The position numbers and the translations under genes are program-made. Of a stretch of 46,712 nt of DNA, positions 1-46,712 are shown one piece after another. The stretch comes from Thermofilum sp. NZ13 (GTDB lineage Archaea > Thermoproteota > Thermoprotei > Thermofilales > Thermofilaceae). The stretch is taken from positions 1 through 46,712 of the forward strand of contig NDWX01000014.1 in assembly GCA_002855745.1 (NCBI GenBank). The letters are read 5' to 3'. Position 1 is the stretch's first letter. Each line of letters starts with the position of its first letter. The notes beneath the pieces were generated by a model, which made no database searches, was not told the origin of the DNA, and saw only the letters and a list, made by a program, of their open reading frames with translations.

Positions 1-100
1 TATCAGGCGATACCGGCAGATATCAAATGATATCACCTGATATCACGCGAAATCACCTGATATCATGTGATATCAGGCGAAATCAAGAGATACCGGGTGA
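1..100. repeat. 10-bp tandem array, consensus TATCANNNGA
   Basis: Ten consecutive units of exactly 10 bp fill positions 1-100; each starts TATCA (variants TACCG, AATCA) and ends GA, with three variable bases between. An eleventh, decayed unit may follow at 101-110. The array is cut by the left window edge, so its true length is unknown. Ten is not a multiple of three and the frames carry stops or odd peptides, so a coding origin is unlikely. One unit per DNA turn would place repeated protein contacts on one face of the helix. A ParB-like gene begins about 0.9 kb away; a link between the two is inference. Confidence 0.85.
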
Positions 101-312
101 TGCCGCGCGGCGCCAGGGGGCTTGGCGCGGGCAAGGCCTCCCAGGGGGAGGTGAGGAGGGTCGCGGAGCTCGCCGAGAGGCTCACCACTTACAGTAAAGA
201 TGCCGCCCTACCCGGGGCGGAGCTCTACCTCATCCTGGAGAACCACGCGGTTCAACATAGCCTACCGGTCATGGACAAGGTTCTACACTACATAGCGGAG
301 AAGCTGGGATAA
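100..312 (+). CDS. Hypothetical protein, 70 aa
   Basis: I do not recognise this family. The frame opens at a GTG at 67 inside the 10-bp array, but ATG at 100, just after the array, is a more natural start. The product has a basic N-terminus, then a predicted helical stretch (VRRVAELAERLTTY) and a second helical segment near the C-terminus ending in YIAEKLG. It has no cysteine pairs, signal peptide or membrane segment. Codon use is rich in third-position G/C like the nearby regulator and ParB genes, which supports it being real. It could be a small DNA-binding or antitoxin-like protein, but nothing in the sequence proves that. Confidence 0.4.
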   Translation: MPRGARGLGAGKASQGEVRRVAELAERLTTYSKDAALPGAELYLILENHAVQHSLPVMDKVLHYIAEKLG

Positions 313-431
313 CCCAAGGGCAGCGGTAGCGCTAGGCTGGCTACAGGGGCCCTGCGCCTCGCTTTTCAGGCCGCGCAGCCCGGGCCCGTTTCCCTGAGGC
401 ACGCTGGGCTCGCCCTCCTGCGCCTCTGACT

Positions 432-560
432 CTACCCCGCGAGCGTGGAGCGCTTGAGCTCCTTCACCGCGCTCCAGAGGGGCTCGTGGAGGTACGCTGC
501 CCTCAGCTCCCCCAGGCTCACCGCGTAGCCGCCGACCACGACCAGCCTCCTGGGCTTCAT
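432..560 (-). CDS. Small hypothetical protein, 42 aa
   Basis: A short minus-strand frame starts at ATG (560) and ends at TAG (432). The product begins MKPRRLVVVGGYAVSLGEL, a beta-strand-like hydrophobic run with glycines, followed by an amphipathic helix rich in K, E and L. Codons end mostly in G or C, as in neighbouring genes. A TATA-like CTTATAAG lies 21-28 bases upstream of the ATG, suitable for a leaderless or short-leader transcript. No family is recognised. The promoter spacing and codon bias are the main support; it could still be chance. Confidence 0.45.
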   Translation of the reverse strand: MKPRRLVVVGGYAVSLGELRAAYLHEPLWSAVKELKRSTLAG

Positions 561-580
561 CACTATTGTTGGCCCCGGGG

Positions 581-588
581 CTTATAAG
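581..588 (-). promoter_or_regulatory. TATA box for the 42-aa gene
   Basis: CTTATAAG, a near-ideal archaeal TATA box, sits 21-28 bases upstream of the ATG at 560 in an otherwise GC-rich stretch. It is palindromic, so direction is set only by the downstream frame. The remainder of 313-640 shows no other convincing gene. Confidence 0.45.
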
Positions 589-640
589 GCGGCTAGCCGC
601 TTAAAAATGAGACGGGGGTATCGGTGAAAGTGGAAACGCA

Positions 641-931
641 CTAAGCCTTCGGCTCCCCCCACAGCTCCCTCGCCAGCTTGTCCAGCACCTCCGCCGCCCT
701 GCGGCCCTTCTCTGTGAGCGAGAAGACCCTGACCCTCTTCCCGAGCCTCCTCTCCGAGACCAGCTCGAGCTCCTTCAGGTCGAGGAGGATCTTCTCAGCG
801 TACTGGGAGTTCTCCACGCCCAGAGCCCTCATGATGTCCTTCTTGATCGCCTCCCCGCCAACGTGGAGGAGGAAAAGGAGGACGATGATGTGCCTCCTGT
901 TCAGCTCCCAGACGAAGCTGTACTCGCCCAC
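641..931 (-). CDS. Winged helix-turn-helix transcriptional regulator, 96 aa
   Basis: A small single-domain winged-helix protein of PadR/MarR-like appearance. Residues 14-60 form the helical part (IIVLLFLLHVGGEAIKKDIM then ALGVENSQYAEKILLDL), followed by a basic wing strand (RRLGKRVRVFSLTEKGRRA) typical of these domains. It has no ligand-binding extension, so it is probably a dimeric DNA-binding repressor or activator. The start is GTG at 931. It is divergent from the ParB-like gene at 1039, with a shared 107-bp promoter region that contains an inverted repeat (GGAAAC/GTTTCC), so autoregulation and control of the parB-like gene are plausible. The exact family is unresolved. Confidence 0.8.
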   Translation of the reverse strand: MGEYSFVWELNRRHIIVLLFLLHVGGEAIKKDIMRALGVENSQYAEKILLDLKELELVSERRLGKRVRVFSLTEKGRRAAEVLDKLARELWGEPKA

Positions 932-946
932 GCTCCCTGAAACGGG

Positions 947-968
947 GGAAACATTATTATTCGTTTCC
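947..968. promoter_or_regulatory. Inverted repeat GGAAAC-N10-GTTTCC, candidate operator
   Basis: Perfect 6-bp arms separated by an AT-rich 10-bp spacer lie 16 bases upstream of the winged-helix gene start, in the intergenic region shared with the ParB-like gene. The AT-rich spacer may itself hold the minus-strand TATA element. This is consistent with a dimeric winged-helix operator; binding is inferred. Confidence 0.45.
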
Positions 969-1038
969 GGTGAAATAGTGCTGTATTAATTGTTGTTAAA
1001 GCCCCAAGAATTTAAGACCTCGAGACCCCCTAGACTGT

Positions 1039-1941
1039 GTGAGCGTCGAGGTCGCCTACGTCCCCCTTGAGAGGCTGGACGTGAGCGAGGAGTACAACGC
1101 CCGCCGAATAGTGCCGGAGGAGGAGGTGCAGAAGCTCAAGGAGAACATCAGGCTCAACGGCCTCCTCCAGCCCCTCGTCGTGACGCCGCCCGAGGAGGGC
1201 GGGGACAAGCTCTACGTGGTCTGCGGGAGGCTGAGGCTCGAGGCCTTAAGGAGGCTCAGCAGGGAGGACCCCCAAGCGTTCCAGAGGCTCTTCCCCAGCG
1301 GCGTGCCCGTTATAGTCAGGAGGATGACTAGGAGGGAGGCGCTGATCCTCTCTCTGAGCGAGAACATCCGGAGGGGTAGTATGGGGAAGGACGAGGTCGG
1401 CGCTGCGGTGGCGGAGCTGGAGGAGCGGTTCGGGCTGAGCAGGGAGGAGGTTCAGAGGCGCCTCCAGATGGCTGGCCACGAGCTCGAGGTGATCATGCGC
1501 GTCTACAGGGCTCTGCGGAGGCCCGTGGCGAGCCCCGTGAAGCCTGGCAGGCCGAGGAGCGAGGAGAAAGAGAGGCCCGTCTCGAAGACCGGCAGGGTGG
1601 TGCTGCACATGGCTGTGAAGAAGCTGGCTGAGAGGGGTCTGGTGAGGGATGAGGGCGAGGCGATCAGGAGGCTGGAGGAGGTGGCCAGGGGGATGAGCGT
1701 GGGGGAGGCGAAGCAGCTGGCCCACAGGATCCGCTCAGACCCCTACCTGCTCCGCGACGAGGACAGGCTGCGCAGGGTCGTCGAGGAGATCAAGGCCACC
1801 AACTACGTCGACCGCCTCGTCTCCATACGGGCGGACCACGTCGCCAGGATAACCGCGATAGCCGAGAGGGAGGGCAAGACCTTCGACCAGGTCCTCAACG
1901 AGCTCCTCGACGCCGCCTTCGCGAAGCTTGGGTACAAGTAG
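1039..1941 (+). CDS. ParB/Spo0J-family protein with RHH-like C-terminal tail
   Basis: Residues about 5-115 are a ParB N-terminal (ParB/Srx) domain: PLERLDVS, then VVCGRLRLEALRRL matching the nucleotide-binding GxRR-type motif, and SLSENIRR matching the ENxxR box. Residues about 125-155 look like the central helix-turn-helix. The last ~45 residues (VSIRADHVARITAIAERE onward) resemble a ribbon-helix-helix/CopG dimerisation and DNA-binding unit, unlike the bacterial ParB C-domain. ParB proteins bind centromere-like repeats and act in DNA partition or transcription. No ParA partner is visible in the window. A GAATTTAAG TATA-like element about 25 bases upstream of the GTG at 1039 suggests a leaderless transcript. 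Codon use is GC-rich, as in the adjacent accessory genes. Confidence 0.85.
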   Translation: MSVEVAYVPLERLDVSEEYNARRIVPEEEVQKLKENIRLNGLLQPLVVTPPEEGGDKLYVVCGRLRLEALRRLSREDPQAFQRLFPSGVPVIVRRMTRREALILSLSENIRRGSMGKDEVGAAVAELEERFGLSREEVQRRLQMAGHELEVIMRVYRALRRPVASPVKPGRPRSEEKERPVSKTGRVVLHMAVKKLAERGLVRDEGEAIRRLEEVARGMSVGEAKQLAHRIRSDPYLLRDEDRLRRVVEEIKATNYVDRLVSIRADHVARITAIAEREGKTFDQVLNELLDAAFAKLGYK

Positions 1942-2412
1942 CCGCTCACGGGCAGTAAATTGACCCTCAGTGGATTACAGGGCTTACTGGAGCAATAAAT
2001 TGACCTAAACCTGCACTCTGTTAACCACAAAGAGTGTCCCTACCGCCGCAAGCATCGCCTCAGCGGCGCCCGCCAGCACACCGTTCCTCTAGCCGCTGCC
2101 GGTGAGCTGACCTGCCTCACTTACAGGCGCCTGAAGGCCTCTGGCAACGAGGCGTGCTCCTCGAGCGGGATGCGGCTGTCTTCGATGTAGACGGGCTTCT
2201 CGAAGCTTTACACTAGCGTGTCGGAGTGCCCTGGCTTCAGGCCACACAGATCCTCACAGGCAAGCCCACCTGCTCCTCGTAACCCCGCGCAGCGCGGAGG
2301 GGGCTTTGATCTTGCGAGGAGTGTGCACCCAGCCCCTCGGCCGTGAGCCCTCGCCTCGCCGCGGGTGTGCTGTATCGAAAACAATAATAATATCTGCTGC
2401 ACTGCTATAATC
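1942..2412. other. Intergenic region with repeats and probable gene remnants
   Basis: No intact gene is visible. TAAATTGACC occurs twice (1956-1965 and 1996-2005), exactly 40 bp apart. On the minus strand two short stretches read like protein ends: 2121-2207 (KPVYIEDSRIPLEEHA... ending at TAA, with an in-frame stop just upstream and no start) and 2237 to about 2285 (YEEQVGLPVRICVA then stop). These look like eroded C-termini of small genes. AT-rich sequence at 2383-2395 is the likely promoter of the downstream ATPase gene. Confidence 0.5.
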
Positions 2413-4218
2413 GTGCGGAGGCCAGTCTGGGTTATTCTCTTAGTGCTACCTCCCACTGTAGCCTGGCTCTACGCCAGCAACCTCCTTTCAACGGCCACTA
2501 ACCCGCTCATGTGGGCTTTAAGGGCGGTGTGGGGTGCTGTGGTGATGACAGGTGCCCTGGCTTTGAGCGTTGCCTTGGCAGTGTGGAGCAAGAACGATGT
2601 GACACTATTGAGGAGCGAGGATGGCGTCATCGTGGGCACCGCTGGCGTCTACGCGTTCGCGATGGCTGTTGGCTATGCGGCCTCGCCAATCCCCCTGGCG
2701 TCGCTGCCCGTTGCCGACAGGCTCGCTGTATCGGTTGCCCAGAGGGGAGCCTTCGTTGCCTGCGTCTACTTCTCACTACTCAGGCCTCCAGTGGAGAGGG
2801 CTAAAGTTGCTGCGAGGGCTCTGGAGGCCCTGGGGTTCAAGGTGATCGACACGAATGTGCCGACAATCACTGCTGGCCGGGCGATGCCCGTGGAGTACGC
2901 CGACGGCTTCGGAACAATCGTGGTGGAGAGGGACTGGAGGGGCAGGGAGAGGGCCTCGTTCTACCCCGTCACCGGCCGGGGAAAGAGGGTGTACATCATA
3001 TCCCTGCCGGCGAGGCACCAGGCTGAGCCCAGAGCCGTCAGGGAGGCGGTGAACAGGCTTTTAATGCTCGCTAGGCCCCCGGCGCCCGGGGAGGGCATCG
3101 AGATAGGGGAGTACGAGGGGGGTGGGGCTTTGCTCCTGCCGTTCAACACGCACGTCGGCGTGTTCGGCATCACGGGTGCCGGGAAGAGCTCGCTGCTGGC
3201 GCTCATAGCGAGGGACCTGCCGGAGGACGTCTTGATCATCGACTTCTGGGGAGAGTACGCTGGCCTCTACGGGTTCCACGTGGCTAAGCCCGTCGACCCT
3301 GTCGTGGAGCTTTCGGCGGAGGAGGCCGCCGAGATACTGGACAACAGCGCTGAGCTGGTGTGGGGCGAGGACGGGAGGTTCACGCCCATCGTGTACAACG
3401 TGGTGGTGCAGGCCGTGCAACGGGTGGCTGAGAGGGGCGTGGAGCCCACGGCCGAGGCGCTGGTGGCCGAGCTGAGGGCCTGGAGGGCGAGGGAGTCTAG
3501 GCCGGACGTGGCGGCGGCGATCGACGCGGCCCTCAGGCGGGTAGCGCTACTGGGCGGTGGAGGCTTCAGCACGAAGCTGAGGCTCGGCCGCACAGTCCTC
3601 GACTTATCGGGCTTGAGCGACTACGCCAAGGTGGCTGTGGCTAACGCGGTCATCTACCGCCTCCTCAAGACCCGCGCCCACCGCAGGCTCACCGTCATAA
3701 TCGACGAGGTCCACCGCCTGGCGCCGACGAGGGGCTACTCGAGGCCCCTCGAGAACCTGCTCCGCGAGGGCAGGGCGCTGAACATACGAGTAGTCATGGC
3801 GGACCAGACCCTCACGGCCGTGAACAGCGCGGCCGTCAGCCAGTGCGGGATGCTCATAATCTTCCAGCACAACCCCGCAGACCTGCCAGTGCTGCAGAGG
3901 ATGCTCGGCAGCATGGCCAGCGTCGTGACCTCGCTCCAGCCTAGGGAGGTCTTGGTGTGGCACGGTGGGGGCTGGAGGCGCGGCGTCATACACGAGGCGC
4001 CCCGCCTAGCACCCAAGGGAGTTGCTACAATGCAGGCTAGGATCGAGGAGGTCGCGAGGATAGTGGCTCAGAGGTACAGGGTTAAAGCCGATGACATCCT
4101 CGCGCTCTACGACCTCAAGGCTAGGCCCGAGGGCCTGGAGGAGCCACTGAGGAGCGCCTACAGGGAGTTCCTCGCCAGGATAGGCGAGCCCGCTGACCCG
4201 GGAAGCCCGGAGGAGTAG
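2413..4218 (+). CDS. Membrane-anchored HerA/VirB4-type ATPase, CedB-like
   Basis: About 601 aa from GTG at 2413; an ATG-type frame extension to 2365 exists but an AT-rich TATA-like tract (about 2385-2395) would then lie inside the gene. The N-terminal ~125 residues hold several hydrophobic segments (VWVILLVLPPTVAWLYA; WGAVVMTGALALSVALAVW; GVYAFAMAVGYAA; GAFVACVYFSLL). The ATPase core has Walker A GITGAGKSS (about 252-260), HerA-type IIDFWGEYAG, and Walker B with DEVHRL (about 455). Length, membrane N-terminus and HerA core resemble CedB of crenarchaeal DNA import (Ced/Ted), homologous to conjugation ATPases. No CedA-like or pilin partner is seen, so it could also be a chromosome-pumping or plasmid-transfer ATPase. 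The upstream ParB-like gene suits a DNA-handling module. Confidence 0.85.
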   Translation: MRRPVWVILLVLPPTVAWLYASNLLSTATNPLMWALRAVWGAVVMTGALALSVALAVWSKNDVTLLRSEDGVIVGTAGVYAFAMAVGYAASPIPLASLPVADRLAVSVAQRGAFVACVYFSLLRPPVERAKVAARALEALGFKVIDTNVPTITAGRAMPVEYADGFGTIVVERDWRGRERASFYPVTGRGKRVYIISLPARHQAEPRAVREAVNRLLMLARPPAPGEGIEIGEYEGGGALLLPFNTHVGVFGITGAGKSSLLALIARDLPEDVLIIDFWGEYAGLYGFHVAKPVDPVVELSAEEAAEILDNSAELVWGEDGRFTPIVYNVVVQAVQRVAERGVEPTAEALVAELRAWRARESRPDVAAAIDAALRRVALLGGGGFSTKLRLGRTVLDLSGLSDYAKVAVANAVIYRLLKTRAHRRLTVIIDEVHRLAPTRGYSRPLENLLREGRALNIRVVMADQTLTAVNSAAVSQCGMLIIFQHNPADLPVLQRMLGSMASVVTSLQPREVLVWHGGGWRRGVIHEAPRLAPKGVATMQARIEEVARIVAQRYRVKADDILALYDLKARPEGLEEPLRSAYREFLARIGEPADPGSPEE

Positions 4219-4255
4219 AAAAGAATAAATAAAACTATTTACAATATTATTTTAA

Positions 4256-4315
4256 GCCTGCAGAGGGTCCTGGAGCGCCGCCGAGCGGTGAAGCGGCGGG
4301 AGGAGCCCTGCAGGC
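4256..4315. repeat. Hairpin downstream of the HerA-like gene
   Basis: Perfect 8-bp arms GCCTGCAG (4256-4263) and CTGCAGGC (4308-4315) enclose further complementary segments (GGGTCCT/AGGAGCCC and CCGCC/GGCGG). It starts 37 bases after the stop codon and follows an AT-rich tract, so it could be a terminator, the start of a small RNA, or an element end. Confidence 0.5.
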
Positions 4316-4325
4316 GACACAGTGC

Positions 4326-4386
4326 TTCCCCGAGAAAACTGGCGCCCGTAGCAGGGGGAGGAGGGGGTGCCTGCACTCTCGGGGAA
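4326..4386. repeat. Second hairpin with 10-bp perfect arms
   Basis: TTCCCCGAGA (4326-4335) and TCTCGGGGAA (4377-4386) are exact inverted complements separated by 41 bp. It lies between the first hairpin and the left end of the TnpB element. No protein frame accounts for it. Confidence 0.55.
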
Positions 4387-4537
4387 AAGAGAGTGGGGCG
4401 AGAGGGGGTAGCGTAAGGCAGACCAGAGGCCCCGGGCACCTAGGCTACGCCGACCCCTTCGTGCTAGTGTTTAGGGGGGAGTGGCGGCCGGGGCCTGGGA
4501 GCCCGAGAGAAAGCCCCTTTAAAAACACCCTTTTTTA

Positions 4538-4598
4538 CCCCACGTAACCCCACCATTCACGCTCCTCAGGGACGTGGTGGGAGCGGGGTTACGTGGGG
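4538..4598 (+). repeat. Left-end hairpin of TnpB element, copy 1
   Basis: Perfect 14-bp arms CCCCACGTAACCCC (4538-4551) and GGGGTTACGTGGGG (4585-4598) flank a conserved core beginning ACCATTCACGCTCCTCAGGG. Copies at 42319-42373 and 42693-42752 keep the core but have different stem sequences that still pair. A T-rich run (TTTTTT) precedes each hairpin. This is the best conserved structural mark of the element. Confidence 0.85.
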
Positions 4599-5270
4599 GG
4601 CTGGGCCCCCCGTGAGGGGGGTGGCGGGCTACGTCGGTGAGGCTCCGCGCTTGTGGACGCTCCGCTCGTAGGGGCCTCCCGGCGTGGCAGCGGAGGCGTG
4701 AAGGTGCCGGCACGCGGGGCCGCGCCCCGATCGTAGGGGCCCGGCCCTGGGCCGGTAGTGCCCGCCCGCAAGCCGGCTGCCCGAGGCCTGCGCCCCGCTC
4801 CGCTCGCAGGGGCCTGGGCGCGGGCTAGGGCGGGGGGCTCTGCTCTCGGGCTACCCTACCCCGCCGCCCCCTGGCAGCCGGCCCCCTGCCCTCGGGGGTG
4901 GACGGGCCGCTAGCGCAGCGTTGGCGCCGCCGGGCCTGGGCTGGCTCGGCGGGAGGGCCGCATCAACAGCCCACGCGCCTGGGGCCGCGCGCGGCAGGCT
5001 GGGGCCGGGGTGGCCGAGTCACAGTGTGTGAGATTGTGCTCGTGACCGCTGATGCTGAGCGACGCGCCTGTGGACGCTAGCTCGCGCTGAGCTCTGCTAC
5101 TGTAACGACCGCTAGCTCACATGGTGTGAGACGCTACGCCGCCGCATAGCAGCGTACACCTCTGGGGGCTGGGCTTTGGCTGCGACTCCCCCGCACCTCA
5201 CGCCTCTGGGCGTGAGGGCGGATGGGGGCCGCGGCGCGAGGCCCGGCTCCCCGGTAAAAGGGGTGAGACT
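4599..5270 (+). ncRNA. Candidate structured leader RNA of TnpB element, copy 1
   Basis: This 670-bp stretch has no credible protein frame but matches the corresponding leader of copy 2 (41661-42318) over nearly its whole length, with conserved blocks such as GGTAGTGCCCGCCCGCAAGC and ACGGGCCGCTAGCGCAGC. One hairpin next to tnpB shows compensatory change between copies. This suggests a transcribed structured RNA, or a DNA structure, belonging to the element. In known TnpB systems the guide (omega) RNA is at the 3' end, so a long 5' structure is unusual. Whether it is transcribed cannot be seen here. Confidence 0.45.
5196..5217 (+). repeat. Hairpin upstream of tnpB, copy 1
   Basis: CCTCACGCC (5196-5204), loop TCTG, GGCGTGAGG (5209-5217): a perfect 9-bp stem with a tetraloop. 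In copy 2 (41717-41738) the stem is CCCCGCTCC/GGGGTGGGG with loop TCCG, still fully paired with two G-U pairs. Confidence 0.75.
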
Positions 5271-6677
5271 ATGAGCGGGGAAGGTAAGGGGAGTAAAAAC
5301 GGCGAGAAGCTCTTCGACGCGTACAGGGTCTGGGAAGTCAAGGCGAACAGGGAGCTGAGGTTGAGGCTCCGAAAGCTCTACTACGACATCGCCTCTGCGG
5401 TTGAGCGGGCCAGCGAGGAGCTCGAGAGGAAGCACGGCGACGCGTTCAGGAGGGAGCCGGGGAGGTTCAGAGAGGAGTTGATCGAGGGGGCCTCAAGGAT
5501 TGCGGGGCTGCCGAAGGGTCTCTTCTGGTACGCCGCGGAGTGGCGCAGGATGGTCGCGGAGGCCAGGGGGAAGTCTAAGAGGCGGAGCAGGTTCACACCG
5601 CCAGCGGTGCCGCTACTCGTGAAGGTGGTCAACGGCAACGAGAGGCTTCACGGCGGCGGTAACGCTGTTGCGGTGCTTGATGCCTCCAGTGGCATGCTAC
5701 GCGTCCCCAGTGCCAGCCTCACTGTGAGGCTGAGGCCCTCCCTTATCAAAGCAGTGCTCGAGGATATCCAGAGGTTCAGTGACGTGAAGCTGACTTTACA
5801 GCTCACAGCAAAGGGGAGGCTGAGGCTGGTGGCTCAGCGCAAGGTGAGGCCACCATGGTGGGACGGCGACGGCAAATTGGCCATCGTAGCGGTGGACGTG
5901 AACTCGAGCCACGGGCTCTACCTGATGGCCTTCGCATTCGACGGCGAAGTCAGGCTCATTGCTCAGCGCGTCTTCAAGCCGCCCAACACCACGTTGCTGA
6001 GGCTGCTGGCGGCGCTACTGCGTAGCTACTCCAAGGTTAAGTGCTGGAGTGAAGCCGTCGAGAGGTTCAGGGAGAGGAGGGACGTCAGGGGGCTGCAGAG
6101 AACGGGAAGGAGCCACGCGGTGGATGAGGCCTTGAGGCTCGCTGAGAGGCTCAGGGCGAAGATAAACATGACGCCGGAGCGCGCCGAGAAAGTAGCGGGG
6201 CAGGCGTCGAGGAAGGTTCGAAAACTCAACGACGACTGGATTCGCAGCGTGCTCAGGGAGATGAGGGTGCTGGTGAGAAAGCTACGGGACCAGGGCTACC
6301 TCGTCGTCATCGTCGTCGACGTGCCCCGGGCCGAGTCCCTCAGGGGCTCGCAGCTGCAGAGGACGCTGCTCAGAGTGGCGAGGAGGCTGGAGAACCTCGC
6401 TCTCTACGAGGGAGCGAAGTGGTTCGAGCCTGACAACAACGTCTCGGGCAAGTGGTGCCCACTGTGCGGGAAAGAGGGGGTGGAGGTTCAGAAGCGCTAC
6501 TACCGCTGCACGGGCTGCGGCCTGGTCTACGGCAGGGACTGGGCCACAACGTTCAACGCCGCCAAGCTCTTTTTAAAGGCCTGCGATACGAAGAAGCAGC
6601 TCGAGGCGCTACAGAGCTGGCTGCAGAGCCACCCACGAGCTCTGATTCACGGCTCGCTCAGCTTCCCCAAGCGGTGA
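5271..6677 (+). CDS. tnpB: TnpB-like RNA-guided nuclease/transposase accessory protein
   Basis: 468 aa. The C-terminal half is TnpB/OrfB-like: RuvC-I at AVDVNSSHG (D209), a long helical insertion, a RuvC-II position at VVIVVDVPRAES (D350, or E355), a four-cysteine zinc ribbon (CPLC 396/399 and CTGC 413/416), and RuvC-III at GRDWATTFNAAK (D423). The N-terminal ~200 residues would be the WED/REC region. Known TnpB proteins are omega-RNA-guided DNA nucleases. The usual RuvC-II Glu appears to be Asp here and in copy 2, so activity is uncertain. Start ATG follows a GGGGTGAG ribosome-binding site. It is full length and about 70-75% identical by eye to the copy at 40248-41660, with no frameshift, implying both are recent or maintained. 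Confidence 0.88.
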   Translation: MSGEGKGSKNGEKLFDAYRVWEVKANRELRLRLRKLYYDIASAVERASEELERKHGDAFRREPGRFREELIEGASRIAGLPKGLFWYAAEWRRMVAEARGKSKRRSRFTPPAVPLLVKVVNGNERLHGGGNAVAVLDASSGMLRVPSASLTVRLRPSLIKAVLEDIQRFSDVKLTLQLTAKGRLRLVAQRKVRPPWWDGDGKLAIVAVDVNSSHGLYLMAFAFDGEVRLIAQRVFKPPNTTLLRLLAALLRSYSKVKCWSEAVERFRERRDVRGLQRTGRSHAVDEALRLAERLRAKINMTPERAEKVAGQASRKVRKLNDDWIRSVLREMRVLVRKLRDQGYLVVIVVDVPRAESLRGSQLQRTLLRVARRLENLALYEGAKWFEPDNNVSGKWCPLCGKEGVEVQKRYYRCTGCGLVYGRDWATTFNAAKLFLKACDTKKQLEALQSWLQSHPRALIHGSLSFPKR

Positions 6678-6870
6678 AGGAGAGGAGGAGGCCCCGGCCC
6701 CCAGTTCCCGCTACGGCGTGTAGCCGTCTGGCGGGTGCCGCGCGCGGCGCGATGAGGCGAAGAGGCGCCGAGGCTAAAGCCCCGCCGCACAGCCCCTAGC
6801 TGGCGTATATTGGCGGGGCGGGCCGAAGGCGCGGAGCCCATGAAAACCCTTAAAAGGGGCCCTCAGAAGA
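6678..6870 (+). ncRNA. Conserved 3' region of TnpB element, candidate omega-RNA
   Basis: After the tnpB stop, about 190 nt are almost identical in both copies. A strong hairpin lies at 6707-6735 (CCCGC-ACGGC-GTGTA-GCCGT-GCGGG arrangement) followed by the palindrome GCCGCGCGCGGC. The copies differ mainly by a short indel near 6800. In studied TnpB elements the omega-RNA overlaps the tnpB 3' end and right end, so this is the expected place; transcription is inferred. Confidence 0.45.
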
Positions 6871-6900
6871 GTGAAGGGGGCAGATGAGCCGGGCGCGGCC

Positions 6901-8559
6901 GTGGTCTGGTCTGAGGTCTTTGAGATAGAAGAGATAGACCTGATGGGGCGTAAGGGTAAGCTTCACACGAGGAAAGGTGTAGTGGAGACGCCGACCCTGG
7001 CACCCGTGATTAACCCTGGGAAGCAGCTCATACCGCCTAAGGATATCGTGGAGATGGGGTTCCCACTGCTGATAACAAATGCCTACATAGTCAAGAGAAA
7101 CTATGGTGAGCTAGCCAAGGAGCTTACGGTCCACGGCATACTCGGGGTGGACGGCCCGGTGTACACTGACTCGGGAGCCTACCAGCTACTTGTGTACGGA
7201 AGAGTGGACGTAGATCCCTTAGAGATCTTCACATACCAAGTTGAGATAGGCTCCGACATCGGGGTCATTCTCGACATACCTACTAGGCGCGACACGCCCT
7301 ACACTCAGGCCCGCGAGGAAGTCGAGGAGACTCTTAGAAGGCTCCGAGAGGCCTCAAAGATCGACCGAAAGGGTATGCTTCTCGTTGCCCCGATACAGGG
7401 CGGTGTTCACGCCAGCCTCGTCGCGTACTCGGCGTCTCAGGCTTCACGAGAAGACGCGGACATTTTTGCCGTTGGAGGCCCCACGCAGTTCATGGAGCAA
7501 TACGAGTACTCAGAGGTTGCTAAGCTTGTCATGACTGCTAGGCTCAATCTGCCTTGGAGCGCCCCGCTTCACTTATTCGGGGCAGGACACCCTATCATTA
7601 TGCCGCTTGCCGTGGCCATGGGTGTTGACATCTTTGACTCAGCGTCCTACGCGCTGTACGCGCGAAACGATAGGCTCCTCACTCCAAGAGGCACGCTCAG
7701 GCTAGAGGAAGTCGACGAGCTCCCCTGCACGTGCCCTGTGTGCTCCAAATACAACGCAGAGGAGCTAAGAGAGATGCCGAAACAGGAACGTGTAAGGTTG
7801 ATTGCAGAGCATAACCTCTACGTCATCCAGCTTGAACTGAAGAGAATAAGGCAAGCTATCCATGAGGGCAGGCTCTGGGAGCTCGTCGAAGAGAAGTCTC
7901 GGAGCCACCCGGCTCTTGCTGATGCCTTCAAGACGTACATCAAGTATAGCGAGTTTGTAACAAAAGTTCACCCCGTTACACGCTCCCGTGTGCAGGGCAT
8001 ATTCTTCTACGACAGAACCAGCAGGTACAGACCTGAGGTAGTGCGCCACATCAACAGGTTAAAGTACAGATTTAGAGGTAGAAGCGATGTACTTCTTCTG
8101 TTCGAGGAAACACCCCACAAACCCTTCACGAGGTTCGGGCTCGTAAAGGAGATTCTAAACGACAAGCCGGAGCTGTTCGCACAATGCGACATTGCCGTGC
8201 TCTCCGGCGCGTTCTCGATAATCCCGATCGAACTTGATGGTTTTTACCCGTTGTCTCAGTACGAAGCCAGCAGCATGGTGTTCGAGGAAGCTGAGGAGGA
8301 GATTAGAGAGGATGTGGTTTGGTTCATTCTGATCAACGAGTATCGGGGGCTCGTCCTAGTCTACCACTCCCTGCCGCACAGCTTCGTGTCGAAGCTCACT
8401 GCGAGGCTATCTGGTGAGAATGTGATAACGATGCCTGTCAAGTTGAAGGACTACTATTCCGCGCTTAGAGACCATGTGAGAACCTCTGAAAATGTGGAGA
8501 AGACGGTGAGAACCGTGAAGGCACTTATACGTAATAGTGTGGAGGCTCCCTCTCTTTAG
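6901..8559 (+). CDS. tgtA: Archaeosine tRNA-guanine transglycosylase
   Basis: Exchanges G15 of archaeal tRNA for preQ0, the first step of archaeosine formation. The catalytic domain is evident: ETPTLAPVINPG, YTDSGAYQ with the nucleophilic Asp, IGVILDIPT, GGVHASL, and a zinc site PCTCPVC plus a downstream His (EHNLYVI). The C-terminal ~180 residues look like the archaeal C1 region, but no PUA domain follows. The frame also opens at GTG 6871, yet the first ten codons there match sequence at the right end of TnpB copy 2, so GTG at 6901, one residue before VWSEVFEIEEIDL, is the preferred start (552 aa). A CTTAAAAGG TATA-like element at about 6850 may come from the element. Confidence 0.92.
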   Translation: MVWSEVFEIEEIDLMGRKGKLHTRKGVVETPTLAPVINPGKQLIPPKDIVEMGFPLLITNAYIVKRNYGELAKELTVHGILGVDGPVYTDSGAYQLLVYGRVDVDPLEIFTYQVEIGSDIGVILDIPTRRDTPYTQAREEVEETLRRLREASKIDRKGMLLVAPIQGGVHASLVAYSASQASREDADIFAVGGPTQFMEQYEYSEVAKLVMTARLNLPWSAPLHLFGAGHPIIMPLAVAMGVDIFDSASYALYARNDRLLTPRGTLRLEEVDELPCTCPVCSKYNAEELREMPKQERVRLIAEHNLYVIQLELKRIRQAIHEGRLWELVEEKSRSHPALADAFKTYIKYSEFVTKVHPVTRSRVQGIFFYDRTSRYRPEVVRHINRLKYRFRGRSDVLLLFEETPHKPFTRFGLVKEILNDKPELFAQCDIAVLSGAFSIIPIELDGFYPLSQYEASSMVFEEAEEEIREDVVWFILINEYRGLVLVYHSLPHSFVSKLTARLSGENVITMPVKLKDYYSALRDHVRTSENVEKTVRTVKALIRNSVEAPSL

Positions 8560-9262
8560 CCATCTGCTTAATCTTATTCTCCAGCTCTTCTAGCTCTCGC
8601 TCCACGAGCTCACCCTCCCTTATAAGTTCCTCGACGCTCACTGCGCTGTTGAAGAGCTCGCTGTAGGCTCTTAACGCCTCAGCCGCAGCCCTTGGGTCAG
8701 GTCTATCCGGGGCGGCATAGGGGAGAATGGCTACAGCAGGTAGCTCGCGGGACTCAAATATAGATAGAATTACCGCGAGTGGACCTACTACGCCTAGGCC
8801 CTCTTCCATCAACCTGTACTTCTGCCCGAGGAACAGTTCCTTTCGAGCCTCGTAGAACGCTGTGGTGGGTGCGAGCCTTATGCTGTCGTCTTGCTTGAAC
8901 CTGTTATCGAGGCCTCCGAAAAGTACAGCTTCAGTGACGCCGTTCTCGATGACCTCCTCAGCCAGTGTTCGCGTAACCAAACTAACGTCCTTGTCACTTA
9001 GTGGTACGTTCGGGAGAAAGTACAGGGTTTCCCCAGCGACGTAGAGCTCGTACGGGGTTCTTATGCCGTTTTTCACTGAGACGAACGGCTGCATGTAAGG
9101 CGAGATAACGTGCCCTACTCTTACGGTTCCAGCTTTCTCCACAAGGTGCTTTACCGCTATCCAGCCAACATGCCCTATGCCATGGAAGCCCGTTATGAGC
9201 CTAGACGCTTTGAACTCTCTGTTGAGGACTATCTGGACTCTTCCGCGAGTAGTTATTCTCAT
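8525..9262 (-). CDS. PAC2-family protein (proteasome assembly chaperone-like)
   Basis: 245 aa matching the archaeal PAC2/COG2047 family: an N-terminal GFHGIGHVGWIAVKHL segment, a YELYVAGETLYFLPNVPLSD stretch-like core, GGLDNRF, and a conserved EGLGVVGPLAVIL near the middle. Eukaryotic relatives help assemble proteasome alpha rings; the archaeal role is not settled. The C-terminus (after about 205) is a charged predicted coiled coil (ELVERELEELENKIKQM). It is convergent with tgtA and overlaps its 3' end by 35 bp. It begins at an ATG at 9262, and an own promoter would lie in 9263-9457. Confidence 0.85.
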   Translation of the reverse strand: MRITTRGRVQIVLNREFKASRLITGFHGIGHVGWIAVKHLVEKAGTVRVGHVISPYMQPFVSVKNGIRTPYELYVAGETLYFLPNVPLSDKDVSLVTRTLAEEVIENGVTEAVLFGGLDNRFKQDDSIRLAPTTAFYEARKELFLGQKYRLMEEGLGVVGPLAVILSIFESRELPAVAILPYAAPDRPDPRAAAEALRAYSELFNSAVSVEELIREGELVERELEELENKIKQMAKEREPPHYYV

Positions 9263-9302
9263 AAAGCACTAGCCACCCGGGGTATGTAGCGCCGCCACCT
9301 TA

Positions 9303-9354
9303 AAAAGTTGACCTGGTTGTCAGCGGTCATCAACGTCGTAGCATAAAGTTGACC
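9303..9354. repeat. Pair of AAAGTTGACC motifs
   Basis: AAAAGTTGACC ends at 9313 and TAAAGTTGACC at 9354, with TTGACC motifs 41 bp apart, in the divergent intergenic region between the PAC2 and S8e genes. A similar pair with 40-bp spacing occurs at 1956-2005. Function unknown. Confidence 0.4.
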
Positions 9355-9457
9355 GATGCGACCAGCTTCACAGGGACTTTTTCGATATATCATGAAGAGT
9401 GTGTCAATGAGCTAGAAAGGCTTAAAAAGTGCTCAGAGTAGTGTAGAGGGGAAAGGC

Positions 9458-9850
9458 ATGGGGGTATACCACGGCAACGATCTCAGAAAGATAAGTGGAG
9501 GACTTAAGGGTAAGCACGTGAAGGTAAAAAGAAAATACCTGAGCGGCCGCTATCCCCTAAATCCAACCGTCGGTGAAGTAACGGAAGTCAAGATTTTGCG
9601 CGCGAGGGGCGGTAACTGCAAATTAAAGGTTAAAACGGTGAGTGTCGCCAACGTTTACATCCCTAGCCAAAAGAAGACTGCTAGAGTTAAAGTCCTTAAA
9701 GTAATAGACAACCCGTCCAACAGGAACCTCGCCAGGAGAGGTGTAATAACGCGGGGAGCAATCATTCAGACAGAGTTGGGTAAAGCTATAGTCACGTCAC
9801 GCCCGGGCCAGGACGGTGTAGTAAACGCCGTTCTCGTTGAAGGCTCATGA
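9458..9850 (+). CDS. rps8e: Small-subunit ribosomal protein S8e
   Basis: 130 aa, the usual archaeal S8e length, basic, with the family start GVYHGNDLRKISGG, a central KVKILRARGG-like strand, and C-terminal NRNLARRGVITRGAIIQTEL followed by VTSRPGQDGVVNAVL. It is a component of the 30S subunit shared with eukaryotes. A CTTAAAAAG TATA-like box at about 9421 lies 37 bases before the ATG, with GAGGGG as ribosome-binding site. Its last codons overlap srp19 (ATGA), so the two are co-transcribed. Confidence 0.96.
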   Translation: MGVYHGNDLRKISGGLKGKHVKVKRKYLSGRYPLNPTVGEVTEVKILRARGGNCKLKVKTVSVANVYIPSQKKTARVKVLKVIDNPSNRNLARRGVITRGAIIQTELGKAIVTSRPGQDGVVNAVLVEGS

Positions 9851-10149
9851 GGAAAAAAGAGGGAAAAATCATCTGGGCGGCCTACTTCGACTCAGCGTTG
9901 CCCCGTGACAAGGGTCGGCGCGTACCCAAGAGCCTTTCCGTGGAGAAGCCCCGTTTGGAGGAGATCGCTCGGGCTGCTGAAAGAGCTGGCTTCAGCGTAG
10001 TCTCGATCGACCAAGACGCGAAATTCCCAGCTTTTTGGTTTGAGAGCGGAGGTAGGGTGATCGTAAAAACATCCGAAAGAAAGAGTGTCGTCATTAGGAG
10101 AATCGCTGAAAAACTAAAGGAACTTAGGGGAGAGATTAAGAAGAGATAA
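9847..10149 (+). CDS. srp19: Signal recognition particle protein SRP19
   Basis: 100 aa, normal for archaeal SRP19. Family hallmarks are IIWAAYFDSALPRDKGRRVP (the RNA-binding start), a helix with LEEIARAAERAGF, and a C-terminal basic stretch after GGRVIVKT. SRP19 binds 7S RNA helices 6 and 8 and promotes SRP54 binding in membrane targeting. It overlaps rps8e by 4 bp and is convergent with gatE, overlapping it by 14 bp. Confidence 0.95.
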   Translation: MRKKEGKIIWAAYFDSALPRDKGRRVPKSLSVEKPRLEEIARAAERAGFSVVSIDQDAKFPAFWFESGGRVIVKTSERKSVVIRRIAEKLKELRGEIKKR

Positions 10150-12037
10150 CATCCTGCAATTTCTTCCTAACGACCTCGGCTACCAGCTTACCATCTATTC
10201 TGCCCCTGACCTTCCCCATAACCTCGCCCATTATCGGGCTGAAAGCCCTTTCGCCTTTCTCTCGGATTAATGGCATCTTCTCAGAGATCACCTGATCAAC
10301 GAGCTTCTCGAGTTCCTTTACCGTTAACGAGTGTAGTGAAAGCTTTTCAACAACCGCATCGAAGCTGAGCTCAGGGTTCTCGGCAATAGCTCTCAAGATA
10401 TCTGGTATCGCCTCTTTAGCAACCTTGCCCTCCGCAACAGCCTTCATCAATTGCAGAATATGATCCTCGTCGATGTTTTCCACCTGAACTCCCTCCCTCC
10501 TAAGGCTTCGTAGCGTGTTTGTCAGAACTGTTGCAACCAGAACTGGGGGGGCTCCCGTCTTCTTTACAAGCTCCTCGAAGAGGAATAGGTGTTCCGAGTC
10601 AAATAATTGCTGCGCGAGATCCTCTGAGAGACGATACTCTCTTTTCAATCTCTCAAGTGTCTTCTCCGGAGGCTCGGGTAGCTCTTCTGCCAACTGCGAA
10701 AGTAGCTCTCTTGGAATCCTGATCGGCCTCACATCGGTTTCTGGATACATCCGGGCTTTCCCGGGCCTAGGCCTCATGAACCTTGTCGTGCCATCTGGAT
10801 TCGCAGCCCGAGTCTCCTCGGGAACTCCTTGAAACGCCTCAAGTATTCTAGCGTGAACCGCCTCTAACGCTTTGTATGCCTTCTCTTTCTCGTCGAAAAT
10901 GAGCACAAATGCGTCCTCATCACCGGCTCCCAGAGCTCTCTTTACCTCCTCCACTTCCTCCTTCGTTATACCGTACGCTGGAAGCTCGTCGCTGTGGAAT
11001 ATACCCCCGACTTTACCCCAGTAGCGCGCCCTGTCTGCTAGCTCCGTGCCGAAGCGCCTACCGGGCTGGATCTCCGTCCCCAGTATGCCTTTAAAGCCTT
11101 TCAGCTTTAATGCGAGAGCGACACCACCTTTCTCAAGCGCGCTCCTAGCAACCTGCGACTTAGTGTTTTTGAAAACTCCTGTAACGTCTACTGGGGAGAA
11201 AAGTATATCATCCCCTGACAAACCTCTTCTCTTTAATTCGTCCCTGATCTCCAGGAGCTTTTTCTGCCGCTGCGCCTCGTTCGCGACAACTATTGGAATC
11301 AGGTCGAGATACTGAACACCTTTAATCTCAACCCTGGCTCCTCCTTCGATGGAGATGTTAAGGTCCTGCCTTATTGTTCCCAGCCCCCTCTTTACGCGGC
11401 CCAGCGACCTAAGCAGAAGCCCTATGTAGTGCGCCACTTCCCTAGCCTCCTCCGGCGTCTCAATAACTGGTCCTGTTGCTACTTCTATTAGTGGTATTCC
11501 AAGCCGATCTAACCTATAGGTCACTGTCCTGCGGGCGGGATCCTCCTCCATTTTCCTCGCGGCATCCTCTTCGAGGCATATGGTCTCTATCGGCACCTCT
11601 TTACCGTTAACGCTTATGTGTCCGTCGACCGCTACGAGCATTGTCCGCTGGAAGCCCGTCGTGTTAGAGCCGTCGATCACAATCTTCCTCATAACGTGAA
11701 TCTCATCCACTACATGGGCTCTCACGAGCAGGGCGAACTTGAGGGCTAGCTCTAGAGCTTCCCAGTTAGGCTGATGGGGCGGCTCTTCGTCCATCTCAAC
11801 GAGGCACGTGTTCTCGTGATACCCTTCATAAACAAAGCTTAGACCCTTTTCGAATTCGAATAGCGCTGCGGGGTCTACTTCACCTATCTCGCTTCGCGCG
11901 AGCCGCAGTCTGCGGACAAAACTATAGTCTGCTTTCTCTTTCTTGACCACTGTGGGGCACGCGCAGAAGAGTTTTCTTTCCGTATCGAGCATTTGGTGTA
12001 TTTCTATGCCGCACTTGATGCGAGGAAGGCTTGACAT
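10136..12037 (-). CDS. gatE: Glu-tRNA(Gln) amidotransferase subunit E
   Basis: About 633 aa. Transfers ammonia to Glu-tRNA(Gln) after phosphorylation, forming Gln-tRNA(Gln); the archaeal GatE partner of GatD. Evidence: N-terminal CGIEIHQMLDTERKLFC, GatB-like EMDEEPPHQPN, DGSNTTGFQRT, VEVATGP-like catalytic cradle (PLIEVATGPVIETPEEA), LGTIRQDLNISI, a GatE-specific AspRS-like insertion (residues about 270-410), and a YqeY-like tail ending SPIMGEVMGKVRGRIDGK. GTG at 12049 is possible, but ATG at 12037 lies just after the gatD stop with GGTGG upstream and is preferred. Same operon as gatD. Confidence 0.95.
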   Translation of the reverse strand: MSSLPRIKCGIEIHQMLDTERKLFCACPTVVKKEKADYSFVRRLRLARSEIGEVDPAALFEFEKGLSFVYEGYHENTCLVEMDEEPPHQPNWEALELALKFALLVRAHVVDEIHVMRKIVIDGSNTTGFQRTMLVAVDGHISVNGKEVPIETICLEEDAARKMEEDPARRTVTYRLDRLGIPLIEVATGPVIETPEEAREVAHYIGLLLRSLGRVKRGLGTIRQDLNISIEGGARVEIKGVQYLDLIPIVVANEAQRQKKLLEIRDELKRRGLSGDDILFSPVDVTGVFKNTKSQVARSALEKGGVALALKLKGFKGILGTEIQPGRRFGTELADRARYWGKVGGIFHSDELPAYGITKEEVEEVKRALGAGDEDAFVLIFDEKEKAYKALEAVHARILEAFQGVPEETRAANPDGTTRFMRPRPGKARMYPETDVRPIRIPRELLSQLAEELPEPPEKTLERLKREYRLSEDLAQQLFDSEHLFLFEELVKKTGAPPVLVATVLTNTLRSLRREGVQVENIDEDHILQLMKAVAEGKVAKEAIPDILRAIAENPELSFDAVVEKLSLHSLTVKELEKLVDQVISEKMPLIREKGERAFSPIMGEVMGKVRGRIDGKLVAEVVRKKLQDVISS

Positions 12038-12039
12038 AC

Positions 12040-13386
12040 TTACCACCACCCCATCGCCCCTGGGTAGTGCCTGTACTCGTTCCTCTCGGAGAACTCGTAT
12101 GCTATCCTCGTTTTGAAGAGTCTTTGGGCTTCTTCAAGGTCGCTTGTTTGGCCGAAAATCCAGCTAAGCTTAACGTAGGCCGTTTCAGATAGCATGTTCC
12201 CAGCCGGTACCACTCCCGCTTTCAGAAGCTCTACACCAGTCCTGTAGACGTTAAGGTTCACTGATCCCCAGAGGCACTGAGACGCCATTACCACCATCAC
12301 CCCGTCCTTCACGAGAGAGCGTATGGTGTCGATGAGTTTGCTGTTTACATGGCCCAATCCCGTGCCTTCGATTACCAGACCTACGTAGCCTTCTTCTCTG
12401 TAGAACTCGAGCAGAGAGGACGGCATTCCAGGGTAGAACTTCACCAACGCTACCTTCTCGCTGAACTCGGGGTAGACTTCGACCTCCTCTGCCCGCTTTT
12501 TGTACCCGGGTTGAAAAGCATCGATCTCCCTTGTGAACGGGTTAACTTTGGCCAAAGGTAGGCTGTTCACGCTTATGAAGGCGTCTCTTCTACTCGTGTG
12601 CATTTTCCTAGCCCTCACGCCTCTATGAACAAGAAGCACATCGTCGCTCACGGACCCATGCATCACCAGCACTGACTCCGCGAAGGGGGCTTTAACAGCG
12701 GTAATCGCCGCTCCTATCACGTTGAGCGCGGAGTCGCTTGATGGCCTGTCCGAAGACCTTTGAGCGCCTGTAAACACTATCGGTCCCGGTGCCTTCTGAA
12801 CGGCGAATGCCATAGCCGATGAGGAATAGTGCATGGTGTCTGTTCCGTGAGCAACAACTACACCCGAGGGTGATTTCGAGGCGAAGGCTTCGCCTATCTT
12901 CTTAGCTAGCTCCGACCAGTGATGAGGGGTCATATCCTCGCTGAAAATGCTGAAAATCGTTTCGCTCGTCACCACAGCTAAGTCCGCGAGCTCCGGTATC
13001 ATCGCGTACAGATCCTCGGCAGAAAAATACGGGTAAACAGCACCGGTGGCATAGTCGACCCTCGACGCTATGGTGCCGCCGGTGCCAATGAAGTGTACCG
13101 TTCCCTCAGCTTTAGTCTCCCGTGTAACCTTTTCCGCTGTGAGCCCTACTCTACCGCTCGTCTCAATCAACTTCACCTCAGTTATACGATCTGCGGCAAT
13201 TCCGATATTATACCCATTGTCAAGCTTTAAAACGAGAAAATCTTGTTCTCCCACTTGAGGACGGGGAAGGACGATGCCTCTAAACGTGACGCCGTCTTTT
13301 AGCCTAACGAGAACTACGTCGAAGATACCTGCTCCCGCGCTGGCGAGGAGCTCACTGACCCTCCGACCGTAGCCAGCTACTGCCAT
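12040..13386 (-). CDS. gatD: Glu-tRNA(Gln) amidotransferase subunit D
   Basis: 448 aa asparaginase-type subunit that releases ammonia from Asn/Gln for GatE. An N-terminal beta-barrel region (VVLVRLKDGVTFRGIVLPRP) precedes the amidohydrolase core: FIGTGGTIASRVDYATGAV with the catalytic Thr, then VVAHGTDTMHYSSSAMAF with the second Thr-Asp pair, and VHRGVRARKMHTSRRDAF. C-terminal ASQCLWGSVNLNVY is also typical. It is first in a two-gene operon with gatE, separated by two bases. Archaea with GatDE usually lack GlnRS; nothing here contradicts that. Confidence 0.96.
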   Translation of the reverse strand: MAVAGYGRRVSELLASAGAGIFDVVLVRLKDGVTFRGIVLPRPQVGEQDFLVLKLDNGYNIGIAADRITEVKLIETSGRVGLTAEKVTRETKAEGTVHFIGTGGTIASRVDYATGAVYPYFSAEDLYAMIPELADLAVVTSETIFSIFSEDMTPHHWSELAKKIGEAFASKSPSGVVVAHGTDTMHYSSSAMAFAVQKAPGPIVFTGAQRSSDRPSSDSALNVIGAAITAVKAPFAESVLVMHGSVSDDVLLVHRGVRARKMHTSRRDAFISVNSLPLAKVNPFTREIDAFQPGYKKRAEEVEVYPEFSEKVALVKFYPGMPSSLLEFYREEGYVGLVIEGTGLGHVNSKLIDTIRSLVKDGVMVVMASQCLWGSVNLNVYRTGVELLKAGVVPAGNMLSETAYVKLSWIFGQTSDLEEAQRLFKTRIAYEFSERNEYRHYPGAMGWW

Positions 13387-13540
13387 GAGGACTCCGCATC
13401 AACCAAGACCGCTTCCCGGTTAAAAGGTTTCACTCGATGGCGTCTCATATGCAGCTCTTCAAATGCCGTCGCTTGAACCAGCACCTGCCTAGTGGAAACG
13501 CTTATATTTGCCGATAGCTTTGACTGAGCTGGGTAAGGTT

Positions 13541-13699
13541 ATGCCGTCTCACGGTAGCCTCACTAAGGCTGGAAAAGTCAGAAACGCTACTCCGAAGATA
13601 CCTCCAAAACCAAAGAAGAACCTCATACCGAGGAGGAGGAACTTCAGGAACTATAAAAGGAGGGTGCTTTACTCAGCCTCTACTCAGGCAAGCGCTTAG
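13541..13699 (+). CDS. rps30e: Small-subunit ribosomal protein S30e
   Basis: 52 aa, strongly basic, with the S30e pattern HGSLTKAGKVRNATPKI and PRRRNFRNYKRRV. The frame opens earlier at 13508, but ATG at 13541 preceded by GGTAAGG gives the family length. A CTTATATTT TATA-like element at 13500-13508 supports this start. Its 3' end overlaps the convergent RNase III-like gene by 27 bp. Confidence 0.93.
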   Translation: MPSHGSLTKAGKVRNATPKIPPKPKKNLIPRRRNFRNYKRRVLYSASTQASA

Positions 13700-14029
13700 G
13701 GTTCGATCGATCAGCAGAGCTATAGCTACCTCTAGGGCTTTACCTGAAGTTAAAGCTTTATACAGGAACTCCACAGCCTGTTCACTTGACAAGCAGTTGT
13801 TTAACCATGCATAGCTCAGCAGTGCTTCCACGCTCTCTGCGGGGTCCCAGTCGTGTGGTAACTTGATGTTGGTCAGTGCCGAGAGCTTATAAGCCTCTCT
13901 AAGCGTTTTTCTTGGGGTCTTGATTCCCTGGGCTTTCCCAGATGCTAGGGATAGAGCCGCAGATGTTACGAAGTTTATAAACGCATCGCCAAGTTTAGCC
14001 AGATCCTTGTCTGTTAGGACCCTTCTCAG
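13673..14029 (-). CDS. Archaeal RNase III-like protein, CTG start
   Basis: About 118 aa. The frame is open from a TGA at 14051 but has no ATG, GTG or TTG before the conserved LTDKDLAKLGDAFINF. A CTG at 14027-14029 overlaps the RpoL stop as CTGA, the same 4-bp geometry as the ATGA overlaps elsewhere in the window, and is the best start. The LGDAFINF helix, EAYKLSAL and SVEALLSYAW resemble the archaeal ribonuclease III-like family (Ribonucleas_3_2), which has an RNase III helical fold; the acidic catalytic residues and any activity are not proven. It follows rpoL and aKMT in an operon. Too short and oddly started for ordinary gene finders. Confidence 0.7.
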   Translation of the reverse strand: MRRVLTDKDLAKLGDAFINFVTSAALSLASGKAQGIKTPRKTLREAYKLSALTNIKLPHDWDPAESVEALLSYAWLNNCLSSEQAVEFLYKALTSGKALEVAIALLIDRTLSACLSRG

Positions 14030-14313
14030 CTTGTCTGAGCCCGTATCTGCTCACGCATCGCTTCGAGCTTTTTTCTCAATGAATCCACAGCCACTCGGAG
14101 GGCGTCTAAAGGGGTGAGGGTTCCGTCGGTTCTTATAAGGAGATACGCCACCCCGAGTAGTGGGTGGTCCACTCTGTATGATGCAGTAACATGAGGGTTT
14201 CTGTTTAGCTCATCCACTAGCATGTTAAGCAAAGTATGCCCCTCGCCCGAAACCCTGACTTCTAGCGTAGTCTGAGACATGTTTTCAATCGAGATCGAGA
14301 GCTCCTCGGGCAT
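14026..14313 (-). CDS. rpo11: RNA polymerase subunit L (Rpo11)
   Basis: 95 aa from ATG 14313. Contains the Rpb11/alpha-like dimerisation core: VSGEGHTLLNMLVDELNRNP followed by ASYRVDHPLLGVAYLLIRTDG and a C-terminal helix (LRVAVDSLRKKLEAM). Rpo11 pairs with Rpo3 in polymerase assembly. A longer frame to 14370 would overlap the upstream methyltransferase by 53 bp and add residues not typical of the family; ATG 14313 is 4 bases after the methyltransferase stop. Downstream, its TGA overlaps the CTG of the RNase III-like gene. Confidence 0.94.
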   Translation of the reverse strand: MPEELSISIENMSQTTLEVRVSGEGHTLLNMLVDELNRNPHVTASYRVDHPLLGVAYLLIRTDGTLTPLDALRVAVDSLRKKLEAMREQIRAQTS

Positions 14314-14317
14314 GAGG

Positions 14318-14836
14318 TTACCGCCTACTTTCACCGACAATGTAGTAGTAGATTTTATGCGTTCTGCCACCTTCCTCGACGGTGGTGCTCTCTACAGGCT
14401 TCCATCCGGTTACTTCAAAGTCATGCGAGACTATGCGCGTGTTTGGCTTCAGCTCGCGCTCGAGCTTTGGACGTAGGCGCTCGTTAACGGATGTTAAAAG
14501 GTAGAGAAAAACGACGTCTGCCTGGGGAAATTTAACGTCGTAAAAGCTCCCGTGGATGAGGAGTACTCTGTCCTGCACTCCAGCCGCGATAATATTCCTC
14601 ATAGCAGTCTCAAGCAGATCTTTCCTGATCTCGATGCCCACGCCTCTCGCTCCAAACTCTTTTGTAGCGATAACCAGCGAGCGCCCGTCTCCGCACCCCG
14701 GGTCTAATACGAGCTCCCCAGGCTTCAGTTCTGCTATCTCAAAAGCCTTTTTTATAACTTCTACCGGGCTTGGAACAAACGGTACTGTAACGCTCACGGT
14801 CTTAAGGAGGATCATCATGGATAAAAAATTATTCAT
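14318..14836 (-). CDS. aKMT-type protein lysine methyltransferase
   Basis: 172 aa (166 if ATG 14818 is used). A class I SAM methyltransferase with VPFVPSPVEVIKKAFEIA, motif I LDPGCGDGRSLVIA, GVEIRKDLL for the ribose, and a C-terminal VSHDFEVTGWKPVES followed by HKIYYYIVGE. This order matches crenarchaeal aKMT, a broad-specificity enzyme that methylates lysines on Cren7 and many other proteins. It is the first gene of the aKMT-rpo11-RNase III-like operon. A TTTTTAAATA box at about 14897-14906 is a suitable promoter. Substrates are inferred from the family. Confidence 0.85.
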   Translation of the reverse strand: MNNFLSMMILLKTVSVTVPFVPSPVEVIKKAFEIAELKPGELVLDPGCGDGRSLVIATKEFGARGVGIEIRKDLLETAMRNIIAAGVQDRVLLIHGSFYDVKFPQADVVFLYLLTSVNERLRPKLERELKPNTRIVSHDFEVTGWKPVESTTVEEGGRTHKIYYYIVGESRR

Positions 14837-14968
14837 TCAGGAACAGGCCCGGGTATTATCGATTAGCTACATTGCAGTTCAAGAGTTCCAAATATTTAAA
14901 AATAGAAATACCCACGCTTACCTCACATGCGAGTGATTTAGATTACCATATGAGACGTTTGTAAAAAT

Positions 14969-14992
14969 GATGTAAAGAATATATTTTACATC
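14969..14992. promoter_or_regulatory. 24-bp palindrome over TATA box, candidate Lrp operator
   Basis: GATGTAAA (14969-14976) and TTTACATC (14985-14992) are perfect inverted 8-bp arms around an AT-rich spacer, GAATATAT, that is itself the likely TATA box. The GTG start of the Lrp-like gene is 16 bases downstream. Occupation by a dimeric regulator would block TBP binding, so negative autoregulation is the simplest reading. Confidence 0.65.
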
Positions 14993-15007
14993 CACACAAG
15001 ATTAGAT

Positions 15008-15472
15008 GTGAGTTCAAAAACACTGAGCGAGAAGCAAATTGAACTATTGAGGTACTTGTTTAAAAAAAGTAAACCTCTTAGGGTTTTCACAGTCACAGAT
15101 ACCCAGAGCAGCATTGCAAAGGAGCTCGGTATCTCTAGGCAGGCTTTGAACATGCACCTTAAAAAGCTCCGAGAACTGGGGTTTCTGCGAACAGGGCGGG
15201 GCTTTATAGACCTAACAGACAGAGCGGTGCAACTGCTGGGGAGGCAAAGCGGCGAGGCTATTATTGTACTAAGGATAGAGCCGTCGAAGAGACTAAACAT
15301 CTACTCTTCTCTCAGCAACCTTCCCGTTGAAAAAGTCTACAGAGTTACAGGCGACGTTGACGTAATCATTCATGTATCACAACCACTCCTCGAAGAGGTT
15401 CTCAACAGGATAAACACACTTGAGGGGGTGCGCGAGACGCGAACCTACGTCGTTATAGAGACAATCAAGTAG
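15008..15472 (+). CDS. Lrp/AsnC-like transcriptional regulator
   Basis: 154 aa from GTG 15008. Residues about 8-60 form a helix-turn-helix (SSIAKELGISRQALNMHLKK) with a wing LRELGFLRTGRGF. Residues 85-150 look like an Lrp effector/oligomerisation (RAM) fold: PVEKVYRVTGDVDVIIHV and LLEEVLNRINTLEGVRETRTYVVI, the TGDVDV-type strand being characteristic. It likely binds the 24-bp palindrome overlapping its own TATA box. The transcript is probably leaderless. It is divergent from the aKMT operon. The effector is unknown. Confidence 0.85.
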   Translation: MSSKTLSEKQIELLRYLFKKSKPLRVFTVTDTQSSIAKELGISRQALNMHLKKLRELGFLRTGRGFIDLTDRAVQLLGRQSGEAIIVLRIEPSKRLNIYSSLSNLPVEKVYRVTGDVDVIIHVSQPLLEEVLNRINTLEGVRETRTYVVIETIK

Positions 15473-15638
15473 AGGTTACACAACCGGGAACCGCGCCCCG
15501 GCAACTCCCCCTCAAGTGTGTTTCAAGGGATAAAAGCGGTAGGGGCAATTTAGACCTCTCGCTTAACCTGGGTCGCAGAGCGGTTCAGAGGCACCCTTCT
15601 CTTGAGCTGGAGTTGGAAAGAGGTGGGTAGGCCGGTGG

Positions 15639-16379
15639 CTAGAGCCTGAGCAGGCTGAGAATATCTTCAACCCCCGCAGTTCCCTTTTTGTAGCATCTTA
15701 GGGCCTCGATGAGTTCATCCTGCTTTGTACTGAAGGATAACTTAGATAAAACGATCTCAGCTATCTTTGACTTTTCATTCAAAAGGAAGCTGAGAAATTG
15801 AGGTAGATTTGAGTGATACTTACCCGTAGTCGCCGACTCGAAATCCACTATGACGGGAGTCCCGTTTTTCCCAACAAGTATGTGGTCTTTGAACCTCGAA
15901 AGCTCATTGTGAGACACTCCTATTGTGTCGAGCCTCCATAACTGCTCTAGAACGAGCCTTATAACTCTCCTGAGTTCAGAAGCGGACGCGGTAACCACCC
16001 ACTCGTCAAGAGGTATACCGTCCACGCAGTCCCAGACGAGAAAATTCCTGGAGAACGCTCTGAGTGGTGGACCGACTTTAACGCTGTTCACCAATCGAAG
16101 TATCCGTGCCTCCTTCAGTAAAGTTTCACGCGAAGCATCGGTTCTCCTTATCTTTACGGCGACATAAAGGCCTCCTGAAAAAACCGCTTTCACTACGATG
16201 CCTACTGTTCCCTTTCCCAGCACTTTTTTACCGAAAATGTCCACACGGCCCTCCTCTATGAGGCGCCGCACACCCAAAAGTTTCATCTCTACAACTCTTC
16301 GCACCACGGCACCTGCATCAAGGGAGGGGTATACTAGAACTCGGCTCCACCCATGCACCTCTTTAAGCACAGAGTCCAA
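15639..16379 (-). CDS. Predicted Ser/Thr protein kinase (COG2112-like)
   Basis: 246 aa. Kinase-like features: glycine-rich LGKGTVGIVVKAVF, the VAIK-type Lys in YVAVKIRR, a following conserved acidic helix (LLKEARILRL), a degenerate catalytic loop around VSHNELSRFKDHI, and DFG-like VIVDFESA. This is the atypical archaeal kinase pattern related to RIO/lipopolysaccharide kinases. Substrates are unknown. The frame overlaps cca by 46 bp; GTG at 16358 is an alternative start with AAAGAG upstream that would reduce the overlap. It is the last gene of a four-gene operon with tfe-beta, thpR and cca. Confidence 0.75.
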   Translation of the reverse strand: MDSVLKEVHGWSRVLVYPSLDAGAVVRRVVEMKLLGVRRLIEEGRVDIFGKKVLGKGTVGIVVKAVFSGGLYVAVKIRRTDASRETLLKEARILRLVNSVKVGPPLRAFSRNFLVWDCVDGIPLDEWVVTASASELRRVIRLVLEQLWRLDTIGVSHNELSRFKDHILVGKNGTPVIVDFESATTGKYHSNLPQFLSFLLNEKSKIAEIVLSKLSFSTKQDELIEALRCYKKGTAGVEDILSLLRL

Positions 16380-17728
16380 GGCTCATACCCCGCCAGACGC
16401 TTTAGTAGTTCACGCTTTTCTGGCATCGGAAGCTTCTGTATGTAGTCGCATGCTTTACCAATCTCCCACTCGAACCCCTTATATACCTTCAACACCTCCT
16501 TTACAATCTCGATAGCATTACGGTTCTTCCTAGGCGCTACTGCAACGACTCTATCGCCCTCTATGAAGGGCGCTGGCTTATTGGACGCCCACTTTTCCAG
16601 GAATCTTAACACGTTCTCATGCCATACCGGCGGCCCGAGCTTCTTCTCCCATAGGGGTAGCTCCAGGGATTCAAGCTGCAAAACTAGCAGATGCTTTTCA
16701 TTCAGCTTCAGGTGAAGCTTTCTCAGAACGCTGAACCCGTTCCTTGTCAGTGTGTTGGTGACAGCATCGAGCACTCTGTTTAATTTCCCGGCCAGGGCGT
16801 CAGGCGCGAGAGTCGGGTGCTTGACTAGCTGCAACACTATGCTGTTTTCGTCGGGAGCATACTCTGCTTCTTCCTCGACGCCCTCCAGTACACAACACAA
16901 GATGGCAGGGCAGTGCTTGAAGACGTTTGCGAACAAAATAAGCTTTGAGAGCTGATCTACTCCGACTGCGGCAGCTGCGTTACGACGGGGATCTACTGGA
17001 TCTAGTACGACTAACGGTGCGGTGCCGCGCAGTCTGTAAGCCGTCTCTGGGATCACGACCCTCCAAGGGATCCACTTAGAGACCGCGCACAAGAGAGGAA
17101 TAAGTCCCCCGTAGTGCACTATAAGAACTTCTGCGAGGTATCCGGAAAATCCCTTAACTTCGATTTCCGCGCCGTAGATGTTCAAGCGCCGCAGTAAAGC
17201 TTTAAACAAGCGGATATCCCTTTTAAGGGCAGGATTTCTTGATATCTGTGAGATGATGTACTCGGTATGGAAGGGCGTCCTGTCTACCGCTGATTTGATC
17301 CTCTGAGGGCTTTCTACCTTATAGGCTGGTACAAGCTCCAGCTCTACCCCCTGGTATTTGATGATGAAGTACGGGTGTGAGGCGAAACGGACTTCTAGCT
17401 CAGCTCCTAGTCTCTGGGCAAGCTCAGTGCTCAGGGTCTCAACGGATTTATGCAGCTCTTCAAGACTCAGGCTTTCATCGAAAAGAACAAATACGTCGAC
17501 GTCGGTGTCCTCGGGTAGCCACGTGTCCCTGGCAAAAGACCCGTGTATTGAAATCTCGCGCACGAGCGGTCTAAGACCAGATTCTTCAACTACAAGATGT
17601 AATTCTCTCACAGCGCGCTCTACTAGCCTCGAGATTCTTTCTTTCTGCTCCTCTGATGGCTCGAGGCTCGATAAGTGTTTTGACAGGCAAGCCACTTCGC
17701 TGCTGTCGATACACAACTCGTGGCCCAT
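16334..17728 (-). CDS. cca: CCA-adding enzyme, archaeal class I
   Basis: 464 aa, normal for archaeal tRNA nucleotidyltransferase, which adds or repairs the tRNA 3' CCA end. The polymerase-beta-type head carries IHGSFARDTWLPEDTDVDVFV, with the GS and DxD metal-binding residues, and VELELVPAYKV with the third carboxylate. The RTPFHTEYI segment and later tail domain are as in the archaeal class. It sits 4 bases after thpR; both act on tRNA or RNA 3' ends. Confidence 0.95.
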   Translation of the reverse strand: MGHELCIDSSEVACLSKHLSSLEPSEEQKERISRLVERAVRELHLVVEESGLRPLVREISIHGSFARDTWLPEDTDVDVFVLFDESLSLEELHKSVETLSTELAQRLGAELEVRFASHPYFIIKYQGVELELVPAYKVESPQRIKSAVDRTPFHTEYIISQISRNPALKRDIRLFKALLRRLNIYGAEIEVKGFSGYLAEVLIVHYGGLIPLLCAVSKWIPWRVVIPETAYRLRGTAPLVVLDPVDPRRNAAAAVGVDQLSKLILFANVFKHCPAILCCVLEGVEEEAEYAPDENSIVLQLVKHPTLAPDALAGKLNRVLDAVTNTLTRNGFSVLRKLHLKLNEKHLLVLQLESLELPLWEKKLGPPVWHENVLRFLEKWASNKPAPFIEGDRVVAVAPRKNRNAIEIVKEVLKVYKGFEWEIGKACDYIQKLPMPEKRELLKRLAGYEPWTLCLKRCMGGAEF

Positions 17729-17732
17729 TCGG

Positions 17733-18308
17733 TTAATGCACCGGGAGAAGCTGGAATTCGGCCAAATCAGTGTATACGGGACCTCTCGGGGTGAGGACGC
17801 TTTTGATAAGGTAGAACTTTGTCACATCCTGCTCGCCGAAAAACGTGGATGAGTTCTTTTCGATTATTTTTCGAACCTCACCGCCTAGTGGTGCCTTAAC
17901 TCTCGCTATTGTAAGATGTGGCTGGAAGTCCTCCCTCTCCAGCTTAACGCCGGCAGCGGTAACAGCTTTATAAACTTCTTGAGCAAGCCTTGAGAGCTCT
18001 TCTGACCCTCTCCTTACTCCTATCCAGATGACCCTCGGATTCTTAGGGTTTGGGAAAGCCCCTATGCCTTGGAGCTCCATCGAGAAAGAGCTTGCTTTAA
18101 CCTCCATAAGTTTGCTCGCGACGCCCTGAACCTTTTCGCGAGGAATCTCTCCGATAAATTGTAGAGTTATGTGCAGGTTTTCCGTTTCCACAAACTTGGC
18201 TTTCAGCCCAGCTCTCTCCAGCTCCTCTTGAAAGCTCTTTACACGCGAGACTAGCTCGGGTCTAGTGATCTTCACGGCGACGAATACCCTTAAAAACCGT
18301 TCAGCCAT
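17733..18308 (-). CDS. thpR: RNA 2',3'-cyclic phosphodiesterase (2H family)
   Basis: 191 aa. Two HxTx motifs, ENLHITLQF and FQPHLTIARV, define the 2H superfamily, and the N-terminal LRVFVAVKI and central NPRVIWIGV match ThpR (formerly 2'-5' RNA ligase). The enzyme opens 2',3'-cyclic phosphates on RNA. It overlaps the TFE-beta gene by 8 bp and precedes cca. Confidence 0.93.
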   Translation of the reverse strand: MAERFLRVFVAVKITRPELVSRVKSFQEELERAGLKAKFVETENLHITLQFIGEIPREKVQGVASKLMEVKASSFSMELQGIGAFPNPKNPRVIWIGVRRGSEELSRLAQEVYKAVTAAGVKLEREDFQPHLTIARVKAPLGGEVRKIIEKNSSTFFGEQDVTKFYLIKSVLTPRGPVYTDLAEFQLLPVH

Positions 18309-18714
18309 TAGTCAGCCACCTCCTGAGGATTGGACACTCGAGGAAATCTACTTCACCGCTCGCACACTTTGCCAGGTTCGGGCAGAAGAAGCAGGGAATT
18401 TCGTCGAGAAAGTCCGGTATTGTAGTCTCCTTTTGAAGCAGGGTAGCAGGCCTGATGACATACGTTTTCCTCCCACGTAGAACGACCTGCTCTCTCAGGA
18501 TTAAGCCCTGCTCTTCGAGTTTTCGAACAATCTTGAGACCCTTCCTACTGTCCAAACCCAGCTTCTTCCAAAGGTCTTTTTGAAGCACGCCCTTCTCTCC
18601 GGCCTCTCTCACGATCTCCAGAGTTTTTCTCTCCAGTACTTCAAACTGCACCGACGACTCTTCCATTTTTTCGATGTTCTCCTCGCTCAGTGAAACCTTT
18701 GACCTCGATGGCAT
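18301..18714 (-). CDS. Transcription initiation factor TFE-beta
   Basis: 137 aa. A winged helix (about 25-90: LEIVREAGEKGVLQKDLWKK, then GLKIVRKLEEQGLI) is followed by a four-cysteine Fe-S-like module, C108 C111 C117 C127 (CFFCPNLAKC then FLECP). This arrangement matches crenarchaeal TFE-beta, the RPC39 homologue that partners TFE-alpha and helps promoter opening. It heads an operon with thpR, cca and a kinase. A perfect palindrome directly upstream may regulate it. Alternative: an unrelated Fe-S winged-helix regulator, less likely given length and cysteine spacing. Confidence 0.82.
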   Translation of the reverse strand: MPSRSKVSLSEENIEKMEESSVQFEVLERKTLEIVREAGEKGVLQKDLWKKLGLDSRKGLKIVRKLEEQGLILREQVVLRGRKTYVIRPATLLQKETTIPDFLDEIPCFFCPNLAKCASGEVDFLECPILRRWLTNG

Positions 18715-18722
18715 TAATCAAC

Positions 18723-18744
18723 TCGCCCTAATCACATAGGGCGA
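18723..18744. promoter_or_regulatory. Palindrome TCGCCCTA-N6-TAGGGCGA
   Basis: Perfect 8-bp arms with a 6-bp spacer lie 9 bases upstream of the TFE-beta start and 46 bases upstream of the GPN GTPase start. The position between divergent promoters fits an operator; a transcribed 5' hairpin is the alternative. Confidence 0.5.
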
Positions 18745-18789
18745 AAAACCTGAATTTATTACTTGCCCGTTTTTAAAGCTTGAAAAAGC

Positions 18790-19572
18790 ATGCAGATGCT
18801 AGTCTTTATAATTGGACCTGCAGGATCCGGTAAATCCACGTTCACAGCCAGTTTTCGAGACTGGCTACAAAGCCAAGGAGCGTCAGTCACAACTGTCAAT
18901 TTAGACCCAGCGGTCGAAAATCTGGAGTACGTTCCGGACGTGGACATAAGGGAACATGTTTTCGTGCGGGAAGTTTTAGAGGAGTATGGACTTGGTCCCA
19001 ACGGAGCTATTGTCGCCGCGGTCGATATGTCTATAGAGCATCTTCCTTCACTGGACAGGAGCATAGACGATGCTCCGGAGGGCTACGTTCTCATAGACAC
19101 GCCAGGTCAAATGGAGCTCTTCACGTTCCGGCAAAGCGGTGGTATAATCGTTAACTCCCTTTGTAAGCCTAGCCGGAGGTGCGCCTCGGTATTCCTTTTA
19201 GACGCCTCCCTTTCTTCGGATCCCTACAACCTAGTATCTCAGATATTTCTCGCCGCTTCTGCATTCTACCGCTTAAGACTACCACTAGTAGTTCTGCTAA
19301 ACAAGATGGACGTGCTTAGCGATGCCGATAGACAGAGAGTCTCCGAGTGGCTCTCGAATCCGGAAATGCTTGAGGAGGAAATTTCCAGGATGCCCAGGGA
19401 TTACGACGCACACTTCTCAAGGAGCGTTACTCGCCTGCTCCTAGACTTCCTCGACATTATTCCCGTAGTGATTGTTTCCGCGAAGAAAAGCCAAAACTTC
19501 GAAGAAGTTTACTTCCACCTACAGCAGATATACATGGGTGGTGAAGACTTCGAGTTAACCGTCAGGGATTAG
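18790..19572 (+). CDS. GPN-loop GTPase
   Basis: 260 aa. Walker A is GPAGSGKS (9-16), the NLDPAVENLEYVPDVDIRE switch region follows, and the diagnostic GPN tripeptide is at 69-71 (GLGPNGAIV). G3 is LIDTPGQME and the G4 motif is LNKMD. GPN GTPases form homodimers; eukaryotic relatives help RNA polymerase II assembly and the archaeal role is thought related. A TTTTTAAAG TATA-like element is about 22 bases upstream of the ATG. Convergent with the HPS-like gene, overlapping by 4 bp. Confidence 0.94.
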   Translation: MQMLVFIIGPAGSGKSTFTASFRDWLQSQGASVTTVNLDPAVENLEYVPDVDIREHVFVREVLEEYGLGPNGAIVAAVDMSIEHLPSLDRSIDDAPEGYVLIDTPGQMELFTFRQSGGIIVNSLCKPSRRCASVFLLDASLSSDPYNLVSQIFLAASAFYRLRLPLVVLLNKMDVLSDADRQRVSEWLSNPEMLEEEISRMPRDYDAHFSRSVTRLLLDFLDIIPVVIVSAKKSQNFEEVYFHLQQIYMGGEDFELTVRD

Positions 19573-20267
19573 TCAAAAAATTCAATGATGCGCTCTAGTG
19601 AGGGGTTCGACGTAATGTATCTACCTACAACGTAGATATCAGCGTCGATTAATGCTCTGACTTCTCGCGCGAGTTGCGGGGTTAAGCCTCCTGCAACTGC
19701 CACCTTAGAAGCGGGTAGAATCCCTCTAATGTACTCCACCACACCCACTATATCCTTGAAGAACTCCTCAGCCGACCTCCCTCTTTCTTCGTCAATGCCC
19801 CGGTGGAACTCGAACACAAGCTTATCCTCCGGGAAAGATAAGTTACGCACAAGCGACGTAACCACATCGGCACGCGCTTTTAGGTCTGCGACACCTATAA
19901 AATCGACGACGACGCTCTTGCTACGCTCCATAGCGACTTCTAAAACGGACCTAATGGTGGATCTTGGAGCCATAGCGAGAACCGACACGCTGTCGGCAAA
20001 GAAGTCGAAGGCCAAAGAGGCCTCTAGCCTTCCCACGTCAGCTATTTTCAAGTCAGCCATCAAATGGGTGCCTGGAGATGAGAGCTTCAGCTTCGGGAGT
20101 ATGGACAGCCCGAAAAGCTTAACAAGAGGGGTTCCTGCCTCGACTATTAGCCTCTCACAGCTGAGAGCTCCACTACGGCAAGCACTGTTCACGGTGCTTG
20201 CAATTTTTAGAGCCTGAGCTTCGTCTGTAACGTCGATAGCGATTTGCAAGGAGTATGGTTTTGCCAT
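19569..20267 (-). CDS. HPS/OMP-decarboxylase superfamily enzyme
   Basis: 232 aa TIM-barrel of the orotidine-monophosphate decarboxylase/3-hexulose-6-phosphate synthase group. The DxKxxD signature is D72-L-K74-x-x-D77 (ADLKIADVG); FHRGIDEE and VAVAGGL near the C-terminus favour hexulose-6-phosphate synthase over OMP decarboxylase. In archaea without a pentose phosphate pathway HPS with its isomerase supplies ribulose-5-phosphate. No isomerase (PHI) domain is fused or adjacent. PRPP synthetase lies elsewhere in the window. Substrate is inferred from motifs. Confidence 0.75.
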   Translation of the reverse strand: MAKPYSLQIAIDVTDEAQALKIASTVNSACRSGALSCERLIVEAGTPLVKLFGLSILPKLKLSSPGTHLMADLKIADVGRLEASLAFDFFADSVSVLAMAPRSTIRSVLEVAMERSKSVVVDFIGVADLKARADVVTSLVRNLSFPEDKLVFEFHRGIDEERGRSAEEFFKDIVGVVEYIRGILPASKVAVAGGLTPQLAREVRALIDADIYVVGRYITSNPSLERIIEFFD

Positions 20268-20319
20268 ACAAAAGGAGTTGCCCCTACGCTGAAAATTAAC
20301 GTTGCGGCTTTTTTGAGTG

Positions 20320-20334
20320 CTGACTAGAAGTCAG
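20320..20334. promoter_or_regulatory. Small inverted repeat CTGACT-AGA-AGTCAG
   Basis: Perfect 6-bp arms about 53 bases upstream of the HPS-like gene start, upstream of a TTAATTTTC TATA-like element. It could be an operator; support is only positional. Confidence 0.25.
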
Positions 20335-20464
20335 ATAAGCAATTATGATATGATTGAATCAGACAAGCACCGCTCCGGCACTCTCACAGCTTTGGGCCCA
20401 CAATTCAGAGTTAGGTCCAGAGAGCTTGAGTGGAGACAGGAAAACTAGTAAGAATTTGAAGGCA

Positions 20465-21415
20465 TCACTGCTCCTGCAAGTTGCGGTTCAGCATATTAAA
20501 CTCGAAGAGGAGTTTAAACTCGTCCAAGGATAGCGCTTCTCCTCTCTTGTACTTTTCGTAGGCCTCTAAGGCCTTTCCATAGAGCAGTTTCTTACGCTCC
20601 TCCAGATGCTGTGAAAGCTCCTTAGCTTTCAGCAGCACTGAGACTCTCTCCAGCTCCTCACGTACCGCTCTCTCTTCTTGGAGGAGCGTTAGAAGCTCCT
20701 GGTGGTAAGCGTTTGCTTTCTCCCTAATGCTGTCTCTCTCCTGGCGAAGGTTTTGTATCTTCTGGAACAGCTCATCGCGCTGAGCTTTCAGCTTCTGCAC
20801 TTCTTCCTTCACCTTCAGATACTCCGACACGATCTGTTTAAGCTGCTCGCTAACCTGCGCTATCTGCTCTTTCAGTTGAGGGATGCGTTGCCTAGTTTCC
20901 TCAATCTTCGCCCTAAGTTCATTGAGGTGTTTTACATTAACGTAAATGGATTCCAAGCTTCTGATCTTGTTTATTATGACCTTTTCAACCTCGGGAGGCA
21001 GAGTCATTGTTTGGTACTGCCACTCTAGCTGCTCTATTCTGCTTCTAAGCTCGTCTTCATCGTAGTTCTTAGATCCTAGGAAGCTTCTCAGTGCCTTATA
21101 CTCGCCGTTGAGTTTCTTTAACTCTTCACGGGCTTTGTTCAACTCTTCGATGAGTTTCTTTCGTTCCTCGCGGGTAGAGACAAGCCTATCGTAGAGTTCC
21201 TTCTTCTTCTCTATAAGCTGGGAGAGCTGCTGACGGAGCTGTAAGAATTGTTCACGGAGGCTTTTAATCTCGGCCGAGAGTTTTTTCACCTCGCTGTTGG
21301 CAATATCTCTATTTGAGCGTGTCTCTGAGATTTTCGCATCCAGCTCTTGAAGCTTTCTTCTGAGCTCATGGAATTGCTGCCGCAATGTCTGAATGTCCTC
21401 GTCGACTATTGTCAT
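20465..21415 (-). CDS. Long coiled-coil protein (COG1340-like)
   Basis: 316 aa, almost wholly predicted coiled coil rich in E, K, Q, L and R from residue 5 to about 270, with a short break around RSFLGSKNYDEDELRSR (about 113-130) and a C-terminal helical region LEERKKLLYGKALEAYEKYK that ends in a LSLDEFKLLFEF segment. This matches the archaeal coiled-coil family COG1340, of unknown function, often encoded near information-processing genes. No ATPase motif or membrane segment is seen, so it is not an SMC or Rad50. It has its own promoter region (21416-21521) and lies downstream of tfb. Confidence 0.8.
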   Translation of the reverse strand: MTIVDEDIQTLRQQFHELRRKLQELDAKISETRSNRDIANSEVKKLSAEIKSLREQFLQLRQQLSQLIEKKKELYDRLVSTREERKKLIEELNKAREELKKLNGEYKALRSFLGSKNYDEDELRSRIEQLEWQYQTMTLPPEVEKVIINKIRSLESIYVNVKHLNELRAKIEETRQRIPQLKEQIAQVSEQLKQIVSEYLKVKEEVQKLKAQRDELFQKIQNLRQERDSIREKANAYHQELLTLLQEERAVREELERVSVLLKAKELSQHLEERKKLLYGKALEAYEKYKRGEALSLDEFKLLFEFNMLNRNLQEQ

Positions 21416-21521
21416 ATAGTCACCGTATGTCCAAGCGGGTTTCGTTGCGCGTGCATGAAGCCTTATGCCACTACTTATTTAAAGTTATGTCCTTAAAAAT
21501 GTTTACTTAGTTATCTGGACC

Positions 21522-22391
21522 TCATATACCTACAGTTAACTCGGTCTCTTCAGTAATCTGTTTCAAGACCCTCCTGATAGTGAGTGTAGAAACATTGGCC
21601 GATTTTGCGACGATATCTTGGCTAAGCTTGAATCCCAGCATTTTAATAAAAAGATAAACCGTTGCACCGGCAACCCCTGATGGCTTAACCCCTTGAAGTA
21701 TCTCTGCTAGGCTATCAGCCGTTTTCGCCAAAACATGCATCGGTATATCGCTGAGAAGATTCTCTCTTTTACCACTACGTTGACTTTCAATTCTCAACCG
21801 GCTTAAGATGGATGGCAGGTGCTCGCTTGGTTTGCGCACGGCCCTGGTCTTGGCGGGTTGAATGTAGCCTTCTTTAACGAGTACACGGTATGTTCGGTAA
21901 ACCTTTCTGACATCTGCACCAGCTATTCTCTCTAGCTGATCCTGCGTCAAGGCGACGTTTGGGTATCTCTTCAGGACATAAAAAAGTAGAGTTGCGATGA
22001 TGAGCTTGTGGCTTCTGCCTTTCAGACCACCAGCTTTCCTTATTTCTTCGAACAGTCGCTCAACTTCTGTCGTGACGTAACCTGGGATGTTGAACTCTCT
22101 TTGGACTTGTGAAAGGTAAGAAGAGTACTCTCTGTTCTTGCTGGATTCACGGGATAGTTCTCGGCTCCCTAATAAGTGTTTGATGCTTATAGCCCTTGGA
22201 GTTGTGTCCGGGTTCTTGGGCATCCTTTCACTGTGAACCTTCCTCAAGTACTCTTCCTGGGACCGAGGCTTTAGCGGCTCCGCGACAGGACCGTAAATAT
22301 AGCCACAAACAGGGCAAACGTACTCACCAGTTTCCGGGTTAAACATGGGAGGAGTTGTTGTACCGCAGTTCGGGCATCTATTTCCTGCCAC
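21522..22391 (-). CDS. tfb: Transcription initiation factor B
   Basis: 289 aa from GTG 22391 (321 aa if the frame is read from 22487). An N-terminal zinc ribbon uses C6, C9, C26 and C29 (CPNCG ... CPVCG), a B-finger/linker follows (SEERMPKNPD-like region), then two cyclin-type repeats; the last helix-turn-helix near VAKSANVSTLTIRRVLK binds the BRE. TFB recruits RNA polymerase to TBP-bound promoters. The longer start would overlap gar1 by 110 bp; GTG 22391 leaves 14 bp and has GGAGGG just upstream, so it is preferred but not certain. Confidence 0.95.
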   Translation of the reverse strand: MAGNRCPNCGTTTPPMFNPETGEYVCPVCGYIYGPVAEPLKPRSQEEYLRKVHSERMPKNPDTTPRAISIKHLLGSRELSRESSKNREYSSYLSQVQREFNIPGYVTTEVERLFEEIRKAGGLKGRSHKLIIATLLFYVLKRYPNVALTQDQLERIAGADVRKVYRTYRVLVKEGYIQPAKTRAVRKPSEHLPSILSRLRIESQRSGKRENLLSDIPMHVLAKTADSLAEILQGVKPSGVAGATVYLFIKMLGFKLSQDIVAKSANVSTLTIRRVLKQITEETELTVGI

Positions 22392-22659
22392 GGCCCTCCC
22401 CGGCTCTCTTCTTGCCCGCGTGTCTTGGATTTCCCTTCCAGTAGAGAACCTTCCCAATAAAGGCTTCCGGCTTCCATCGGCTCTCATCTACTTTGACCAG
22501 AACAAACGGCGAGTTAACAGGCCCTATTACATCATAGACATAGCCTACTACCGCCATTTTCTCATCGTAAACCTTTTCCCCAGGTGCCGGAACTTCTTTG
22601 GCCTCTACCAAGAGGTTTTTGTTCCGCGTAAACAGCCTCACCTTGCCTATAGGCCTCAT
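22378..22659 (-). CDS. gar1: H/ACA RNP protein Gar1
   Basis: 93 aa from ATG 22659. The Gar1 beta-barrel is clear: RPIGKVRLFTRNKNLLVEA, PAPGEKVYDEKMAVVGYVYD, IGPVNSPFVLVKVD, and a basic RGRK-type tail. Gar1 binds Cbf5 and promotes substrate turnover in H/ACA-guided pseudouridylation. It starts an operon with tfb and is divergent from the C/D-box RNP genes nop5 and flpA, so both rRNA-modification RNPs share one intergenic region. Confidence 0.93.
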   Translation of the reverse strand: MRPIGKVRLFTRNKNLLVEAKEVPAPGEKVYDEKMAVVGYVYDVIGPVNSPFVLVKVDESRWKPEAFIGKVLYWKGNPRHAGKKRAGEGRGRK

Positions 22660-22720
22660 AGAAACTCTCAGAAGACAGGGAGTTACGCACCTAAATCGAT
22701 TTCGCCTCAAAGTGGGGAGA

Positions 22721-22730
22721 ATTATTTATA
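22721..22730 (+). promoter_or_regulatory. TATA box of the nop5-flpA operon
   Basis: GGGGAGAATTATTTATATTA around 22715-22734 gives a purine-rich BRE-like run followed by an AT-rich TATA box, 32-41 bases before the nop5 ATG. Confidence 0.55.
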
Positions 22731-22761
22731 TTATGCCATCGTTAATCTCCAGAGTGGCACC

Positions 22762-23991
22762 ATGGCTAAAGCATACTTGTTGCTAAACCCCTTTGCTGTA
22801 TATTTGCTCGATGAGGAGGGAGGGGCTAAAACGTTCTACAAGCTGTACAGAGATGATATCTCCCGAGAAAGATATCTTGAGCTCCTCTACGACATGGAAC
22901 AGGGAAAATTACCAGAAGAGATCCTGGAGTCTATTGCAAGAAGCGTTGAACCCGGAGACGAGCTGGTCGTTGAGGACAGCGATCTGGGGAGGTTCATCTC
23001 ATCTAAGCTAAAAGATGTTAAGATAGTACCTGCAGCTGGAAACGAGGTAATGCTAAAAGCTAGGGAAAACATAGCAAACCTCATCGAGACGTCTCTCGGA
23101 GTGAGTGCACAAAAATATTACGGTTTGCTCCACGAGTTGACGCTTCAGCTAACTCGGTTAAAGGTTAAGGAAGTTGCCGAAAAGCGGGACCTGTTCGTCG
23201 CCCAAGCGATCAACGCGCTGGATGATGTAAACAAGACAATCAATCTGTTCGCCTCTAGGGTTCGAGAGTGGTACAGCCTGCACTTCCCAGAGCTAGATGA
23301 GCTTGTAGATGAGCATGAAGACTATTTCAGAATCGTCAGCAACATAGGATTCAGAGACAAGATAACTAAGGAGAAGCTACTCGAAATTGGATTGAAGGAG
23401 GACCTAGCTGAGAAGATAGCGAGCGCAGCTAAGTCCAGCATGGGAGCAGACCTCACGGAGTTTGACCTCGAGGCGATCCGCCTTATATCGGACACAGGTC
23501 TCAGACTCTATGCGGTTAGACGTAGCCTTGAGAGGTACATCGACGAGGCAATGTATGAAGTCGCACCGAACATCAGGGGACTTGTAGGCTCGTTGCTGGG
23601 AGCGAGGCTCATTTCACTAGCTGGTGGCTTGGATAAGCTTGCCAAGCTGCCTGCCAGCACAATCCAGGTTCTTGGGGCTGAAAAGGCGCTTTTCAGGGCA
23701 CTAAGGTACGGTGCAAAGCCGCCTAAGCACGGCGTAATTTTCCAGCACCCCTTGATCCATAAATCCCCGAAGTGGCAAAGGGGGAAAATCGCTCGAGCCT
23801 TAGCCGCCAAACTAGCTATAGCAGCACGCATAGATGCATTTTCCGGCGAGTACCGCGCTGACGAGCTCAGGGAAGATCTTGAGAAAAGGGTTGAAGAGAT
23901 AAAAACGCTATACGCCAAACCCCCAGCTAAACCTGAAAAAACCACTAAAGCTAGAAAGGGTGGTAAACACCATAAGGGTGGTAGAAGATGA
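22762..23991 (+). CDS. nop5: C/D box RNP protein Nop5 (Nop56/58 homologue)
   Basis: 409 aa from ATG 22762; an upstream extension of the frame is antisense to gar1 and tfb and is rejected. The N-domain ([20 protein letters not shown]) binds fibrillarin, a central coiled coil follows (about 110-240), and the Nop domain shows [21 protein letters not shown], then [13 protein letters not shown] and [14 protein letters not shown], which contact L7Ae and the guide RNA. The C-terminal tail is lysine/glycine-rich. It overlaps flpA by 4 bp. Confidence 0.96.
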
Positions 23992-24689
23992 TCAGAGCGC
24001 TGAAAGTTAGAGAGCATGAGGAGTTTCCCGGAGTCTACGTGGTAGACTTTGAGGACGGGAGCAGCAAGCTTGCTACGATTAACCTAGCGCCTGGAATCAA
24101 GGTCTACGGGGAGCAACTTGTTAACATTGGAGGTAAGGAGTACAGGATCTGGAACCCCTATAGAAGCAAGCTTGCTGGAGCAATATACAAAGGTCTAAAG
24201 ACGAACCCCATTAAACCAGGTACCAAGGTGCTATACTTAGGGGTGGCATCAGGCACCACTCCAAGCCACGTTTCGGACATTATTGGGCCATCAGGTGTTC
24301 TATACGGAGTAGAGTTTGCTCCTAGAGTGATGAGAGAGTTCGTCGAGAAAGTCGCCGCCCACAGGAGCAACGTGATACCACTCCTAGCAGACGCCAGGTT
24401 CCCATCGAAGTATGCACACTTCGTTGAGGCAGTAGACGTTATTTACGCCGACATAGCTCAACCCTTCCAAAGCAAGTACGTTGCAGACAACGCTGACATG
24501 TTTCTAAAAAAGGGTGGGTGGATCATGATGGCAATAAAAGCGATGAGCATCGACGTAACAAAAGCACCGTCTGAGACCTACAAAAGGGAAATGGATGAGC
24601 TAGAACGCCGCGGCTACAAAGTTAAGGAATCTTTACACCTCGAACCATACGACGAGGCGCATGCCTTCGTCGTTGCCCAGAAGCTATAA
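23988..24689 (+). CDS. flpA: Fibrillarin, rRNA/tRNA 2'-O-methyltransferase
   Basis: 233 aa, usual archaeal length. N-terminal [19 protein letters not shown] precedes the SAM site [18 protein letters not shown], then [29 protein letters not shown] and a C-terminal [11 protein letters not shown]. Fibrillarin with Nop5 and L7Ae performs C/D-guided methylation. Start ATG overlaps the nop5 stop (ATGA). The next gene may overlap its 3' end. Confidence 0.97.
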
Positions 24690-25728
24690 GCACGCTGTGA
24701 CAACAGTGGATATAGAACATTTAAAGAAAAGGATGGTACTAGTCAACCCAGATCCTCATTTCCTCTTCGATAGAGCGGTTAAAGAGTGTAAACGACGCCC
24801 TCCACCTGCTCGGACTAGGAAAAAACTAGAGGAGATAAAAAAAGACAGCCTGAGGTGCATTGAGAGAGCTCACAGGTTCCTGGATGCGTATCTCGGAAGA
24901 GTCGTCGAGACGTGCCCCTTTATCGAAGACCTTCATCCTCTTTTTCGCGAATTATTACTCCTTAGCGTTAATGTAAATGACTATAAAGTATGCCTCTCCA
25001 GGTTAAACTCCTCGCGGAAAATTCTGCTTAAAATTTTTCGAGAGGAGGCAAGAAGAGTTAAATCGTCGGAGAGCTCAAAGGAGGTATTACTGGCGCGCAG
25101 AAGTTTTTTCGGAAGAACACTCTCGGTTCTGGAGACACTCGATAAGTGCTTAAAAGAAATTAAGCTAGCACAGCAAGCTTTTCTGACGCTGCCAGAGCTC
25201 GACGTTAAGCTTCCTACCGTAGTGATCGCCGGAGCCCCGAACGTCGGCAAATCCACCCTGCTACGGGCGCTAACGAGAGCCAAGCCCAAGGTGAGTCCCT
25301 ACCCTTTTACGACCAGAGAGCTTATAGTAGGTGTCCTCGAACGCAAAGGCTTAAAGATACAGCTAGTGGATACTCCCGGGCTTTTGGATACACCACTCGA
25401 AGAGAAGAATAAAGTCGAGAGGCAGGCGGTACTTGCTATTAGGCATATCGCATCCTTAATATTCTTCGTGGTCGACCCGACCGAGTCCTGTGGTTTTCCA
25501 CTTGAGTTTCAAAAAACAGTTTACGACCAGCTATCCCTCAACTTTCCTGGTATAAAGATTGTTAAAATTGCCAACAAGATAGACATCGCTACCAAAGAGC
25601 ACATCGAGAAACTTGAGAGAGTCTTCGCTTCCGCTGATTTCATACACGTATCGGCTGAGAATAAGCAGAACATCGAAAAGATATTCGAAACCCTTGACTC
25701 GCACTTCTCCTTGCCCGATCAAGGTTGA
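24661..25728 (+). CDS. NOG1-type GTPase
   Basis: 355 aa if started at ATG 24661, which overlaps flpA by 29 bp; GTG 24697 is an alternative that removes the overlap. The N-terminal helical bundle (about 20-175) matches NOG1, and the GTPase domain has G1 [12 protein letters not shown]2/switch [11 protein letters not shown]3 VDTPGLLD and G4 NKID. NOG1 acts in late large-subunit ribosome assembly. It lacks the extended C-terminus of eukaryotic NOG1, as in archaea. Its place after nop5 and flpA fits ribosome biogenesis. Confidence 0.9.
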
Positions 25729-26044
25729 GGCGGAAAATTTCGAGCACAACTTGGTTCCAGCACTCCCCCGTGTTAAGACTATTCTCGAAGAGAAAGGGAT
25801 CCGGGAGCCGTTTGAGAAAACGGCAAGTCGGTGCAGCCTCCAAGAGGCACGCCGTGGGCAGAGTAGCTGGCTAGAGAGAAACCCCAGCTCGCGGTTTGCC
25901 TCCGTGTTTAGCGGCGCTCTCCAGCAACCCCGATAACCGCGGACGTGAGGCTTGCTAGGCGATACCAACCTCGAGATACCCAAAGACAGGGGAGGGAGAG
26001 TAAGATTAAGGAGGACTGTGGGGAACAAAAGGAGGTATAGGCTG
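25729..26044. other. 316-bp intergenic region, content unidentified
   Basis: Lies between the convergent nog1-like and aif2b genes. A plus-strand stretch just after the nog1 stop reads HNLVPALPRVKTILEEKG and looks protein-like, but it has no start codon and decays after about 35 residues. I could not match the region to 7S RNA, RNase P RNA, 5S rRNA or tRNA motifs. It may hold a gene remnant or an unrecognised RNA. Confidence 0.4.
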
Positions 26045-26476
26045 CTAGAATGGTTTTACAGGCGAAATGGCTCCACAAGCCATGCATTTGATCGACATAA
26101 GTTTCTTTTCCTTGACGAGCAGAGTATCCGGGCTCCCACAGACCGGGCACTTCACATAGTCATTAAAGAACCTTTCAAGGAGCTTATTTAGGAGCTGTGG
26201 CGATGTTTCGCCTTGAATAACGGCAACACCCTCCTCGTAGTACCCTGGGAGGGCCGTTTCCTTAAGGATATAGCGTAATAGAACCTGAGGTTCTCTGTTC
26301 AGAAGCTCTGCAACGTTCTTAAAATTCGTTATGTAGACCCTCTTGCCGGAGATGGTTACCTCAAACCTCGGTAAAGTGAACCTTTCGCCAGAACTCTTCG
26401 GTCTCCGCCTTGGTAACAGCTTGTATGCCCGTTCAAGTAGCTCTTCATATGCTGGAAAGCTATCTTCTGAGGCCAC
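26045..26476 (-). CDS. aif2b: Translation initiation factor aIF2 beta
   Basis: 143 aa, typical for aIF2-beta. An N-terminal helix (YEELLERAYKLLP), then the alpha-beta core (RFEVTISGKRVYITNFKNVA, LLRYILKE), and a C4 zinc ribbon C110, C113, C131, C134 (CPVCGSPDT ... CMACG). It stabilises initiator tRNA binding by aIF2-gamma. It lies 31 bases after the gins51 stop, on the same strand, probably one operon. Confidence 0.95.
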   Translation of the reverse strand: MASEDSFPAYEELLERAYKLLPRRRPKSSGERFTLPRFEVTISGKRVYITNFKNVAELLNREPQVLLRYILKETALPGYYEEGVAVIQGETSPQLLNKLLERFFNDYVKCPVCGSPDTLLVKEKKLMSIKCMACGAISPVKPF

Positions 26477-26507
26477 GGTACTGGTACCAAGTATATCCTG
26501 ATAAATA

Positions 26508-27068
26508 TTACCCTTTCAACTCGCCGGGGATCTCCTCCGCGTATCCTGAGGCTACCAGCTCCTTAGCTAGCCTTTTAGGCAGGTAAGCGACGTCCCCTTT
26601 GCCGAATGGCCCTAGGCTTAAGTCGTGGTCGACAATCTTAGGATAAGGTTGTAGGAAGAACACTAGAGTCTTTTCTTCCCTCTTTCTCGCTTGGGTGCTC
26701 CCTGCACTTCTGCCAGCGACCGAGACCCTCTCCTTCTCCTCTGTTCTTTGATACACCTGAGGATTAGCGTTGAAGGTCTCTAAAGCCGAGATAACTTTCT
26801 CAAGCACCTCTCTCTCAAGACGCGGAAGTGAATTAACATTCTGCTGGAAACTCCCTCGATAGATGAGGCTGATCTCCTTAATTAGTCTGATGAGGAAAAG
26901 AGCCCTTAAGGTTGAAAGAGCGATTTTAACCGTATGCTCGACAGCACTCTCTCTGCGTAAGTACTCTACAACTTTCTCGTAGAAGTCCTGTTCCAAAATT
27001 TCTAGGTCGGCGTTTAACATCTCATTGATGAGTTTTGTGAAGATCGTTGCAAAGTCCACTTCAGCCAC
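26508..27068 (-). CDS. gins51: GINS complex subunit Gins51
   Basis: 186 aa from GTG 27068. An N-terminal helical A domain (TIFTKLINEMLNADLEILE ... FLIRLIKEISLIYRG) is followed by a variable linker rich in T, R and E, and a C-terminal B domain with VFFLQPYPKIVDHDLSLGPF, KGDVAYLPKRLAKELV and GYAEEI. The A-then-B order is that of Sld5/Psf1-type Gins51. GINS links MCM and GAN/RecJ in the archaeal replicative helicase. It precedes aif2b. Confidence 0.9.
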   Translation of the reverse strand: MAEVDFATIFTKLINEMLNADLEILEQDFYEKVVEYLRRESAVEHTVKIALSTLRALFLIRLIKEISLIYRGSFQQNVNSLPRLEREVLEKVISALETFNANPQVYQRTEEKERVSVAGRSAGSTQARKREEKTLVFFLQPYPKIVDHDLSLGPFGKGDVAYLPKRLAKELVASGYAEEIPGELKG

Positions 27069-27309
27069 CGTTCTGCTTAATATGCGCTCTTTCCCAGTCT
27101 AGATCCCGCTGCGGCCCTTTAAAACGTTGCGCCGTTCCACGTCCAGAGGTTCCTCGCATGCTTAATCCATCACGTATAATCCCAGCCTGGTTAAGGGGCG
27201 GAGCTTTTGGGGTCAGCACTGGAGGAAAGCGTTCTTGCCACGCGTTGTGTAGCAAGGTTCGAGCTTGGGAAAGCGGTCATTTGAGGCGCGCTCCCAATAG
27301 GTGTGCTGT

Positions 27310-27879
27310 TTATCGCTTCGAGTTCTCGACGATGTTTTTAATGTCCTCTATCACCTTTGAATCAAGGCCTAAGAGCGACTGGTACTCGTTGGGTATGCTT
27401 TCAAGTGTTTCTCGGATTTCGTAGGGGAATACCGCCCACTCTTCTATCACGCGCACGAAAAAGTCAGGCCGTGTTTTCGCCCAAGGCTTTACGTAGAGAG
27501 CGGCGCTTCTAACCTCTCCTGGATTATGTGCAGAGATGTATTTTAAAACGAAACTTAGGGTAGTCCCGCTGTCAACAATATCGTCAACCACGAGGACCGG
27601 TTTGCCTCGTACCTCATCACTATTTATGGAGCCTTCCAAGATTGGCTCTTTCGCTGCAGTTCCAATGCCTTCGTAGAGCCGTACAGAAACGTTGGCGATC
27701 CTGCGTATCGACAGGAAGTCGGACAGTAATCTGCCTACGACTAAACCTCCTCTGGCAACGAGTACTAGGAGCTCTGGATAAAAGCCGGCGAAAGCTATTT
27801 TCTTAGCCAACTCTAAGGTATCGTAGAAGAGCTCGCTCCAGGTGATTTTGCGTAATTTTAAGGTTCCGAAACTAGTCAT
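27310..27879 (-). CDS. Purine phosphoribosyltransferase-like protein
   Basis: 189 aa from ATG 27879 (202 aa if ATG 27918 is used; an AACTTTTTTACC TATA-like tract inside that extension favours the shorter, leaderless start). Type I PRTase motifs: LLVLVARGGLVVGRLLSDFL and the PRPP loop VLVVDDIVDSGTTLSFV. The family includes archaeal hypoxanthine/guanine-type and related PRTases (COG2236-like). It lies near PRPP synthetase genes, consistent with nucleotide salvage. The base specificity cannot be read from sequence. Confidence 0.85.
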   Translation of the reverse strand: MTSFGTLKLRKITWSELFYDTLELAKKIAFAGFYPELLVLVARGGLVVGRLLSDFLSIRRIANVSVRLYEGIGTAAKEPILEGSINSDEVRGKPVLVVDDIVDSGTTLSFVLKYISAHNPGEVRSAALYVKPWAKTRPDFFVRVIEEWAVFPYEIRETLESIPNEYQSLLGLDSKVIEDIKNIVENSKR

Positions 27880-28064
27880 AAAACGTAATCTCATAGGGTA
27901 AAAAAGTTTTTTGCCCATAAGATTGCTCGAAAAAGCTACCTCTCGACTCTATTAGATCTCTAAGAATACAGAGCTTCACGGCGCGTAATACGAAATATCG
28001 TTTTGCTCAACATGTTGTATTCCAGGATTTAGCTGATAACTCACGCCAACACAACAAAAGTCAA

Positions 28065-29048
28065 TCATACATCCTCCTCGATGCCACGAACGGTATCGTG
28101 AACAGCCTCCCTGCTATACATCTCCTCTAAAACGAGGAACGAGGCCTGTGGAGGTATTACACCTATTTCGGTGATTATCGCGGTCACCAGCGAGGAGGGA
28201 GTTACGTCGAACGAGGGGTTGAGCACCTTGAGCCTCGGGTTTTCGGCCAGGAGGGTTCCAGGTAGCACCTCAGCGGGCGATCTCTCCTCTATGACTACGG
28301 GCTCACCCCACACAGTGTAAGGACTAAACTTGTAAGTCTCTGTTGCCACGTAGAAGTCTGCTCCTCTTTCGCGCGCTATAAGAGCTATCAGGCTCGTTCC
28401 TATTTTGTTTACAACCGCGCCGTTAGCGGTCACCGTATCAGCGCCAACAATCACTTTGTCCACATCCTTTATGATACTCCTAACAGCCGAGTCGGGGATA
28501 ATTGTAACCTCCACGCCTTTATCTGCTAGCATCTTAGCTGTTATGTAGCCTTGGAAAAGCGGCCGAGTTTCCGTTGCTATAACTTTAACCCTCTTACCCT
28601 GCCTAAAGGCCTCGCTTATTATCGACACAACTGCCTGGCTATTGCAGTGAGTCAACACAACCTCGCCGTCGTGCAACAGCCTACTTCCTATTTCCGCTAT
28701 CGCCTCTACAGCTCTTTCGGAGTAAGCAATGAAGCTATTAGCCCGCTCTACTACTACTTTTTTGGCCTCTTCAACGCTTTGCGCGACGTTTAATCTAAAT
28801 AACGGTGAAATAACGTAGCTGACAGCGTTGGGGAGCGAGACGGCTGTAGGCCTCGTTCTAACGATATAGTCGGCTACGGACTTCATGTACCTCTTGAAGT
28901 CTTCCAGAGAGTCCCCGGAGTACTTCTCAGCCGATATCCGCAGGGCTAGCGCACCAGCTCTAGCGATTCTGCCAGCGCCCCTCACCCTCATGTCCCTGAT
29001 GTCGCTGGCTATGTGCTCAACTTCTTCGGGTATCCCATCAACCGCCAT
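28065..29048 (-). CDS. Ribose-1,5-bisphosphate isomerase
   Basis: 327 aa, eIF2B-alpha/beta/delta family. The catalytic Cys (VVLTHCNS, C135) and Asp (VIVGADTV, D204) correspond to the pair established for the Thermococcus enzyme. Other family blocks: ATETRPLFQG, GVEVTIIPDSAV, NKIGTSLIAL. It converts ribose-1,5-bisphosphate to ribulose-1,5-bisphosphate in archaeal AMP/nucleoside degradation; no RuBisCO or AMP phosphorylase is in the window. It follows a paralogue lacking these residues, overlapping by 11 bp. Translation-factor annotation is the older alternative. Confidence 0.85.
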   Translation of the reverse strand: MAVDGIPEEVEHIASDIRDMRVRGAGRIARAGALALRISAEKYSGDSLEDFKRYMKSVADYIVRTRPTAVSLPNAVSYVISPLFRLNVAQSVEEAKKVVVERANSFIAYSERAVEAIAEIGSRLLHDGEVVLTHCNSQAVVSIISEAFRQGKRVKVIATETRPLFQGYITAKMLADKGVEVTIIPDSAVRSIIKDVDKVIVGADTVTANGAVVNKIGTSLIALIARERGADFYVATETYKFSPYTVWGEPVVIEERSPAEVLPGTLLAENPRLKVLNPSFDVTPSSLVTAIITEIGVIPPQASFLVLEEMYSREAVHDTVRGIEEDV

Positions 29049-30036
29049 AGGTCCCTACCTTGGACAGCGCGGTGAGAAGGTTTTCCAGAGGGGTCGGTTT
29101 GGGCGGCCATCCGTATAGGTCACGGACAGTCATTATCACGAACGACGGGGCTACGAGGCCCTTCTCCGTTATTATCGCGTCAATGTATTCCGGCGGTGTT
29201 ACGTCGAATAGCGGAGCCCTTACCTTTACGCCCTCGATCCCTCTCTGTGCCAAGTAGTTTTTGATCTCGGTGGTGTCTGCCTCAGGGATCTCGACGAGCC
29301 CTCCAACGAGGGTCTCTGGGCTGAATTTTAAAGTTGATGTGACGACGAAGACCCTGACGCGCGCCTCGTGGGCAGCCAGTGCTATCTGGCTGGAGCCGAC
29401 CTTGTTGACATTAGCACCGTTGGCCGTCACGCTCTCAGAGCTCAGCAGAACCTTATCCACGTTCTTCATAACATAGCGCACTGCGGAGTCGACAATGAGT
29501 GTCACGTCGCAGCCAATATCAGCAAGCTCTGCCGCGAGCCTAACTCCCTCGCTACCAGGCCTCGACTCGGTCACAATCACCCTGATCTCCTTCCCGCCTT
29601 TGATCGCTTTCTCGATAGTTTTTTTCACGAACACGCTGTACGAGGCGGTCAGAACGGTGTCGCCATCCTCTAGACGTTTCTCAGCTATGGAGGAGGCCTC
29701 CTCGACGGTTGCCTTGATCCTCTCCTTGATTTCCGCAACCTTCGACGACGCTTTTTCGTGAACGGATTCCGGAGACTCACCACTGTACTCGAGTACAGTT
29801 TTAGCGAGCTCACGTATGCTGTTAGCGAGAAGGGCAGAAGTTGGTCGTGCTCTCACAATGCGCAGCGCCAGCTCAGCGAATCTATCGAGTCTCTTCTCGA
29901 GTGTGAGAGCCTCCAGCATTTTGTCCATCGCGTAAAAAACTACCTCCGTCGAGCTGTGTATTCTCCCCGTTCTTATGTCCTCAACAACTCTCTCCCACTC
30001 CAGCATGTGAGCCCTCTCTAGTAAAGAATGTCGCAT
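29038..30036 (-). CDS. R15P isomerase/aIF2B paralogue lacking catalytic residues
   Basis: 332 aa, the same fold as the downstream gene: TESRPGSEGVRLA, IGCDVTLIVDSAV, NKVGSSQIALAA. The Cys position reads VLTASYS (Ser132) and the Asp position reads VLLSSESV (Glu201), so isomerase activity is unlikely. It may be a regulatory or hetero-oligomeric partner of the catalytic copy, or an aIF2B-like ligand sensor. It overlaps the catalytic gene by 11 bp and follows prs, so the three are likely co-expressed. Confidence 0.8.
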   Translation of the reverse strand: MRHSLLERAHMLEWERVVEDIRTGRIHSSTEVVFYAMDKMLEALTLEKRLDRFAELALRIVRARPTSALLANSIRELAKTVLEYSGESPESVHEKASSKVAEIKERIKATVEEASSIAEKRLEDGDTVLTASYSVFVKKTIEKAIKGGKEIRVIVTESRPGSEGVRLAAELADIGCDVTLIVDSAVRYVMKNVDKVLLSSESVTANGANVNKVGSSQIALAAHEARVRVFVVTSTLKFSPETLVGGLVEIPEADTTEIKNYLAQRGIEGVKVRAPLFDVTPPEYIDAIITEKGLVAPSFVIMTVRDLYGWPPKPTPLENLLTALSKVGTYGG

Positions 30037-30070
30037 GCCGCGAATAAAACCTTCCGGTATTGGCCACTTG

Positions 30071-30970
30071 TTACGCAGTTATATCAACCAATGCATTGGC
30101 AATCGGCACCGCGACACTTACCCTGGCGAACTGATTTACCACGCTATCTGTTGCTACTATGTCTTTAACTCCAGCCGACACGATCTTAGCCTCGGCTCCC
30201 GCAACGAAGAGCCCATGGGTGCATGCGGCGATTATTTCTTCAACGCCGTATTCCCTTAAAGTTAGGGCTGCGGCCGCTACAGTAGTGCCGGTACTAATGA
30301 TATCATCCACTATCACTGCCTTCTTTACGTTGCTTACCTCGCCCCTTATTCTTACATCCTCATCCCCTTTTCTTTCCTTCTCCAACACAAGGTAATCGGC
30401 ACCGATCTCCTTCGAGAAAATCTCGGCCCACTGACGCGCTTCCTCATCAGGAGCTACAACAGTAAACCCTTCACCGTAGTTTTTGCTCACATAGCGTGCT
30501 AGCTCCCCCATGCCTGACACGTTAATGGCTTTAATCCTGAATACCTCTCCAATGCTCTTAACCCTGTGCAGGTGCATGTCGACAGTTACCAACGCGGAGA
30601 TGCCCAGCACCTCCAAGAGCTCTGCGACAATGCTCAGGCTCACAGCTTCCCCAGGACTGAACTCCTGATCCTGTCTAGCGTACGGGAAGTACGGCATTAT
30701 CAGAATCACCTCGCGGGCACCGACCCTCGTAAGGGTTTTCACGGCGAGTACCGCCTCAATGAGTGCATCGTTGGGCCTTCGGCCCGAGCATATGGCTAGT
30801 GCTACCCTCTTTCCGCGGACTTCCTGCGGCACGCGCACGTAGAGCTCTCCGTCCGGAAACTCTCTCGTGACCAGAGGCTTAAACGTAGCCGCAAGGTGTC
30901 TAGAGAGCTCCATTGCAAGCCTGGTACAACCGCTTCCGGAGACCACCACCAGGTCTGTTCGAGGCTTCAC
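30071..30970 (-). CDS. prs: Ribose-phosphate pyrophosphokinase (PRPP synthetase)
   Basis: 299 aa. Makes PRPP from ribose-5-phosphate and ATP. Motifs: TREFPDGELYVRVPQEV, the flexible-loop region YFPYARQDQEFSPGEAVS, VDMHLHRV, and the PRPP-binding VIVDDIISTGTTVAAA. The start is GTG 30970. It lies 24 bases after pop5 and 34 bases before the isomerase pair, so the RNase P genes and ribose-phosphate genes form one long minus-strand cluster. Confidence 0.96.
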   Translation of the reverse strand: MKPRTDLVVVSGSGCTRLAMELSRHLAATFKPLVTREFPDGELYVRVPQEVRGKRVALAICSGRRPNDALIEAVLAVKTLTRVGAREVILIMPYFPYARQDQEFSPGEAVSLSIVAELLEVLGISALVTVDMHLHRVKSIGEVFRIKAINVSGMGELARYVSKNYGEGFTVVAPDEEARQWAEIFSKEIGADYLVLEKERKGDEDVRIRGEVSNVKKAVIVDDIISTGTTVAAAALTLREYGVEEIIAACTHGLFVAGAEAKIVSAGVKDIVATDSVVNQFARVSVAVPIANALVDITA

Positions 30971-30994
30971 GCCTCAAAAATCCCAGCTTAACTA

Positions 30995-31309
30995 TTATTG
31001 TTTTACCGGCGGGATGCTCACGGCTATCCTCATAGCTTTCCTAGATGTACCGGTTGTCTTAACGACGATAAACGAACACTCAGCGTCAAGCAAGAGCGTT
31101 GCTCGGAGAAGCTTTACGCCCTCACGCTTGACCCGTAGAACGAAAACACCATTGCCTGTCGCGTACACGACTTTTGGAAGCGTCCGTGAGAGACCGCTAA
31201 CCCCAAATAGGAGAAGAACGTAATTTTTCACGCGTTCTTCCACCTCCCTGGTCGAGGCTCTAACGTTTCTGCTTCTTACAACAAGGTACCTGTACTTGTT
31301 TTCCCTCAC
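30995..31309 (-). CDS. rnp2: RNase P protein component 2 (Pop5)
   Basis: 104 aa. The Pop5 pattern RYLVVRSRNV, VLLLFGVSGLS, FVLRVKREGVKLLRATLLL is clear, giving the RRM-like fold. With Rpp30 it forms the RNase P heterotetramer that stimulates the catalytic RNA in tRNA 5' maturation. It overlaps rnp3 by 4 bp. Confidence 0.92.
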   Translation of the reverse strand: MRENKYRYLVVRSRNVRASTREVEERVKNYVLLLFGVSGLSRTLPKVVYATGNGVFVLRVKREGVKLLRATLLLDAECSFIVVKTTGTSRKAMRIAVSIPPVKQ

Positions 31310-32061
31310 CCTGCTTTACCCTCTACCCTCAAACCTTCCACCGGTCGAATCCCCAGTCTTTTCTCAACGTTCTCGTTTAAACGCTGCTCAATCATCTTTG
31401 AAATAGAGGTAGCCACGAACATGCCGTCCAAGTTCAGGACGAGCTCGGCGAAGGCTATGAGGGAGCGCGGATCCTTTAACCCCTTATCGCCGCTCGAAAT
31501 AAGCACTGGGACTTTTTTTCGAGAGAAATTGCTCAGTAGACTTCTAATTGACGAGATGTTTTTGGCGAGAACTTGGGCGTCCTCCGCTAAGAGAGATGAT
31601 GCTATCACTTCTACGAATTTTCCGTATCTCAGGATGTACTCGATGTCTCCTTTATACAGCTTCGGTGATATTAGGGGTTGCATTGTGACGATATCTACCC
31701 TACGATCCCTACTGGAAAATGCAGCAATCTCTCTCGATATAGCTTCAACCGATACTAGGTCGCAGTAACCTCTGATACGAGGAAGCGCTTTCTTCATCTC
31801 TACCTGCCCTAAACCGGTGAAGTGGCAACGGAGGTATACTTGGTACCCCACGCTTTGCAGGTCATCTATCATGGAGCGTAACTTTACCACGGCATCCTGG
31901 AGGGTTTTTGTATCCAATTTTGGTGTGATGCAAAAGCTGGGAATACAGGCGTAGTAACCAACCTCTTTCGCATGCATGTAAAGGTTTTCAAGAACTTCTC
32001 TGGAGGGGGTTTCGATCCTGCCACAAAATACATCGTGGTATCTCCTCTTACGCGAGCTCAT
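31306..32061 (-). CDS. rnp3: RNase P protein component 3 (Rpp30)
   Basis: 251 aa from ATG 32061, whose ATGA overlaps the stop of the preceding gene; a longer frame to 32139 lies within that gene and is rejected. A TIM-barrel protein: YHDVFCGRIETPS, VGYYACIPSF, CDLVSVEAISREIAAFSS, VDIVTMQPLISP, VPVLISSGDKG. It pairs with Pop5 in RNase P. Confidence 0.92.
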   Translation of the reverse strand: MSSRKRRYHDVFCGRIETPSREVLENLYMHAKEVGYYACIPSFCITPKLDTKTLQDAVVKLRSMIDDLQSVGYQVYLRCHFTGLGQVEMKKALPRIRGYCDLVSVEAISREIAAFSSRDRRVDIVTMQPLISPKLYKGDIEYILRYGKFVEVIASSLLAEDAQVLAKNISSIRSLLSNFSRKKVPVLISSGDKGLKDPRSLIAFAELVLNLDGMFVATSISKMIEQRLNENVEKRLGIRPVEGLRVEGKAG

Positions 32062-32516
32062 AACCGTACTCCCTGCTCCTTCAGAACCCTCTCCAAGTCT
32101 TCGCTTCTCCGAATGTTCGGCTTTAACTTTATCACACATTTTATGACTTCATCCCCGCTACTGAGTTTAATGGAACCACGGTAGGCTTCCTGCTTGTCGA
32201 AGCGCAGGTAAAGCCTACCCTTAGCGAAGCGCGATTGAAAGTCCTGAAGAACACTCTGCGTGTCCTTACTCGGCATTGACGAAAAAATGTGTAGAGCGAT
32301 TTTATCAGCCTCCTGCTCACCGTAAATCACTCTGATGAGCAGAATAGGGTTACCGTAGAAGCCATGCGTCACATGCTTCGTCATGGGAAGGTCGCTGACA
32401 CTCCTTAGCTCTTCCGGTAGCAAATTAATTAAAGCCCGAAGAACGCGTTCTTCTTCTTCAGTCGCGTGAACAGAACACGAAAACTCAATGGAGACTGCGA
32501 GTCGCGATCTACTCAT
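32058..32516 (-). CDS. RNA-binding exosome-associated protein (COG1325)
   Basis: 152 aa of the COG1325/PF01877 family, usually found with RNase P and exosome genes. Features are [33 protein letters not shown], and a C-terminal [20 protein letters not shown] stretch. The fold is thought to bind RNA, with a suggested exosome link based on operon context; biochemical function is not established. It overlaps both neighbours by 4 bp. Confidence 0.85.
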
Positions 32517-33070
32517 TGGCTATTGGTCTCCTCGCCAGCCTGCTCTTCTAGCTTAGCCTTCTCCAGAATCCTGAGGAGCTTCTCACGGGTAACTCTGTAA
32601 TCCTTCCGCGTTTTAAAGCCGGAGATCCACCTTCTCTCGAGGTCCGACTTCACCACAGGGTGGTTGGGGTCCGCCATAACGACCTCGTACCACTTGTACA
32701 TTCCGTCCTCGCCTACCCAGTAAGAGCCTAGCACGACAAGGTTGGGGAATTTTCTAGCTGCCCTCTCCTCAGCTATCCACTGCGCACTTTTGTGAGGACT
32801 GTACCCGTAGACGCCCATTCTTTTAGGCCTTCTACCGCTATCTGGCCGGGGCCTGTTAAGGCCGCCCTTTCTGACACGAACCCTGACGATGACATAACCC
32901 TGCTTAGCCTTATACCCAAGGGCCCTGGCTCTGTTTATTCGAGTCGGCTTCTCTACCCTTACCACGCTCGGCTCTTTTCTCCAGAGAATCAGCCTTTCCT
33001 TCATCAGCTTACCGTGCTCACCGCTCATCGGCCTTTTCCAGATTTCAGCTAGATACTTCTGGTAGCCCAT
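32513..33070 (-). CDS. rpl15e: Large-subunit ribosomal protein L15e
   Basis: 185 aa from ATG 33070 (the frame extends to 33094, but [11 protein letters not shown] is the family start). Hallmarks include [54 protein letters not shown]. It heads the rpl15e-COG1325-rpp30-pop5-prs cluster. A CTAAAAAGC TATA-like element about 35 bases upstream fits. Confidence 0.96.
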
Positions 33071-33467
33071 GAACACCCTGGAGACGTGTATCAACGGTGC
33101 TTTTTAGCTTTTCTATTGTCTCTTCCCATGTTTAACCCAAGCTTTCTCTTATCCCGAGGGTTAGAAAGGGGTAAAGGCAGGTGCACGAGCAGCACTCGTA
33201 AGCCAGGCTCGCAGTTGTCACACTGAGTGTGAAGATTAACCTTCAGCACGCACTCCAGCATAATGGCGGAGGTAAGCGGCGGGATCTGGGATTGCATGAC
33301 CAGGTGGCTCAAGGCGTGCTGGCTCGGCTACAGCGTCGAGGAAATGCTGTGCGGCAGGGACACTTCAAGGATGCTTAGGCCTGATCGACGCGGAGCCTTA
33401 GATGCCTTCTGTGGGACATGACCGTGGTGATGCGACCACTTACCCTCGATCTGCAGAAATTGTTGCT
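33071..33467. other. 397-bp intergenic region, content unidentified
   Basis: Between L15e (promoter near 33100) and the trm1 stop. GC content is moderate and several local inverted repeats are present. A 50-codon plus-strand frame at 33263 and a minus-strand frame near 33091-33312 are not convincing as proteins. A stable RNA is possible, but conserved 7S or RNase P RNA elements could not be identified by eye. Confidence 0.4.
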
Positions 33468-34655
33468 CTATCGAGCTTGCCATGCCTCGAGTATGTCAGC
33501 TACATTCGCTGTGGTTCTAAAGCCCTTTTCGTCGAAGTGAGTTAGAGAGGAGGGGTACCCTTTCAGTGCTAGTTGATCGACCAGTTGTCGAGCTGAGCGC
33601 TCCTCAGCCAGCTTATAAGTCGAGGCGACCTTCTCGGTGGTGTAGTACAGTGGAGGCTTATCCCGCTCCTGGTCTATTTTTGTAGCTACGGACAACCCCT
33701 TCCTGCAAAGGTTCAGCTCAGCTTGACGAGCCATGTATTCCCGGGAGATCTCCTGGGAGGCTTCCGAAGCCCATAGCTCTCCGATCCACACGGGGCCTCC
33801 AACTACCCACCCACCGCCTGCCAGACGTCCACCGCATATTTCGGAGGCTTGTGATAGAACCACGAGCTGACGCTCGAGGGTCTTAGGGTTATAGAGGATA
33901 ATGCCCAAGTTTTCCTCCAGGAAACCGCTTCTCTCCTTCTTCTCAACGATCACGCAGACTCTAATGTGGTGGTCGAGATAATATGAGTAAAAAGGCCTTA
34001 TAACCCGCCCAAGCTTTGCCGCTTCGCGGGCAATAAAGTAGAGCAGCACTCTCACGGCCTGCTCTCGAGAGAACTCAGCCTCTAGTGCTTTCGAAAAGTA
34101 CTTTCTTATACAGGCCGAGGGATAAATCCCTAAAAGCGGGGGCAAATCCGTGGCAGTAGCGCACAGGAGTCCTCCGTGCCTGACCGCTCTTAAAGCGGGG
34201 TGTATGAAGGGTGCAGGCGTACCAAATGGATCAAGGTCTACCACTTCGGCTTTCGTAGAGGCTAAAATTTCGTGAGCCTCTTTACTAAAAACCTTTACAA
34301 CATCCGTGACACCGTTCAAAGCCACATTTTCCCGAGCTAGGAGGGCGGCCTTCGGGTCAACGTCATTAAGTATAACCTGTGATACACCTGGAACCTCGAG
34401 AGCATAGCGTATTCCGCGAACACCTGTGCCCGACATAACATCGATTACAGAAACCTCCTTTCTCGCTGATAGTTTAACATACGCCGAGAGAATTACCGTT
34501 GAAAGATCCCTGGAGCACTTCATACGAGGGTTATAGAAGACTGGAGCCCATGCTGGATCCACGAAGCCCCTGCTATTTGTATACGATTTTAGATCGCAGT
34601 GGCGTATAACGGCCTTTCCCTCTCTGCTTTCGGTTAGCGGGCAAGGCTCGCTCAT
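33468..34655 (-). CDS. trm1: tRNA (guanine26-N2)-dimethyltransferase Trm1
   Basis: 395 aa. Forms m2,2-G26 in tRNA. N-terminal VFYNPRMKCSRDLS, SAM motif IDVMSGTGVRGIRYA, LNDVDPKAA, catalytic-site DLDPFGTPAPFIHPAL, and CATATDLPPLLG are all characteristic. The C-terminal domain follows the archaeal pattern, ending around YPSSLTHFDEKGFRTTA. Same strand as the L15e cluster but 397 bp away. The upstream HTH gene ends 52 bases before its start. Confidence 0.96.
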   Translation of the reverse strand: MSEPCPLTESREGKAVIRHCDLKSYTNSRGFVDPAWAPVFYNPRMKCSRDLSTVILSAYVKLSARKEVSVIDVMSGTGVRGIRYALEVPGVSQVILNDVDPKAALLARENVALNGVTDVVKVFSKEAHEILASTKAEVVDLDPFGTPAPFIHPALRAVRHGGLLCATATDLPPLLGIYPSACIRKYFSKALEAEFSREQAVRVLLYFIAREAAKLGRVIRPFYSYYLDHHIRVCVIVEKKERSGFLEENLGIILYNPKTLERQLVVLSQASEICGGRLAGGGWVVGGPVWIGELWASEASQEISREYMARQAELNLCRKGLSVATKIDQERDKPPLYYTTEKVASTYKLAEERSARQLVDQLALKGYPSSLTHFDEKGFRTTANVADILEAWQAR

Positions 34656-34706
34656 GAGGCAAGTCGCCGTTAACTTTTATGGATGGATGAAAGTCTTCAT
34701 TTCTTG

Positions 34707-35636
34707 TCACGCTGAACTACGAGGGGCAGGTGCGCCAAACGTTGTTTTTCTCAGAAAACCCAGGATAACATCCCTTATCTTATCCGGACTCTTCGAATAC
34801 ACGAACATTAGGCTCTCACTAGGGGTGTCGTCCCGTTCGCCAGCTGACACCACAATGAGCTTAGTTTTCGTGCTCTCCGACACCATGCGAGCAATATCCA
34901 CTTCTTCTGATGTTGGATCCTTCTTTATCGCAACCTTAACCTGCGTACTTTCTCTAACGTACTTAACCCCAGCGTCGAATGGAGCCTTATTGAATAGGAA
35001 ATCGATAAAACCGTGCTCTCTGAGCTCCCTGAAGAGAGAGCGCAATAGGGCATCTCTCGGCTCCATCCTAGGTGCCTTAATCTTGTCGCTGAAGACTTCC
35101 TTCAAGGAGTCCGCAGAGGCTTTCTCAAAGATCTCGTCGCCGAACATCTCCTCGAGTTTCAGCGCCACATCTAGGCTAACGTCGCTTCGGCCTTCCTCGT
35201 AGTTAATTATGGTCCTGCTTGTAACTCCGACCATTCTCGCCAGCTCACCACGACTAATCCCCCTTTTCTCGCGCATCTCCCTAAGTATTGATCCTTTAAT
35301 CTTCACATAGATGCCTCCGTGAGAAAGGTAGATCAATGGGATTTCAGCTCCAGAAACCATCGATTTAAACGTCTCTTGACTCAAAACGGGAAGGTTGTGG
35401 CGTGAATAAACCATATTTTCCTCAAGCTTTTCGTTATCGATTCTTTCTGCCAACACGATCGGAAGAGCGTCTAAAAAGTTTGCCATGCTTTTCAGAACAC
35501 CTGCAGTGCTCGGTGAGATCGTCGAGGCGTCGTTGACCTCCTTGGTTATAATCACCCTCTCGTTTCCCAGAATCACTATACTATCTAAGCAGTATTCCCG
35601 TTTTGGCAATTTGAGGTGGACGCTCCGTTCCTCCAT
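34707..35636 (-). CDS. Archaeal HTH regulator of the COG1395/UPF0048 family
   Basis: 309 aa. The N-terminal third has a nuclease- or sensor-like alpha-beta region (VVLAERIDNEKL, MVYSRHNLPVLSQETF). A Cro/C1-type helix-turn-helix is at about 128-180 (MREKRGISRGELARMVGVTS then RTIINYEEGRSDVSL). The C-terminal domain (VKVAIKKDPTSEEVDIARMV, TKLIVVSAG) resembles a second alpha-beta domain. The family is widespread in archaea and of unknown target. A palindrome between its TATA box and start suggests autoregulation. Confidence 0.85.
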   Translation of the reverse strand: MEERSVHLKLPKREYCLDSIVILGNERVIITKEVNDASTISPSTAGVLKSMANFLDALPIVLAERIDNEKLEENMVYSRHNLPVLSQETFKSMVSGAEIPLIYLSHGGIYVKIKGSILREMREKRGISRGELARMVGVTSRTIINYEEGRSDVSLDVALKLEEMFGDEIFEKASADSLKEVFSDKIKAPRMEPRDALLRSLFRELREHGFIDFLFNKAPFDAGVKYVRESTQVKVAIKKDPTSEEVDIARMVSESTKTKLIVVSAGERDDTPSESLMFVYSKSPDKIRDVILGFLRKTTFGAPAPRSSA

Positions 35637-35652
35637 GAATCCTGTTTTACTT

Positions 35653-35667
35653 AAGGGAAGCTCCCTT
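35653..35667. promoter_or_regulatory. Palindrome AAGGGA-AGC-TCCCTT, candidate operator
   Basis: Perfect 6-bp arms lie 17 bases upstream of the COG1395-type gene start and abut its CTTTTTAAAG TATA-like element (about 35663-35675). Position suggests control of that gene, perhaps by its own Cro-type domain. Confidence 0.5.
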
Positions 35668-35758
35668 TAAAAAGTTTCTACCACGGCCTCAAACTCGCAG
35701 TGCAAGCACACGTCACGGGCGACTCATGATCGCCTCGAAGAGAGGGGCTGGCCGTTGA

Positions 35759-35768
35759 GGGGGGGGGG
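35759..35768. repeat. Homopolymer run of ten G
   Basis: A run of ten G in the intergenic region upstream of the proteasome beta gene. It may be a slippage-prone tract or a base-calling artefact. Confidence 0.6.
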
Positions 35769-35914
35769 CGCATGTGCCGGTTGCAGCCAAGAGGGCTTTA
35801 GGGGCTCAGAGAAGCCCGAAACGGGGCTTTCAAGTTCCTTTTTCCTTGCACCTTCAAAATGTTGCGGACCCAGTGCCTGAGACTTTCGACACGCTTATAG
35901 CTTACTTTTTGCTT

Positions 35915-36541
35915 GTGAACAAGGTGGTTCAAACGTCTGCTGTTGAAGTCTTACCTGGAACGACGGTGGGTGTTAGAGTAGCTGATGGAGTTGTGTTAGC
36001 GGCAGAAAAGAGAGTCTCCTATGGATTGTACTTGATGAGCAAGTCTGGGAAAAAGGTGTACAGAATACTTGACAGAATGGGACTTGCAAGCGCAGGTTTA
36101 ATGGCCGACATGCAGACTCTTGCAAGGATCGTTGAAGCCGAGATGAGGATCTACGAGCTAGACGCGGGTATAGCCCCTAGCGTGTGGACAGCCGCCAAAC
36201 TGCTCTCCTACGTCCTCTACGAAAGGAGACTCTTCCCTTACTACGCAGAACTGATCGTTGGAGGAATAGACGAGACAGGATCACACCTGTACTCCCTAGA
36301 CCCAATCGGAGCGATCATTGAGGATGATTATGTGGCTCTCGGATCTGGAACACAGTTGGCTATCAGCATCATTGAGAGTAACTACTCCAGTTCCATGTCG
36401 GTGGAAGACGCAGAGAAGTTAGCCATAAGGGCAGTTGAGGCCGCGATGAAGCGTGATGCTGCAAGCGGGGATGGGATTGACGTCTTGACGATATCGAGTA
36501 AGGGGACATCAGAGAAATCCCTAGCGTGGCCTTTGCACTAG
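35915..36541 (+). CDS. psmB: Proteasome beta subunit, possibly non-catalytic
   Basis: 208 aa from GTG 35915; the frame extends to 35774 but that part crosses a G10 run and lacks family features. Beta-type core: TTVGVRVADGVVLAAEKRV, SKSGKKVYRI, GLASAGLMADMQ, YYAELIVGGID, GSGTQLAISI. Aligned with active subunits (TTTVG pattern), the Thr1 position is Gly (PGTTVG), while the Glu17 and Lys33 equivalents remain. Crenarchaea often encode two beta subunits, one catalytically weak or silent, and this fits the latter. If cleavage after Gly leaves Thr first, the register would be one residue short, so activity is doubtful but not excluded. Confidence 0.88.
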   Translation: MNKVVQTSAVEVLPGTTVGVRVADGVVLAAEKRVSYGLYLMSKSGKKVYRILDRMGLASAGLMADMQTLARIVEAEMRIYELDAGIAPSVWTAAKLLSYVLYERRLFPYYAELIVGGIDETGSHLYSLDPIGAIIEDDYVALGSGTQLAISIIESNYSSSMSVEDAEKLAIRAVEAAMKRDAASGDGIDVLTISSKGTSEKSLAWPLH

Positions 36542-36581
36542 GTTTTTAGGCTCACTCATCCTTATAATTCCCTGAGTATTA

Positions 36582-38957
36582 ATGGCTAGTGAAGAGGTTT
36601 TCTGGATACTCGATGTGAACTACGAGGTTGTAGGAGGTATTCCAGAGGTTCGCCTTTGGGGGGTTTCCGAGAGCGGTGAGCGGATAGTCGTAATAGATCG
36701 CAGCTTCAGACCTTATTTCTACGTTCTCCCTTCCCAGAGAAAAGCGACAGACGATTTTTTGAGAAGAGTGCTTTCGAGCCTAAGTGGGGTTAAGACCCTT
36801 TCGGTTGAGAAGGTCGAGAGGAAATACTACGGAACACCTGTCGAGGCTGTCAAAGTTGTGCTGGCGGATCCTCGAGACGTGCCTAGAGCAAGAGAGCTCG
36901 TACCCAAGGCAATAGGCGTTGAAGAAGTCCTCGAGGCCGATATCAGGTTCTATATGCGTTACATGATCGACACCGGCGTTAAGCCTAGCTCGTGGCATAT
37001 CGTTAAGGTTAAAGAGTTAGAGAGGAGCCGCGAGTGGAGAGTCGACAGGGCGTATCTCGCAGTCGAACCTCCGAAACCCATTGATGAACAGAGGCTCCCG
37101 AATCTTAAGATATACGCCTTCGACATTGAGTGCTACAATAAGTTTGGAGAGCCGAACCCAGACCGTGACCCCGTGATTTTAATCAGTAGAGCTACCCGCG
37201 AGGGAGTCGAAACCTTTGAGGCTGATGAAAATGATGACGAGAGGCTTATCCGCGAGTTTGCGAACGACCTCCTCTCTCAAGACCCCGATGTTATTGTTGG
37301 CTATAACAGCAATCGCTTCGACTGGCCATACTTGCTTGCACGCGCGCACAGGTCGAGAATGAGGCTCGATGTGTCTCGAGGCGCTGGAGAGCCCGCCCAG
37401 AGTGTATACGGTCACTACAGCATTGTTGGAAGGGCAAACATAGATCTGTACGACTACGCAAGCGAGATCCCCGAGGTAAAGGTCAAGACCTTAGAAAACG
37501 TGGCCGACTACCTTGGAGTCGTTAAGAAGAGTGAGCGCATTCTAATAGATCCACTATCGATTTACGAGTACTGGGATGATCCATCAAAGAGAGACTTGCT
37601 GAGGCGTTACAACCGCGACGACGCTGTTAGCACGTTTAAGCTCGCTGAGGTTGTTCTACCCTTCGCGGTGCAGTTATCGAGCTTGGTCGGACTTCCTCTC
37701 GACCAAGTGTTCGCCGCATCTGTTGGTAATCGGGTAGAGTGGCACCTAATCCGTCAGGCCTTCCTTTACGGAGAGCTTGTTCCCAATGTTAAGGAGCGCC
37801 CCGAGGAAACGTACCGGGGAGCCATAGTCTTGAAGCCGAAGCCGGGCGTACACGAGAATATAGCGGTGCTCGACTTCTCTTCAATGTACCCGAACATAAT
37901 GATAAAGTACAATGTGTCCCCTGACACGTTCGTGCCTCCGGGAGTTGATGTTCACCCCGACGAGGTTTACACAGCCCCCGAGGTTGGCCACAGGTTCAGG
38001 AAAAACCCACCAGGCTTCTACGCAAAAGTTCTATCAAGCCTACTTGAAGCAAGGCGTCAAATAAGGGATCAGATGAAGCACTTGGACCCAAAAAGCGACA
38101 TGTACAGGATTTTGGACGAAAGGCAAAAGGCGATAAAGGTAGTGACCAACGCTACATATGGGTATAGCGGTTGGAGCCTAGCTAGGTGGTATATGCGCGA
38201 GGTCGCAGAGGCAACAACGGCCTGGGGCCGCGAGCTAATTAAGAGCGCACTCGCCTACGCTCAGAAGATAGGCCTTTACGTGCTTTACGGAGATACCGAC
38301 AGCCTGTTCGTCAAATACGACCGGGGTAAAGTAGAAGAGCTCATAAGGTTTGTTGAAAAGGAGCTAGGGTTCGAAATAAAGATCGACAAAGTTTACTCGA
38401 AAGTTTTCTTCACGGAGGCGAAAAAGCGGTACTGCGGTCTACTAGAAGACGGAAGAATAGACGTGGTCGGGTTGGAGGCGGTGCGCGGTGACTGGGCGGA
38501 AATATCTAAGGAAATACAGGAAAAAGTCATTGAGATCGTGTTACGCGGAGGGGATCCGTGGAAGGCCGTTGAGTACGTGCGAGCGATCATAAGGGATCTC
38601 GAGTTGGGCAAGATACCTATCTCGAAGCTAATCATATGGAAGACACTTTCAAAAAGTCTCGACGAGTACGAGGTGGACGCCCCGCACGTTAGAGCGGCTA
38701 AAGTGATGGTGAGCGCCGGTTGGAAAGTCGGTAAGGGATCGAAGATCGGCTATGTCATAGTAAAGGGAGGGGAACGGGTCTCGGAGAAAGCCCTACCGTT
38801 TTTCCTCGTTAAAAGCAACTCGGAGGTGGATGTAGAGTACTACGTTAAAAGGCAGATCGTGCCAGCCGCGCTACGAATCCTAGAGTACTTCGGGATAAAA
38901 GAAGAGCACTTCTACACAGGTAAAAGGCAGCAGACTTTGTTCGATTTCATGGGCTAG
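36582..38957 (+). CDS. polB: Family B DNA polymerase
   Basis: 791 aa. Proofreading exonuclease motifs are intact: FDIEC (D181, E183), GYNSNRFDWPYL, and YNRDDAVSTF. Polymerase motifs: DFSSMYPNIMIKYN (A), KVVTNATYGYSG (B), YGDTDSLF (C). The C-terminus QQTLFDFMG is a PCNA-interacting peptide. Length and intact exonuclease suggest a replicative PolB (PolB1/PolB3 type). A TATA-like TTATAATTC at about 36561 precedes the ATG. It lies 40 bases after psmB. Confidence 0.97.
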   Translation: MASEEVFWILDVNYEVVGGIPEVRLWGVSESGERIVVIDRSFRPYFYVLPSQRKATDDFLRRVLSSLSGVKTLSVEKVERKYYGTPVEAVKVVLADPRDVPRARELVPKAIGVEEVLEADIRFYMRYMIDTGVKPSSWHIVKVKELERSREWRVDRAYLAVEPPKPIDEQRLPNLKIYAFDIECYNKFGEPNPDRDPVILISRATREGVETFEADENDDERLIREFANDLLSQDPDVIVGYNSNRFDWPYLLARAHRSRMRLDVSRGAGEPAQSVYGHYSIVGRANIDLYDYASEIPEVKVKTLENVADYLGVVKKSERILIDPLSIYEYWDDPSKRDLLRRYNRDDAVSTFKLAEVVLPFAVQLSSLVGLPLDQVFAASVGNRVEWHLIRQAFLYGELVPNVKERPEETYRGAIVLKPKPGVHENIAVLDFSSMYPNIMIKYNVSPDTFVPPGVDVHPDEVYTAPEVGHRFRKNPPGFYAKVLSSLLEARRQIRDQMKHLDPKSDMYRILDERQKAIKVVTNATYGYSGWSLARWYMREVAEATTAWGRELIKSALAYAQKIGLYVLYGDTDSLFVKYDRGKVEELIRFVEKELGFEIKIDKVYSKVFFTEAKKRYCGLLEDGRIDVVGLEAVRGDWAEISKEIQEKVIEIVLRGGDPWKAVEYVRAIIRDLELGKIPISKLIIWKTLSKSLDEYEVDAPHVRAAKVMVSAGWKVGKGSKIGYVIVKGGERVSEKALPFFLVKSNSEVDVEYYVKRQIVPAALRILEYFGIKEEHFYTGKRQQTLFDFMG

Positions 38958-38986
38958 GCAAGGCTACAAAGATATGTGAGGGGGGC

Positions 38987-39640
38987 TTAAAGGAAGTCTA
39001 TTAGAAGTATGTGAGCGTTGCTCGTTAGCTCATAAATCGTGTCGGAGCTGTCTTCAAGCATCTCTGCGATGCTCAACAAAAGAAGCGACGTGCTGCTTGA
39101 CACGTTTGAATCAAGGATGCTGAAGATCGTATTACGATAAATGCCGTCAATTTTATTCTCATAGTCTGAGATCCTTCTTATATCCTCCAGTGCTTGAGGG
39201 GGGCTGGACTGAAGCCTGTTGAGAAGATCATCCATTGCGCTGAGCATCTGCTCGAGTTCCTGACACATGTCCAGAAGGCCTGCCTGAATGTGTGCAGGCA
39301 CAACCCAGTTTCGCTCAATGAGGAAGCTCAGCCTGTAAGTTATGCCGCTCAGCTTGTCTATAACCTCCATTATGCGTGAGCCTATTCTGACCCACTCCTC
39401 CTTATGTTCAAGCACGCGCGAGATCTTGGAGAGGTAGGTTAGGTACTCTGTCTGAAGATCCTTTGTCTGGTTTTTAGCTGTCTGAGCGTGTTCTAGGAGC
39501 CTCTTCTGCCCCTCCCGTTGCGCGGGGTCGCTCAGACTTTTAAGCACTCTGCGAATGTCGCCGAGGATTTCCTGAGCGATAGTGAGCTCCCGGCGAAGTA
39601 TAGAGATCAGCCTTGCGTCCGCTATAGACACATTGGACAC
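38987..39640 (-). CDS. DUF47/PhoU-like helical protein
   Basis: 217 aa, entirely helical. Its layout, with repeated E/D-rich helix ends (LDMCQELEQMLSAMDDLL, ISDYENKIDGIYRNTIF, IAEMLEDSSDTIYEL), matches the DUF47/PhoU-like family that often accompanies phosphate transporters; no PitA transporter gene is in the window. Its start lies 2 bases after the stop of the upstream 88-aa gene, so they are co-transcribed. Function is inferred only from family. Confidence 0.75.
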   Translation of the reverse strand: MSNVSIADARLISILRRELTIAQEILGDIRRVLKSLSDPAQREGQKRLLEHAQTAKNQTKDLQTEYLTYLSKISRVLEHKEEWVRIGSRIMEVIDKLSGITYRLSFLIERNWVVPAHIQAGLLDMCQELEQMLSAMDDLLNRLQSSPPQALEDIRRISDYENKIDGIYRNTIFSILDSNVSSSTSLLLLSIAEMLEDSSDTIYELTSNAHILLIDFL

Positions 39641-39642
39641 TG

Positions 39643-39909
39643 CTAACCACCCGCTCTAGCCCTGACCGTGGCTATCGTGTAATCTGCGACGCCCTGCATT
39701 TTAAGCTCGTCGGTGTTGCACCACACCTCGTTCGGCGGCACTTTATCGTTGGGTTGAGCCTGGAAATACAGCTTCTTCTTACCCGCTATCACAACCTCGA
39801 TGGCTGATGATATCCCCAGCTCCGCCATCATTGACGGATTCATGTAAGCCTTACCTTCAGGTACCTCGTCACGCCTTCTAAGCCTCAGCCTGCGCTCCTT
39901 CCTTTGCAT
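39643..39909 (-). CDS. Small double-psi beta-barrel-like protein, 88 aa
   Basis: The sequence EGKAYMNPSMMAELGISSAI, VVIAGKKKLYFQAQ, then VWCNTDELKMQGVADYTIATV resembles the CDC48/VAT N-terminal double-psi beta-barrel in strand spacing, preceded by a very basic start (RKERRLRLRRR). ATG 39909 is preferred to the TTG at 39912. A TAAAAATATATTA TATA-like tract at about 39940 lies upstream. It is paired with the DUF47 gene. Function is unknown; adaptor or nucleic-acid binding is possible. Confidence 0.6.
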   Translation of the reverse strand: MQRKERRLRLRRRDEVPEGKAYMNPSMMAELGISSAIEVVIAGKKKLYFQAQPNDKVPPNEVWCNTDELKMQGVADYTIATVRARAGG

Positions 39910-40038
39910 CAAGACACCCTGGGAAAAACGATGGCTTGTAATATATTTTTACTTTTCACGCTCTTAAAGCCACTCCGACCGCCTTACCCTAATCTTTCTA
40001 ACGCGACCGGGAGAAATCGCATAGACAACGCCTTTTCG

Positions 40039-40247
40039 GGCCGCGCCTGGCTCATCTACCCCTTCACTGATCCGGGGCCCCGTTAAGGGTTTTCATGGGC
40101 TCCGCGCCTTCGGCCCGCCCCGCCGGCTTGGGGCTGTGCGGCGGGGGCTCCGCCTCGGCGCCTCCTTGCCTCATCACACCGCGCGCGGCACCCGCCAGAC
40201 GGCTACACGCCGTGGCGGGAACTGGGGCCGGGGCCTCTCCCTCTGCT
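40039..40247 (-). ncRNA. Conserved 3' region of TnpB element, copy 2, candidate omega-RNA
   Basis: Nearly identical to 6678-6900: the ACGGC-GTGTA-GCCGT hairpin, a GCCGCGCGCGG block and the end motif AACCCTTAACGGGGCCCC. Beyond that, a GTGAAGGGG.AGATGAGCC segment also matches the start of the tgtA long frame; here it carries an in-frame TAG and is not coding. Confidence 0.45.
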
Positions 40248-41660
40248 TCACCGCTTTGGGAAGCTGAGCGAGCCGTGTATCAGTGCTCTCGGGTGGCTCT
40301 GGAGCCACTGGCTCAGCGCTTCTAGCTGCTTCTTCGCATTGCAGGCCTTCAAAAAGAGCTTTGCAGCGTTGAATGCTGCGGCCCAGTCCCTGCCGTAGAC
40401 CAGGCCGCAGCCCGCGCAACGGTAGTATCTTCTCTGAACCTCCACCCCCTCTTTCCCGCAGAGGGGGCAACGCTTCCCAGACACGTTATTCTCAGGCTGG
40501 AACCACTTAGCCCCCTCGTAGAGCGCTAGGTTCTTGACGCGCTCCGCGACCCTCAGCAGTGTTCTCTGTAGCTTTGTTCCCCTCAGGCTCTCGGCCCTTG
40601 GCACGTCTGCTACGAGTACAACAAAGTAGCCTTGGTCCCTGAACTTTCTGACCAAGGCCCTTAGCTCCTTGAGCGCGCCTCTGATCCAGTCGTTGTTAAT
40701 CTTCTTCACTTTCCTCGATGCCTGCCTAGCTATGCGCTCAGCCCTCTCCGGCGTGAGGTTCACCTTCGCCCTCAGCCTCTCCGCCAGCCTCAAGGCCCCT
40801 TCCACCGCGGAGCCCCATCCTTCCCTCTGTAGCCTCCTGATGTCTCTCCTTTGCTTGAACCTCTCGACAGCTTCGCCCCAGCTCTTAACCTCGGAGTAGC
40901 TGCGCATAACAGCCGCGAGGAGCCTCAGCAGAGTCGTGTTGGGCGGCTTGAACACGCATTGAGCCACCAGCCTCACCTCGTCGTCGAAGGTGAAGGTAGC
41001 GAGGTAGAGGCCGTGGCTGCTGTTCACGTCAACGGCGATTGTTGCTAGCTTGGAATTGCCGTCCCACCGGGCAGGCCTCACTTTGCGGTGCGCAATGAGG
41101 CGAAGCCTGCCCCTAGCCGTTAGCTGCAGCGTCAGCTTCACGTCGCCGAACCTCTCGACGTCCTCGAGTACTGCTCTAATCAAGGATGGCTTCAGCCTCA
41201 CCACGACACCAGCGCTACTAATGCGTAGCTCACCCCTGTATGTGTCAAGGACTGCAGCGGCGTTAGTGTTACCGTGGAACCTCTCACTGTTGCCGACCAC
41301 CTTGACCAGTAGTGGCAACGGCGGGGGCGTGAACCTTGTGCGCTTGTTGCTTTTCCTCCTGGCCTCCGCATCCATCCTGCACCACTCCACAGCGTAGTAG
41401 AGCAGGCCCTTCGGCAGCCCAGCCAGCCTCGAAGCCTCCTCGATTAACTCCTCTCCGAACCTCTCCGGCTCTTGCGTGAATTCCTCGCCGTACTTCCCCT
41501 CGAGATCCTCGCTGGCGTGCTCAACGGCAAGGGTGATGTCGGAGTAGAGCTTTCGGAGCCGAAGCCTCAGCTTCCTGTTAGCTTTAATCTCCCAGACCCT
41601 GAACGCATCGACGAGCCTCTCGCCGTTTTTACTCCCCTTGCTCCCGTTTCTCTCACTCAT
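40248..41660 (-). CDS. tnpB: TnpB-like RNA-guided nuclease/transposase accessory protein, copy 2
   Basis: 470 aa, full length. Same motifs as copy 1: RuvC-I IAVDVNSSHG, RuvC-II position VVLVADVPRAES (Asp instead of the usual Glu), zinc ribbon CPLC and CAGC, RuvC-III GRDWAAAFNAAK, and an identical C-terminus SHPRALIHGSLSFPKR. The two N-terminal insertions relative to copy 1 are small. A GAGGTGATGG site precedes the ATG. Intact frames in both copies, with protein identity lower than DNA identity of the flanks in places, suggest continued selection on the protein. Confidence 0.88.
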   Translation of the reverse strand: MSERNGSKGSKNGERLVDAFRVWEIKANRKLRLRLRKLYSDITLAVEHASEDLEGKYGEEFTQEPERFGEELIEEASRLAGLPKGLLYYAVEWCRMDAEARRKSNKRTRFTPPPLPLLVKVVGNSERFHGNTNAAAVLDTYRGELRISSAGVVVRLKPSLIRAVLEDVERFGDVKLTLQLTARGRLRLIAHRKVRPARWDGNSKLATIAVDVNSSHGLYLATFTFDDEVRLVAQCVFKPPNTTLLRLLAAVMRSYSEVKSWGEAVERFKQRRDIRRLQREGWGSAVEGALRLAERLRAKVNLTPERAERIARQASRKVKKINNDWIRGALKELRALVRKFRDQGYFVVLVADVPRAESLRGTKLQRTLLRVAERVKNLALYEGAKWFQPENNVSGKRCPLCGKEGVEVQRRYYRCAGCGLVYGRDWAAAFNAAKLFLKACNAKKQLEALSQWLQSHPRALIHGSLSFPKR

Positions 41661-42318
41661 ACCCCATCACCTCTTTCTCTCGGGAGGCCGGGCCTTGCGC
41701 CGCGGCCCCCGTCCGCCCCCACCCCCGGAGGAGCGGGGTGCGGGGGAGCCGCAGCACAGCCCAGCCCCCCTCAGGGGCGCTGCGTAGTGTCTCACGCTGT
41801 GTGAGCCCTGCTGGTAACTGACGCAGTCAAGTCGGCTCGCAACTCAGCGTGTAGTAGCCTGCAGAGCGCTGGGCGCGTCGGTCAGCATTAGCGGCTATAA
41901 GCGCAGTCTCACTTGCTGTGAAGCCCCGGCCTGCCGCGCGCGGCCCCAGGCGCGGGGGCGTCGACGCGGCCCTCCCGCCGAGGCCAGCCCAGGCCCGGCG
42001 GCGCCAAAGCTGCGCTAGCGGCCCGTCCACCCCCGAGGGCGGGGGGCCGGCTGCCAGGGGGCGGGGAGCAGCCGAGGGCCGCCGAAACCCAACCCCTCGC
42101 CCTAGCCCGCCCCAGGCCGCGTGGGCGTGGAGGCGGGCCTCGGGCAGCCGGCTTGCGGGCGGGCACTACTGGCCCAGGGCCAGGCCGCGTGGGCGCGGCC
42201 CCGCTAGCCGGCACCTTCACGCCTCCGCAGCCGCGCCGGGAGCCCGCGTGGGGATCCCTGGGGGCGCGGCGCCTCACCGGCGTAGCCCGCCACCCCCCTC
42301 GCGGGGGGCCCGGCCTCC
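41661..42318 (-). ncRNA. Candidate structured leader RNA of TnpB element, copy 2
   Basis: Counterpart of 4599-5270. It keeps the conserved blocks and the tnpB-proximal hairpin, and accumulates changes concentrated in stems or in spacer segments. Many long frames cross it on both strands because of its extreme GC content, but none agrees between copies, so a protein is unlikely. Confidence 0.45.
41717..41738 (-). repeat. Hairpin upstream of tnpB, copy 2
   Basis: On the element strand CCCCGCTCC-TCCG-GGGGTGGGG; all nine positions pair, two as G-U. Copy 1 has a different stem sequence at the same place, so pairing is conserved rather than sequence. Confidence 0.7.
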
Positions 42319-42373
42319 CCCTCTAACCCACTCCCACCACGTCCCTGAGGAGCGTGAATGGTGGGTTAGAGGG
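42319..42373 (-). repeat. Left-end hairpin of TnpB element, copy 2
   Basis: Arms 42319-42331 and 42361-42373 pair perfectly over 13 bp (CCCTCTAACCCAC on the element strand) around the same core as copy 1. The stem differs from copy 1 at several positions on both sides in a compensatory way. Confidence 0.85.
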
Positions 42374-42489
42374 AGAAAAAGGGGTTGTTTTCGGCGGCCC
42401 CGGCCCTCTGGCTCCACCGCCTTTCCCCCCTAAACACTAGTGCGCTGGAGGCGGTGCAGCCTAGGTGCCTGGGGCCTCGCCTCCTGCAG

Positions 42490-42790
42490 GCGAGCCGCTG
42501 TGCCCCCACCCGCGGCCTCCCCCGGCCCTCCCCTTATCCCGGGCCTCGTGGGCGCGGGCCTCGAGGATTGGGCCTGGGCTTGCGGGCCCCCTGCGCCTCC
42601 GCCGGGCCGTGGAGCCCACGTGGGGATCCGCTCGGCGCGGCTTTCACGGGCGCCCCGGGGGCCACCAGAGCCGTCGCCGGCCCTGGCCCCACCCCCTCCA
42701 GCCCCAGTCCCATCACCTCCCTGAGGAGCGCGAATGGTGGGGTCTGGAGGGGAACAGGGGGGTAGAGAAAAAATAGGGTTGTTTTCAGGT
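42490..42790 (-). repeat. Solo third left end of the TnpB element family
   Basis: About 300 bp without a gene. It carries a third version of the left-end hairpin (arms 42693-42706 and 42738-42752, stem with one bulge) and the same core with two or three changes (CCATTCGCGCTCCTCAGGGA). A preceding T-rich run and a GGATCCCCACG.GGGCTCC block further downstream are also shared with copy 2. No tnpB follows in this part before copy 2 begins, so it is a remnant or a tandem, more diverged end. Confidence 0.65.
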
Positions 42791-42814
42791 CTCGCTTGCT
42801 CTGGGGGGTGTGCT

Positions 42815-43510
42815 CTAGGTGGCTGGTTCCTCCCGCAGTGCTCGCAGGTCCACTCTCCAGTACCTCTTCTGGATCACTCTGTCCTGGGGGTACTCTGTCA
42901 CCCTCTCCTCGAGGTACGCCACGTCGGGGCTCGAAATCATCCTGAACAGCCAAGCCTCGCTCAATGTCCAGGAGGTCAGGGTTTCGACCCCCCTCCACCG
43001 CTCCTCGCTCGCCCTGCTGCCGAGCAGTATCGTTACGATGGGCACGCCGAGGCCCCCGGGGGCCCTGGAGGCCCTCGCGAAGGCCCCGGCCGGCGCGTGG
43101 CGCTGCATCTCGTCCCTGAACCTGCTCAGCCAGCTGTACCACTCGCGCATCTCCGCGCTCGTGTCGGAGAGGCTCTTGCCGTAGCTGGCGTAGACGTCGA
43201 CCTTCACTGTGCCACCCCGCGCGCTGTACTGCAGGTGGGCGTACTCCCTGGCGCCGTAGACGAGGACGGCCTCCGCCCGCTCCCCCTCAGCTACCTGCAT
43301 CAGCCACGTCCACTCCTGGATCTCGAGCAGGGACATGACCCCGAGGGCCCTCAGCACCTCTTGGCCGCGCTGCACCTCGGAGCTCCTCCGAAGCTCGCAG
43401 TGCCTCTCTACGATGCCCATCAGCGAGTCGAAGAGCCCCCTGAGGACGTCGTGGGGCAGAGTCCTCGACGCGCTCTGATGCTCCCTGAGGTACTCCTCAA
43501 GGCTTCGCAT
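42815..43510 (-). CDS. Unrecognised protein, 231 aa
   Basis: Starts at ATG 43510, overlapping the upstream helicase gene by 14 bp. No family is recognised. It is rich in E, R and W; likely helical segments are SLEEYLREHQSASRTLPHDV, LEIQEWTWLMQVAEGE and SDTSAEMREWYSWLSRFRDE. A central strand-rich part (AVLVYGAREYAHLQYSA, TVKVDVYASYG) precedes GLGVPIVTILLGS. There are no zinc or nucleotide-binding motifs and no membrane segments. As the last gene in the operon with an XPD-type helicase and a HerA-like ATPase it may be a nuclease or adaptor partner, for example NurA-like, but conserved acidic motifs for that could not be confirmed. Confidence 0.7.
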   Translation of the reverse strand: MRSLEEYLREHQSASRTLPHDVLRGLFDSLMGIVERHCELRRSSEVQRGQEVLRALGVMSLLEIQEWTWLMQVAEGERAEAVLVYGAREYAHLQYSARGGTVKVDVYASYGKSLSDTSAEMREWYSWLSRFRDEMQRHAPAGAFARASRAPGGLGVPIVTILLGSRASEERWRGVETLTSWTLSEAWLFRMISSPDVAYLEERVTEYPQDRVIQKRYWRVDLRALREEPAT

Positions 43511-44975
43511 TAGTACCACCGCCCTCTATTTTCTCCAGGTTCCTCAGGTCAACCTCCTCGAGCACCAGCGTCGGGCTGAAGTCGAAGCGCCTGAAGCGGT
43601 AGTCCGCCAGGACTATGAGCGGGCTGTCCTCGGGCTTCCGGGTGGCCCTCCCGACGCACTGCAGGGTTGTGGTCACCATCGGCACCCACCTCGCAGCCTC
43701 ACCGCTGATGCCTAAGCGGTTGTAGTAGCGCTCGTACCTCGCCTCCACCTCAGGCGGCAGGAAGGGCGCCCCCAGGAGGACTACAGCGTCCGCGGAGAGG
43801 TCGACTCCCTCGCTGAACCTGCCGTAGACGGTGTAGAGCGCCACCCCCCTCCACTCCGCTGGGAGGCGCTCCTCGTAGAAGTCCACCCCGGCGATGATTT
43901 GCCTCGCAACCCTCTCTGTGGCGAAAGCCAGCACCCTGGCGAATCTACGCCTCAGCGTGGCCAGCAGCTTGACGTAGCCCCAAATCGTCTCCGAGCCGTA
44001 CTTGCTCGTCAGGTCCGTCACCACGAGTGCCTTCCTCGGCTGCTGAGGCACCCTGACGACCTGAGCCCCGAAGAGCCTCTCCAGCCCCTCGGGGATCGTC
44101 GCTGAAACGTAGACGCGCGGCTCGACGCGGGGCCTCCAGGGGGGCATGTAGACCTCCACGGTCCCAGCCTCCCTGTAGGGCACGCCGCCGTCCGCCACAG
44201 CCCTGAGGTACTGTACCAGCGGCGCCAGGTGCGACCTGCTGGCCTTGAGCTTCTCGCGGTAGAGCGGCAGGACGCTGTCGAGCAACTGTAGCGCAGCCTC
44301 GGCCGAGGGCTTCTCCAGCACCTCCTCGGCCTCACCGGCCAGCTCCGGCTCGCTTGTTCTCAGCTCGTCGAGCGCCAGCTCCAGCCTCGCGGCGCTGAGC
44401 TTTCTGACTCTTGGCGCGAGGAGGTTGTGCACCTCGTCCACCACCGCGGCGCTGTAGTAGCCGCTCACCCTGCGGTGGTAGTTCTGGACCACCACGTCGG
44501 CTCTGCTAATGATTGCGTCCTGGGCGTAGTAGTGGCACACTCCCGGTAGCAGTTTAGGTAGCTCCTCCCAGCTCTCCGCCCATATGTCGCCCACCCCCTC
44601 CCTGACAAGGGAGAGGAAGTGGGGGCACTGCGCCCTGAAAGCCCTGCAGAACTCCGAGGCGTCCTCGACGCTCCTCGCGTAGGGGCACAGCCTCTCCCTG
44701 CCAGCCGCCACAAAGGCCCTCAAGCCCAGCCTCGAAGCGTCGGCGACAACGCGCCTGCCAACCTCCAGCGCTCTGGTGAGCCACAGCGCCGGCAGCCGCC
44801 GCGAGGCCTTCAATGCCGCCAGCACGGCCAGCGTCTTGCCCCAGCCCGTCGGAGCCACCAGCAGCACGTCGCCCTCGCTCAGCGCCGAGGCGATGAGCCT
44901 AGCAACCTCGGCCTGCCCAGGCCTCGGCTTAAGGCCCGCTTTCTCGAAGAGCTCCTGGACGCTCAACGCCGTCAC
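43497..44975 (-). CDS. XPD/DinG-type Fe-S helicase
   Basis: 492 aa SF2 helicase. Walker A VAPTGWGKT (about 41-48), the DEVH box at 180-183, late motifs GRFSEGVDL and QCVGRATRKPEDS. Four cysteines C97, C110, C117, C147 (LCPYA, FCRAFRAQCPHF, VCHYY) lie between motifs Ia and II, as in the Fe-S domain of XPD/DinG/FANCJ. Such enzymes unwind DNA 5'-3'. The protein is shorter than canonical archaeal XPD and the cysteine spacing (12, 6, 29) differs, so it is likely an accessory paralogue. It follows the HerA-like gene by 1 base. A defence or repair role is inference. Confidence 0.88.
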   Translation of the reverse strand: MTALSVQELFEKAGLKPRPGQAEVARLIASALSEGDVLLVAPTGWGKTLAVLAALKASRRLPALWLTRALEVGRRVVADASRLGLRAFVAAGRERLCPYARSVEDASEFCRAFRAQCPHFLSLVREGVGDIWAESWEELPKLLPGVCHYYAQDAIISRADVVVQNYHRRVSGYYSAAVVDEVHNLLAPRVRKLSAARLELALDELRTSEPELAGEAEEVLEKPSAEAALQLLDSVLPLYREKLKASRSHLAPLVQYLRAVADGGVPYREAGTVEVYMPPWRPRVEPRVYVSATIPEGLERLFGAQVVRVPQQPRKALVVTDLTSKYGSETIWGYVKLLATLRRRFARVLAFATERVARQIIAGVDFYEERLPAEWRGVALYTVYGRFSEGVDLSADAVVLLGAPFLPPEVEARYERYYNRLGISGEAARWVPMVTTTLQCVGRATRKPEDSPLIVLADYRFRRFDFSPTLVLEEVDLRNLEKIEGGGTNAKP

Positions 44976-44976
44976 C

Positions 44977-45834
44977 TCAGAACAGGCGGTAGAGGTGCCA
45001 CCTGCCGTTGTGGAAGGCGATGAACTGTCCCGGCTTCAGCTTCACGATGTACGCCGGCAGGCTGAACTTTTGGATGTAGAGGACGTCGTAGGGGCCGAGC
45101 GGGCCGATGAACATCGTGGGGTAGTCTGCCTCGCTGCCGTCCGGGAACTGCTGGACCCGCACCACCTTTACGCCCCGCCTGCGCCCCACCCGCACGAGGT
45201 CCGTCAATGTTGGTGCGTAGAAGCTCGCCTCCTCGGCCACCAATGTCGTCGGCACGCTGTTCGAGGAGAGGAGCACGTCGCTGATCGCCGCGGCCAGCAC
45301 TGATGCCGCAGTGGCCTTGTTCCACGCCGACCTCAAGGGGGCCAGGTTGAACCTGCCCCCCTCCGCGATTATGTCCTTGAAGCGCTCCAGCGTCGTCAGC
45401 TCAGCGCCCGCCTCAGCGAGCGGCTGAAGCCGCGACCAGGCCGCAGTCGCGCCTAGGCGGTCAAGCACCACCAGCTTCTCGACCGCTCTGAGCAGCCCCT
45501 CGAGGCCCCCGTCCTCGGAGGCCTCCCTCACCGCGCGCTTCAGCACAGCGTACGTGCTGCTCCCGCTGGTCTGCGACTCGCGCTTCACCACCTCCGCCAC
45601 CGCCTGCGGGAGGACTTCCCGCGGCAGCAGCAGAGGCAGCTCATCAGCGCTTTGACCGTACTCGCCGTCGAAGTCTATGATGAGCACCCTTTCGCGCGCA
45701 CCTTGCTTCTGCGAGCTCCGCGCGATGTAGTAGAGGAGGGCTTTCACCAATGAAGTCTTGCCGCACCCTGACTGCCCTAAAACGATGGTGTGCTGCCGGC
45801 TCTCAGCCACTTTCTGCAAGAGAGACTTGAACAA
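44977..45834 (-). CDS. Soluble HerA-like ATPase
   Basis: 285 aa, small and without membrane segments. Walker A LGQSGCGKTSLV (20-28), HerA-type VLIIDFDGEYGQS, Walker B-like TTLVAEEASFYAP, and a C-terminal LKPGQFIAFHNGRWHLYRLF. HerA family members are hexameric DNA translocases. It differs from the membrane-anchored HerA-like protein at 2413-4218. It is in an operon with a winged-helix protein, a 95-aa protein and an XPD-type helicase. No nuclease (NurA) is obvious. Confidence 0.85.
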   Translation of the reverse strand: MFKSLLQKVAESRQHTIVLGQSGCGKTSLVKALLYYIARSSQKQGARERVLIIDFDGEYGQSADELPLLLPREVLPQAVAEVVKRESQTSGSSTYAVLKRAVREASEDGGLEGLLRAVEKLVVLDRLGATAAWSRLQPLAEAGAELTTLERFKDIIAEGGRFNLAPLRSAWNKATAASVLAAAISDVLLSSNSVPTTLVAEEASFYAPTLTDLVRVGRRRGVKVVRVQQFPDGSEADYPTMFIGPLGPYDVLYIQKFSLPAYIVKLKPGQFIAFHNGRWHLYRLF

Positions 45835-45840
45835 GGCTCC

Positions 45841-46128
45841 TCACCTCGCCTTCGGCGGAATCAATAGCACTATCTCGCCCCAGTCCGGCGCCGAGAAGCC
45901 GTAGAGCCGGTCCCTGTTCTCCAGTATCAGCTTGCCCACGCAGTCGCCCTCTGAGCCGTAGACCTCCACGCCGTTCTCCCAGATTACCACGACCGTCCAC
46001 CCAGCCTTGCCGAGGTCGAGGAAGATCTTGGAGGGCCTCACCGGCGCCTCCCACTCGTAGATTCGGTCCTCGATTAGGTCCAGCAGCTTAACCATACCTG
46101 CCAGCTTGTACGCCTCCACCCTCACCAC
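45841..46128 (-). CDS. Unrecognised protein, 95 aa
   Basis: Mixed alpha-beta: an N-terminal helix (LAGMVKLLDLIEDRIYEWEA), then strands around KIFLDLGKAGWTVVVIWENG and GEIVLLIPPKA. It has one isolated Cys and no recognisable motif. It lies 1 base after the winged-helix gene and 6 bases before the HerA-like gene, so it is part of the same operon and probably a small subunit or adaptor. Confidence 0.65.
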   Translation of the reverse strand: MVRVEAYKLAGMVKLLDLIEDRIYEWEAPVRPSKIFLDLGKAGWTVVVIWENGVEVYGSEGDCVGKLILENRDRLYGFSAPDWGEIVLLIPPKAR

Positions 46129-46129
46129 C

Positions 46130-46387
46130 TCAAAGCAGAGCTATGATGTCGCTCAGCCCGATGTCGGGCGTCAGGACGAAGAGCTGCACACGGTAGCGGA
46201 GCGGGCCGGTGGCGGCGAAGGTGCTCCTCGTCAGCCTCGCCACGCTTCCCGTGCTCTCCAGATACTCTAAGACGGCGAGGGCTGTTCTGGGCGGCACCTT
46301 TGCAGCCCTGGCAACCTCCGCTACGCTCACGGCGCCGCGCTTGGAGAGCCGCTCGACCGCGTCAACAACCCTCAAGTAGGCCTCCAT
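46130..46387 (-). CDS. Small winged helix-turn-helix protein, 85 aa
   Basis: The N-terminal ~50 residues form a helix-turn-helix (RGAVSVAEVARAAKVPPRTA then LAVLEYLESTGSVARL) typical of MarR/ArsR-like proteins. The C-terminal part (YRVQLFVLTPDIGLSDIIAL) is unusual. It lies within the HerA/XPD operon and may regulate it or be a DNA-binding component of the complex. Confidence 0.7.
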   Translation of the reverse strand: MEAYLRVVDAVERLSKRGAVSVAEVARAAKVPPRTALAVLEYLESTGSVARLTRSTFAATGPLRYRVQLFVLTPDIGLSDIIALL

Positions 46388-46393
46388 GCCCGC

Positions 46394-46712
46394 TCACCCC
46401 CTCAGAGAGCGGTAGACGATGTAGCCGGTAACGCGGCTGTTCATCAGGCCGTATCTGAGGAAGAACTGGGCTAGAGTCGGCGAGCCGTCGACGTCCTCGG
46501 AGATCAGCACCACCCTGCCACGCGCCTTGGCCAGAACGAAAGCCCTCTTCACGGCGCTGAGCAGCTCAAACTCCCTCGGGTCCATGCAGTGGTAGAGCTC
46601 GCTGGGAGCTATGCCCCGGAGAAGCAACGTAACGGTGCCGTCGTTGCTGCTCAAGGCCTTGACCCGCTCCCCATTCGGGGACGCGGGCCCGGGGATGTCT
46701 ACGCCGGCGCGC
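46394..46712 (-). CDS. Partial unrecognised protein, truncated by the window edge
   Basis: The frame is open from 46712 to the stop at 46394; TTG at 46654 is the first listed start but the in-frame sequence upstream (GVDIPGPASPNGERVKALSS) remains open to the edge, so the gene probably begins outside. Visible: TVTLLLRGIAPSELYHCMDP, AVKRAFVLAKARGRVVLI and SPTLAQFFLRYGL. No family is recognised. It is upstream in the HerA/XPD operon, with 6 bases to the winged-helix gene. Confidence 0.6.
   Translation of the reverse strand, partial: RAGVDIPGPASPNGERVKALSSNDGTVTLLLRGIAPSELYHCMDPREFELLSAVKRAFVLAKARGRVVLISEDVDGSPTLAQFFLRYGLMNSRVTGYIVYRSLRG

Follow-up and report, generated by a model that had tools for sequence, protein, structure and literature searches.

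A helix-phased 10-bp repeat array in a zinc-finger gene of Thermofilum, next to an Orc1/Cdc6-like ATPase gene: a candidate iteron-type origin

Some origins of replication lie within the genes of their own initiators. In phage lambda, the origin iterons are found inside gene O, with P acting as the loader (PMC5043065, PMC4488673), and in phage SPP1 the direct repeats of oriL lie inside gene 38, with gp39 as the loader (PMC6316719). Plasmid iterons are generally helix-phased (PMC5043065). Palindromic sites may also serve partition, as in pNOB8, where AspA binds a palindrome upstream of its own gene and then spreads (PMC5120986). Here we describe a 10-bp repeat array in Thermofilum sp. NZ13 and compare it with these systems. 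We lean towards reading it as an iteron-type origin array within the zinc-finger initiator gene of an integrated accessory element that also carries ParB and HerA genes, the array in the window being a remnant.

The window, that is, the whole stretch of 46,712 bp that was analysed, is an entire contig (G000:C6:1-46712) of a 1.88-Mb assembly in 33 contigs. Its first 100 bp consist of ten units in an unbroken 10-bp register, as the first-pass annotation had proposed, with a self-identity of 68-71% at lags of 10, 20 and 30 bp (z 8.6-9.4, the lag-10 value being 8.6). The largest z among 500 dinucleotide shuffles over 41 lags was 3.9, which rules out a chance origin, and Tandem Repeats Finder calls the array at periods 10, 20 and 30. 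A CRISPR-like array was also rejected, given the 10-bp unit and the absence of spacers. The consensus first given, TATCANNNGA, fits six of the ten units exactly and fails at units 2, 6, 9 and 10 (TACCG, AATCA, AATCA and TACCG); a direct ATCA per turn, often grown to the palindrome TGATATCA, describes the unit more faithfully. The stated lack of length variation holds for the window copy only, 13-bp steps being present in other copies. The array is indeed cut at its left edge, as had been noted, but this edge is the end of the contig, and the assembly has nothing to its left.

The array was initially thought to be without coding sense, a view that did not survive comparison with the rest of the genome: frame 3 is open across it and has 70% identity to residues 89-136 of an intact 229-aa zinc-finger protein encoded at C17. 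In the window this gene is broken (Table 1). A 2-nt deletion near 113-117 shifts the frame of the zinc-finger remnant, and the ATPase remnant fused to it is broken by a stop at 310-312. The window copy is thus a pseudogene fragment, frameshifted by the 2-nt deletion past the array and fused by the deletion that joins the linker to the ATPase tail; the gene and part of the array have been lost. Its array is probably inactive, and at best it would serve as a decoy. The ParB-like and HerA genes are close by, as first described, although the connection to ParB is one of neighbourhood only.

Table 1. Features at the left end of the window (positions in bp)
Feature	Position	Strand
Array of ten 10-bp units, core ATCA / TGATATCA per helical turn, truncated by contig end	1..100	.
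Zinc-finger gene remnant, decapeptide-repeat linker in an open frame (homologous to C17 residues about 89-127)	3..117	+
Zinc-finger gene remnant, part just past the linker, now in frame 1	118..197	+
Orc1/Cdc6-like ATPase gene remnant, C-terminal (lid) part, fused to the linker by deletion	198..427	+
96-aa winged-helix (wHTH) protein (HTH_27 / ArnR1-like)	641..931	-
Intact 300-aa ParB-like protein with a ParB_N domain; the genome has four paralogues	1039..1941	+
617-aa HerA-type ATPase (DUF87)	2365..4218	+

Pattern and DNA searches of the same genome revealed three further arrays, at C17:~6000-6150, C29:~6330-6480 and C29:~90010-90170. All four arrays sit in paralogous loci or their fragments and unit arrays are found nowhere else, so the genome does not hold many unrelated copies of the consensus. 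The deletion joining the zinc-finger linker to the ATPase tail is the same in C6 (the window) and C29:90k, and the 2-nt deletion after the array is common to C6 and C29:6.3k. The sole intact array-bearing copy is C17, where the gene order is a RadA paralogue and a Cas4-like gene (divergent), the zinc-finger protein, an AAA+ ATPase (203 aa), the wHTH protein and the ParB-like protein. The C17 array, about 153 bp in length, lies in frame inside the C2H2 zinc-finger gene, 200-355 bp past the start codon, and encodes DIRQNQEVSQADIRRDQPISGDTGRYQVISRGDITRNQLISSDIRRNQEVS, a linker flanked by an N-terminal C2H2/zinc-ribbon domain, with the zinc finger at residues 36-58, and a conserved C-terminal tail, LPSFARDNPWLRVLAERG (LPSFxxDNPWLxVL). 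It is therefore located within coding sequence between protein domains, which is not the case in the broken window copy. The stop codon of the zinc-finger gene overlaps the ATPase start. A second intact zinc-finger/ATPase pair, at C30, has a different linker repeat of 30 bp (10 aa) with a weaker 10-bp sub-period.

The first-pass annotation had named location in a coding frame as an argument against a DNA-level function. The array is indeed coding, or formerly so, and in frame in C17, but a coding array does not exclude a DNA role, since known origins lie within initiator genes. Three 10-bp units correspond to ten codons, so that one DNA unit is read in three phases; because a 10-aa protein repeat needs just a 30-bp period, the shorter period of 10 bp belongs to the DNA. 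Alignment of all four copies shows variation at 3 of 59 sites in the ATCA portion of the unit versus 23 of 88 elsewhere (rotation-corrected permutation p = 0.006), while third codon positions, variable at 6 of 51 compared with 22 of 102 for first and second positions combined, show no excess. The conservation evidence is moderate, since this windowed test alone was significant, whereas a test of variability across the ten register positions gave p = 0.20. Together, ATCA conservation and the codon-position pattern point to a constraint on DNA sites and not on protein, in a small sample where three of the four copies are broken genes. Both features speak against the possibility that the array is the trace of a decapeptide-repeat linker, spread by slippage of 10-bp units and without DNA function. 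We regard this explanation as quite unlikely, even with the C17 array in frame, an unrelated 30-bp repeat in the linker of the C30 paralogue, and 13-bp steps that keep the frame.

The gene overlapping the zinc-finger frame encodes an ATPase whose profile matches the AAA+ and lid domains of Orc1/Cdc6 (2qby, E 2e-10), with a score against the NCBIfam ORC1-type model (E 2e-13) that is far below the cut-off. The protein ends at 203 aa, before the winged-helix domain, and is thus not a full Orc1/Cdc6 initiator composed of AAA+, lid and C-terminal winged-helix domains. The locus resembles archaeal Orc1/Cdc6 and ORB origins in these two shared domains and in the position of the initiator gene beside its candidate sites, and differs from them in lacking the winged-helix domain, in scoring so low and in an array that is not ORB-like. 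All five intact pairs show this overlap of the zinc-finger frame with the ATPase start, as would fit a two-component initiator; the ATPase gene would be the adjacent, co-translated AAA+/loader gene, and we infer that its product loads a helicase. A search for the ATPase beyond the archaeal class yielded, in genome contigs, one convincing relative, at the coordinates of the G018 match, along with generic AAA matches; viral contigs yielded generic AAA matches only. No description of a zinc-finger/Orc-like pair was found in the open-licence literature.

The C-terminal sequence LPSFxxDNPWLxVLxxRG is common to many otherwise unrelated, mostly DNA-binding-type proteins across the archaeal class (the C-terminus of L039:5666-6355; L070, L071, L072, L050, L051, L053, L046, L048 and L281:4026-4523) and looks like a docking tail for a common, putative partner. 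Since the tail also occurs in genomes without the ATPase, this partner may be another protein. A possible recombination module is present in a distant family of the class: the row of genes at L281:2180-4523 encodes a RadA paralogue, a SWIM-like protein rich in Cys, a protein of 163 aa and a zinc-finger protein with a coiled coil and the NPWL tail.

The complete genome of the same species, G061, contains neither the ATPase nor the array. Window positions 1-4310 have no counterpart in G061, while positions 6900-20000 are 97% identical to one stretch of it. The boundary at about 6900 is sharp, with accessory DNA on its left side and DNA matching the complete genome on its right. Between the accessory and the G061-matching parts, at 4313-6900, lies a multicopy element with a TnpB/Cas12f-like gene, relatives of which occur at about ten places in G061 with 74-79% identity. 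A tblastn search of PLSDB with the zinc-finger protein returned no matches, and the plasmid relatives of the ParB-like protein were remote matches only.

Three relatives carry the zinc-finger/ATPase pair: G004, from the same genus, G011, from the same family, and G018, from the same order. The zinc-finger linkers of the first two lack the decamers and have a coiled-coil look; instead, phased CGYAWTRCG palindromes, spelled unlike the C17 unit, are found directly upstream of the zinc-finger gene. Their spacings are 10-13-10, three times over, in G004, while the G011 array extends for about 415 bp with steps of 10, 20-22 and 42/43 bp. Pairs of CGYAWTRCG 10 bp apart occur in these two genomes only at the zinc-finger-gene array and in none of 11 other genomes, and TGATATCA pairs 10 bp apart are absent from 12 relatives. 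Counts of perfect palindromes did not separate the G004 and G011 arrays from shuffles because the 9-bp units have an unpaired centre. The G011 upstream array also contains, at L123:4985-5080, 43-bp long inverted repeats, GCGTATCCCGAT...ATCGGGATACGC, centred on CGYAWTRCG pairs spaced by 10 bp. The gene pair in G018 has no array, nor was one seen at the place inspected in G001, G002 and G014, which carry the ATPase, wHTH and ParB genes without the zinc-finger gene. The contrast between the G004 and G011 arrays and the zinc-finger-less relatives suggests that, except in G018, the zinc-finger gene goes together with an array of one site per turn whose unit and position shift: a phased array stands at this gene in the genome of the window and, upstream, in G004 and G011. 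Phasing by 10 bp outside the coding sequence of the same gene is a further argument against a repeat maintained at the protein level.

These comparisons also bear on the suggestion that the array is a centromere, bound by the wHTH (AspA-like) or the ParB-like protein for partition. Both genes lie less than 2 kb from the window array and, as in the AspA-ParB-ParA system of pNOB8, a small wHTH protein adjoins a protein with a ParB N-domain; a ParA-like gene is present in relatives, for example G002. In contrast to pNOB8, the wHTH gene is divergent, the ParB-like protein has 300 rather than 470 aa, and no ParA gene lies near the window array. A profile search with the wHTH protein matched many wHTH chains weakly, none named AspA among the matches listed. 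The array tracks the zinc-finger gene and does not travel with the wHTH and ParB genes: loci with ATPase, wHTH and ParB genes alone show no array where inspected, and the unit changes completely between lineages in which the wHTH and ParB proteins stay alignable. A centromere is thus very unlikely. The array had originally been described as origin- or centromere-like and tied to ParB; the proposal is supported in its origin-like form by the association of the array with the zinc-finger/ATPase pair in three lineages and the occurrence of the decamers in phage initiator genes, while the tie is to this pair and not to ParB as such.

When 2.9 million viral contigs were scanned, three exact units were present in nine of them; BLAST searches with the repeat as query returned no matches, probably owing to low-complexity filtering. 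In three of the nine contigs (L283, L284 and L290) the array is in frame and encodes the inter-domain linker of a protein of replication-initiation type: L284 matches, at 1e-32, the PHROG family "replication initiation protein", L283 has a DUF6291 phage protein that is a putative case, and L290 was assigned through its N-terminal resemblance to L284. L284 and L290, phrog_270-type initiators, carry TGATATCANN decamers in this linker. In the remaining contigs the array is mostly outside any convincing gene, and in two it precedes a hicA-like gene. Relatives of the L284 initiator were then examined, leaving out those that contain the repeat peptide used in the search. Of 40 non-redundant ones, 11 show strong 10-bp periodicity in the linker, compared with none of the 287 other ORFs that their contigs carry (p = 2e-11). 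Lags of 8, 9, 11 and 13 are not enriched in these linkers, and lag 12 is weakly so. The unit sequences vary among the periodic phage initiators; 10-bp periodicity with many different units is again not what a protein-level repeat would suggest. HMM searches found no link between the phage initiators, which are bacterial phage proteins, and the archaeal zinc-finger protein, so that the likeness is one of array and position only.

The viral contigs also bear on the main rival explanation, an autoregulatory operator: the zinc-finger or wHTH protein would bind the phased sites to repress or activate the operon that encodes it, and the array would have no part in an origin. At L286:4350-4892 and L288:2-568, TGATATCA decamers lie directly upstream of the hicA-like toxin gene and are possibly an operator there; the motif alone is consequently no proof of an origin. 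The G004 and G011 arrays, which end shortly upstream of the zinc-finger start codon, would suit an operator as well. However, the C17 array is downstream of its start codon, the phage counterparts are enriched in initiator linkers, and arrays of 150-415 bp are long for an operator. We therefore consider an operator unlikely.

The origin reading is favoured by the restriction of the array to paralogous loci, its DNA-level periodicity, the overlapping gene pair, the kinship of the ATPase to Orc1/Cdc6, and the phage parallel. Against it stand the G018 pair without an array, the C30 linker, whose mainly 30-bp period suits a protein repeat, and the upstream position of the arrays in G004 and G011. 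From these features we infer that the zinc-finger protein binds the array, that the ATPase is recruited and that the array acts as an origin, in the following scheme. The zinc-finger protein would be the origin-binding initiator, many copies of which would occupy short sites lined up on one face of the DNA, one at each helical turn. The bound proteins would then recruit as loader the co-encoded Orc1/Cdc6-like AAA+ ATPase, which would have lost its own winged-helix DNA-binding domain. The pair would correspond, in two genes, to lambda O-P or SPP1 gp38-gp39, and the first of these genes would contain the origin.

The proposed arrangement is similar to that of lambda, where phased repeats also lie within the coding sequence of an initiator that binds DNA N-terminally, next to the gene of a loading factor, and where the minimal origin of about 164 bp (PMC4488673) is close in size to the C17 array. 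It differs in that lambda iterons are 19 bp long, have inverted symmetry and bind O dimers, in contrast to the 10-bp units found here, and in that the zinc-finger protein is unrelated to O and the Orc-like ATPase replaces P. With SPP1 the likeness is at the level of arrangement, direct repeats in an initiator gene (gene 38/oriL) with an adjacent loader gene (gp39), although the protein families are different (PMC6316719). As in iteron plasmid origins, the repeats are helix-phased and beside a putative rep gene, in a 10-bp register. Typical iterons have twice the length of this unit. More tentatively, and as a possibility that we hold with some doubt, the locus may represent a split archaeal initiator, consisting of a zinc-finger origin binder and an Orc1/Cdc6-like loader without a winged helix, with a 10-bp-phased origin in the linker of the initiator, that arose independently of the tailed-phage initiators with the same decamer.

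If the origin reading is correct, a type of origin known from a few phages is also used by an archaeal element whose proteins are unrelated, and an Orc-like ATPase has passed DNA binding to a zinc-finger partner. Should the split-initiator reading also be true, linker arrays with one site per turn would be a general, largely undescribed origin design, recognisable by 10-bp self-similarity in the linker of a DNA-binding gene beside an AAA+ gene. With this signature, candidate origins could be found in uncultured archaeal and phage replicons from sequence alone, as the contrast between 11 of 40 initiator relatives and 0 of 287 other ORFs suggests.

What the first reader, a model, noticed from the sequence alone, without database searches (positions are those of the whole stretch)
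4426..6900. TnpB element with an ~850-nt conserved non-coding leader
Two copies share a long leader upstream of tnpB as well as the expected 3' region. Known TnpB units keep their guide RNA at the 3' end; a large 5' structured region recalls IscB/HEARO organisation and may be a new layout. Both copies are intact and diverged enough to show selection.
Basis: partly seen in the sequence, partly recalled or inferred. Interest (0 to 1): 0.85.

Follow-up and report, generated by a model that had tools for sequence, protein, structure and literature searches.

The report
TnpB transposon with giant structured leader RNA
In a heat-loving archaeon, a family of jumping genes that encode a CRISPR-like protein (TnpB) also carries, in front of that gene, a roughly 950-letter non-coding RNA with a strongly conserved fold unlike any catalogued RNA; its job is unknown, but selection has clearly kept it.

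Summary
Both window copies are intact TnpB elements (468 and 470 aa; 75% identical; dN/dS 0.19) with a shared non-coding leader. It is longer than stated: about 945 nt (4323-5267), probably from ~4257. Its fold is supported by covariation. In the 246-nt core, 22 of 82 pairs show compensatory double changes and 96.7% of cells pair (0/500 shuffles; structures slid by 1-3 columns give at most 7 pairs and 49%). The leader diverges 16-27%, against about 51% at tnpB synonymous sites. It is sense-strand, non-coding, 72% GC in a 56% GC species, and matches no Rfam family.

The IscB/HEARO reading is not supported. In full-length copies the leader lies inside the element, so no flanking guide abuts it, and the omegaRNA-like region sits at the usual 3' end.

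The leader is optional: only some tnpB copies carry it, a second TnpB family carries it too, and a covariance model finds it in only two strains of one species among 398 genomes of the phylum.

Best reading: a new class of large structured RNA carried as the 5' leader of TnpB elements, probably acting in cis on TnpB expression. Function is unproven. The elements also move without any recognisable TnpA, leaving 10-15-bp target duplications.

The parts
4225..4256 (+). A/T-rich promoter-like stretch (TTTACAATATTATTTTAA) just before the leader of copy A (inferred)
   Evidence: sequence; other leader copies have a different A/T-rich stretch (AAATATTA) in the same relative place
4257..4322 (+). probable 5' domain of the leader RNA (outer stem CCTGCAG/CTGCAGG; other copies have GGCCCGC/GCGGGCC)
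   Evidence: inspection; not tested statistically
4323..5267 (+). leader RNA of copy A, 945 nt, non-coding, 37 helices predicted
4326..4386 (+). hairpin H0 (TTCCCCGAGA...TCTCGGGGAA)
4531..4779 (+). core domain found by covariance model R1 (221 bits)
4538..4598 (+). hairpin H1; its 13-bp stem has double compensatory changes at 8 pairs
5034..5114 (+). hypervariable insert (80-120 nt) closed by a conserved helix TCACA../..TGTGA
5164..5252 (+). terminal long hairpin, conserved also before the second TnpB family
5247..5266 (+). CTCCCC..GGGGTGA: ribosome-binding site and a C-rich strand that can pair with it or with the terminal hairpin
   Evidence: occlusion of the site inconclusive
5271..6677 (+). 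tnpB, copy A (468 aa; D209, D350/E355, D423; zinc finger C396, C399, C413, C416)
6678..6899 (+). 3' tail, omegaRNA-like, ending ...GCGCGGCC at 6899; the 3' flank begins at 6900
40039..40247 (-). 3' tail of copy B; right end about 40039
40248..41660 (-). tnpB, copy B (470 aa)
41664..42530 (-). leader RNA of copy B (core 42145-42383, 228 bits)
42574..42760 (-). divergent, shorter second copy of the leader core, in tandem upstream of copy B's leader
   Evidence: R1 60 bits, E 1.3e-11

Best explanation
The finding is a subtype of archaeal TnpB transposon whose tnpB gene is preceded by a roughly 0.95-kb multi-domain structured RNA on the sense strand, placed between the element's promoter-like region and the tnpB start codon. 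SHOWN by comparison: the RNA fold, sense strand, non-coding nature, purifying selection, the position inside the element, presence with two TnpB families, loss or absence in other copies, and an ordinary omegaRNA-like 3' region. INFERRED: leader, tnpB and 3' region are made as one transcript; the guide function stays at the 3' end; the leader acts in cis as a structural and regulatory RNA, either holding TnpB translation low (the ribosome-binding site lies directly behind the terminal hairpin and can pair with its C-rich strand) or acting as a scaffold or shield for the element's own RNA particle. My preferred mode is cis control of TnpB output (about 35%); the scaffold or cage mode is about 25%.
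For: Covariation: core 22/82 pairs with double change, 96.7% cells paired, 0/500 shuffles, slides at most 7 pairs and 49%; whole leader 260 pairs, 94.3% paired, 24 double-change pairs against at most 10 when slid. RNAalifold sense -252.7 versus antisense -192.8; G-U versus A-C cells 205:24. Selection: leader divergence 0.16-0.27 versus pS about 0.51 and dS 0.77-0.95 for tnpB, dN/dS 0.19-0.27. Non-coding: 329 of 398 indels are not multiples of three, and stops occur in every frame. GC 72% against 56% for the species. Position and anatomy. Leader upstream of the second TnpB family. Independent copy with the same fold in a second strain. No Rfam match. 3' tail with fixed end and compensatory stem variation.
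Against: No transcript data. Several intact, mobile copies lack the leader, so it is not essential for TnpB elements. Predicted occlusion of the ribosome-binding site is inconsistent between copies. Gene conversion between leaders could lower their divergence, although it would not itself produce compensatory changes. Known from one species only. TnpB activity is not established: motif II has D where E is usual.
Confidence: 0.6

Rival explanations
1. Hitch-hiking large ornate RNA: the leader is an autonomous RNA (like ROOL or GOLLD, with a variable linker inside a rigid shell) that rides on TnpB transposons and works in trans, independent of TnpB.
For: Occurs with two TnpB families; a divergent tandem copy lies without its own tnpB directly behind it; a hypervariable 80-120-nt insert sits in an otherwise rigid fold, reminiscent of the disordered linkers of ROOL and GOLLD (PMC12286853); tnpB lineages carry it polyphyletically.
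Against: In every copy whose downstream side is assembled it is in sense orientation in front of tnpB; no solitary full-length copy found; the last hairpin runs into the ribosome-binding site in both TnpB families.
Confidence: 0.25
2. A 5' guide RNA in the IscB/HEARO manner.
For: Large structured 5' region before a RuvC nuclease gene.
Against: The leader lies about 0.8-1 kb inside the element in full-length copies; variable segments do not match the genome; no HEARO match in Rfam; no HNH domain found; an ordinary 3' omegaRNA-like tail is present.
Confidence: 0.04
3. A transposition RNA: the leader is part of an RNA (or copied) intermediate that moves these elements, which have retroelement-like insertion marks.
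For: Fixed 3' end, 5'-truncated copies and target duplications of about 10-15 bp; no Y1, serine recombinase or reverse transcriptase family in either strain; copy A begins close to the predicted RNA start.
Against: Leaderless copies also have empty sites in the other strain; no reverse transcriptase found; one chimeric insertion carries host DNA antisense to the element, which does not fit template switching to mRNA.
Confidence: 0.12
4. A self-splicing intron, as in IStrons.
For: IStrons combine a structured RNA with tnpB-type elements.
Against: No group I or II intron match down to E about 5; copies A and B are intergenic and do not interrupt a gene; IStrons were not found in Archaea (PMC4227781).
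Confidence: 0.03

Closest known systems
IS200/IS605- or IS607-type TnpB elements (ISDra2; PMC8612924)
   Same: TnpB/Cas12f-type protein (fold search) with conserved 3' tail that ends at the element's right end, where the guide RNA normally lies
   Different: long structured 5' leader RNA; no TnpA in the genome; target duplications of about 10-15 bp; no common motif left of the left end; a wHTH-like gene inside the element; D in place of E in RuvC motif II
IscB/HEARO 5' guide RNA (PMC9755519, RF02033)
   Same: structured RNA in the 5' untranslated region of a transposon RuvC nuclease gene
   Different: several times longer, internal to the element, no guide at the 5' end, no Rfam match, no HNH domain found
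IStrons (PMC4227781)
   Same: large structured RNA upstream of transposon genes
   Different: no group I intron match, not inserted in genes, archaeal
OLE, ROOL and GOLLD large ornate RNAs (PMC12286853)
   Same: size (about 600 to over 800 nt), rigid multi-domain fold with a variable insert, mobile-element association for ROOL and GOLLD
   Different: no sequence or Rfam relation; archaeal; tied to tnpB

Membership tests
TnpB / Cas12f-like proteins | Cas12f1-like TNB domain or same fold | tested here: met
   PF07282 E 1e-4 (22.5 bits, below cut-off 26.3) for A and 1e-6 (29.1 bits, above) for B; fold search top hits all Cas12f/TnpB/Fanzor with probability near 1, but model confidence is modest (pLDDT 63.7, low TM)
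TnpB / Cas12f-like proteins | RuvC D-E-D triad and zinc finger | tested here: inconclusive
   D209, D423 and four cysteines conserved; motif II reads VDVPRAES with invariant D350 and E355 instead of the usual E
IS200/IS605 or IS607 element | Y1 (TnpA) or serine recombinase partner in element or genome | tested here: not met
   PF01797 and PF00239: none in G000 or closed genome G023, controls positive
IS200/IS605 or IS607 element | no target-site duplication | tested here: not met
   duplications of 9-15 bp at several polymorphic insertions; for IS607 the lack of duplication is stated in PMC6188088
IscB/HEARO | HEARO RNA (RF02033) match | tested here: not met
IscB/HEARO | guide at RNA 5' end taken from the element's flank | tested here: not met
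   leader is internal in full-length copies; variable segments have no genomic match
IStron | group I intron RNA | tested here: not met
   no intron family at E up to 5 or 2
OLE/ROOL/GOLLD | match to the family's covariance model | tested here: not met
large structured non-coding RNA (general) | compensatory covariation on one strand | tested here: met
large structured non-coding RNA (general) | expressed as RNA | not testable with these tools
   no transcriptome available

The most novel reading that the evidence does not exclude
A new class of archaeal large ornate RNA (about 1 kb) that has become a module of TnpB transposons, exchanged between different TnpB families, and that takes part in how these TnpA-less elements express TnpB or move.
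Probability: 0.45. Interest if true: 0.85.

Novelty: new variant of a known kind. Interest (0 to 1): 0.73.

Why it matters
Known TnpB systems keep their guide RNA at the 3' end and have, to my knowledge, no large 5' RNA. A selected RNA of nearly 1 kb in front of tnpB adds a part to the TnpB design and, by Rfam, a new structured-RNA class in Archaea, where very large ornate RNAs are hardly known. It also offers a tractable, multi-copy family (about 15 leader copies in one genome, my estimate) with empty sites in a sister strain. This makes two open questions testable: how TnpB expression is limited, and how TnpB elements move when no TnpA is present.

Tried and rejected
Leader as a decayed gene: rejected, because indels are not in threes and stops occur in all frames. 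Leader as a 5' guide: variable segments searched against the whole sister genome plus own loci, no match above chance. Known RNA families: none. Leader in other genera: the single blastn hit in G019 is a tRNA-Leu; the 21.7-bit hit in G026 is a simple hairpin antisense to its tnpB start; an 18-nt conserved motif in 85,000 genomes gave only unrelated bacteria, about as many as chance predicts; viral contigs and plasmids gave none. Similarity of leader to the 3' tail: only short chance matches. Occlusion of the ribosome-binding site by folding at 37 and 85 degrees: inconsistent. A source for the extra 5' sequence at some insertions: only one was traced, to a host gene fragment.

Full report
WHAT IS THERE. 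The window holds two TnpB elements in inverted orientation. Copy A is tnpB 5271-6677(+), leader from 4323 (perhaps 4257), right end at 6899. Copy B is tnpB 40248-41660(-), leader 41664-42530(-), right end about 40039. The two proteins are 75% identical. Pfam finds only the Cas12f1-like TNB domain. A two-sequence AlphaFold model of modest confidence gives Cas12f, TnpB and Fanzor as the top fold matches. RuvC motif II has D350 and E355 where a catalytic E is usual, so activity cannot be assumed.

THE FAMILY. The own genome (1.88 Mb, 33 contigs) holds 14 full-length tnpB copies of this family plus fragments, and a second TnpB family of about 390-420 aa. The leader matches 26 places. A full element of about 3.0-3.5 kb reads: left end GTAGCAATGCTAC, small wHTH-like gene (no Pfam family above cut-off), promoter-like A/T-rich region, leader RNA, tnpB, 3' tail ending GGCGCGGCC. 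Copies A and B are truncated on the left. Other copies lack the leader and have instead about 400 nt with a TATA-like box GGGATATAAGG and a short untranslated region. One copy keeps only the two ends of the leader. Contigs starting or ending inside leaders suggest that the assembly broke on them; about 15 copies is my estimate.

IS THE LEADER A REAL RNA. A covariance model of the 246-nt core was built from ten copies. On the model-fitted alignment of 11 copies, 22 of 82 pairs have compensatory double changes and 96.7% of cells pair. None of 500 shuffles reaches these values, and sliding the partners by 1-3 columns leaves at most 7 pairs and 49%. The model-fitted alignment leans towards the structure, but the whole-leader MAFFT alignment of seven copies gives the same picture: 260 pairs, 94.3% paired, 24 double-change pairs, at most 10 when slid. 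H1 (4538-4598) alone has double changes at 8 of 13 stem pairs. The sense strand folds better (-252.7 versus -192.8; 32 versus 18 compensatory pairs), and G-U cells outnumber A-C cells 205 to 24. The leader does not code: 329 of 398 indels are not multiples of three and stops occur in every frame. Its GC is 72%, like the tail (71%) and unlike tnpB (62%) or the species (56%).

SELECTION AND MOBILITY. Between leader-bearing copies, tnpB has pS about 0.51, dS 0.77-0.95 and dN/dS 0.19-0.27, while the leader differs at only 16-27% of sites. Many insertions are polymorphic: a closed genome of the same species (G023) has the empty site with 92-98% identical flanks. The tnpB tree is star-like with long tips, and leader presence needs about five changes on it, at least two forced. 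So the leader has been lost, gained or exchanged, yet is preserved in several long-lived mobile lineages. G023 has one full leader copy with the same fold. At the same locus the own genome carries a copy with a deletion.

DISTRIBUTION. The model finds the RNA in 2 of 398 genomes of the phylum, both of this species. It is absent from the 25 other genomes of the order apart from one weak, rejected hit. TnpB relatives in G025 and G019 have no such leader: their mutual similarity begins about 100-300 nt before tnpB.

WHAT IT PROBABLY DOES. The guide-bearing region of TnpB systems is at the 3' end (PMC8612924), and these elements have a fixed 3' end with a compensatory hairpin just before it; I take that as the guide region (inference). 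The leader is unlikely to be a HEARO-type guide: it is internal, has no flank-derived end, and its variable segments do not match the genome. What remains is a structural or regulatory RNA. The ribosome-binding site follows the terminal hairpin directly, and its C-rich partner strand can pair either way, which suggests control of TnpB translation; folding does not settle it. A hypervariable 80-120-nt insert in a rigid fold recalls the linkers of ROOL and GOLLD (PMC12286853), which keeps a trans-acting or cage-like RNA as a serious rival.

MOVEMENT. Neither strain has a Y1 transposase, serine recombinase or RVT_1 reverse transcriptase (controls positive). Yet insertions show a fixed right end and target duplications of 9-15 bp: full-length G023 copies at 1354319-1357253 and 401597-404350; 5'-truncated copies C2a (11 bp) and G023 about 495 kb (15 bp); a 388-nt deletion derivative (10 bp). 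Others show target deletions or 26-62 nt of extra 5' sequence, and one insertion is a chimera with 202 nt of a host gene. These marks resemble retrotransposition or one-ended transposition, but no enzyme is identified. I report this as a separate, unexplained observation.

VERDICT. The HEARO analogy fails. The element is a TnpB transposon with a new large structured leader RNA of unproven function.

Noticed in passing
L077 6394; L075 5161; L238 9188-9198; L234 15313-15323; L240 6161-6170; L242 7471-7485; L249 11962-11973: TnpB elements of both families have target-site duplications of varying length (about 9-15 bp), a fixed right end and sometimes 5' truncation, although IS607 elements do not duplicate target sites and the genome has no recognisable TnpA, serine recombinase or reverse transcriptase.
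   Followed up: partly
L236 1258-2316 (G000 contig C1 about 291,260-292,316): An insertion flanked by a short duplication joins 202 nt of a host gene (pyrF-like by eye, antisense) directly to a 5'-truncated, tnpB-deleted element.
   Followed up: partly
window 6900-40040 versus 1-4239 and 42800-46712: Sequence between the two copies is collinear with G023 872381-905522 while both outer flanks (ParB-like, HerA-like and helicase genes) have no close match there, so the two elements sit at rearrangement or integration boundaries.
   Followed up: partly
L078 4876-5220(-), L079 4364-4822(-), L077 6029-6400(-): A small winged-helix-like gene inside full-length elements, without a known family; a TTTCGGCG repeat in front of tnpB or the leader could be its operator.
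   Followed up: no
L045, L052, L064, L066, L068, L069, L054: A second TnpB family (about 390-420 aa, 30% identical) in the same genome has the same kind of leader upstream.
   Followed up: partly
window 42574-42760(-): Divergent, compact tandem copy of the leader core RNA directly upstream of copy B's leader.
   Followed up: partly
tnpB copies of G000 and G023: Star-like tnpB tree: copies about 20-25% apart with few close pairs, although many insertions are polymorphic between two strains about 3-6% apart; suggests supply from a diverse pool.
   Followed up: no

Follow-up and report, generated by a model that had tools for sequence, protein, structure and literature searches.

At the right end of a contig from Thermofilum sp. 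NZ13, six co-directional ORFs on the minus strand (42815-46711) form an operon that joins a predicted Fe-S helicase of the XPD fold to a small FtsK/HerA-superfamily ATPase. From the sequence comparisons below, we regard it as an evenly balanced judgment that this operon serves as the DNA-processing module, for unwinding and pumping, of an integrated GC-rich element of the conjugative type, and that it is related to a helicase used in DNA exchange by the host. The window, by which we mean the whole stretch of DNA analysed, is the entire contig C6 (46,712 bp) of a 33-contig genome, and therefore the start of the operon is absent from the assembly. A circular contig was considered and rejected, as the two contig ends do not overlap. 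Our comparisons drew on 27 Thermofilales genomes, several of them incomplete.

The operon genes are separated by gaps of 6, 1, 6 and 1 bp and share one 23-bp overlap. Third-position GC is 0.81-0.89 in each of the six frames, and the longest open stretch spans 512 codons, whereas 200 mononucleotide shuffles never exceeded 410 and had a median of 224. Spacing, ORF length and third-position GC together uphold the tightly packed six-gene operon described in an earlier note on this DNA. Beginning at the contig end, the minus-strand genes encode a 5′-truncated 105-aa protein (46394..46711; third-position GC 0.85), an 85-aa winged-helix protein (46130..46387), a 95-aa protein (45841..46128), the 285-aa ATPase (44977..45834), the 492-aa helicase (43497..44975), and a 234-aa protein (42815..43519). 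The last of these had been read as 231 aa, but its longest ORF starts from a GTG and gives 234 aa, with the 23-bp overlap falling on the helicase gene. The winged-helix call in the same note agrees with weak matches of the 85-aa protein to AbiEi_4/TrmB/IclR-type winged helix-turn-helix (wHTH) domains.

The predicted helicase carries SF2 motifs, a DEVH box, and four cysteines (C97, C110, C117 and C147), whose 12-6-29 spacing had been given correctly from the start; Pfam Helicase_C_2 matches it at 5.5e-14. Across 16 aligned family members, including the window protein, G46-K47-T48, D180-E181, H183, and all four cysteines are invariant. An AF2 model (pLDDT 88.8) finds its best structural match in XPD 3crv (Z 22.2 over 448 residues, 20% identity). 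The protein thereby combines the SF2 motifs, DEAH-type box, four domain-1 cysteines, and XPD fold of the XPD/Rad3 Fe-S helicase family. On sequence and model, it is an XPD-fold helicase with a predicted Fe-S site, and not an XPD orthologue. The earlier note had allowed that its reading would fail if this were the organism's only XPD orthologue; however, the same genome holds larger XPD-type open frames of 647 aa on contig C1 and 599 aa on C5, as well as an 82% identical paralogue on C29. In a tree, the window helicase family branches apart from the genome's larger XPD-type proteins, and the window protein groups with its nearest relatives, 82-83% identical, in a clade of three with support of 100/100.

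This family appears to be confined to one order. Members at ≥36% identity were found in Thermofilales only, and a contig search with the helicase alignment recovered close relatives (36-42%) only in records labelled Thermofilales, Thermofilaceae, Thermofilum or "Thermoprotei archaeon". The remaining matches were at 22-34% or were short motor matches, as expected from ordinary XPD-type helicases. The single helicase sequence gave no match in the contig collection, the alignment gave just short, weak motor matches in viral contigs, and nothing was found in a plasmid collection searched with the helicase and the HerA-like protein.

The small HerA-like ATPase named in the earlier note is also borne out. 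The 285-aa protein matches Pfam DUF87/HerA at 3.8e-8, and its Walker A (GQSGCGKT) and Walker B (EE at 201-202) motifs are both intact. A profile of four HerA-like relatives searched against the PDB placed HerA first (4d2i, 1.9e-8) and a VirB4-like protein next (4ag5, 8.8e-6), in keeping with an FtsK/HerA ATPase core. Because the P-loop starts at about residue 20, there is no room for the N-terminal HAS barrel of HerA, and no operon protein matches NurA; the operon thus lacks both the barrel and the adjacent nurA gene that mark HerA-NurA. Elsewhere in the genome, contigs C14 and C30 (L115, L114) carry two separate herA-nurA-mre11-rad50-like sets, their identities read from sequence. A single-sequence search with the 285-aa protein found no relative in other Thermofilum genomes.

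Co-occurrence in other genomes had been proposed as a check on the operon, and it holds for the ATPase-helicase pair, which recurs in three other genomes, but not for the six-gene set. In G003, a 474-aa HerA-like partner adjoins the helicase. In G007, a 266-aa HerA-like ATPase is followed by a coiled-coil gene and then the helicase, and a 36-kb island of G026 repeats this order with a 311-aa HerA-like ATPase, a coiled-coil gene, and the second helicase of that genome. Identity between these paired ATPases and the 285-aa protein is low, at about 26%. Genes for the 105-, 95- and 234-aa proteins have no relatives in any of the 26 other Thermofilales genomes, so the six genes are not one conserved system. 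The profile searches that had been advised for these three proteins matched no family in Pfam, NCBIfam, PHROGs or PADLOC, and the 234-aa protein also had no relatives in viral contigs. Its AF2 model (pLDDT 44) was uninformative and was set aside.

The right end of the contig is 66% GC vs. about 50% in the chromosomal part, and a TnpB insertion sequence on the minus strand (40039..42478; tnpB 40248-41660) forms the junction between the two, which bears out the placement of a GC-rich operon beside mobile elements. An inverted TnpB copy, 77% identical, lies at 4426-6900, ends next to the start of tgtA, and marks the second chromosome/GC-rich junction. We also note that contigs C29 and C30 end in the same TnpB repeat. 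The chromosomal part aligns with a same-species genome, G023, at 98.4% as far as 40040, which falls within a HerA-like gene; only a C-terminal remnant of this gene (residues 297-323; 39967..40047, minus strand) is left here. This gene is intact in G023, and there and in most relatives it sits next to polB. Its residues 1-119 lie on contig C4 beside another GC-rich stretch, while the 588 bp of the G023 gene between the two breakpoints were not found in this assembly. G023 has none of the genes for the 285-, 234-, 105- and 95-aa proteins. The window segment is an insertion into the chromosomal HerA-like gene, and this close relative has nothing inserted there. A scan of island ORFs, with boundaries partly read, revealed neither an integrase nor a relaxase, and neither att sites nor an origin.

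The chromosomal sequence next to the insertion (36582-40047) reads polB, two small genes (217 and 89 aa), and the HerA-like gene, an order found in most Thermofilales. We considered whether the helicase had kept an ancestral place near polB, as the copies adjoining polB in G006 and G007 might imply, and rejected this, as in G023 and other Thermofilum genomes the position next to polB is taken by the HerA-like gene. On C4, the GC-rich stretch (1-23900; L120, L112) encodes a 1225-aa type IIG-like restriction-modification protein and a 1443-aa AAA protein.

At the left contig end, a plus-strand gene for a ParB-like protein (1039..1941), 40% identical to the ParB of the G026 island, marks the same type of island, and is followed by a gene for a 617-aa membrane-anchored FtsK/HerA ATPase (2365..4218, plus strand) with a weak CedD match and a near-copy on the genome's own C30. 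These genes lie on the same contig as the right-end operon and may belong with it to one element. ParB-bearing islands occur in four copies in the genome (window left end, C30, C17 and C29), one of them disrupted. GATATCA repeats spaced about 10 bp apart occupy window positions 1-95, and similar arrays recur elsewhere in the genome on two ParB islands related to this one (L215:6016-6143 and L216:10013-10150); they are perhaps iterons or a ParB site.

The island of G026 (C1:1369300-1405400; L042/L116) is contiguous and GC-rich. It encodes ParB, a Rad51-like RadA, a C2H2 protein, a wHTH protein, VirB11 (T2SSE, 2e-15), MinD, an AAA ATPase, pilin-like proteins (Pilin_N matched weakly), numerous proteins with a single TM segment, a 4-TM HerA/VirB4-like ATPase, and a 1403-aa membrane protein. 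Contiguity of the HerA-like ATPase, coiled coil, and helicase with T4SS-type genes of an island is seen only in G026. Taken together, its genes give this island the look of a conjugative-type element of Thermofilum that has yet to be described. The window operon likely belongs to an element as complete as that of G026, with the contig ending at the operon start.

The closest relatives of the window helicase lie in a Ced/Ted-like DNA-exchange locus, which resembles type IV secretion. Directly upstream of the paralogue on C29 is a VirB11/TrbB-type ATPase, and the locus also holds a CedD/VirB4-like ATPase (CedD model, 9e-11), membrane proteins, MinD, and a coiled-coil protein. Both here and in G023, the helicase gene and the VirB11, MinD and coiled-coil genes ahead of it diverge from those for the CedD/VirB4-like ATPase and membrane proteins. 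This arrangement at the helicase recurs in G023, G026, G021 and T. pendens, whereas G025 has the helicase behind MinD. Overall, the helicase is linked to a Ced/Ted-like locus in 6 of 7 Thermofilum genomes. An 805-aa membrane protein of this exchange locus is present in all seven and elsewhere was detected just weakly, in G014 and G003; no NCBIfam model matched the membrane proteins of the Thermofilum locus. Six genomes from other genera of the family have a solitary helicase gene flanked by nrdG and pheS, and the 805-aa protein is absent from them, indicating that the helicase family has another job too.

Island and host helicase copies also appear to exchange sequence through gene conversion, judging from patterns of identity in three comparisons. 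The window and C29 genes are 80.6% identical overall but share 113 consecutive bp without a mismatch (0 of 2000 permutations), and identity varies along their alignment, with some stretches at 97-100% and others next to them at 52-57%. In G026, the helicase copies are 99.4% identical and the adjoining coiled-coil genes 79%. Finally, the C29 helicase is 90.8% identical to its G023 counterpart, with neighbouring genes at 95-98%. Such conversion would mean that host and island copies lived side by side.

That the closest relative of the helicase sits in a DNA-exchange cluster points to a role for the pair in making DNA ready to pass from cell to cell. Going by XPD enzymology, the helicase would separate the strands of the DNA that is to be passed on. 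The small HerA-family ATPase could then assemble into a ring and drive the DNA along, taking the place of the VirD4-type coupling ATPase that serves in bacterial conjugation. An envelope machine of the VirB11/VirB4 type, such as the G026 island and the exchange locus encode, would pass the DNA on, and the winged-helix protein might regulate the operon or bind an origin of transfer. Genes for VirB4, VirB6, pilin and VirB11 are all absent from the operon itself. The FtsK/HerA superfamily includes the VirD4 coupling proteins (PMC12857230).

Neither archaeal conjugative elements nor the Ced/Ted systems have a known relaxase, and the making of single-stranded donor DNA is unsettled (PMC9905601, PMC12857230). 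Published models for Ced/Ted give this role to HerA-NurA (PMC9905601); the helicase may be an alternative or an addition to HerA-NurA. Found both fixed behind VirB11 and on an inserted element with a HerA-like motor, it is a concrete candidate for single-strand making. A broader proposal, which we offer only tentatively, is that a dedicated XPD-family helicase, coupled to a VirB11- or HerA-type ring ATPase, is the strand-separating engine of relaxase-free conjugation or DNA exchange in Thermofilales, with domesticated host and mobile versions that keep exchanging sequence.

The genes could serve other ends. HerA and XPD-type helicases are DNA-repair enzymes, and the G026 neighbours include ParB, RadA, and an AAA ATPase; the pair could act with these three to help an integrated element with partition, replication restart or recombination rather than transfer, and the standalone chromosomal helicase copies have no transfer link. 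However, on the Thermofilum chromosome the relative of the helicase keeps company with VirB11 and MinD of the exchange locus and not with replication genes, and the operon has no replication initiator, so we hold a maintenance role to be rather unlikely. Alternatively, the operon could be a decaying remnant, its genes of mixed origin joined by TnpB insertion sequences and without a joint function. The disruption of one of the four ParB-bearing islands, the TnpB sequences at both junctions, and the lack of relatives for three of the six genes fit such decay. Yet all six frames are open, with strong third-position GC bias and operon-like spacing, the helicase motifs and four cysteines are intact, and the ATPase-helicase pair recurs elsewhere, which leaves decay very improbable.

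The earlier note had seen an undescribed defence or DNA-processing system, and it is the DNA-processing half that gains support. An anti-virus or anti-plasmid operon on a genomic island would combine the HerA-like motor and helicase with an effector that has gone unrecognised, the 234-aa protein being the candidate. HerA-like ATPases and XPD/DinG-like helicases do occur in defence systems, the PADLOC mad8 (3.8e-11) and type IV DinG (6.7e-36) models match the operon motors, and the part of the broken gene found on C4 borders the GC-rich stretch with the type IIG-like restriction-modification gene. Against this, Pfam, NCBIfam, PHROGs and PADLOC show no effector domain in the small proteins, and PADLOC gives neither an effector nor a partner for them. 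An effector of the kind found beside HerA (SIR2, DUF4297 or a nuclease) was not recognisable among them by PADLOC/Pfam, although divergent ones could escape. The operon has no cas partner, the G026 pair sits among transfer and partition genes rather than defence genes, and the nearest helicase relatives are VirB11-linked or beside housekeeping genes. The operon corresponds to no recognised defence system. We therefore consider defence unlikely and retain DNA processing for a conjugative-type element as our preferred reading.

Compared to known systems, the operon shares parts with several. Like XPD (Sulfolobus XPD 3crv; S. tokodaii Xpd4 2vl7), the helicase has the fold, helicase motifs, and four-cysteine site, but it is only ~20% identical, 492 aa long, spaced 12-6-29, and set apart from the genome's own larger XPD-type proteins. 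It resembles the CasDinG of type IV-A CRISPR in its PADLOC match and similar fold, whereas that fold is nearer to XPD and the operon lacks csf and cas genes; the other operon proteins had no cas or csf match in PADLOC, placing the operon outside type IV-A CRISPR. As in HerA-NurA end resection, a HerA-family ATPase is paired with a DNA-processing enzyme, but here without NurA and without the HerA N-terminal domain. Ted loci are reported to carry HerA-like helicases and MinD (PMC9905601, PMC11868833), and the paralogue locus shares a CedD/VirB4-like ATPase, a MinD/VirC1-like ATPase, and membrane proteins with Ced (Sulfolobales) and Ted (Thermoproteales). By contrast, the window operon has no core CedA/CedB/CedA1 or TedA/TedB/TedC genes; the VirB4/CedB-, VirB6/CedA- and pilin-like genes of such a locus are missing from it and partly present at the paralogue locus. 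The literature we searched described no XPD-type helicase in Ced/Ted systems. With archaeal conjugative plasmids and integrated elements that have VirB4/VirD4-like ATPases (reviewed in PMC12857230), the operon and its relatives share FtsK/HerA-superfamily motors, no known relaxase, and integration into the host genome. They differ from these elements in joining an XPD-family helicase to a small HerA-like ATPase and, in G026, in bringing VirB11, MinD, ParB, and RadA together in one island.
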